This document shows, piece after piece, positions 1-32,384 of a stretch of 32,384 bases of DNA. Position numbers and translations under genes: made by a program. The notes under the pieces are model-generated. The model had not been told where the DNA came from, searched no databases, and worked only from the letters and a program-made list of their open reading frames with translations. Origin of the DNA: Alphaproteobacteria bacterium (GTDB lineage Bacteria; Pseudomonadota; Alphaproteobacteria; Rs-D84); contig JAGCYJ010000014.1 of NCBI GenBank assembly GCA_017960855.1, positions 1-32,384 of the forward strand, read 5' to 3'. The stretch's first letter is position 1. Each line of letters begins with the position of its first letter.

Positions 1-233
1 AGTGATGTCGCACCACCAATAAGCAAAACCCCAGGATGCCCCGCGTTCTGTAAATGCCGAAACATACGCAACGCAAAGAAATGCCCAATGTGCAAACTGT
101 CCGCCGTTGGATCAATTCCTAAATAGAAAGTGATTTTTTTATTACCATTTAAAAGTTTTTTTATCGCGTCCGGATGTGTCATATCTTTGACAAATCCGCG
201 TTCTTGCAACATATCAAATAATTTTTGTGCCAT
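1..233 (-). CDS. tyrS: Tyrosyl-tRNA synthetase, N-terminal part (cut by window edge)
   Basis: The reverse strand encodes 77 residues before running off the left edge. It charges tRNA-Tyr with tyrosine in the cytoplasm. Residues about 38-53 read [16 protein letters not shown], the class I synthetase HIGH signature in the form typical of bacterial TyrRS, followed by a Rossmann strand ending LLIGGATS. The ATG at 233 is chosen because AAAGGA lies about 8 bases upstream and the N-terminus matches the usual TyrRS length ahead of HIGH. It lies downstream of tsf on the same strand but is separated from it by a terminator and has its own promoter. The C-terminal KMSKS and S4-like regions are outside the window. 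Identification is firm; completeness cannot be judged. Confidence 0.93.
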
Positions 234-253
234 TTTATCTTTCCTTTGTCAAA

Positions 254-282
254 ATCATAGCATTTATTTTAATTTGTTTCAA
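254..282 (-). promoter_or_regulatory. Sigma-70-type promoter of tyrS
   Basis: On the minus strand TTGAAA (277-282) and TATGAT (254-259) are separated by 17 bases, with TG-C directly before the -10 giving an extended -10. It sits between the tsf terminator and the tyrS start, so tyrS is probably transcribed independently of rpsB-tsf. Confidence 0.7.
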
Positions 283-292
283 CAAGGCATTA

Positions 293-319
293 AAAAATCC
301 GGCGAAGTGCCGGATTTTT
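293..319 (-). terminator. Rho-independent terminator of rpsB-tsf
   Basis: An 11-bp perfect stem (AAAAATCCGGC / GCCGGATTTTT) with loop GAAGT lies about 20 bases after the tsf stop. Read on the minus strand it ends in a run of T, as expected for an intrinsic terminator. Confidence 0.88.
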
Positions 320-339
320 ATTTTCTGTTGACAAAAATA

Positions 340-1209
340 TTATTTCAACATTTTTGCAACTTCATCCGCCAAGTTATCTTCGCGTTTTTCGATACCTTCA
401 CCCAACACGTAATAAGCGAACCCAGCCAATTTACCACCGGCTTCGTCAATAACTTGTTTAACTGTCTTGGATGGATCCATAACAAATGGTTGTTCTTCCA
501 GAACGGATTCTGCATACCATTTGTTGATACGACCTGCGACCATCTTTTCAACAACCATTTCTGGTTTGCCGTTTGTCGCACCAGATTCAATGAACACCTT
601 CTTTTCACGTTCAACCGCCTTTGGATCAACATCAGCAATTGTCATGAATTCAGGTTTGTTCGCAGCGATGTGCATTGCAATTTTTGGTCCGATTTCATCA
701 ATGTGTTCGTTTCCACCATTGATAGCAACGACAACGCCAATTTGACCCATACCCGGAACCAAAGCATTGTGAATATATGAATAGATATGATCACCATTCA
801 CCTTGGCAATACGGCGCAAATTCATATTTTCACCGATTGTCGCGATTGTTGCAGCAATGTCATCTTTGACCGCGGCCAAAGTTGCATCAAAATCACCCGC
901 CAATTCCAACGCTTTGTTTGCAACATCGGCAACCAATTTTTGGAACTTGTCATTCTTTGCAACAAAATCTGTTTCTGCATTCAATTCAACAACACAGCCC
1001 ATATTGTCGCACTTTACAACGGTGACCAAGCCCGATGCGGCAACACGGCTTGCTTTGGATGCTGCTTTAACGATACCTTTTTGGCGCAACCAGTCAGCGG
1101 CTGCTTCGATATCGCCATTGTTTTCAACCAATGCTTTTTTACAATCCATCATACCTGCGGATGTTTTTTCACGCAGTTCTTGAATTAATTTTGCTGTTAC
1201 TTCTGCCAT
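340..1209 (-). CDS. tsf: Elongation factor Ts
   Basis: This encodes 289 residues of EF-Ts, the nucleotide exchange factor that regenerates EF-Tu-GTP. An N-terminal UBA-like helical domain (about 1-55, with TSAGMMDCKKAL) is followed by the EF-Tu contact motif TDFVAKN (about residue 80) and the core subdomains. The start at 1209 (MAEVTAKL) is preferred over an in-frame ATG 12 bases upstream at 1221, because GGGGGA sits at good spacing before it and the family starts with a similar M-A-x-[IV]-T. It follows rpsB after an 18-base gap, the conserved bacterial rpsB-tsf arrangement, so both are probably translated from one mRNA. pyrH and frr, which often follow, are absent here; a terminator comes instead. 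Confidence 0.97.
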   Translation of the reverse strand: MAEVTAKLIQELREKTSAGMMDCKKALVENNGDIEAAADWLRQKGIVKAASKASRVAASGLVTVVKCDNMGCVVELNAETDFVAKNDKFQKLVADVANKALELAGDFDATLAAVKDDIAATIATIGENMNLRRIAKVNGDHIYSYIHNALVPGMGQIGVVVAINGGNEHIDEIGPKIAMHIAANKPEFMTIADVDPKAVEREKKVFIESGATNGKPEMVVEKMVAGRINKWYAESVLEEQPFVMDPSKTVKQVIDEAGGKLAGFAYYVLGEGIEKREDNLADEVAKMLK

Positions 1210-1227
1210 TGTTTCCCCCATATTCCT

Positions 1228-2073
1228 TTATTTGTCGGCTTTGTCAGCCAATTTGCTGCGACGTGTTTCACGTGCAACCATATTTTTTGTTTTTTGTTTG
1301 GCTTCGGCATCTTTTGCTTCGTCTTCGATTTCGTCCGCAGCAATCATATCAGATTCGACTTTTTTACCAGCCGCACCGCCCAAACGCTTTTCAATACCAG
1401 ACAAAATTGCATCTACGAACAAATCGCAATACAACTGGCATGCGCGTGCCGCGTCATCATTACCTGGAACTGGGTAATCAACCAATTCTGGGTTCGCGTT
1501 TGTATCGCAAATTGCGATTGTCGGAATATCCAAAGTTTTTGCTTCACGAACCGCGTTCAATTCACGTGGAACGTCAATAACAATCATTGCTTGTGGTGTA
1601 CCGTGCATTTCCAAGATACCGCCGAAAATGTCGCGCAATTTAGCAACTTCTTTGGTCATAACGCCGACTTCTTTCTTGGTCAGACCCAATTTTTCAGCGT
1701 TTTCAATGTCGGATTCCATCTTTTTCAAACGACGGATGCTTTGTGAAACCGTTGTCCAGTTGGTCAACATACCGCCCAACCAACGATTGTTTACATAGAA
1801 TTGACCGCAACGTTCAGCCGCATCTTTCACAATGTCTTTGGCTTGATGCTTGGTTGCGACGAACAAAACTTTGCCCCCAGCGGCGGTGATTGCTTCTAAT
1901 GCAACCAATGCGCGATGCAATAACGGTGCAGTTTTATTCAAATTGATAATGTGAATCTTATCTTTGACCCCATAAACATACGGTGTCATCAACGGGTTCC
2001 AGCGACGTGTGTGGTGGCCAAAATGAACACCAGCTTCCATCAACTGCTTCATAGTAAATGTAGGCAATGCCAT
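1228..2073 (-). CDS. rpsB: 30S ribosomal protein S2
   Basis: This encodes 281 residues of ribosomal protein S2, a small-subunit protein that needs S1 nearby for mRNA binding. The N-terminus has the family pattern L-M-E-A-G-V-H-F-G-H-x-T-R-R-W-N-P (about 10-26), followed by the NRWLGGMLTN segment near residue 95. It is about 40 residues longer than the E. coli protein owing to a highly charged C-terminal tail (about 232-281, Asp/Glu then Lys/Arg rich), an extension seen in various alphaproteobacterial S2 proteins. A ribosome site AAAGGAT precedes the ATG. It is first gene of an rpsB-tsf unit with a leader of roughly 100 bases, which could hold an S2 autoregulatory site, although I see only short hairpins there. 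Confidence 0.98.
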   Translation of the reverse strand: MALPTFTMKQLMEAGVHFGHHTRRWNPLMTPYVYGVKDKIHIINLNKTAPLLHRALVALEAITAAGGKVLFVATKHQAKDIVKDAAERCGQFYVNNRWLGGMLTNWTTVSQSIRRLKKMESDIENAEKLGLTKKEVGVMTKEVAKLRDIFGGILEMHGTPQAMIVIDVPRELNAVREAKTLDIPTIAICDTNANPELVDYPVPGNDDAARACQLYCDLFVDAILSGIEKRLGGAAGKKVESDMIAADEIEDEAKDAEAKQKTKNMVARETRRSKLADKADK

Positions 2074-2184
2074 GATTTATCCTTTGTTTTCTGTTGTTAT
2101 CCTCGCCATCGGGGACATATAAAACCGGAAATCCGGACAGAAACATTCCCAATGGTTGTGTTCTTCGCGCAAGCGCGTGCCGCC

Positions 2185-2213
2185 ATAATAAGATAAAAAA
2201 TGTGCAAAATCAA
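2185..2213 (-). promoter_or_regulatory. Probable promoter of rpsB-tsf
   Basis: Minus-strand TTGATT (2208-2213) and TATTAT (2185-2190) are spaced 17 bases apart. Transcription would start near 2178 and give a leader of about 105 bases containing the short inverted repeats CGCGC-TT-GCGCG and CCGG-AAAT-CCGG. Confidence 0.6.
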
Positions 2214-2270
2214 GTAAAAATCGCACATTTTGTAATATTTTGCCCCGCTGGGCTAACACCGCATAAACAC

Positions 2271-2299
2271 TTGACAAAAACGCGTTTAGGCACTATATT
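2271..2299 (+). promoter_or_regulatory. Sigma-70-type promoter of the S8 peptidase gene
   Basis: A consensus TTGACA (2271-2276) and TATATT (2294-2299) are 17 bases apart. The GAGGTGA ribosome site (2311-2317) follows closely, so the leader is only about 15 bases. Confidence 0.8.
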
Positions 2300-2320
2300 T
2301 TAGTGTGTAAGAGGTGAGCA

Positions 2321-4192
2321 TTGAAACTTCTGACAAAAATCTTTACCGGAATTATGTGTGGCGTGCTTTTGACGAACAGCGCGCTGGCTGTTGACGATTG
2401 TTCAAATTCGGCGTATAAACAAGCACATCCGGAACGTTGCAAATACGCGTCCAGCACCGATAATTCCCTGTTGTACTGGGGTGGTGGCGCGGTCGCGATT
2501 GGTGGTATTGTGGCCCTGGTCGGTATGGCAGCCGGCGGTGGCGGTGGATCTTCGTCCAGCACAAACCCGTCAAGTGCATCAACCCAATATGTCCGTACAA
2601 TTATGCCGACAATGATTAAACGAAACGGCACCGCGCCGGACTTTACCAGCGCAGATTTGTCAGCAATCACATCTTCCAAGGAATATTCCAAGAACGCAGA
2701 TGCCTATGACGATATCCAGTTAGCATACTCTATCGCACGTGGTTATACCGGTTTGGGAACAAAAATCGCCGTTTTTGATACGGACTTGGACATCCCTCTT
2801 TCACATGGCGCAGCGGTTATGGCGACCGCCAGTGGCCCGATTGCCCCAAATGCAGAGGTTGAACACCATACGATTGCCTATGATGCAAATAACTTCAAAT
2901 CATATAATGAAATCGGCGATATAATTAGTAATACAGTTGACGCAAATGTTTATAACAATTCATGGAATGTGGCATCTATTACCGCAGACAAAATCACGTC
3001 ACGCACAATGCTGGCATCCAAGACCAGTCAAACATTTGTAAACGCGATATCAAATGCGGCAGTCCAAAATGACGCTATTTTTGTCTGGGCTGCGGGTAAT
3101 GATTATGGTGCACAAAGCGGTATGTTATCTGCTATGCCACGCGTTATGCCAGAATTAAACGGCCATTTTGTTAATGTTGTCGCATGGGATACAGACACAA
3201 ACGCATTGGCAGAATACAGCAACGCATGTGGTGTGACACAAAACTACTGCATAACCGCACCCGGTACAATCAAAATGCCAAACGGCATGATACGCAGTGG
3301 TACATCTTTTGCGGCGCCGGTTGTTTCCGCGGCGATTGCAGTTATTCGTGAAGCATGGCCTTATTTAAATTCAACTCAAATCACCGATATATTATTCACA
3401 ACCGCCGCCGACTTGGGCGACCCAGGGGTTGATGAGATTTATGGACATGGCATGCTGGATTTAGAGGCAGCAACCCGCCCAGTTGGTGATTTAACAATCG
3501 CGGTTTCCGAAAATGCTACCCAGCCATTACAGACCGCCACTGTTTCCCCTACAATCGCACACAACATAGAATCAGCAAATCCGACAATGGCGTTCTTTGA
3601 CGCATACGGTCGTGCATATGAAACCAAGATTTCAGACAACATTTCTGCACGCAATCGCGGATTGGGTTTTGAGCGTTTACGTGGCGACGACGCACGCGCA
3701 AAAATCAACATGGGTTCATTGGAATTTGGTTTCTATCGTTCCGACATGTTAAACGGAACGGGTTTCTTGGCAACAGACGGTGAAACAACAACATCTTATG
3801 TTGCGACAAATCATTCGTTCAATCTGGGGGGCATGGAATTATTCACGCGTTCTCAATTTGGTACCGCGCACCCGATTGCATCATCTGAATCTATGATTTC
3901 AGAGTTTTCTAATATTTATACTGCATCTGCGGCCGTTGGTTTGCGTGGCGACAAATGGTCGTTCTCGGTCGGCGTTCCAGAAACAATTGTCCATGGTAAT
4001 ATGAATCTGCACACTGCAACGGGACGTCGCGCAGACGGCACAATGACTTTCAGTGATTACAGAATTGATATGGCATCAACACCGGCGATTGAATACATGG
4101 CAAACTGGCGTTTCTTGACCGCGGGTTTTGTTGACAACCCATATGGCAATAACGAATTTTACATATTCACAAAAACGAAAATTAATTTTTAA
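2321..4192 (+). CDS. Secreted subtilisin-like (S8) serine peptidase
   Basis: This encodes 623 residues starting at TTG, three bases after GAGGTGA. A signal peptide ends at A-L-A around residue 23. A hydrophobic glycine-rich segment (about 52-77) and a Ser/Thr linker follow. The subtilase domain (about 125-390) shows Asp153 in VFDTD, His162 in SHGAAV, the oxyanion Asn in WAAGND, and Ser329 in SGTSFAAP, so the triad appears complete. Only eight residues separate Asp and His, far fewer than the roughly thirty usual in the family. Residues 400-623 are rich in alternating polar and hydrophobic strands and end in K-I-N-F, which resembles a small or partial outer-membrane barrel as in subtilase autotransporters, but this is inference. 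It sits just upstream of an alpha-2-macroglobulin gene with its own promoter. Substrate unknown. Confidence 0.85.
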   Translation: MKLLTKIFTGIMCGVLLTNSALAVDDCSNSAYKQAHPERCKYASSTDNSLLYWGGGAVAIGGIVALVGMAAGGGGGSSSSTNPSSASTQYVRTIMPTMIKRNGTAPDFTSADLSAITSSKEYSKNADAYDDIQLAYSIARGYTGLGTKIAVFDTDLDIPLSHGAAVMATASGPIAPNAEVEHHTIAYDANNFKSYNEIGDIISNTVDANVYNNSWNVASITADKITSRTMLASKTSQTFVNAISNAAVQNDAIFVWAAGNDYGAQSGMLSAMPRVMPELNGHFVNVVAWDTDTNALAEYSNACGVTQNYCITAPGTIKMPNGMIRSGTSFAAPVVSAAIAVIREAWPYLNSTQITDILFTTAADLGDPGVDEIYGHGMLDLEAATRPVGDLTIAVSENATQPLQTATVSPTIAHNIESANPTMAFFDAYGRAYETKISDNISARNRGLGFERLRGDDARAKINMGSLEFGFYRSDMLNGTGFLATDGETTTSYVATNHSFNLGGMELFTRSQFGTAHPIASSESMISEFSNIYTASAAVGLRGDKWSFSVGVPETIVHGNMNLHTATGRRADGTMTFSDYRIDMASTPAIEYMANWRFLTAGFVDNPYGNNEFYIFTKTKINF

Positions 4193-4222
4193 TTTTTCTG
4201 ATACTTTTTTATCAAATAAAAC

Positions 4223-4250
4223 TTGTTTTTTAGATATTTGCCTTTAATAT
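4223..4250 (+). promoter_or_regulatory. Probable promoter of the alpha-2-macroglobulin/pbpC unit
   Basis: TTGTTT (4223-4228) and TAATAT (4245-4250) are 16 bases apart. The -10 overlaps the upstream in-frame ATG at 4249, which argues that translation starts at the later TTG. Confidence 0.5.
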
Positions 4251-4278
4251 GTATTCAAGGACGACGGAGGCAAATCAG

Positions 4279-7200
4279 TTGAAAGGAAAGAAACAATCAC
4301 GTTTTGGACGTAAACTGCGCGTAATTCTGGGCATTTTGTGCGCTGCTTTGGTGGTTGTCACACTGTTTTTTGTTTTCAAAAATCATAAGCAAACGACACG
4401 CGTTTCTTTATATACTTCTGCACCGGCACAAACATCTTTTACAGATGATAATTTCGTAGATTTTACCAATAATTCCGGCACACCCGATATAAATAACAAC
4501 CGAACACTGAACGATGTCCAACCGTTGATAGTGTCGTATAATTGGGAATCTGGACCATATGCGCCGGCATTTAAAACCGATTTAACAAATGCGGAAATTG
4601 CTCAAAATGTAAAGATAAATCCATACGTTCGTGGTACATGGTCGCGCACCAGTCCGAACGCGATTCGTTTTATACCTGAATCAGATTGGCCGGCGGACAC
4701 GCGCTTTACGGTAAAGATTTCACGCAAACTGCTGAATAACGATATTATACCGGACACCCGCAGTACATCTTTTACTTTACCAAAGATGGTTGCCGATATA
4801 AACAGTTTTGATGTCTATCCGGACAAAGCGCATAAACAAAATGTTATTGGCGTTGCCGTTGTTTCATTTAATTATCCAATTGATACGGCCGGGTTCAATA
4901 ATCGTGTGACGGTAAAGCGTGGTTTGCACCGCGTTCCTTTCTCGGTTCGTTTTGATCGGTTCAATCGTACCGCAATCATCACAACTGATCCGATTACGGT
5001 TGATGATTCGTCGCACACATTGCGTCTTAAAATAAATCGCATAGCCGCCGCGACATCCGACACAACCACCAAAAAGGTCAATGCATCAACAACAATTGAA
5101 TCGTCTGATAATTTCTTCAAGATATCTGGGTTAAAATCTATTGCCGCTGATGACGCGCGCGGTAACGCACAACAACTGTTGTTAGTTGATATGACAACGG
5201 CGGTGTCCGACAAAACAAACTGGTCACAATTTATTGAAGCATATTTGTTACCAAAAACAAATGGCGACGAAGAAGACGAAGAATCACATCAGTGGGCAAC
5301 TGATGAAATCAGCGACAGTGTTTTAGCAAAATCAAAGAAACTGACTTTACGTCCGACCGACTTTGCAAACCCAATCGGCGTGTACCAGTATGCGTTTGCA
5401 TATGATGTTTCCGACACAACGCCGCGTTATATATATGTTCGCGTGCGCGCGGGCATTGAATCAAACGCAGGATTTATGTTAAAGAACGGTGTTTCACGTG
5501 TTCTTTCGGTGGCGTATCCAGACAAAACCGTCAAAATCGCTGGAACTGGTGCCCTGCTTTCCTTGGCCGGCGATAAAAAGTTAGGCATTATGGCGCGCGG
5601 TGGTGCCGATACCGCATTTGTGAATCTTTACAAAGTGAAATCCAGTGAAATCAATCACCTTATTACCCAAACATATGGAATATTCTCTTCTAACCTTGAT
5701 TTCAAATCATGGTCGTTTGATGCGTATGATATGGCATCTGTATTTAAAAAGCGCATTGCCTTTGCCGACACCGCAATGAATAAGACAAATTATGCTTCGG
5801 TTGATTTGGGCGACTATTTAGATCGTGGCACGACCGATAAGACCGGTATATTTATAATTCAAACGGGCGCTACTGAATCGGACGCCGATGTCAGCGACCG
5901 CCGTTTAATCTTGCTTACCAATTTGGGAATCATCCGTAAAATAGCGTTGGATGCAACTTCGTCCCTGTTTGTGTCAAACATTGATGACGGATCGCCCGCC
6001 GCAGATGTTGAAATATCTGTACTTGGGCGCAACGGAAACGCAATATGGGCGGGACGCACCGATATGAATGGTTTTGTCACTGTTCCGAAATTCGCATGGG
6101 CTGAATACAGAAACGAACGCGAACCGGTCGCAATTGTTGCGCGCCATGGCGATGATGTTTCGTTTATTCCATATAATTCATATGAAACACATGTTGATTA
6201 TTCTAAATTTGATATTGATGGCACATATTCTGCCGACAATGCACCAATGAACGCCTATCTGTTTTCAGATCGCGGTATTTATCGTCCAGGCGAAAGCGCG
6301 ATTATCGGTGGCATTGTAAAGAACAAAACATTTACTAAACTAAATGGCGTTCCGTTAAAGATGGAAATAACCGATTCTCGCGGACGCACAATATATGATG
6401 AAACTTTTTCAGTTGAATCAGACGGTATGTTTGATATTCGCTTTACCGTATCTGACACTGCAACAATTGGCGAATATACAGCGAACCTGTATTTGTTGAA
6501 TAACAAAAACAAAATACAGAACACAATCGGCACAACGAATTTCCGCGTTCAAGAGTTCACACCGGACAACCTTAAAATCGGCGCGACAATAACTGGGGTC
6601 AGCGAAGAAGGATGGATTTCCCCAGCGAATATGGTTGCAAACATAACTTTGCATAACCTGTTCGGCACACCGGCAACAAATCGTCGTATAACCGCCCACG
6701 CGACACTGCGCCCGATTGATTTTTCGTTCCCAGAATATCGCGAATATATATTCACACCAAACTTTGTGGCGGGTTCAGGGCTGTCGGCAAACGCAGCAAA
6801 CAGAACACAAACATTTTCTGTTGATTTGCCAAATACAAAAACCGATGACAATGGTAATGCGACAATTGATATAAAATTCAACAACAGTATCCCCAGTGGC
6901 ACATATTTAATGACCCTGAACGTCAATGGGTTTGAGGGGGCATCTGGCGTTGGTGTACAGACGACAATTACCGCACGTGTGTCTGATGCGAAATATTTGA
7001 TTGGATATCATGCTAATTCCAATCTGAATTATGTTTCGCGTGATGATGTTCGAACGGTCAAACTGATTGCGCTGGATTCAAACGGTGTGCGCACAAACGC
7101 AAACAAATTGAAAATGCGTACAATACACCGCGAAAACTTGACCAGTTTGATAAAGGATTATAACGATTACTATAAATATCAGACAATTACACGCGATACA

Positions 7201-9999
7201 TTGGTTTCCACAAACACGATTGATGTTTCATCCGAAGGTACCGAAATCAGATTAGACACAACACATGGCGGAACATACTTTGCACAAATAACCGACGAAG
7301 ACGACAATATATTGGCACACATTGAATACTTTGTTGCCGATGCATCTAACACCGCATTGACAACCGATACCAACGCCGAAATGCAGATTAAACTTAATGC
7401 GAACGAATATGCCGCTGGTGATAATATCGCGGTCAGTATTACCGCCCCATATGTTGGGACCGGTTTGATTACAATTGAACGAGACAAGGTTTATGCATAC
7501 AAATGGTTCCACACAACATCAACCTCTTCGGTGCAATATATCACCCTGCCCGACGAGTTTGAAGGTTCTGGTTATGTCAACGTGTCGTTTGTACGCGACA
7601 TAAACAGCAATGATATATTTACCACACCGTACACATACGCGGTTGCGCCTTTCCGCGCCGACACAACGAAACGCGATATATCTGTAAAATTAGAGGCACC
7701 AAAGAACATTACCGATAACAAATTGCCAATTACATACACGACCAACAAAAACGCGCGTATAATGATTTTTGCAATCAATACCGGTATTTTACAGGTCGCA
7801 AAATATGGTATTCCAAATCCATTGGCGCACTTCTTCCCAAAATCCGCATTACAGGTTGAAACTTTCCAGATTTTGTCTCTGTTGTTGCCTGAATACAAAA
7901 TCTTGCGTGAATTCGCGAAAACTGGCGGTGGCGATTTTGAAGAAGCCGACGGCGGAATTGGTGTTGCACTTACCAATCCATTTACCCGCAAAACGAACAA
8001 GCCAGTTGCGTTCTATTCAGGCATAATTGACGCAACTGCGAACGAAGCAAAGACGATTACATTTGATATTCCTGAATATTTCAACGGGGCAATTCGTGTG
8101 TTTGCGGTCGCCACAAATGATACTGCGGTTGGCTCGGCATCAACCGACACCACTGTCCAAAGCCCGATTATTGTTTCCACAACGGCACCAGTTGTTGTCG
8201 CACCAAATGATGTATTTGATATCAACACAGTTATAACCAATATGACCAGTGGCACAACCGCCACCGCCGTTGCAGATGTTAATGCATCTGTGTCACCTAA
8301 CCTTACCATAACAACGGTTCCAAATCAGACATTGGAAATACCGTACGGCACCGAAAAATTATGGTCGTTTGTTGTCCGTGCCGGCGATGCGTTGGGCAAC
8401 GGCGACATTCGTATTAATACGGCGGTACGCGACGGCACAGATGTCGTTCTGTCTGAACGAAACACCCGTTCTTCTTTGTCAGTACGTCCAATAACAACAT
8501 ATGATACGAAAATCAAAATTGGCACATTAAAGTCAACGACAAATATCCGCGGATTCTCGTTTGATATGTACCCTGAATATGCGACAACAAAATTGTACAT
8601 TTCCAACAACGCCGCGATTGTTGCACGCCCATTGTTTGAATACCTAAAGAAATATGAATATTCGTGCACCGAACAGGTTGTATCATGCGCATTACCGTAT
8701 GCCCTGATGCCAACAAATGATATTTTAGGCACAATTTATGCGGAATCTAAATCTGCGATTGATAGTACGATTGCGATGCTTAAGAACCGTCAAAACGACG
8801 ACGGATCGTTCAACTTGTGGGCGGGCGACAACACCGGGCGCGACAATGAATCAGATGCATATTCAGCATACTTGACCGCATATGTCGCACAATTCTTGGA
8901 CATTGCAAAGTCGGCTAACTTTGATGTTCCAAAGGCAATGAATTCGCGCGCCATTGATTACCTGCGAACCTTTGCCGGCACCCATATCAACGACGAATTT
9001 GATGCGGCAACCCATGCGTTTGTTATCTATATCCTGACCAAGAACGGATATATCACAACGGGCTATATTGATGCATTTGAAGAATACGCAAACGAAAATA
9101 TAAAAAATTGGCAGTCAGATTTGATGGGCGCATATATCGCGACATCTTATAAGTTATTGAAACAAGATTCCAAGGCCGACAATTTGATGTCAAAATATCG
9201 CACGTCCAGCCGTTCACGTTTTGAAAATAACATGTTCCGCAATACCGTATCTGATGATGCCATGTATGCGTATTTGAATAGTCGTTTCTTTGGCAACAAA
9301 TCAACCGACATGGGTGAAAATGTTTCCGAATATATCAACGATGGCAATTATACTTCATACACATCTGCATCGGTTATTTTGGCGGTCGCGGGCAACATTG
9401 ATAATAACTACGATTCATCTGAAACATTGTCTGTATTGGCCGACGGTGTTAAATTGGAAACAAAGACATACGATGGCACGACGATTGTTGATATTCCGGT
9501 CGCCACCAAACACATTAGTGTTCGTTGCGACAGTTGCGATCGTAAACATCAACCTTATTACACAACAATTGCCGCCGGATTCCCACGTACCACCGAATCT
9601 AAATCAAATGGGATAGAGGTTTCGCGCGACTATTATGACGACAATGGCAATCGTATAACAACTGCGACCGTTGGCGATACAATCACAGTAAAAATCCATA
9701 TCCGCAGTCGTCGTGGCGATATTATTCCAAACGTTGTTATAACTGATTTGGTGCCAGGCGGATTTATTGCCGGCGAAGCAACTGGCGACATGTCTTTTGC
9801 AGAATCGCGTGAAGATCGCGTATTGATATTCTTGGACGTCACACGCGAAGGTCAAACAATTACATATAATGCCCAGATTGGCGCAGCCGGTTCATTCCAG
9901 ATTCCGCCAATTCACGCCGCGTCTATGTACAATCCACAAATAAATGCGACGGGCAATGTGGGCAAAACATTTACGGTATCAAATGCATTTGCTGAATAA
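4279..9999 (+). CDS. Bacterial alpha-2-macroglobulin family protein (protease trap)
   Basis: This encodes 1906 residues from TTG 4279, preceded by ACGGAGG at eight bases. An in-frame ATG at 4249 lacks a ribosome site and overlaps the likely -10. A basic N-terminus is followed by one membrane span (about 17-35) without a good lipobox, so it is probably anchored in the inner membrane facing the periplasm rather than being a lipoprotein like E. coli YfhM. The MG2 signature DRGIYRPG is at about 664-671. The thioester motif Y-S-C-T-E-Q has its Cys at about 1463, followed by the alpha-helical thioester domain. The C-terminus carries DLVPGGF and E-D-R-V, typical of the bacterial family. Family members bait and covalently trap proteases in the periplasm. 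The next gene, pbpC, is the classical partner. Confidence 0.93.
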   Translation: MKGKKQSRFGRKLRVILGILCAALVVVTLFFVFKNHKQTTRVSLYTSAPAQTSFTDDNFVDFTNNSGTPDINNNRTLNDVQPLIVSYNWESGPYAPAFKTDLTNAEIAQNVKINPYVRGTWSRTSPNAIRFIPESDWPADTRFTVKISRKLLNNDIIPDTRSTSFTLPKMVADINSFDVYPDKAHKQNVIGVAVVSFNYPIDTAGFNNRVTVKRGLHRVPFSVRFDRFNRTAIITTDPITVDDSSHTLRLKINRIAAATSDTTTKKVNASTTIESSDNFFKISGLKSIAADDARGNAQQLLLVDMTTAVSDKTNWSQFIEAYLLPKTNGDEEDEESHQWATDEISDSVLAKSKKLTLRPTDFANPIGVYQYAFAYDVSDTTPRYIYVRVRAGIESNAGFMLKNGVSRVLSVAYPDKTVKIAGTGALLSLAGDKKLGIMARGGADTAFVNLYKVKSSEINHLITQTYGIFSSNLDFKSWSFDAYDMASVFKKRIAFADTAMNKTNYASVDLGDYLDRGTTDKTGIFIIQTGATESDADVSDRRLILLTNLGIIRKIALDATSSLFVSNIDDGSPAADVEISVLGRNGNAIWAGRTDMNGFVTVPKFAWAEYRNEREPVAIVARHGDDVSFIPYNSYETHVDYSKFDIDGTYSADNAPMNAYLFSDRGIYRPGESAIIGGIVKNKTFTKLNGVPLKMEITDSRGRTIYDETFSVESDGMFDIRFTVSDTATIGEYTANLYLLNNKNKIQNTIGTTNFRVQEFTPDNLKIGATITGVSEEGWISPANMVANITLHNLFGTPATNRRITAHATLRPIDFSFPEYREYIFTPNFVAGSGLSANAANRTQTFSVDLPNTKTDDNGNATIDIKFNNSIPSGTYLMTLNVNGFEGASGVGVQTTITARVSDAKYLIGYHANSNLNYVSRDDVRTVKLIALDSNGVRTNANKLKMRTIHRENLTSLIKDYNDYYKYQTITRDTLVSTNTIDVSSEGTEIRLDTTHGGTYFAQITDEDDNILAHIEYFVADASNTALTTDTNAEMQIKLNANEYAAGDNIAVSITAPYVGTGLITIERDKVYAYKWFHTTSTSSVQYITLPDEFEGSGYVNVSFVRDINSNDIFTTPYTYAVAPFRADTTKRDISVKLEAPKNITDNKLPITYTTNKNARIMIFAINTGILQVAKYGIPNPLAHFFPKSALQVETFQILSLLLPEYKILREFAKTGGGDFEEADGGIGVALTNPFTRKTNKPVAFYSGIIDATANEAKTITFDIPEYFNGAIRVFAVATNDTAVGSASTDTTVQSPIIVSTTAPVVVAPNDVFDINTVITNMTSGTTATAVADVNASVSPNLTITTVPNQTLEIPYGTEKLWSFVVRAGDALGNGDIRINTAVRDGTDVVLSERNTRSSLSVRPITTYDTKIKIGTLKSTTNIRGFSFDMYPEYATTKLYISNNAAIVARPLFEYLKKYEYSCTEQVVSCALPYALMPTNDILGTIYAESKSAIDSTIAMLKNRQNDDGSFNLWAGDNTGRDNESDAYSAYLTAYVAQFLDIAKSANFDVPKAMNSRAIDYLRTFAGTHINDEFDAATHAFVIYILTKNGYITTGYIDAFEEYANENIKNWQSDLMGAYIATSYKLLKQDSKADNLMSKYRTSSRSRFENNMFRNTVSDDAMYAYLNSRFFGNKSTDMGENVSEYINDGNYTSYTSASVILAVAGNIDNNYDSSETLSVLADGVKLETKTYDGTTIVDIPVATKHISVRCDSCDRKHQPYYTTIAAGFPRTTESKSNGIEVSRDYYDDNGNRITTATVGDTITVKIHIRSRRGDIIPNVVITDLVPGGFIAGEATGDMSFAESREDRVLIFLDVTREGQTITYNAQIGAAGSFQIPPIHAASMYNPQINATGNVGKTFTVSNAFAE

Positions 10000-12361
10000 T
10001 ATTTGGCGTCGAACATGCGCATACTTTCAACGGCATCAACGGGGCTGGATAATTTTTTGTGTAATTGTTTTGCTGTTTTGGGCTCTGCGGTTATTCCTTA
10101 TGCCACCATTGTTAAGCAATACACACTTTTCCCGCGTTTTTTATGACAGAAACGGCACCCTGCTTCGTATCACATTATCCGCAGATGATAAATACAGAAT
10201 CTATGCACCACTATCTGACATAAGCGACGCCGTAAAACGCGCCACTGTATTATACGAAGACAAACATTTTTATCGTCACATTGGCATCAACCCAGTATCG
10301 TTGATTCGCGCGACTCGGAACTATTTTTCGGGTGCACCCCACCCCGCCGGTGCTTCAACAATCACAATGCAGGTTGCGCGTTTGAAATATGATTTAGACA
10401 CGACACGGCCAATGGGCAAACTGATTCAAATCGCCGCCGCAATTTATATTGACGCTTTTTATTCCAAAGATGACATTTTAACCGCCTACCTGAACCTTGC
10501 GCCATATGGTGGAAATATCGAAGGAATCGCCGCCGCATCGCAAATATATTTTCATAAGAAGCCGTCCGAATTAACCACCATCGAATCTATTACACTGTCC
10601 ACTATTCCACAGAACCCTGTAAAGCGCGGACTGAATACGAACACAGGTTTGCAAAACATGCAACATATGCGCGCTGATTTGGTGCGTCGTTGGATGGACG
10701 AATATCCAGATTCTGATTCGTCGTTGGAAACATTGGCGCAAATGCCGTTGGCGGCGTATGGCACACGTGATTTGCCGTTCTTGGGACCGCACTTTGTAAA
10801 TCGGCAAATGTCCACAAAGTCCGACCATGGTGCCGAAACCACAACACTGGACATCAAATTACAAAACAAGTTGTCCAACCAACTGGCAACCGAAGTCGCC
10901 AAACGAAAAAACATTGGTATTCAAAACGCTGCCGCAATATTGGTGAATTACAAAACGATGGAAGAATTGGCGCATATCGGTTCTGTTGATTATTTTGATA
11001 AAACTATTTTTGGTGAAAATGACGGTGTCGTTGCGCGACGCAGTCCGGGATCAACATTAAAACCATTGATATACGCGGTCGCGGTTGATATGGGGTTGAT
11101 TCATTCTATGACACTTATGAAGGACGCAAAAATCAATTTCGGTGTGTATGCCCCCGAAAATTCAGACAATGAATTCTTTGGTCCCGTTTTGGCACGCGAC
11201 GCGCTGACACACTCGCGTAATATTCCCGCAATCAACCTTGTTCGACAAATCGGCACACACAAGTTTCACAAAGCGTTGTCAGATTGCGGTGTTGCCAATC
11301 TTAAAGCACCGGAACACTATGGTATATCGGTTGCGCTGGGCGGTGCCGAGGTTTCAATGCGCGAACTGGCGGGCATATATGCGGCGTTGGCAAATCTGGG
11401 GCAATATAATGAAATCAAAACAAATACCAAGGCGAAATCTTCAACCCCGACAACGATATTAAGTCCCGAAGCCGCCTTTATTGTTTTGGACATGTTGGCA
11501 CACCAAGCAACGCCCAGTGTAAAAATCCCGTTCGCCAAGGACCAGCCACGGCGCATCACACACATGTGGAAAACAGGCACTTCGTCATCATATCGTGATG
11601 CTTGGACGGCGGGCATTTTTGGCGACTATGTTTTGATTGTATGGGTCGGTAATTTTGATGGCACCCCGAACAACGCGTTCAGTGGTGCGCGCGCCGCCGC
11701 CCCAATCTATTTTTCATTGGCGCAAACTGTTGTTGATTATTACGCGCACAGTGACACACCGGTTGCGGATAATAATTTCCTGCGCGACGACATGAACATT
11801 TCACAAATTGAAATGTGTGATACGGTCGGCGGTCTGGCTGGCGCATATTGTCCGAAAACCGTTATGGCATATTTTATTCCAGGCAAATCCCCAATTACCG
11901 AATCGTCCGTTTATCGCGCTATTCCAGTTGATAATAATACGGGTCTGCGCGCTTGCTCCGCCGACCCGAAAACAACGCACATGGCGGTATATGAGTTTTG
12001 GGATGCCGAATACTTGGATATGTTCAAACGCGCCGGTATAAAACGCAACACCCCACCGCCATACGTGGGAAATTGCGATTTAAGTAAAATAACTGAATCA
12101 GAAAATGAACCAATAATCACATCACCCGCCGACAACACACGAATTGTCATTACCGACAATCGTGATGTCGCAACCGTTTCTTTTTCCGCAATTTCAGATA
12201 CCCCGGATGCCAAGATATTTTTATTCATGGATGATGCGGCAATCGGACACATAAAGTCCGGCGAAACAATTTCGCATGATGTCCCAATGGGTGAACATAC
12301 CATACGCGCCATTGACGAATTAGGTGTTGGCACATCAAATAATTTCAGTGTAATCAAGTAA
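9983..12361 (+). CDS. pbpC: Penicillin-binding protein 1C
   Basis: This encodes 792 residues of a bifunctional peptidoglycan synthase. A short cytoplasmic tail and one membrane span (about 20-38) precede the GT51 transglycosylase domain with EDKHFYRH (Glu92) and GASTITMQ (123-130). The transpeptidase domain shows S357-T-L-K360, S411-R-N and K530-T-G-T-S. The last ~95 residues are a beta-rich domain like BiPBP_C, characteristic of PBP1C rather than PBP1A/1B. The start is uncertain: ATG 9944 and 9956 are also in frame, but all three have weak ribosome sites, and 9983 gives the shortest overlap (17 bases) with the preceding gene, suggesting translational coupling. In E. coli the orthologue also neighbours an alpha-2-macroglobulin gene, where repair of cell wall after breach has been proposed. 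Confidence 0.95.
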   Translation: MHLLNNIWRRTCAYFQRHQRGWIIFCVIVLLFWALRLFLMPPLLSNTHFSRVFYDRNGTLLRITLSADDKYRIYAPLSDISDAVKRATVLYEDKHFYRHIGINPVSLIRATRNYFSGAPHPAGASTITMQVARLKYDLDTTRPMGKLIQIAAAIYIDAFYSKDDILTAYLNLAPYGGNIEGIAAASQIYFHKKPSELTTIESITLSTIPQNPVKRGLNTNTGLQNMQHMRADLVRRWMDEYPDSDSSLETLAQMPLAAYGTRDLPFLGPHFVNRQMSTKSDHGAETTTLDIKLQNKLSNQLATEVAKRKNIGIQNAAAILVNYKTMEELAHIGSVDYFDKTIFGENDGVVARRSPGSTLKPLIYAVAVDMGLIHSMTLMKDAKINFGVYAPENSDNEFFGPVLARDALTHSRNIPAINLVRQIGTHKFHKALSDCGVANLKAPEHYGISVALGGAEVSMRELAGIYAALANLGQYNEIKTNTKAKSSTPTTILSPEAAFIVLDMLAHQATPSVKIPFAKDQPRRITHMWKTGTSSSYRDAWTAGIFGDYVLIVWVGNFDGTPNNAFSGARAAAPIYFSLAQTVVDYYAHSDTPVADNNFLRDDMNISQIEMCDTVGGLAGAYCPKTVMAYFIPGKSPITESSVYRAIPVDNNTGLRACSADPKTTHMAVYEFWDAEYLDMFKRAGIKRNTPPPYVGNCDLSKITESENEPIITSPADNTRIVITDNRDVATVSFSAISDTPDAKIFLFMDDAAIGHIKSGETISHDVPMGEHTIRAIDELGVGTSNNFSVIK

Positions 12362-12367
12362 TAAAGA

Positions 12368-12392
12368 ACCGCCCAAACGGGCGGTCTTTTTA
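12368..12392 (+). terminator. Rho-independent terminator between convergent pbpC and the OMP operon
   Basis: ACCGCCC-AAAC-GGGCGGT followed by CTTTTTATT lies seven bases after the pbpC stop. It overlaps the end of the convergent gene and has A/T flanks on both sides, so it could act in both directions. Confidence 0.85.
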
Positions 12393-13253
12393 TTCCGCGT
12401 CAGGTTTTACAATATCGTATTTCATAATATAACTAAACGACAAGCCCATCATAAAATTACTGCCATAGACATCAACACCACGCGCCTTGGCACGACGATA
12501 TTGAACATATGGACCAAATGTGAAATTGCCCCACAGATTTGTATCCATACGCGCAATCGCGCTGAAATCGCGTTCTAAATCAGTTGGCACATATTCCGAA
12601 TATGACAGGTATTCACGATAATAACCGTTGGTGGAAAACTTTACCCCTTCGCGAAGTTCGTATTCCAAACGCCATCCGGCCTCTATCGCAGATTTATTTA
12701 CCTTGTGTTCAGAATAAGTGAAATCATATTCATATACGCCCGCCAAATATAAACTTTTTATAATCGGGTGATCAAACAACGCCAAACCCGCCAATCCACG
12801 CACAACATTTTGACGTGGCGCATCACCAGTTGCTTCAAATTCTGTTTCATATACCGCACGCGCCATTGGACCGAACTTTAAATCACCCCAATGCCAACGC
12901 GCCCACGCCAAATCAGATGATAACAAGATTTTATCTGCGTTTTCATTGACGACTTTTTCGCCATCATATGGTTTCAGCGTTGTTCGGCCATATTCCATAA
13001 ACAAACTGTTGTCCCATTTCAAATCATCAACACGATATTCCAACGCGGTATCCCATACGCCCTTGAAATATTCTTGGTCATCCGCCTTTAATGCCTGAAT
13101 CGGTGAATCTGAATACGCCGCCGCATGACGCACATCTGTTTTGGACCAATCAAGCCCAATGCGCCGAATGTCCAGCGTCAATCTGTTATCGTCTGCCGCA
13201 TAAGACGCAAACGGCATCAACGTCGCCAATAATAACAACGATACTTTTTTCAC
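12390..13253 (-). CDS. Exported beta-barrel-like protein of unknown function
   Basis: This encodes 287 residues from a GTG start with GGGGG four bases upstream. A clear signal peptide (hydrophobic core LLLLATLMPF, cleavage near Y-A-A) is followed by a sequence made almost entirely of amphipathic strands with frequent Tyr/Trp/Phe, for example Y-L-A-G-V-Y-E-Y-D-F and F-G-P-Y-V-Q-Y-R-R. This suggests an outer-membrane or periplasmic beta barrel. The C-terminus ends K-P-D-A-E, not the terminal aromatic residue usual for barrels inserted by BAM, but an aromatic strand (MGLSFSYIMKYDI) lies just before. It is the third gene of a minus-strand run of three envelope proteins, separated from the second by about 28 bases. 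No specific family recognised. Confidence 0.75.
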   Translation of the reverse strand: MKKVSLLLLATLMPFASYAADDNRLTLDIRRIGLDWSKTDVRHAAAYSDSPIQALKADDQEYFKGVWDTALEYRVDDLKWDNSLFMEYGRTTLKPYDGEKVVNENADKILLSSDLAWARWHWGDLKFGPMARAVYETEFEATGDAPRQNVVRGLAGLALFDHPIIKSLYLAGVYEYDFTYSEHKVNKSAIEAGWRLEYELREGVKFSTNGYYREYLSYSEYVPTDLERDFSAIARMDTNLWGNFTFGPYVQYRRAKARGVDVYGSNFMMGLSFSYIMKYDIVKPDAE

Positions 13254-13281
13254 GTTTCCCCCTTTCCCTTATGTTTGATTA

Positions 13282-13887
13282 TTATTTCCAGACACGCATA
13301 AAGCCATCATCCGCAGCGGTTTTCCAACCCGCGTTGCGCAACGCGATTGTGACCGAAGAACGCGCAGATGTCGGCACATCAATTGTGGCAATATTTCCGA
13401 CAATTTGTTTCGTGGAAAAATCAACCCGTTCAGAACGCGCAATAGATTGCAATTGAGCCCAATCAGAAATCGGATTGCTTAAAGTCACGTGCATTGTAAA
13501 TGCACTTACGACACTGCCATCTGACAACCAATTATAAACATTATTTTCCGCCATCCATTTACGCGCCGCATTACGATCCACCGTCATTGTAATGTTTGCG
13601 GAATATGTTGTATCAGAAATCTGTTCGCCATCAATACTGGTTTCTGAAATCAGATTTGCCAAATCGGCACTCTTTGCATTGCGAATCGCTGACGACAGTT
13701 GATCAGATGATGCATACGGGCGCAATTTATCAATCAAAATCTGACGCCGCGCATCATTTATCGCCATTGTTTTCGCGGTTGATGATGTATCACTGGTCAT
13801 GCGCACAGATGCGGTTCCGACCAAATCAGCAGCCGTCGCCGCACACGCAATAAACGCGCCACAAAATGCAAATAGTATTTTTTTCAT
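13282..13887 (-). CDS. Small periplasmic protein of unknown function
   Basis: This encodes 201 residues from ATG 13887 (MKKILFAF), chosen because a standard signal peptide begins there (cleavage after A-T-A-A). An in-frame ATG 36 bases upstream would spoil that signal. The mature part starts with a strand (VGTASVRM) and then an Ala-rich helix T-A-K-T-M-A-I-N-D-A-R-R-Q-I-L, a pattern reminiscent of periplasmic domains such as the FlgT N-terminal or LPP20-type folds; this is a weak resemblance. No cysteines are seen in the mature part. There is no ribosome site, and a candidate promoter puts the transcript start at or next to the ATG. It lies 42 bases after the omptin-like gene. Confidence 0.75.
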   Translation of the reverse strand: MKKILFAFCGAFIACAATAADLVGTASVRMTSDTSSTAKTMAINDARRQILIDKLRPYASSDQLSSAIRNAKSADLANLISETSIDGEQISDTTYSANITMTVDRNAARKWMAENNVYNWLSDGSVVSAFTMHVTLSNPISDWAQLQSIARSERVDFSTKQIVGNIATIDVPTSARSSVTIALRNAGWKTAADDGFMRVWK

Positions 13888-13894
13888 ATTGCTT

Positions 13895-13923
13895 ATACTA
13901 ACCCAACTGAAACATTCTTGCAA
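13895..13923 (-). promoter_or_regulatory. Candidate internal promoter giving a near-leaderless mRNA
   Basis: Minus-strand TTGCAA (13918-13923) and TAGTAT (13895-13900) are 17 bases apart. Only seven bases separate the -10 from the ATG at 13887, and no Shine-Dalgarno sequence is present. Confidence 0.4.
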
Positions 13924-13929
13924 GATTTA

Positions 13930-15468
13930 TCAGAAGCGTGCTTTCAATCCAACGCGAATACCCAACGCACGATAGAAAGAATCTATTTCGCCGCCGACTT
14001 TGCACACCCAACCAGAACAAGATTTTTCAAGTTCCTTTATGCTGATTGCGGTTGGATCACCCGAAACACCAGCGATTTGACCCAACATATATTTTTCAGC
14101 ATCCGCTTCATCGTGTCCTTGTGCCACCGTCCATTGTTTCCATTGATCCAGCAATTCGTTATATGTGTTTGTGTAATATGTACCATTCAGATAAGTTTCT
14201 GCATCTGCACCACTTACATGATAGTAATCATATGTGACACCGACGGACAACGATACATTGTTTGAAATTGCAGTTGTCCAATCTGCCGCCAAACCTAAAT
14301 GAAACGCCGAAAACATTCCCGCAGAATCAGATACACTCTTTGGATGTTGCCAATCAAAACGATACGGTTGGTCGCCCTCGGCACTATATCCAGGTAAGCC
14401 CAGTTCAACACGTGCATCAACCGCATTGTTTTCATTTATGTCATACAACATATCCAACGCCAAATATGGACCAGACCATGCAACCTCGTACGAATGGCTG
14501 GTTCCCGGCTGTTGATAATAATATGTTCCCGCCGTATCAAGATATTCAACACCGTCTGCAACATCAACATGTCCAGTTATGCTGTCGCGCCAAATAACCT
14601 GATTCGTTCCGTTGTCATAATGAACGATAACAACAGGATCGCATTGAACTTCATCACTGCCCGGCACTGTGAAACATGCTGCTGTATCAACCGACAAGCC
14701 GTAATTCTTTTTCGTTTCCAGTTTATATTTCAAATAACGATAACCAACAGATGGCGTAATCTTTAAACTGCCCCACTGCATAATCCCCGGCAAGCCAAAT
14801 CCGACATTGAATCCCATCATGCTGCCACCTTCGCTGGTGCCGACCGACAAAGCATGACCGATTTGTTCCCCAATCACATCATTAGATTCATCAACCCATT
14901 GGGTTATAAAGAAACCGCCATTACTAATATCGTCGTCAACCATGGACGATTCGCCCCACTGCATACCATATCTGAATCCGGCCTCTATCTGACCCTTGGT
15001 ATTGCCCATATCAAAGACATACCGTCCGTTCAAATCTAGCACATTCCACGCAACATCATTGTAATGCAACTTGGACGCAGATTCCTTCATCTCCATTTCC
15101 CACAGCGCGTTTTCATGCGACAAACTGCCGTCCAAATAAAAACCATTTTTAATTCCACTGGAACTTTTGGACGAAGAAGAAGTTTTTGTTGTTTGTGTTG
15201 TTGTTTGCACAACCTGTGTTTGACGCTGACCAACAACAGTACCACTTGGTGCATTATATCTTACACTGGAATAACCGGTGGTTGTGTATCCCGTCGGACG
15301 CGTATACGGTGTTGCGGTGTTTGCGGTTGTATATGATGCGGTTTGACCATAACGTGCCTGGGGTGACTGATATGTTGCACCCGTATAGTACGTTCCCGCG
15401 GCATTTGCCAGCACCGGCAACATGGCAAAAAGCGAACAATTCATTAAAAATAATGTTGTTTTCTTCAT
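13930..15468 (-). CDS. Omptin-like outer-membrane beta-barrel protein
   Basis: This encodes 512 residues. The signal peptide ends near A-N-A-A (about 24). A Tyr/Thr/Gln/Ser-rich disordered linker (25-105) leads into a barrel domain that begins GFYLDGSLSHE and ends G-L-K-A-R-F with the terminal Phe of BAM substrates. Order and local patterns resemble OmpT-type proteases: S-K-L-H-Y-N-D-V-A-W, then MVDDD matching the OmpT MVDQD Asp pair, a nearby V-D-E-S, then S-V-G-Y-R-Y. The second OmpT catalytic pair (Asp-x-His) is not evident where expected (Y-R-F-D-W-Q-H). The match is from memory of OmpT, not an alignment. The barrel assignment is strong; omptin relationship moderate; protease activity doubtful. 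AAGGAAA precedes the ATG. It heads the three-gene minus-strand run. Confidence 0.8.
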   Translation of the reverse strand: MKKTTLFLMNCSLFAMLPVLANAAGTYYTGATYQSPQARYGQTASYTTANTATPYTRPTGYTTTGYSSVRYNAPSGTVVGQRQTQVVQTTTQTTKTSSSSKSSSGIKNGFYLDGSLSHENALWEMEMKESASKLHYNDVAWNVLDLNGRYVFDMGNTKGQIEAGFRYGMQWGESSMVDDDISNGGFFITQWVDESNDVIGEQIGHALSVGTSEGGSMMGFNVGFGLPGIMQWGSLKITPSVGYRYLKYKLETKKNYGLSVDTAACFTVPGSDEVQCDPVVIVHYDNGTNQVIWRDSITGHVDVADGVEYLDTAGTYYYQQPGTSHSYEVAWSGPYLALDMLYDINENNAVDARVELGLPGYSAEGDQPYRFDWQHPKSVSDSAGMFSAFHLGLAADWTTAISNNVSLSVGVTYDYYHVSGADAETYLNGTYYTNTYNELLDQWKQWTVAQGHDEADAEKYMLGQIAGVSGDPTAISIKELEKSCSGWVCKVGGEIDSFYRALGIRVGLKARF

Positions 15469-15483
15469 TGGCGTTTCCTTCCA

Positions 15484-15512
15484 TATATAATTTTACAATT
15501 ATTTTATCACAA
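15484..15512 (-). promoter_or_regulatory. Candidate promoter of the omptin-like gene
   Basis: Minus-strand TTGTGA (15507-15512) and TATATA (15484-15489) are 17 bases apart, placed just upstream of the ribosome site. The region is AT-rich, so a chance match is possible. Confidence 0.4.
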
Positions 15513-15557
15513 AAAGGTTGAAAATAAAATAGGTTTTGACAAAATAAGAAAAGTTTC

Positions 15558-15642
15558 GCGACCATGGCGGAATTGGTATACGCGCAGCACTAAGGATGCT
15601 GTGGAGAAATCCTTGGGGGTTCAAGTCCCCCTGGTCGCACCA
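15558..15642 (+). tRNA. tRNA-Leu, anticodon AAG
   Basis: All tRNA arms can be drawn. The acceptor GCGACCA pairs with TGGTCGC, followed by discriminator A and an encoded CCA. The D stem is GCG/CGC with GG in the loop. The anticodon stem CAGCA/TGCTG encloses loop CTAAGGA, giving anticodon AAG at 15592-15594 with T33 and G37. The variable arm (GGA-GAAA-TCC) makes it class II, and the T arm is GGGGG-TTCAAGT-CCCCC. Size, long variable arm, A73 and G37 fit leucine. Adenine at the wobble position is unusual in bacteria outside tRNA-Arg(ACG). Confidence 0.95.
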
Positions 15643-15714
15643 AAATTATAAAAAATCCCCATATTTTATGCTTGCCCGGCATTTTAAAATTTTGCTAACA
15701 TTGAATTGCAGAGA

Positions 15715-18705
15715 ATGAAAAAATTTGGGCTGATTTTGGCTGGGTGCCTTGCGTTTGTTGGGTTCTACAACGCGCACGCAGATGACATCGGCGACGCCGT
15801 GCGCGCCGCGGTTCGTCGTGATACAAACACGACGACGGTCACAACACGCCAACGTTCCGATTCCGCGACCAATTCCACAACCACACGCAATTCGGCGACC
15901 AAAACATCGGCTGTTGTCAATCGTACTGCGACAAATACCCGTAATAACAATGTTGTAAATCGCGCCGCCGAACCAATAATCGGCACACCAACAAATGTTG
16001 TGGCACGCACTACGACTGCGCCGCGCACCACTGGCAATGCAACATCATCTGTAAAAACCCGTTCAACAACCCAACCTATCCAGGTACGTTCAACCACGCG
16101 CAAAACACCAACCCGCACCAATGTGTCCCGCGCGGCAACCACAATTGCTACCCGCGAAGACATATTGAACCGCAGTTATTCCAAGTGCAAAGAAGTACTT
16201 ACTGAATGCATGGATGAATTCTGTGCAAACAAAGATTCCCAGTTAAAGCGTTGCGCTTGTTCGGCACGTATTCACGATTTTGATAAAATCAAAAAGCAGT
16301 TGGCCAATGTTGATGAAAAAATGTTGGACTTTAACCAACGGTTGCTGACGGTCAGCATGGACGAAAAAGATGTTGCCGCGATAAACATCGCAACCGAAGG
16401 GGAAAAGGCGTTTTACGACACGGTGGATGCATCTGAATCTAAACGAACATTGGATGCCATTGCTAAAAAGTTAAACACCAATTTTGATAAAAGTAATTTT
16501 TCCAGCAGTTTAGGCACCGTTCTGTCTTGGTCGCTGGATATGGACAGTGCTTTTGACACCGTTGATTCATTGGCCGGCGTATCAACCGCCGCGAAATCTG
16601 GCACCGCGTTGTATTCGGCGGCACTGCCGGTATGTCGTGAAATGGCGGCCGAAGTTTGTTCAGATGATGATTTAGCACTGGCGGAAAGCGGATATCAAAT
16701 CCTTATTGATCGTGATTGTGACACCGTTGAAAAAACATACAAAACCGCCGCCGAACAGGCACGAAACAAGGTTCTGGAAAGTTCCGCACTTTTGGATATT
16801 TCGCGTCTGAATGTTTATCAAAAAAATAATGCCGACGACATTTTGACCTGCAAAAAGAAAATGCTGACCATGCTGACCGATTCGACGGTGTGCGGATCTG
16901 ATTTGGGTAAATGTTTAGATATAACTGGACAGTACATTGACCCATCGACAGGCGAGGCATTTCTTAGTGCTGAACTGTCCAATCTTAGTGATTTGATTTC
17001 CCGCCCCGAAGAAAATCAAACCTGGGCGCGCGCACCGGGGAACGCGGTTTTTGTGTCATTCTTGAATTCCAAGAAAAAGTTTTTGGAATCGGCAATGGAT
17101 AATTGCCAAGATATTGCCGACACCGTGTGGAATGCCTTTATCGAAGATGCATTGTCGCAAATCAAGATTGCCCAGTTGCGCAAATTGGAAGAAGTGCGCC
17201 AATCATGCACAACGCTTGTCGGACAATGCCTGACCAATGCCGCCGAAACGCTTGAGGCATTTGATGCCCGCGCCCTATCCACATTTGGTGTTGCCGCCGA
17301 CACAACCGCCAAGGCAATGTGTTCAAATGTTTTGTCTTCTTGTACAACATTGCTGGAAATAACCGACGACAAGCAAGAATGGTATGCTGGTATGACTGGC
17401 ATTCAAACCGATATAACGTTTGACACAATCAAGCACACTTGTCGCGAAGTTGGACGTGCATGTGTCATCCAGGTATGTACATCAACATCGGGTAACTTCG
17501 GTCTGTGCGAAGATATTGACTTGTCCGTCAACCGTAAATCCATCATCAACCACACTGCTTGCTGGAACGAAGTGTTGAATTGCGTGGGCAGCGCCGGCGA
17601 AGATACAATCAACGCAATATTCGCCCAGAACGGATTTTATAACACCGTCACTGACCCAGACACACAAATAACAACCATTGTCCCAGACGAATATGCGTTG
17701 TATAAAAAAACTTATGGTGACGACTACCTTACCCCAACCATAACGATCAGCGACGACCCAGTAGAACAAAGTCAAAGGACCTCACAATGCGTATCACCGG
17801 GCTCCGCAGAAACTGCCACGCAATATTGTGTGTATGATATATGTTATGAAGAATGCGAACATTACGCGTACACAGACACAAATACTTGTCGTGTTTGCCG
17901 TTTGGCGGAAAGTATTTGGGGTAATTGTGAAGCAGAACCTATTACAAGATTGGAAGAAGAAAACATGCACAATCGCATCAAAAAACCAGCGGATTACGAA
18001 AACAACAATACAATATTGTACTGGTTTGCACAAAACACCAATACTCAAGATAGATCCGACAGTTGTCGCGATACAACATGTCCAGTTGGGTATTTCCCAT
18101 CCTTGGACGAAACTACAAACACGATTATGTGCCTTGACAGCAACAAGGTTAAAATTGACTCCCTTAACAGAATGTGTGATGCATCTGTTTACCAACGGGT
18201 TGCAACCCAACCAATCATCACCAATTGTTGTCAAAGTAAAGTTCTGGATTATGGCAAGGGTTGTTGTGCATCTAAAACAACAACTGGACAAAATCCTGAA
18301 TTACCGACCAGATGTATGCCCGTCAATGGCGCCACTATGGTTGCAACATTTACGATTCCTGATACATCATCCGATACCTATTATTCGGTTGATACATTAT
18401 ATGCGCTATATTGCTATGGTAATTTCAATACAGAAACCCTTTATTGCGATGGCAGATTTTTCATTGTTGATGCAAGTCCTTCGGCAAGGGTGGGAATACA
18501 CTATATGGATCCACATTACAACGACACCACACAACCGTCGCAATATGTGTGCGAATATTTTGAGGAAAATCAAACCACCAAATACATTCGGAAATATGAA
18601 ACCGTTGGTTGGGGATGGTACAATGGTGACACCCTGTTCAATGATGGCAACGACCAATATGGTCCAAACGCTTGGACCGTATCATTCGGTGGTTGCGGAA
18701 ACTAA
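15715..18705 (+). CDS. Large secreted cysteine-rich protein, unknown function
   Basis: This encodes 996 residues from ATG 15715. An upstream in-frame TTG at 15706 is possible, but the signal peptide begins at MKKFGLILAGC. Cleavage is probably at A-H-A before D-D-I; an internal L-A-G-C could instead be a lipobox with a very short hydrophobic region. Residues 30-145 are disordered, Thr/Asn/Arg rich and basic. Six exact C-x6-C pairs follow at about 158/165, 393/400, 498/505, 536/543, 576/583 and 616/623, the last four spaced 38-40 residues apart, as if helical repeats were clamped by disulphides. The C-terminal third has CxxC-type clusters (for example C-R-V-C and N-C-C-Q) and strand-rich sequence. 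It is the first gene of a likely operon, 18 bases before a lipoprotein. No family recognised. Confidence 0.85.
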   Translation: MKKFGLILAGCLAFVGFYNAHADDIGDAVRAAVRRDTNTTTVTTRQRSDSATNSTTTRNSATKTSAVVNRTATNTRNNNVVNRAAEPIIGTPTNVVARTTTAPRTTGNATSSVKTRSTTQPIQVRSTTRKTPTRTNVSRAATTIATREDILNRSYSKCKEVLTECMDEFCANKDSQLKRCACSARIHDFDKIKKQLANVDEKMLDFNQRLLTVSMDEKDVAAINIATEGEKAFYDTVDASESKRTLDAIAKKLNTNFDKSNFSSSLGTVLSWSLDMDSAFDTVDSLAGVSTAAKSGTALYSAALPVCREMAAEVCSDDDLALAESGYQILIDRDCDTVEKTYKTAAEQARNKVLESSALLDISRLNVYQKNNADDILTCKKKMLTMLTDSTVCGSDLGKCLDITGQYIDPSTGEAFLSAELSNLSDLISRPEENQTWARAPGNAVFVSFLNSKKKFLESAMDNCQDIADTVWNAFIEDALSQIKIAQLRKLEEVRQSCTTLVGQCLTNAAETLEAFDARALSTFGVAADTTAKAMCSNVLSSCTTLLEITDDKQEWYAGMTGIQTDITFDTIKHTCREVGRACVIQVCTSTSGNFGLCEDIDLSVNRKSIINHTACWNEVLNCVGSAGEDTINAIFAQNGFYNTVTDPDTQITTIVPDEYALYKKTYGDDYLTPTITISDDPVEQSQRTSQCVSPGSAETATQYCVYDICYEECEHYAYTDTNTCRVCRLAESIWGNCEAEPITRLEEENMHNRIKKPADYENNNTILYWFAQNTNTQDRSDSCRDTTCPVGYFPSLDETTNTIMCLDSNKVKIDSLNRMCDASVYQRVATQPIITNCCQSKVLDYGKGCCASKTTTGQNPELPTRCMPVNGATMVATFTIPDTSSDTYYSVDTLYALYCYGNFNTETLYCDGRFFIVDASPSARVGIHYMDPHYNDTTQPSQYVCEYFEENQTTKYIRKYETVGWGWYNGDTLFNDGNDQYGPNAWTVSFGGCGN

Positions 18706-18723
18706 AACAAAGGAGATAACAAA

Positions 18724-19188
18724 ATGAAATATCGCAAAGTTATACCCTTTAAACTAAAAAATCTTTTGCCAATGGCAGTGGTTGCTGGTTCAACCATATT
18801 TTTCGGTGCATGCCATAAAAAACCACTCCCCGAACCCCAGCATGACACGACATATGTGTGGGGAAAAAACAATTGGTCAGCCGTTCAACCACTTGATCAG
18901 AAGGTTCCCGCATCTGCGGATTCAGCATCTGTACGATATATATATCTATTAAATGACGGAAACTCTTGGACTGGCACACCGACCTCATGGATACTAAGAA
19001 ATCTTAACATGATTATTGAACCTGTTTCATTGGAAAACCGACACAAAGTGCGTGGTGCGGGAACATTGCATGATGTTGGCATTCTACAAGATAAAGATGT
19101 CTTGGACAGTATCGCCCTTTCCCAAATGGGATTTCAATTTGGTATGGTTCATTACGGCAACTATGATAGAAGTTCATACGGTAGGTAG
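18724..19188 (+). CDS. Small lipoprotein, unknown function
   Basis: This encodes 154 residues with AAGGAGAT seven bases before the ATG. A Lys/Arg-rich start and hydrophobic core (P-M-A-V-V-A-G-S-T-I) lead to F-F-G-A-C, a plausible lipobox with Cys at about 30, followed by the Lys-Lys-Pro and Pro/Glu-rich spacer common in lipoproteins. The mature part contains W-G-K-N-N-W and S-W-T-G-T-P-T-S-W stretches and no further cysteine. It lies 18 bases after the cysteine-rich 996-residue gene and three bases before the next, so all three are probably cotranscribed and may act together at the cell surface. I recognise no domain. Confidence 0.75.
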   Translation: MKYRKVIPFKLKNLLPMAVVAGSTIFFGACHKKPLPEPQHDTTYVWGKNNWSAVQPLDQKVPASADSASVRYIYLLNDGNSWTGTPTSWILRNLNMIIEPVSLENRHKVRGAGTLHDVGILQDKDVLDSIALSQMGFQFGMVHYGNYDRSSYGR

Positions 19189-19191
19189 ATA

Positions 19192-20430
19192 ATGTTAAAA
19201 CACTTCGCTATATTTTTATTTTTTGCGACAATATGTATAGATTGTGCCAACGCGACTGGCACTTGTTCTGCGATGACAAATAATTGCGAATCTGGGGAAT
19301 GGTGCGAAACTCAGACTGAAGCCGATAACACAATTTCTTATGTTTGTTCCGGTTGTACCAATGGTCCGACAGACCCTAATAATAAAGCATGTGGCGATTC
19401 TAACACTGCATGGTGCCAATATACTGGCAATGGTGGCAATTCCAATAATTGCCCATGGGAAATGACATGTAGTAATGGAACCGTTTTTGTTCCTGCTGAA
19501 ACAGCATGTAAAACTTGTAATGAAATTATAGAAAATGCCAACAATCATTATGTGTCCAATCTGGGTGCAGCCAGTTCATATAAAGTAATGTGGAATGGAA
19601 CTATTTTTTCATACATGGTTTCTTGGGTAATTTATGAGGGTGATGGCTGGGGAAGCGAACCAGTATATCCGACAGAAAACCCCGCTACATGCGTAGGTAA
19701 ACCATATGAAGTGAATATTAATTGTAATGGTGGAACTGGGTGTCCAACAAAAGTGTATCGTCAATATGGCAATGAAACAGATTGGTGGCAAACCAGCGAC
19801 ATATACAATGATGAACAACCTAAAATCACCGATTTACCACTACCATCAAGGAAACGGCATTTGTTCCAGGGCTATTATTTAGACCCCGACAACGATGACA
19901 CTCAAATATTTGGTGCAAATGGACAATTAAAACCCGCGGGTAATACCCTCATCTCTGGCACAGCGACACTTTTTGCCAAGTGGGTGCTTGGCGGCAACTA
20001 TACTATCATTGTCGACGATGAGTGTGGTTCACTTTCTAACTTTAATTCGTCATGTAGTTTTGCTAATACCTATTGCGACTTGAATCATTCATTTGACGGC
20101 ACCAGATATAATGGCAAAGAGTTCCACTGGGATACTGATAATTGTGGCACATTATCGTCTGACTTCCAAAAATTTTACTTAAGTGACGATTGTGACATTG
20201 ACAACGGTGACAGCATTGAAATAACCCTGACATGCACATCCTGCCCGGCAGGCAGTTACTGCAAATCTGGTCAAATAACTTCTTGTCCAACGAACACAAC
20301 ATCCTTTGCGGGCAGTTATGAAAAATCTGCGTGTCATTATTATTCTGGTACTGTTTTCAGGGATTCTGTGGGCTCATTCTCCCTGCCCGTTGGTGAAGAT
20401 GGCATCATTACTGTTAAATGGGACTATTAA
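19192..20430 (+). CDS. Secreted cysteine-rich protein with Listeria-Bacteroides-type repeat
   Basis: This encodes 412 residues. A signal peptide (F-A-I-F-L-F-F-A-T-I-C) ends near A-N-A. The first ~120 residues hold many cysteines (C-S-A-M-T-N-N-C, C-S-G-C, A-C-K-T-C). A segment around 175-265 starts V-N-I-N-C-N-G-G-T-G and ends T-A-T-L-F-A-K-W, matching the pattern of Listeria-Bacteroides repeats (InlB B-repeat like) with a G-Y-Y-L-D in the middle. Near 350 comes S-C-P-A-G-S-Y-C-K-S-G followed by T-S-C-P, a TNFR/ephrin-receptor-like cysteine module shared with the proteins at 24.4-26.2 kb. It follows the lipoprotein gene after three bases and overlaps pth tail to tail by about three bases. 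Probably a surface or adhesive protein, by inference only. Confidence 0.82.
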   Translation: MLKHFAIFLFFATICIDCANATGTCSAMTNNCESGEWCETQTEADNTISYVCSGCTNGPTDPNNKACGDSNTAWCQYTGNGGNSNNCPWEMTCSNGTVFVPAETACKTCNEIIENANNHYVSNLGAASSYKVMWNGTIFSYMVSWVIYEGDGWGSEPVYPTENPATCVGKPYEVNINCNGGTGCPTKVYRQYGNETDWWQTSDIYNDEQPKITDLPLPSRKRHLFQGYYLDPDNDDTQIFGANGQLKPAGNTLISGTATLFAKWVLGGNYTIIVDDECGSLSNFNSSCSFANTYCDLNHSFDGTRYNGKEFHWDTDNCGTLSSDFQKFYLSDDCDIDNGDSIEITLTCTSCPAGSYCKSGQITSCPTNTTSFAGSYEKSACHYYSGTVFRDSVGSFSLPVGEDGIITVKWDY

Positions 20431-20948
20431 AACAACTTGATTGTTTTGATTGCGGCGGCGATGGCGGGCATTTGTTCGTCGTCGATACGCCCCAGCACCC
20501 AATCCGCCGGATCGATTTGTAAATTGTAATCGCGCGGGTGCCCAATTCCAATTCTTACGCGGCGATAGTCCGCGCCAACCGCGGCATCAATTGACTTTAT
20601 GCCGTTGTGCCCCGCACTGCCCCCGCCGACTTTCTCTTTGACCGCGCCGACTTTTACATCCATATCGTCGTGAATCACGATTATGTTCTCAAGTGGCACC
20701 TTGTAAAACCGCGCCAGCGCACCAACCGCATTCCCCGACAAATTCATAAAGGTCATTGGTCGCGCAAAAATAACCTTTTGTCCCCCGGCAATCGTGTGAT
20801 AAGTCATTGCTTCGTGTTCAGATTTCCACGTCGCATCATCACCCGCCAAATATTCCACCGCCATAAACCCGACATTGTGTCGAGTGCGCGCATATTCAGC
20901 CCCCGGATTGCCCAGTCCAACGACTAAAATGGGTTTATTTTCTTGCAT
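20427..20948 (-). CDS. pth: Peptidyl-tRNA hydrolase
   Basis: This encodes 173 residues. The enzyme releases tRNA from prematurely dropped peptidyl-tRNA in the cytoplasm. All recognised active-site positions are present: Asn14 in V-G-L-G-N-P-G, His24 in R-H-N-V-G-F, Asn69 in T-F-M-N-L-S-G, Asp94 in I-H-D-D-M-D, and Asn115 in G-H-N-G-I. It is about twenty residues shorter than the E. coli enzyme, ending at K-T-I-K-L-F without the usual tail. The stop overlaps that of the convergent cysteine-rich gene. Upstream, a small outer-membrane protein gene starts divergently about 46 bases away. The ribosome site is weak (AGAGATG). Confidence 0.97.
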   Translation of the reverse strand: MQENKPILVVGLGNPGAEYARTRHNVGFMAVEYLAGDDATWKSEHEAMTYHTIAGGQKVIFARPMTFMNLSGNAVGALARFYKVPLENIIVIHDDMDVKVGAVKEKVGGGSAGHNGIKSIDAAVGADYRRVRIGIGHPRDYNLQIDPADWVLGRIDDEQMPAIAAAIKTIKLF

Positions 20949-20994
20949 ATCAACATCTCTTTTTCTACTATATTATCATACAAAAGGGGAAAAA

Positions 20995-21555
20995 ATGAAA
21001 TTAAATTACGCATCTTTTTTAACCGCTGCTATTTTAGCGATTGCGACAACAAATGCTAGATCTGAAATGTTGTATGATCTCTATGCTGGTGGTTCACTGG
21101 GTTTGGGCGGAATATCCATGTATTCCGAAGAAGACGAATTCGATGGCGACGATTGGTCGGCACGGTCATATGGTGCTGTGTTAGGTATTGATTTGCCGGT
21201 TGTTCGGTTCGAAGCGGAATATGATTATCTGGCATCTAGCAAGATTGATATGCAGACAGTAATGGGCAACGCATATGTAAAGTTCATGGGTGAAGTTGTC
21301 GCAAATCCATACATTGGTGTGGGTGTTGGTGCGGTGCTTGACTATAAATATGACCACGACCGCTTTGACATTGATACAGAAACGACTATCGCGTATCAAG
21401 GTATGTTGGGTGTGACATTTAATCTGCCTGCTATGCCATTAAAAATTGATTTAGAAGGTCGCCTGATGTATATGCCCGAAGTGTACGAATGGGAACACGA
21501 GGCGATTGACGCAATGTATTATGACGCGCGCCTTAAATTGCGTTTTGTATTCTAA
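20995..21555 (+). CDS. Small outer-membrane beta-barrel protein
   Basis: This encodes 186 residues from ATG 20995, which has AAAAGGGGA just before it and begins a signal peptide (A-A-I-L-A-I-A-T-T-N-A-R-S). A longer in-frame extension upstream would run into pth and is not supported. The mature sequence alternates polar and hydrophobic residues in about eight strands, with G-G-S-L-G-L-G-G, I-G-V-G-V-G-A and the C-terminal L-K-L-R-F-V-F ending in Phe, as in OmpA/opacity-type porin-like barrels. Long loops are acidic (E-E-D-E-F-D-G-D-D). polA starts 17 bases after the stop, so the two may be cotranscribed. Role unknown. Confidence 0.83.
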   Translation: MKLNYASFLTAAILAIATTNARSEMLYDLYAGGSLGLGGISMYSEEDEFDGDDWSARSYGAVLGIDLPVVRFEAEYDYLASSKIDMQTVMGNAYVKFMGEVVANPYIGVGVGAVLDYKYDHDRFDIDTETTIAYQGMLGVTFNLPAMPLKIDLEGRLMYMPEVYEWEHEAIDAMYYDARLKLRFVF

Positions 21556-21571
21556 CATGGGTTAAGTTCAT

Positions 21572-24358
21572 ATGCTGACACTGATTGATGGGAATTCGTT
21601 GTTATTTCGCGCATACTATGGTGTGCACAGTCGCTTGACGCGTCGCGACGGAACCCCAATCGGTGCGGTGTATGGATTTTTTAATATGATTTTGCCGGTG
21701 CTGGCGGCGGCAAAGCCAAATGATTCTTTTGTGTGCGTGTTTGACGCGTCGCGCATTTCTTTCCGCCAAGATATTTATCCTGAATACAAATCTAATCGCG
21801 CGGAAACACCCGCCGACCTGTTAAGTCAAGGCGTTATGATTCGCACCGGACTTGCCGATATGGGCGTACCGGTTCTTTGTATTCCCGGGGTCGAAGCGGA
21901 TGATGTTATCGCAACACTGGCACAGCAAAACACACATGACCAGACGCGCATTATCACCAGTGATAAAGATTTAATGCAGTTGGTGAATGACCGTGTATTC
22001 CTTTACGACGGTATGAAATCGCATGATGTCCGCGAACCCGAAGTTCTGGAAAAATTCGGTGTTCGTCCCGACCAAGTTGTTGATGTGCAATCACTGATGG
22101 GTGATTCAACCGACAATGTGCCGGGGGTGCGCGGAATTGGTCCGAAAAAGGCATCTGAACTGATTAACCAATTCGGAACGCTGGACAACCTGTATGCGCA
22201 TGTTGATGAAATTACGAACGAGCGCACGCGGAATATGTTGCGCGACAATCGCGAAATGGCGTATATATCGCGCCAACTGGTGACATTGAAACGCGATGTG
22301 AATTTGGATGGGCTGACCATTACGCCACTGCACTTTAACACGCCGGCGGCGTTGAAGTTTGTACGCGAAGCGGTGGAAAGTTCCACACTGGCGGCGAAAA
22401 TCGAAAAACTTTTCCCATTGTCAAAGTTCAATCCTGATTCGGTTGAACCAACAATGGTATTCCCTGGGTCCGCTTGTCCGACCGATATTGCGGAACCCGA
22501 ACGCCCCGCCCCAGTTGCACACGCGCCACAAAATAAAATTGCAAGTGAGTTTATTGTTATTCGAACCGTCGCGGAATTGGACGCATTTTTAAAAGATGTT
22601 AAATCTGTTTTGGCATTTGATACCGAAACAACTGGATTGAATCAAGAATCCGACAAAATTGTTGGCATATCATTGGCGACGGATTCCGCCCGCGGTGCAT
22701 ATATTCCGATTCGGCATCAAACATCCGGCGGTGATTTATTCGCGACAAATACTATTGCGCCGAATCAGTTAGACATTGAAACTGTTCGCAAACATATTTG
22801 GCCATTTTTCACAGACAAGAAGGTTGTAAAGGTCGGACACAATCTTAAATACGACCTGCATATTCTGGAAAACGAGGGGTGGAAAACATCTGCGATTCGA
22901 CCGATTGACGACACAATGTTGTTGTCATATGCCCTGCACGGCTCGTTGCATGGGCACGGGCTGGATGAACTGGCGACGAAATATCTGGGACACACCGATA
23001 TTCCTTTCTCGTCGCTGTTCCCAGCCGGCACGCGCGACGCAGACAAACATTTTGATTTGTTGCCGATTGATACCGCCGCGCCATACGCCGCCGAAGATGC
23101 GTCTGTTTGTTTCGCACTGTATGAACTTATGCGACCGGAATTGAACGCAAATGAAAAACTGCGTAAATTGTACGAAACATGCGACCTGCCCTTGATGCCT
23201 ATTTTAATGCAGATGGAACGCAACGGTGTGTTGGTGAATCGCGCGGGGCTGAACAGTTTGTCGGGCGCGTTCCATGACCAGTTGCAAAAATTGGAATCAG
23301 AAATCTGGAAATTGGCGGGACACGAATTTAATATCGCCAGTCCAAAGCAACTGGGCGCGATTTTATTTGATGAATTGAAGTTGCCTGAAAATCGCAAACG
23401 TTCAACGGACGCGGACACACTGAACGATTTAATCGATTCGCATCCGATTGTTGAAAAGATTTTATCGTGGCGTTCAATCGCGAAATTGGCGGGCACCTAT
23501 GCGGACGCGTTGCCGAAACAGATTGCATCCGACGGTCGCATTCACACAACATATTTACAGACCAGCACGAACACCGGTCGCTTGTCCAGTCGTGATCCGA
23601 ATCTGCAAAACATTCCGATTAAAACCGAACTGGGCGAAGAGATTCGTAAATGTTTCATCGCGCCCGCGGGTTGCAAACTGATTTCCGTTGATTATTCCCA
23701 GATTCAATTAAGATTGCTGGCGGATGTCGCGAATGTGAAAACTTTCCGCGAAACATTTAACGCGGGCGATGACATTCACGAACAAACCGCGCGCAAGATT
23801 TTTGGTATCGCGAAAAATGCGCCGGTGCCAAAGGAAATGCGTCGCGCTGCAAAAACGGTTAATTTCTCTATCATTTACGGCATATCTTCGTTCGGGCTGT
23901 CGGGGCAACTGGGCGTATCACGTGGGCAAGCCGCCGAAATAATCAACTCATACATGGCGGGCATTCCGGAAATTAAAAAGTATATTGATGATATTCACGC
24001 ATTCGCGGAACGGAACGCGTGCGTTTATACGCCATGGGGTCGCCGAATCGAATTACCAGAAATCAAGAATCCGCGCATGCGTGCATATGCAATGCGTGCC
24101 GCGGTTAATGCGCCAATCCAAGGTTTTGAAGCGGACATTGTCCGGCTTGCCATGGTGGAAATTGACAAGAATATTATTCAACCGAATCGCGACACAATAA
24201 AAATGATTATGCAGGTGCATGATGAAATCATATTTGAATGCGACGAATCGCGCGCCGAAGAATTTGCAATGAAAATTAAATCCGCAATGGAAACGGTCAC
24301 AAAGATATCGGTGCCATTGGTCGCCGAATATGTAATTGGCACCAAGTGGGGAAAATAA
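21572..24358 (+). CDS. polA: DNA polymerase I
   Basis: This encodes 928 residues, the full E. coli-like length. The 5'-3' exonuclease occupies about 1-290 (L-I-D-G-N-S-L-L-F-R-A, then the helix-hairpin-helix V-R-G-I-G-P-K-K-A). The 3'-5' exonuclease spans about 335-510 with D350-T-E352 intact, so proofreading should be active, which is not so in every bacterial Pol I. The polymerase domain covers about 540-928, with motif A at D707 (V-D-Y-S-Q-I-Q-L-R), the O-helix R-R-A-A-K-T-V-N-F-S-I-I-Y-G and motif C V-H883-D-E. It fills gaps and removes RNA primers. The ATG lacks a strong ribosome site and follows the upstream barrel gene closely. A terminator follows at once. Confidence 0.98.
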   Translation: MLTLIDGNSLLFRAYYGVHSRLTRRDGTPIGAVYGFFNMILPVLAAAKPNDSFVCVFDASRISFRQDIYPEYKSNRAETPADLLSQGVMIRTGLADMGVPVLCIPGVEADDVIATLAQQNTHDQTRIITSDKDLMQLVNDRVFLYDGMKSHDVREPEVLEKFGVRPDQVVDVQSLMGDSTDNVPGVRGIGPKKASELINQFGTLDNLYAHVDEITNERTRNMLRDNREMAYISRQLVTLKRDVNLDGLTITPLHFNTPAALKFVREAVESSTLAAKIEKLFPLSKFNPDSVEPTMVFPGSACPTDIAEPERPAPVAHAPQNKIASEFIVIRTVAELDAFLKDVKSVLAFDTETTGLNQESDKIVGISLATDSARGAYIPIRHQTSGGDLFATNTIAPNQLDIETVRKHIWPFFTDKKVVKVGHNLKYDLHILENEGWKTSAIRPIDDTMLLSYALHGSLHGHGLDELATKYLGHTDIPFSSLFPAGTRDADKHFDLLPIDTAAPYAAEDASVCFALYELMRPELNANEKLRKLYETCDLPLMPILMQMERNGVLVNRAGLNSLSGAFHDQLQKLESEIWKLAGHEFNIASPKQLGAILFDELKLPENRKRSTDADTLNDLIDSHPIVEKILSWRSIAKLAGTYADALPKQIASDGRIHTTYLQTSTNTGRLSSRDPNLQNIPIKTELGEEIRKCFIAPAGCKLISVDYSQIQLRLLADVANVKTFRETFNAGDDIHEQTARKIFGIAKNAPVPKEMRRAAKTVNFSIIYGISSFGLSGQLGVSRGQAAEIINSYMAGIPEIKKYIDDIHAFAERNACVYTPWGRRIELPEIKNPRMRAYAMRAAVNAPIQGFEADIVRLAMVEIDKNIIQPNRDTIKMIMQVHDEIIFECDESRAEEFAMKIKSAMETVTKISVPLVAEYVIGTKWGK

Positions 24359-24385
24359 AAACCGCCCAAACGGGCGGTTTTTATT
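24357..24385 (+). terminator. Rho-independent terminator of polA (possibly bidirectional)
   Basis: An 11-bp stem AAAAACCGCCC / GGGCGGTTTTT with loop AAAC starts inside the polA stop codon. The convergent gene ends 16 bases away, so the hairpin may serve both. Confidence 0.88.
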
Positions 24386-24400
24386 AAAACGGAACTAGTA

Positions 24401-25576
24401 TTATAAGTCCTGCCACCTACAAATACCGTTTTCACACATGTTGCCCATGCCACTATTCCTACAATCTTGGTTACTGCTACATGTGCCGATAAGTACGGGC
24501 GTTACAGGGGCAAACTTCCACCCAACAAAGGTCTTACCTGGCTTGGTTGCTGCCTTGACAGGTGTTGTAATATCGCCGTCGTATGTAACACTGGTTGCAT
24601 ACGGATTATCTTCGCCATCAACATCCGACCAGTTAATTGTAATTGTATTCGCCGCACAGACGGCACCAGAGGATGGCACGGACATTAACAATGCCGTTTG
24701 TCCCAACACGGTAGCAGGATTATCGCTACCGTTCCAAAACCTTGCTAAATACCCGCCACATTCCGACTCACATGTAGTCATACAATCACCGCCATCTTCC
24801 CATTGACCATCAACAAACACCCATGGGGCCGTGAACGATTGGGTTGAACCACCGTTTGGTGTATAACTTTCCAAACGACACCAGCAATTTCTTGCCTGCA
24901 GACTGCCTGTCTCGTCTGTTACATTATTAGCTGTTTCTACATCTTCTGGTGTATTTGCATAGGCTACTTGCCGGTTATAATCGCCCATTGTACTACAACG
25001 CGCATGCCCCCTGATTACTCCCTTGTTTCCAAAATCTACAAGAAACGCATAATCATCGGTCAATCCATACGATTCCGGCGAGATAATATTCCACTGCATA
25101 TCACGCCAGTCATCATGGTCTTTAAAAATGTAATCACTTGCAACACTATTCCCGATTATCGTTAATAAATCTGGTACACCGGATTCGGTATGATAACCAT
25201 CTTCACAGGCCGTTGCACCACAAGTATCTGCACCGTTGCCGTAATAGTCATTGCCGGAAACCGCCGTTGCATGTGCAATCGCCGACACCGCACAGGCCTT
25301 ATAACAATTTGTGTCCGCACTGGAACCAACCGCAGAATTTGGATAACCAGATGGGCAAGAATGCTGACCCGACGAGTCACAATAACTATTCGCTGGGCAA
25401 TCGTCGTATTCCGCAATTGCATCTACATAATCTTCATACACACCCATATTGTCATATGTTGCCGCGTTGTCATATGTTTTGTTTTCCAGCATATACCCAT
25501 CGTTTGGGAAGTTTTCTGCGAACGCAGGACACGCAACCCATATTGCCAATAAACTTACTGGTATGATTTTTTTCAT
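24401..25576 (-). CDS. Secreted cysteine-rich protein (paralogue A of tandem pair)
   Basis: This encodes 391 residues with AAGGAAA before the ATG. The signal peptide is cleaved near A-F-A before E-N-F. Residues about 22-55 share the block F-P-N-D-G-Y-M-L-E-N-K-T-Y-D-N-A-A with the neighbouring upstream gene. Then come D-C-P-A-N-S-Y-C-D-S-S-G and S-C-P-S-G-Y, the same cysteine module as at 20.2 kb. A middle region has H-A-R-C-S-T-M and C-W-C-R-L. Near 325-360, T-I-T-I-N-W leading to D-I-T-T-P-V-K and K-P-G-K-T-F-V-G-W-K-F resembles a Listeria-Bacteroides repeat. It ends in a four-cysteine knot-like tail (G-T-C to G-I-C-R-W). It probably shares a transcript with the next gene, 18 bases upstream. 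Surface role inferred. Confidence 0.82.
   Translation of the reverse strand: MKKIIPVSLLAIWVACPAFAENFPNDGYMLENKTYDNAATYDNMGVYEDYVDAIAEYDDCPANSYCDSSGQHSCPSGYPNSAVGSSADTNCYKACAVSAIAHATAVSGNDYYGNGADTCGATACEDGYHTESGVPDLLTIIGNSVASDYIFKDHDDWRDMQWNIISPESYGLTDDYAFLVDFGNKGVIRGHARCSTMGDYNRQVAYANTPEDVETANNVTDETGSLQARNCWCRLESYTPNGGSTQSFTAPWVFVDGQWEDGGDCMTTCESECGGYLARFWNGSDNPATVLGQTALLMSVPSSGAVCAANTITINWSDVDGEDNPYATSVTYDGDITTPVKAATKPGKTFVGWKFAPVTPVLIGTCSSNQDCRNSGMGNMCENGICRWQDL
25413..25525. repeat. Copy 1 of a 113-base block shared by the tandem paralogues
   Basis: This block aligns without gaps to 26007-26119 and encodes the shared mature N-terminus. Both copies contain TATGTTTTGTTTTCCA; most differences elsewhere look synonymous or fall in the D/Y-rich end. 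Confidence 0.75.
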
Positions 25577-25594
25577 GTTATTTCCTTTTTATAA

Positions 25595-26170
25595 TTAGTC
25601 CGCCGCCGTCACAGTGTCATCATATATTGACCAACTGGTTTCACTATTGCCGACCTTTAATTGCAATTCCGTACCAACATTCATCGGAACACTCATCGTT
25701 GTCATATTCGCGTAAAATACACCATCATCAAACTGGAATCCCAATGATTGTGTTGTTCGTGGTGATGCGCGCAGATAAACAACATTTTCGCCCACGTGCA
25801 AAACATGACCACATTGTGCCGATTCCCACATGCCCGCCGGCGCAAACAGACCCGAATCACATGCCGTTATACCACCGTCCGATTCGTCACTGTACACATA
25901 TTCGCCACCCGGACAATAACTGTTTTCTGGACAGGTCGCACATTCTTCTGAACCATGAGGCAGATACTCGCCACGCGCACAAGTGAATTCAGAATCAACA
26001 TACTGTGCAATCGCATCAACCGATCCGCTGTATATCCCCATATTGCCGTATATCGCCGCATTGTCGTATGTTTTGTTTTCCAACATATATCCATCATTTG
26101 GGAACCCTTCGGCAAACGCCGAACCCACGACAATCAATGTTGCCATGCTGATTAACACGACTTTTTGCAT
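25595..26170 (-). CDS. Secreted cysteine-rich protein (paralogue B of tandem pair)
   Basis: This encodes 191 residues with GGGGGAA before the ATG. The signal peptide (V-V-L-I-S-M-A-T-L-I-V-V-G) is cleaved near A-F-A before E-G-F. The next ~35 residues are nearly the same as in the downstream gene (F-P-N-D-G-Y-M-L-E-N-K-T-Y-D-N-A-A). A cysteine module follows: C-A-T-C-P-E-N-S-Y-C-P-G-G, with later C-D-S-G-L-F-A-P-A-G and S-A-Q-C. The final ~70 residues have no cysteine and look strand-rich (V-Y-L-R-A-S-P, L-Q-L-K-V-G-N), perhaps a small beta domain. The C-terminus ends at V-T-A-A-D. It is the first gene of a two-gene unit with its own extended -10 promoter. Function unknown. Confidence 0.8.
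   Translation of the reverse strand: MQKVVLISMATLIVVGSAFAEGFPNDGYMLENKTYDNAAIYGNMGIYSGSVDAIAQYVDSEFTCARGEYLPHGSEECATCPENSYCPGGEYVYSDESDGGITACDSGLFAPAGMWESAQCGHVLHVGENVVYLRASPRTTQSLGFQFDDGVFYANMTTMSVPMNVGTELQLKVGNSETSWSIYDDTVTAAD
26007..26119. repeat. Copy 2 of a 113-base block shared by the tandem paralogues
   Basis: This is the partner of 25413-25525, in the same orientation and about 594 bases apart. It points to a local duplication of the first part of the gene followed by divergence or domain swap downstream. Confidence 0.75.
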
Positions 26171-26196
26171 AAAGTTCCCCCACTAATATCGTGTAT

Positions 26197-26205
26197 ATTA
26201 TATCA
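26197..26205 (-). promoter_or_regulatory. Extended -10 promoter of the paralogue pair
   Basis: TGA-TATAAT reads on the minus strand, with TATAAT at 26197-26202. No good -35 is visible (only a T run at the right distance), consistent with an extended -10 promoter. The leader would be about 20 bases. Confidence 0.6.
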
Positions 26206-26228
26206 TAAAAACGTTGCTAAAAAAAACG

Positions 26229-26254
26229 AAAAACCGCCCGAACGGGCGGTTTTT
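26229..26254 (-). terminator. Rho-independent terminator of the RNase J gene
   Basis: AAAAACCGCCC / GGGCGGTTTTT with loop GAAC abuts the RNase J stop codon. The minus-strand product ends in a T run. The stem is almost identical to those at 12368 and 24357. Confidence 0.87.
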
Positions 26255-28074
26255 CATTTCAATACGAAATGCACACAATACTGTGGCTTTTTGTCCGCAC
26301 CAAGCGATGCACGAACGACTTTGTTTGACGCAACCTGAACCGCGCGATAAAGATTATCTTGACTCTTGCGTTCAGCTTTGGTCAGACCATCAATCGCCTT
26401 GGTTATTTCGATTTGGATTTGACGTTTCATAAATCCGGTTTCATCTGTTTCGAAAATACCGGCACTGGAAACCTCGGGCGTGCCCTTAAGGAAACCGCGT
26501 TTATCAACAGGTAATGTGACAAACACCGCACCACTGGTCGCAATTTTACGACGATTCTTATAAACCTGGTCATCGGCACTGCGTTCGGTTTCGCCCTCCA
26601 TAACAACCATACCGGTGTCAACAGTTTCGCAAACATATGGTTCGTTTCCATCCGACAATGCAATCATTTCGCCGTTATGTACAACCATCATATATTTTGC
26701 ACCACCGCGTTCCATTGCCATTTTACCGTTCAGCATTTCAGTTATATATTCACCATGCATTGGGATTGACACTTGGGGATGAACCATATCATAGAAACGT
26801 TCATATTCTGGACGGCCCGCGTGACCGCTGGCGTGAACGTTGTTCGTATCAAATATAGTATGTGTTTTGATGCCCATACGCGCCAATTTGTTATACAAGA
26901 ACGAAACATCTTGTTCACGTCCCGGAATAATAATAGCACTGAACACAACAGTATCGGTCGGCATCAATTTCATTTCCTTTACATGCCCACGACACAAACG
27001 CGTCAACATAGCAAACTGTTCACCTTGGGAACCAGTCAAGTAAATCGCCTGCTTTTCGGCCGGTAAATCCTTGATTTCATCAAACAAATACAAATCGTCA
27101 TTGCCCAGATAGCCCATATCTATACCCATCTGACGAAACTCTGGCAAACCAACATATGGCACCGGGTTTGGATTACTGCGTTCTTTTATCGCGGCAATAC
27201 GCCCCGACATATGCGCCGCTTCGGCCAACATTTTCATACGCGCGATACTGCGAGAATAGCCAGTCACAATAACACGCCCCGGCGCATTTTTCATAATTTC
27301 CGCCAACGAATCGCGAACTTGTACCTCGGTCGTTTGAACTTCTTGACGATCAGAATCGGTCGAATCGCACGCACAGGCAAGCAATTTCGGATCTGAACCA
27401 ATTTCACGCAAACGCGCAAAGTCGGTCGTATCTTCAATCGGGTTGTCGTCATTAAATGTCCAGTCGCCCGTATGCAAAATCTTACCCGCAGGGGTTTTTA
27501 TAATCAACATCTGCGCTTCGGGTACCGAGTGCGTGACGTGGAAAGTTTCCACTTCAAATGGATCAAGTTTCAATGTCGCGCCATGGTGGTCAAAGATAAT
27601 GATATCTTTGCCATCACGCAATTCCATTTCCATACCCGCAAATGTTTTCTTGATAATTTCGCCTGGGAAACGGGTGCAATAAATTGGCTTCTTGAACTTT
27701 GGCCAAATAAACTTTAATGCACCAATGTGATCTTCGTGTCCATGAGTTATAACAAATGCAACAACATCTTTCTTGTGCTTTTCCAGCCAAGTTGTGTCGC
27801 AATATTGAACATCGCCGGCACCGATTTCTTCTTCCAAGAAACCCATACCACAATCCACGACCAGATATTTGCCCTTGTACTTATAGACATACATATTCTG
27901 GCCAATGTGTTCCAAACCACCCAGCGCAACGAAGTATATTTTTTCATCATTTTCTTCGGATTCGTGCGCAGGTTTATCTGCAATAGTTTTTGCTTTTTTA
28001 ACGCGTTTCGCGGATTCATCCGCGGCGATTTCTTCTGCGATTTCCGCAGGTTTTTGTTTATGTAATCTTACCAT
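26254..28074 (-). CDS. rnj: Ribonuclease J
   Basis: This encodes 606 residues of an RNase J-type metallo-beta-lactamase/beta-CASP ribonuclease, which matures and degrades RNA by endonucleolytic and 5'-3' exonucleolytic cleavage. A Lys/Glu-rich extension (1-44), unusual in length, precedes the catalytic core. The zinc motif is H111-G-H-E-D-H116, with further ligands in H-V-T-H-S-V-P-E and H-T-G-D-W-T. The beta-CASP part shows T-G-Y-S-R-S and T-G-S-Q-G-E, then V-H-A-S-G-H-A-G-R-P and P-M-H-G-E-Y typical of RNase J. The C-terminal ~100 residues fit the family's dimerisation domain. AAAGGATT precedes the ATG. The leader appears to be long, about 165 bases, and holds two dyads. It is a single-gene unit ended by a terminator. 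Confidence 0.95.
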   Translation of the reverse strand: MVRLHKQKPAEIAEEIAADESAKRVKKAKTIADKPAHESEENDEKIYFVALGGLEHIGQNMYVYKYKGKYLVVDCGMGFLEEEIGAGDVQYCDTTWLEKHKKDVVAFVITHGHEDHIGALKFIWPKFKKPIYCTRFPGEIIKKTFAGMEMELRDGKDIIIFDHHGATLKLDPFEVETFHVTHSVPEAQMLIIKTPAGKILHTGDWTFNDDNPIEDTTDFARLREIGSDPKLLACACDSTDSDRQEVQTTEVQVRDSLAEIMKNAPGRVIVTGYSRSIARMKMLAEAAHMSGRIAAIKERSNPNPVPYVGLPEFRQMGIDMGYLGNDDLYLFDEIKDLPAEKQAIYLTGSQGEQFAMLTRLCRGHVKEMKLMPTDTVVFSAIIIPGREQDVSFLYNKLARMGIKTHTIFDTNNVHASGHAGRPEYERFYDMVHPQVSIPMHGEYITEMLNGKMAMERGGAKYMMVVHNGEMIALSDGNEPYVCETVDTGMVVMEGETERSADDQVYKNRRKIATSGAVFVTLPVDKRGFLKGTPEVSSAGIFETDETGFMKRQIQIEITKAIDGLTKAERKSQDNLYRAVQVASNKVVRASLGADKKPQYCVHFVLK

Positions 28075-28126
28075 TTATAATCCTTTATTTATGTTTATAT
28101 TTTCGCCACCGCTGGAATCCATTGCC

Positions 28127-28146
28127 AATAAAGAAATTTCTTTATT
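28127..28146. repeat. Perfect 20-bp palindrome in the RNase J leader
   Basis: AATAAAGAAA is followed directly by its reverse complement TTTCTTTATT. In the leader RNA it would form an 8-bp A/U hairpin with a 4-base loop; in DNA it could be a protein site. Confidence 0.85.
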
Positions 28147-28209
28147 CGTAGTGAATCCGCGGCAGCGCGCCGTTCCCCATTAAATTAAGTCAAATTAAAC
28201 GGGATTTTT

Positions 28210-28232
28210 GTCGGTATTATCATAATACTGAC
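28210..28232. promoter_or_regulatory. Operator-like dyad just downstream of the RNase J promoter
   Basis: GTCGGTATTAT-C-ATAATACTGAC is a 23-bp dyad with one mismatched pair, at about +8 to +30 of the predicted transcript. A centre of one base favours a DNA-binding site over an RNA hairpin. Confidence 0.5.
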
Positions 28233-28246
28233 CTCTCTGTGTGCTA

Positions 28247-28274
28247 ATTATATCAAATTACCCGAAAAAAGCAA
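28247..28274 (-). promoter_or_regulatory. Probable promoter of the RNase J gene
   Basis: Minus-strand TTGCTT (28269-28274) and TATAAT (28247-28252) are 16 bases apart, with TGA before the -10. It implies a leader of about 165 bases. Confidence 0.6.
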
Positions 28275-28304
28275 TAAAAATGTCCGATTTTCCCTATATC
28301 CCTG

Positions 28305-28332
28305 TTGACAAAAGCACGATATGTAATACAGT
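28305..28332 (+). promoter_or_regulatory. Candidate promoter of the two-TM protein gene
   Basis: Consensus TTGACA (28305-28310) is followed after 16 bases by TACAGT (28327-28332). The -35 is strong and the -10 weak; TATAAG at 28332 is a better -10 word but lies too far away. Confidence 0.45.
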
Positions 28333-28357
28333 ATAAGCATAAACAAAAGGATTTATT

Positions 28358-29071
28358 ATGGAACAAGATCCTCCAACCCTTGAAGAAAAAAAACAATACG
28401 CATCTAAATATCACCAGGCACAACACGACAAATTATCCGCTGCTTTTACAAAAAAATTGAACAAGAATTCGTTCAAAAACAACTTGATTAAATATTCAAT
28501 TGCGGGTTTTGTGTTTGGAAATGTAGTTGGATTTATGTTGGGGCACAGCAAAGCCCAAGTCCCCGTTCGTAATTCACAAGGACATGTTGTTGAATACAAA
28601 TTTGATATGCACAAAATGACCAAAGTAATGTACACAACCCTAGCGGCAATAATGTTGCTTTCATTGTTGATGATGGGCGTACATGATATCAAAGACAAAT
28701 GGTGCAACAGCGATTGGGGTGATATATTGGCAGACGATACTTTCAAACGTTCTTTTGACGCCGCATTAAAAGAATTCGAAACCGATCCAAAAATGCTTTC
28801 TCGCGCTATGGATGCACGTGTTTTAATAATGTATAATATGCCCACATCGGATTTAAAAACATTGCACGATTTGGCATTGTCTGGGTTAAAATACGATTCT
28901 GAAACTGGACATTATAAAATTGAGCAATCAGCCATTGATAAAGCAACGAATATTATTTCTACCTTTATCAACAGCCACTCAGAAATCGGCTATAACATCA
29001 TAAGAATAATGCGTGGCGACAAACCATTGGATTATTCTTTTGATACACTACGTGTGGCAAAACAAAGATAA
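28358..29071 (+). CDS. Two-TM membrane protein, unknown function
   Basis: This encodes 237 residues with AAAGGA about seven bases before the ATG. The N-terminal ~40 residues are hydrophilic and Lys/Gln rich without a signal peptide. Two membrane spans lie at about 45-63 (Y-S-I-A-G-F-V-F-G-N-V-V-G-F) and 88-107 (M-Y-T-T-L-A-A-I-M-L-L-S-L-L-M-M-G), separated by a short segment with H-M and V-E-Y. The C-terminal ~125 residues look helical and soluble, with one cysteine near the membrane (K-W-C-N-S-D-W-G-D). By the positive-inside rule both termini are probably cytoplasmic. It stands alone, divergent from rnj and convergent with alaS. No family recognised. Confidence 0.78.
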   Translation: MEQDPPTLEEKKQYASKYHQAQHDKLSAAFTKKLNKNSFKNNLIKYSIAGFVFGNVVGFMLGHSKAQVPVRNSQGHVVEYKFDMHKMTKVMYTTLAAIMLLSLLMMGVHDIKDKWCNSDWGDILADDTFKRSFDAALKEFETDPKMLSRAMDARVLIMYNMPTSDLKTLHDLALSGLKYDSETGHYKIEQSAIDKATNIISTFINSHSEIGYNIIRIMRGDKPLDYSFDTLRVAKQR

Positions 29072-29096
29072 AAAATCCGGCAATCGCCGGATTTTT
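29071..29096 (+). terminator. Rho-independent terminator between the two-TM gene and alaS
   Basis: AAAAATCCGGC-AATC-GCCGGATTTTT starts at the last base of the stop codon. The alaS stop lies ten bases away on the other strand, so it may act both ways. The stem is the same as that after tsf. Confidence 0.88.
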
Positions 29097-29105
29097 ATTT
29101 ATACC

Positions 29106-31184
29106 CTATTCTGCCAAGGTTCCAACAGACATTGTAATACGACGAATACCACTACTGATTGACTTTTCCTTGTTCACCTTGGCACGAATAATTTCGCCAG
29201 TGTGATAAACATGTGTTCCGCCACATAGTTCACAGGAAACATCCCCCGCGGTAATAACCTTTACTTTGTCGCCGTACTTTTCACTGAACAATGCCATTGC
29301 GCCACGTTTCTTGGCCTCGTCCAATGACATTTCTTCGTGTTTAACTGGCATATCGGCGGCAATCCATTTATTCACCAATTCTTCAACTGCGGTTTTTTCC
29401 TCTGATGTCATGGCGCGCCCATAACTAAAATCGAATCGCACAGAATCCGGTGAAACCTTGGACCCACGTTGTTCAACATCATCGTTCAAGACCTGTTGCA
29501 ATGCCGCTTGAAGCAAATGCGTTGCGGTGTGTGCACGTGCGGTTTGCTGGCGTACAGGTTCATTTATTTGTGTCGTGACCGTATCACCAACCGCAATATC
29601 TGCGACCAAGTTTCCTTTGTGTATAACAACACTGTCCACGCGATTCGTTTCCATAACATTCATAACCGGTGCACCGTCGCGCAGAATCGTTCCCATGTCG
29701 CCAACTTGACCACCCTGGGTGCCATAGAAGTTCGTTTTATCCAACGCAATTTCCACTTCGTCACCCGCGACCGCTGATTTCACAAACTCACCATTTTTCA
29801 GAATCGCCAACACGTGCGATTGCAAAGACGAATCGGGCGCATACTTTGACGAATCGTCGGTTGCCGGCAAATCACCCTGTGATTCCCACAGAACACGCGT
29901 TCCCTTGGTATCTGCACGTGAACGTTCCTTTTGTTCCGCCATAGATTTTTCAAAGCCCGCAACATCAACCGTGATATTTTTATCGCGCAAAATCATTTGT
30001 GTTAAATCCAATGGGAAACCATAGGTATCAAATAATTTAAACGCAACTTCGCCCGGCAACACACCATTGTTGATTTTCGGTAATTCCGCATCCAACAATT
30101 TCATACCGTTCTGCAACATATCTGCAAAAGCGTTTTCTTCGTTTTCAATAATCTCAACAACACGTTTTTGTTCGCGTGCCAATTCCGGATAAGCATCACC
30201 CATTTCAGTAATCAATGCTGGATATAATTTTGATAACAGCGCACCACGATGCCCCAACATTTGTCCATGACGCATTGCGCGACGCAAGATTCGGCGTATC
30301 ACATAACCACGATCTGTGTTTGATGGAATAACACCATCAGCAATTGCAAAACCAACCGAACGCAAATGGTCAGTAATCACTTTGAACGAAGTGACATTTT
30401 CCGGTGTTTCACGCACACCCGTCACATCGCTTACTGCGCGTTTCAGCGCGACAAACAAATCGGTGTCATAGTTGTCGGTCTTGCCCTGCAAAATTGCCGC
30501 CATACGTTCCAACCCCGAACCCGTATCAACATTCTTTTTCGGCAGCGGATTCAAGTTTCCATTTGCATCGCGATCAAATTGCATAAATACATCGTTCCAT
30601 ACTTCAACATAGCGACCACCATCTTCATCCGGCGAACCAGGCAAGCCACCCGGTAAATCAGCACCCATATCATAGTGCATTTCGGTACATGGTCCACATG
30701 GTCCTGTATCGCCCGCCGACCACCAATTATCTTTGTCCAAACGAATCGCATCTTTGCCAGTAATCTTTTTCCATATCGCCGTTGCTTCATCATCGGTATA
30801 GTGCGTTGTGACGACAATGCGATTCGGATCCAACTTAAATACCTTGGTCAGCAATTCCCACGACATCGCGATTGCTTCTTCTTTGAAATAATCACCAAAA
30901 GACCAATTTCCCATCATTTCAAAGAAGGTGTGATGACGACCGTCAAAACCAACATCTTCCAAATCATTATGCTTTCCGCCGGCGCGAATACATTTCTGGA
31001 CATCGGCAACACGTGGTGCGAATGCCGGTTCAATTCCTTGCAATATACCCTTCCATGGAACCATACCAGCAACAGTGAATAACAAAGTTGGATCATTCGG
31101 TATCAAAGATGCCGATGGCACAATTTTATGTCCGTGCGATTCAAAGTAATCTAAAAACGCCTTGCGTATCTCGTTATAAGTCAT
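29106..31184 (-). CDS. alaS: Alanyl-tRNA synthetase lacking the C-Ala domain
   Basis: This encodes 692 residues from ATG 31184, which has GGGGAAA in front and matches the family start (E-I-R-K-A-F-L-D-Y-F); an ATG 12 bases upstream is less likely. The class II catalytic core (about 1-250) contains R-A-G-G-K-H-N-D and G-D-T-G-P-C-G-P-C-T-E, then the tRNA-recognition helices (V-I-R-R-I-L-R-R-A-M-R-H-G). The editing domain has H-T-A-T-H and C-E-L-C-G-G-T-H, so mischarged Ser/Gly-tRNA should still be cleared. The protein stops after S-S-G-I-R-R-I-T, where the E. coli enzyme continues about 170 residues into the linker and C-Ala (DHHA1) domain. A terminator lies right behind the stop, so this is not an obvious sequencing truncation. 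Confidence 0.96.
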   Translation of the reverse strand: MTYNEIRKAFLDYFESHGHKIVPSASLIPNDPTLLFTVAGMVPWKGILQGIEPAFAPRVADVQKCIRAGGKHNDLEDVGFDGRHHTFFEMMGNWSFGDYFKEEAIAMSWELLTKVFKLDPNRIVVTTHYTDDEATAIWKKITGKDAIRLDKDNWWSAGDTGPCGPCTEMHYDMGADLPGGLPGSPDEDGGRYVEVWNDVFMQFDRDANGNLNPLPKKNVDTGSGLERMAAILQGKTDNYDTDLFVALKRAVSDVTGVRETPENVTSFKVITDHLRSVGFAIADGVIPSNTDRGYVIRRILRRAMRHGQMLGHRGALLSKLYPALITEMGDAYPELAREQKRVVEIIENEENAFADMLQNGMKLLDAELPKINNGVLPGEVAFKLFDTYGFPLDLTQMILRDKNITVDVAGFEKSMAEQKERSRADTKGTRVLWESQGDLPATDDSSKYAPDSSLQSHVLAILKNGEFVKSAVAGDEVEIALDKTNFYGTQGGQVGDMGTILRDGAPVMNVMETNRVDSVVIHKGNLVADIAVGDTVTTQINEPVRQQTARAHTATHLLQAALQQVLNDDVEQRGSKVSPDSVRFDFSYGRAMTSEEKTAVEELVNKWIAADMPVKHEEMSLDEAKKRGAMALFSEKYGDKVKVITAGDVSCELCGGTHVYHTGEIIRAKVNKEKSISSGIRRITMSVGTLAE

Positions 31185-31211
31185 ATATTTCCCCATTTTT
31201 TTATCTGTCCA

Positions 31212-31240
31212 ATTTTACTCGTAATAAAAGCCACTTGCAA
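31212..31240 (-). promoter_or_regulatory. Promoter of alaS
   Basis: Minus-strand TTGCAA (31235-31240) and TAAAAT (31212-31217) are exactly 17 bases apart. The leader would be about 20 bases. Confidence 0.68.
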
Positions 31241-31253
31241 TCTAAAATTGCAA
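31235..31253. promoter_or_regulatory. Inverted repeat spanning the -35 regions of divergent promoters
   Basis: TTGCAAT-CTAAA-ATTGCAA is a perfect 7-bp dyad. Its left arm is the -35 of alaS and its right arm the -35 of the divergent membrane-protein gene. Confidence 0.65.
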
Positions 31254-31277
31254 CAAGCACATAAAATATGATATAAT
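31248..31277 (+). promoter_or_regulatory. Promoter of the three-TM protein gene
   Basis: TTGCAA (31248-31253) and TATAAT (31272-31277) are 18 bases apart, with TGA before the -10. The ribosome site AAGGGAAA follows near 31286. Confidence 0.7.
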
Positions 31278-31298
31278 GTAGACCTAAGGGAAACCGAC

Positions 31299-31778
31299 AT
31301 GAAAAAGGGATTATTATATGCCGCCGTTGCGTTGGCTGCGATTGTCATCGTGGCTGGTTTCAATATGCAACTGGGCAGTGCGCCCGAAATCAATGTTCCC
31401 GAATCTCTGGCTGGCAGTACGTTATATGTTTGCCCTGCGGCCAATTCGACTTGGAATTCTATTGCTATTTCGTTGCGTCCATTTACACGTTATATTGTTG
31501 GTGCTTTTTTCTTTGTGGTTGTCTTGTTGTTATTTGGTTGGGGATGGCAACTGTATCAAAATTTATTGACCGATAAATTCAAACGCGAATCATTCAAAAA
31601 TATTTGGGGCTTTACGAAATATACTTTTTGGGCTGGAATACTTATGTGGTTATTATTGGCTACACCCAACAGTTTCCGCAGTGTTGAGCGCACCGATGTT
31701 GGTGGCGAATGGGTCTTGTGCGAAAGCACGTCCAAGGGCGCACAACCTGTTCCTGCGGACGTTGTTCATGCACGATAA
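31299..31778 (+). CDS. Three-TM membrane protein, unknown function
   Basis: This encodes 159 residues with AAGGGAAA before the ATG. An N-terminal hydrophobic segment (about 5-21, L-L-Y-A-A-V-A-L-A-A-I-V) may be a signal anchor or an uncleaved signal. Two more spans lie at about 66-87 (I-V-G-A-F-F-F-V-V-V-L-L-L-F-G-W-G-W) and 105-122 (Y-T-F-W-A-G-I-L-M-W-L-L-L). The loop between the first two has one cysteine (Y-V-C-P-A-A-N) and the C-terminal tail another (V-L-C-E-S), perhaps a periplasmic disulphide pair. A basic segment (K-F-K-R-E-S-F-K-N) between spans 2 and 3 should face the cytoplasm. It is divergent from alaS with shared control DNA. No family recognised. Confidence 0.78.
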   Translation: MKKGLLYAAVALAAIVIVAGFNMQLGSAPEINVPESLAGSTLYVCPAANSTWNSIAISLRPFTRYIVGAFFFVVVLLLFGWGWQLYQNLLTDKFKRESFKNIWGFTKYTFWAGILMWLLLATPNSFRSVERTDVGGEWVLCESTSKGAQPVPADVVHAR

Positions 31779-31822
31779 TATTTGTCAATATTTGAAAAAA
31801 ATCATATTTTAAAAATATACTC

Positions 31823-31851
31823 TTGACTTAAATAGCGGATTTCTCTACGAT
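31823..31851 (+). promoter_or_regulatory. Promoter of hup
   Basis: TTGACT (31823-31828) and TACGAT (31846-31851) are 17 bases apart. Transcription from about 31858 gives a leader of roughly 114 bases that contains the large hairpin at 31867-31920. Confidence 0.65.
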
Positions 31852-31866
31852 TCGGGTAAGCAGTAC

Positions 31867-31920
31867 AGGCAATGTCCTTGAAATGCTGGAATTTCGGGAC
31901 CACTTTCAAAGACATTGCCT
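31867..31920 (+). promoter_or_regulatory. Large stem-loop in the hup leader
   Basis: AGGCAATGTC (31867-31876) pairs with GACATTGCCT (31911-31920). After a single C/A mismatch, TTGAAA (31878-31883) pairs with TTTCAA (31904-31909), and TGG/CCA can close an inner loop. The stem of 16 pairs starts about ten bases from the predicted transcript start and is followed by no T run, so it is not a terminator. Confidence 0.75.
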
Positions 31921-31971
31921 ATTATCTGCGGGACACACCTTAATTAAATATTTAATGAAAAGGAGAAACAC

Positions 31972-32244
31972 ATGAACAAAGCACAATTGATTGAAGCAAT
32001 TGCAAACGAAATCAACGTTACAAAAGCTACAGCAGCTGCAAGCGTTGATGCATTCATCAACACAGTTACAAAAGTTCTGAAGAAGAAAGGCGACGTTCGC
32101 TTGGTTGGCTTCGGCACATTTACAACTGCAAAACGCAAAGCAACAACAGGCCGCAACCCACAAACAGGCGCTGCCATCAAAATCCCAGCATCTGTTCAAC
32201 CTAAGTTCAAACCTGGTAAAGCTTTGAAAGATGCTTTGAACTAA
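31972..32244 (+). CDS. hup: HU-family DNA-binding protein
   Basis: This encodes 90 residues, the standard HU length. HU bends and compacts DNA as a dimer in the nucleoid. The N-terminus M-N-K-A-Q-L-I-E-A-I-A is followed by the helical core, then G-F-G-T-F (about 47-51) and the arm tip G-R-N-P-Q-T-G (about 60-66) with the DNA-intercalating Pro. The C-terminus P-K-F-K-P-G-K-A-L-K-D-A-L is typical. HU is preferred over IHF because the arm has R-N-P-Q-T-G-A-A-I-K-I-P. A strong AAGGAG lies before the ATG. It is monocistronic, with a structured leader and a strong terminator. Confidence 0.97.
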   Translation: MNKAQLIEAIANEINVTKATAAASVDAFINTVTKVLKKKGDVRLVGFGTFTTAKRKATTGRNPQTGAAIKIPASVQPKFKPGKALKDALN

Positions 32245-32266
32245 ACTGATTTTTGTTCAGTGATTT

Positions 32267-32302
32267 AAAGTTGGGTTCGGGATTCTGAACCCAACTTTTT
32301 TT
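32267..32302 (+). terminator. Rho-independent terminator of hup
   Basis: A 12-bp perfect stem AAAGTTGGGTTC / GAACCCAACTTT with an 8-base loop runs into TTTT. Confidence 0.92.
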
Positions 32303-32311
32303 ATTTTCCTC

Positions 32312-32340
32312 TTTACTTAAAAACTAATATTGCCTACAAT
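32312..32340 (+). promoter_or_regulatory. Candidate promoter of the gene at the right edge
   Basis: TTTACT (32312-32317) and TACAAT (32335-32340) are 17 bases apart, just ahead of AAAGGAAAGAGAT and an ATG. Confidence 0.5.
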
Positions 32341-32370
32341 CATACCGTAATCAAACAAAAGGAAAGAGAT

Positions 32371-32384
32371 ATGCCAACAAAAAC
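32371..32384 (+). CDS. Start of a further gene (cut by window edge)
   Basis: ATG followed by codons for P-T-K is preceded by AAAGGAAAGAG at suitable spacing and by a plausible promoter. Only four codons are visible, so the product cannot be named. Confidence 0.5.

Follow-up and report, generated by a model that had tools for sequence, protein, structure and literature searches.

The protein encoded at 15715-18705 (+) of the window, i.e. the whole stretch of 32,384 nucleotides analysed here, is, judged by sequence and tree, one of about 11 ancient paralogues of an exported protein family specific to the bacterial order Rs-D84. With a probability of about 0.5, we read this family as a set of envelope proteins that fold oxidatively and are specific to the order, and whose inferred function would be to attach to partners or to give the envelope structure. 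The window makes up an entire contig of a 0.65-Mb genome (60% complete) from a relative of Candidatus Enterousia, a group of gut Alphaproteobacteria. Enterousia belongs to the order Rs-D84, whose genomes are reduced and whose glycolysis is incomplete; these bacteria are inferred to live in dependence on partners (PMC12306168).

Sequence layout of the window protein

The open reading frame at 15706-18705 (+) gives 999 aa from a TTG at 15706 and 996 aa from an ATG at 15715. The ATG is the more likely start on the alignment, in which close orthologues start at the same Met; residue numbers here follow the TTG numbering, which is that of the first-pass annotation plus 3. A Sec-type signal peptide (15715-15780, +) is predicted from sequence and alignment, with the cleavage site placed by eye after AHA at residue 25, upholding the earlier description of a secreted protein. 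A lipoprotein reading of this signal peptide was rejected, as its Cys (Cys14) is not conserved among orthologues.

The signal peptide is followed by a basic disordered segment rich in Thr, Arg, Ser, Asn and Ala (15796-16176, +; residues about 31-157), which is common to family members and corresponds to the Thr/Asn/Arg-rich region described earlier, with a net charge of +15 over residues about 30-158. In most members the core is preceded by a basic Thr/Ala/Ser/Arg segment, which a scan of 429 ORFs showed to be nearly restricted to the family. Beside one family gene lies a gene for a 1596-aa exported protein (L124:4268-9055, +) that has an Arg/Thr-rich N-terminal segment without the CMDxFC core.

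The family signature, C161-x6-C168-M-D-x-F-C173-x9-C183-x-C185-S (16177-16260, +), is retained by the paralogues and opens a conserved helical Cys core (16177-17595, +; residues about 158-630) containing 22 of the 43 Cys residues of the protein. Four C-x6-C pairs, C501/508, C539/546, C579/586 and C619/626 (17206-17583, +), lie toward the end of this core. Beyond it lies the C-terminal region (17623-18702, +; residues 640-999), which is variable, rich in Cys and, at its end, rich in beta structure. Its 20 Cys bear out the separate Cys-rich C-terminus of the first-pass annotation, and its identity between orthologues is about 32%, versus about 64% in the core.

Fixed C-x6-C spacing and variable distances between pairs

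Exact counting confirmed that the window protein has six C-x6-C pairs (at 161, 396, 501, 539, 579 and 619), the last four of which are spaced nearly regularly at intervals of 38, 40 and 40 residues, as had been noted. Shuffling the window sequence alone gave at least six pairs with p ~0.015. The family makes a stronger case: the +7 spacings 161-168, 396-403, 501-508 and 579-586 are invariant wherever both Cys are present (110 to 150 sequences), which rules out a chance origin of the pairs. The distances between pairs vary widely across the family, from 26 to 62 residues (501 to 539), 29 to 85 (539 to 579) and 40 to 120 (579 to 619). Since the +7 spacings are fixed and the inter-pair distances are not, it is the pairs that are structural, not the 38-40 period. 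The period of about 40 residues proposed from the single sequence therefore did not survive the comparison with related sequences, where the 38-40 spacing is not kept. Nor did profile slices show significant internal homology in hhalign (best pairwise E 0.018, probability ~1%).

The signature takes the form C-x6-C-[ML]-[DN]-x-[FIY]-C-x(8-10)-C-x-C in the 24 members found in the regions fetched from three genomes (G000, G003 and G050). The window protein and the other orthogroups examined all show what defines the Rs-D84 CMDxFC family, i.e. C-x6-C-M-D-x-F/I-C ... C-x-C after an Arg/Thr-rich segment, together with a conserved Cys core. The core cysteines are retained in nearly all of 50 same-genus members examined, and the identity of paralogues to the window protein is only 17-26%.

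An exported family restricted to the order Rs-D84

A profile of the family matched 141 of 142 Rs-D84 genomes, more weakly in families f2 to f6, and protein-level matches were found in 28 of 40 relatives. Four of 289 genomes sampled across the class matched, all of them Rs-D84, and two of 398 across the phylum matched convincingly, both Enterousia; no convincing family member was found in the other Proteobacteria of these two samples. A match outside the order (G485, E 9e-4, C-terminal part only) was judged to be noise. Among named relatives, the orthologue occurs in Alphaproteobacteria of gut and rumen, with Candidatus Enterousia species among them, and in a few records labelled Rickettsiales.

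Family counts, which derive from searches and fetched regions, are high within single genomes. The incomplete genome of the window holds eight matches to the window protein, i.e. seven besides its own, and most same-genus genomes have 10-14. In G050, a single contig of 1,001,484 bases, the 11 family genes together encode about 8,900 aa and so occupy nearly 3% of the sequence. About 11 orthogroups, mostly with one copy per genome and deeper than the genus splits, were resolved in a tree built with members from five same-genus genomes and others. The duplications are old, because members from other genera of the family interleave in the tree, and by this tree one-to-one orthogroups are maintained across the genus. 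The first-pass annotation had thus described the layout accurately; the family context of about 11 paralogues, spread over the whole order, was absent from a reading of one sequence.

It had also known no family with this layout, and the searches agree: neither the window protein nor its paralogues had a significant full-length match in Pfam, NCBIfam or PHROG. The only type of library match in the paralogues was List_Bact repeats at two C-termini. A match to GltJ (E 0.78) was dismissed as low-complexity noise, and the best hit of a PDB sequence profile search, clumping factor at E 0.31, was not significant. As far as the searched profile libraries show, the family is undescribed as such.

Predicted structure

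An AlphaFold2 model of residues 150-999, built with 83 sequences, reached moderate confidence (mean pLDDT 78.6, pTM 0.54). It has helices in its first part, one at or beside each C-x6-C pair, in line with the earlier suggestion of Cys at i and i+7 within helices, and beta strands toward the end. The C-terminal part modelled alone (632-999) gave a pLDDT of 85 and a pTM of 0.70. Foldseek returned nothing at E<=0.001 against the PDB for either model, or against viral structures for the C-terminal model. With VIA-align, the best match of the helical part had Z 6.8 at an rmsd of 23.6, a score short of what is expected between helical proteins, and that of the C-terminus had Z 2.6. A weak or absent structural match is not proof of a new fold.

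Cysteine patterns consistent with disulphide-clamped hairpins

Paralogues have additional Cys at 389 and 460, which create further C-x6-C pairs, 382/389 and 460/467. Among 149 scored sequences, both additional Cys are present in 28, neither in 107, only C389 in 14 and only C460 in none; counted by cluster, the figures are 10 with both, two with only C389, none with only C460 and six with neither (Fisher p 0.0015). Cys 586 and 619 are likewise concordant in 114 of 121 sequences. Counted from the first core Cys on, 137 of 153 members have an even Cys total, as do 50 of the 59 that do not belong to the orthogroup of the window protein; orthogroup L131 reaches only 9 of 17. In a comparison set of other, crudely predicted secreted ORFs, 12 of 27 totals were even and 15 odd. 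In all of these parity and co-loss counts, the sequences are related by descent and hence phylogenetically non-independent.

The invariant C-x6-C spacings, the joint gain and loss of 389 and 460 and the mostly even Cys totals are together what disulphide-clamped hairpins would be expected to show. The simplest reading of the sequences is that antiparallel helix pairs would be joined by two bonds each (i to j+7 and i+7 to j), so the four pairs from C501 to C626 may form two such double-disulphide hairpins. The predicted bonds would be C501-C546, C508-C539, C579-C626, C586-C619 and C382-C467, joined by C389-C460 in members that have these two Cys. Of the disulphide-clamped helical repeats first suggested, the clamped helices fit the pattern of co-loss, parity and pairing, while the repeats find no internal homology to stand on. 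Many intermolecular bonds are disfavoured because the Cys totals are even.

A putative oxidation route

A membrane-anchored DsbA-like protein is present as one copy in each of 14 genomes searched, with a CPYC site read in G000. DsbB and VKOR models had no match in the same 14 genomes. Next to genes of one family orthogroup lies a gene for a small hydrophobic, polytopic-looking protein with CPVC right after its first hydrophobic segment (L123:11534-12067, -; L131:9043-9549, -); in both G000 and G050 it adjoins the gene of that orthogroup. This protein was found in 52 of 59 Rs-D84 genomes and in three of 199 other genomes of the phylum, one of these matches being strong. Judged by position and motif, it is a candidate replacement for DsbB or VKOR. 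The oxidising route as a whole is putative, as neither DsbB nor VKOR was detected and the bacteria are anaerobic.

Genomic surroundings

Divergently transcribed from the window gene are three genes for exported proteins (12390-15468, -), namely a Pom-type outer-membrane protein (13930-15468, PF17251) and proteins of 213 and 287 aa. On the other side, a PF13505-like outer-membrane beta-barrel protein (20875-21555, +) is encoded between pth and polA. In a comparison of 47 related loci, each 20 kb or longer, the Pom-type protein is kept in 47, the two further exported proteins in 46 and 45, pth in 44, and the beta-barrel protein and polA in 45 each. This conservation may merely mirror generally slow rearrangement. 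Elsewhere, in G000, G003 and G050, three paralogues form a cluster adjoined by genes for an MscS channel and/or MotA/MotB-OmpA-like proteins. From the gene order, these neighbours would place the family in an envelope context and leave the compartment unfixed.

Several other features of these loci were recorded. A tRNA-Leu gene with anticodon AAG lies immediately upstream of the family gene (15558-15642, +); an A34 Leu anticodon is unusual among bacteria. Also in the window are an exported subtilase (2321-4192, +; PF00082), whose C-terminal region ends like an outer-membrane strand and which is possibly an autotransporter, and a bacterial alpha-2-macroglobulin gene overlapping one for a PbpC-type penicillin-binding protein (4249-12361, +). 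Two tandem Cys-rich exported proteins (24401-25576 and 25595-26170, -) have the N-terminal stretch FPNDGYMLENKTYDNAA in common and differ in their tails. Beside one orthogroup, a conserved gene pair (L122:7590-10840, L119:9150-12580 and L128:3761-7029) encodes a protein of about 351 aa with N-terminal membrane segments and a Cys-rich exported protein of 699-759 aa from a different conserved family.

Proposed mechanism and alternative explanations

Our preferred reading, in which the family is a set of order-specific envelope proteins that fold oxidatively, would work as follows. After Sec export, the DsbA-like oxidase would form the disulphides, and the C-x6-C helices would pair as antiparallel hairpins with two disulphides each, giving a rigid stalk. 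With lower confidence, the basic segment may tether the protein flexibly within or across the envelope, the variable C-terminal region may be a binding head with different partners for each paralogue, and the paralogues may each be a fixed and distinct subunit or receptor in the outer envelope. The set would then help these metabolically dependent bacteria to attach to partners or to stabilise their envelope by disulphides. These two uses are the most likely, and the main rival is a periplasmic scaffold.

According to that rival, the proteins are not at the surface and act as periplasmic scaffolds or assembly factors for an envelope machine, e.g. the MotA/MotB-OmpA-like pair and the MscS channel. 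Helical stalks fit such a role, stable one-to-one orthogroups are what machine parts would show, and a MotB/OmpA-like gene, MscS or a MotA-like gene does stand beside the three-paralogue cluster; such neighbours occur, however, at only one of about nine loci, and the fast evolution of the C-terminal part is more like that of outward-facing heads, so that we regard a scaffold as a real but minority possibility. The solenoid reading of the first-pass annotation, in which tandem disulphide-clamped helical units of about 40 residues resemble Sel1-like or Hcp-type proteins, draws on the 38/40/40 intervals, the helix predicted at each pair and the disulphide-tethered helical repeats of 36-38 residues in Helicobacter Hcp (PMC3851747). 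We consider it unlikely, given that no Sel1 or TPR family of Pfam matched at E 1, Foldseek gave no solenoid match at E<=0.001, the slices lack internal homology and the inter-pair spacing is not conserved.

It is also improbable that the cysteines bind metal, iron-sulphur or heme groups instead of forming disulphides. The dense CxC, CxxxxC and CC motifs and the anaerobic lifestyle (PMC12306168) would suit such cofactors, yet export by a signal peptide, even Cys totals with pairwise co-loss and the presence of a DsbA-like oxidase do not, and Pfam and NCBIfam gave no cytochrome or ferredoxin family. Lowest in our estimation stands the idea that the proteins are secreted as effectors or toxins aimed at host or prey cells: the orthogroups are ancient and fixed, without the gain and loss typical of effectors, no toxin domain appeared in the Pfam and NCBIfam scans and no dedicated secretion system was identified adjoining the family genes, although export, rapidly evolving C-termini and a multigene family in bacteria presumed to be symbionts or parasites (PMC12306168) are what this explanation would predict.

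Comparison with known systems

Helicobacter Hcp proteins share with the Rs-D84 family export, an alpha-helical make-up, disulphide-tethered helices (here inferred), several paralogues and host-associated carriers (PMC3851747, PMC4597128). Hcp proteins are Sel1-like solenoids, whereas the Rs-D84 family has neither a Sel1 match nor an internal repeat; no Pfam family matched the window protein at E up to 1, and none of Sel1 type (PF08238) was found in the paralogues. The chlamydial outer membrane complex, whose members include OmcA, OmcB and Pmps and are linked by disulphides, resembles the family in consisting of Cys-rich exported envelope proteins, in its paralogous set, in its reduced-genome, partner-dependent bacteria and in the presence of DsbA (PMC6752827). 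That complex is cross-linked between proteins, whereas the even Cys totals of the Rs-D84 family suggest mainly internal disulphides; a further difference is that Rs-D84 genomes additionally encode MreB, RodA and MrdA (PMC12306168). No homology to the OmcA, OmcB or Pmp families was detected by Pfam or NCBIfam. By analogy, the family may work like Hcp or the chlamydial complex, and it is homologous to neither as far as tested.

CHCH and small Tim proteins, with twin CX9C and CX3C motifs, have antiparallel helices and two disulphides from two Cys pairs. The inferred hairpins of the Rs-D84 family would be braced in the same way, but with a spacing of 7 rather than 10 or 4, and with many Cys pairs along a single long protein that bacteria export; Pfam and PDB profile searches gave no sequence match to CHCH or small Tim proteins.

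Significance for the order

The CMDxFC motif provides a clean marker of the family, and the family lends itself to testing a disulphide pathway in which neither DsbB nor VKOR is recognised. Rs-D84 bacteria, which are uncultured, inhabit the guts of many animals, lack standard sugar, amino acid and peptide transporters and are thought to depend on partners (PMC12306168). Because the family is exported, was not found outside the order and takes up nearly 3% of the 1-Mb genome, it is a prime candidate for the partnership machinery. Tentatively, and with the odds in our view against it, a whole partner-dependent gut order may have evolved an envelope or attachment apparatus of its own, made of many subunits and braced by disulphides, from about 11 paralogues of a fold without known relatives, served by a DsbA-like oxidase whose CPVC membrane partner would be neither DsbB nor VKOR.
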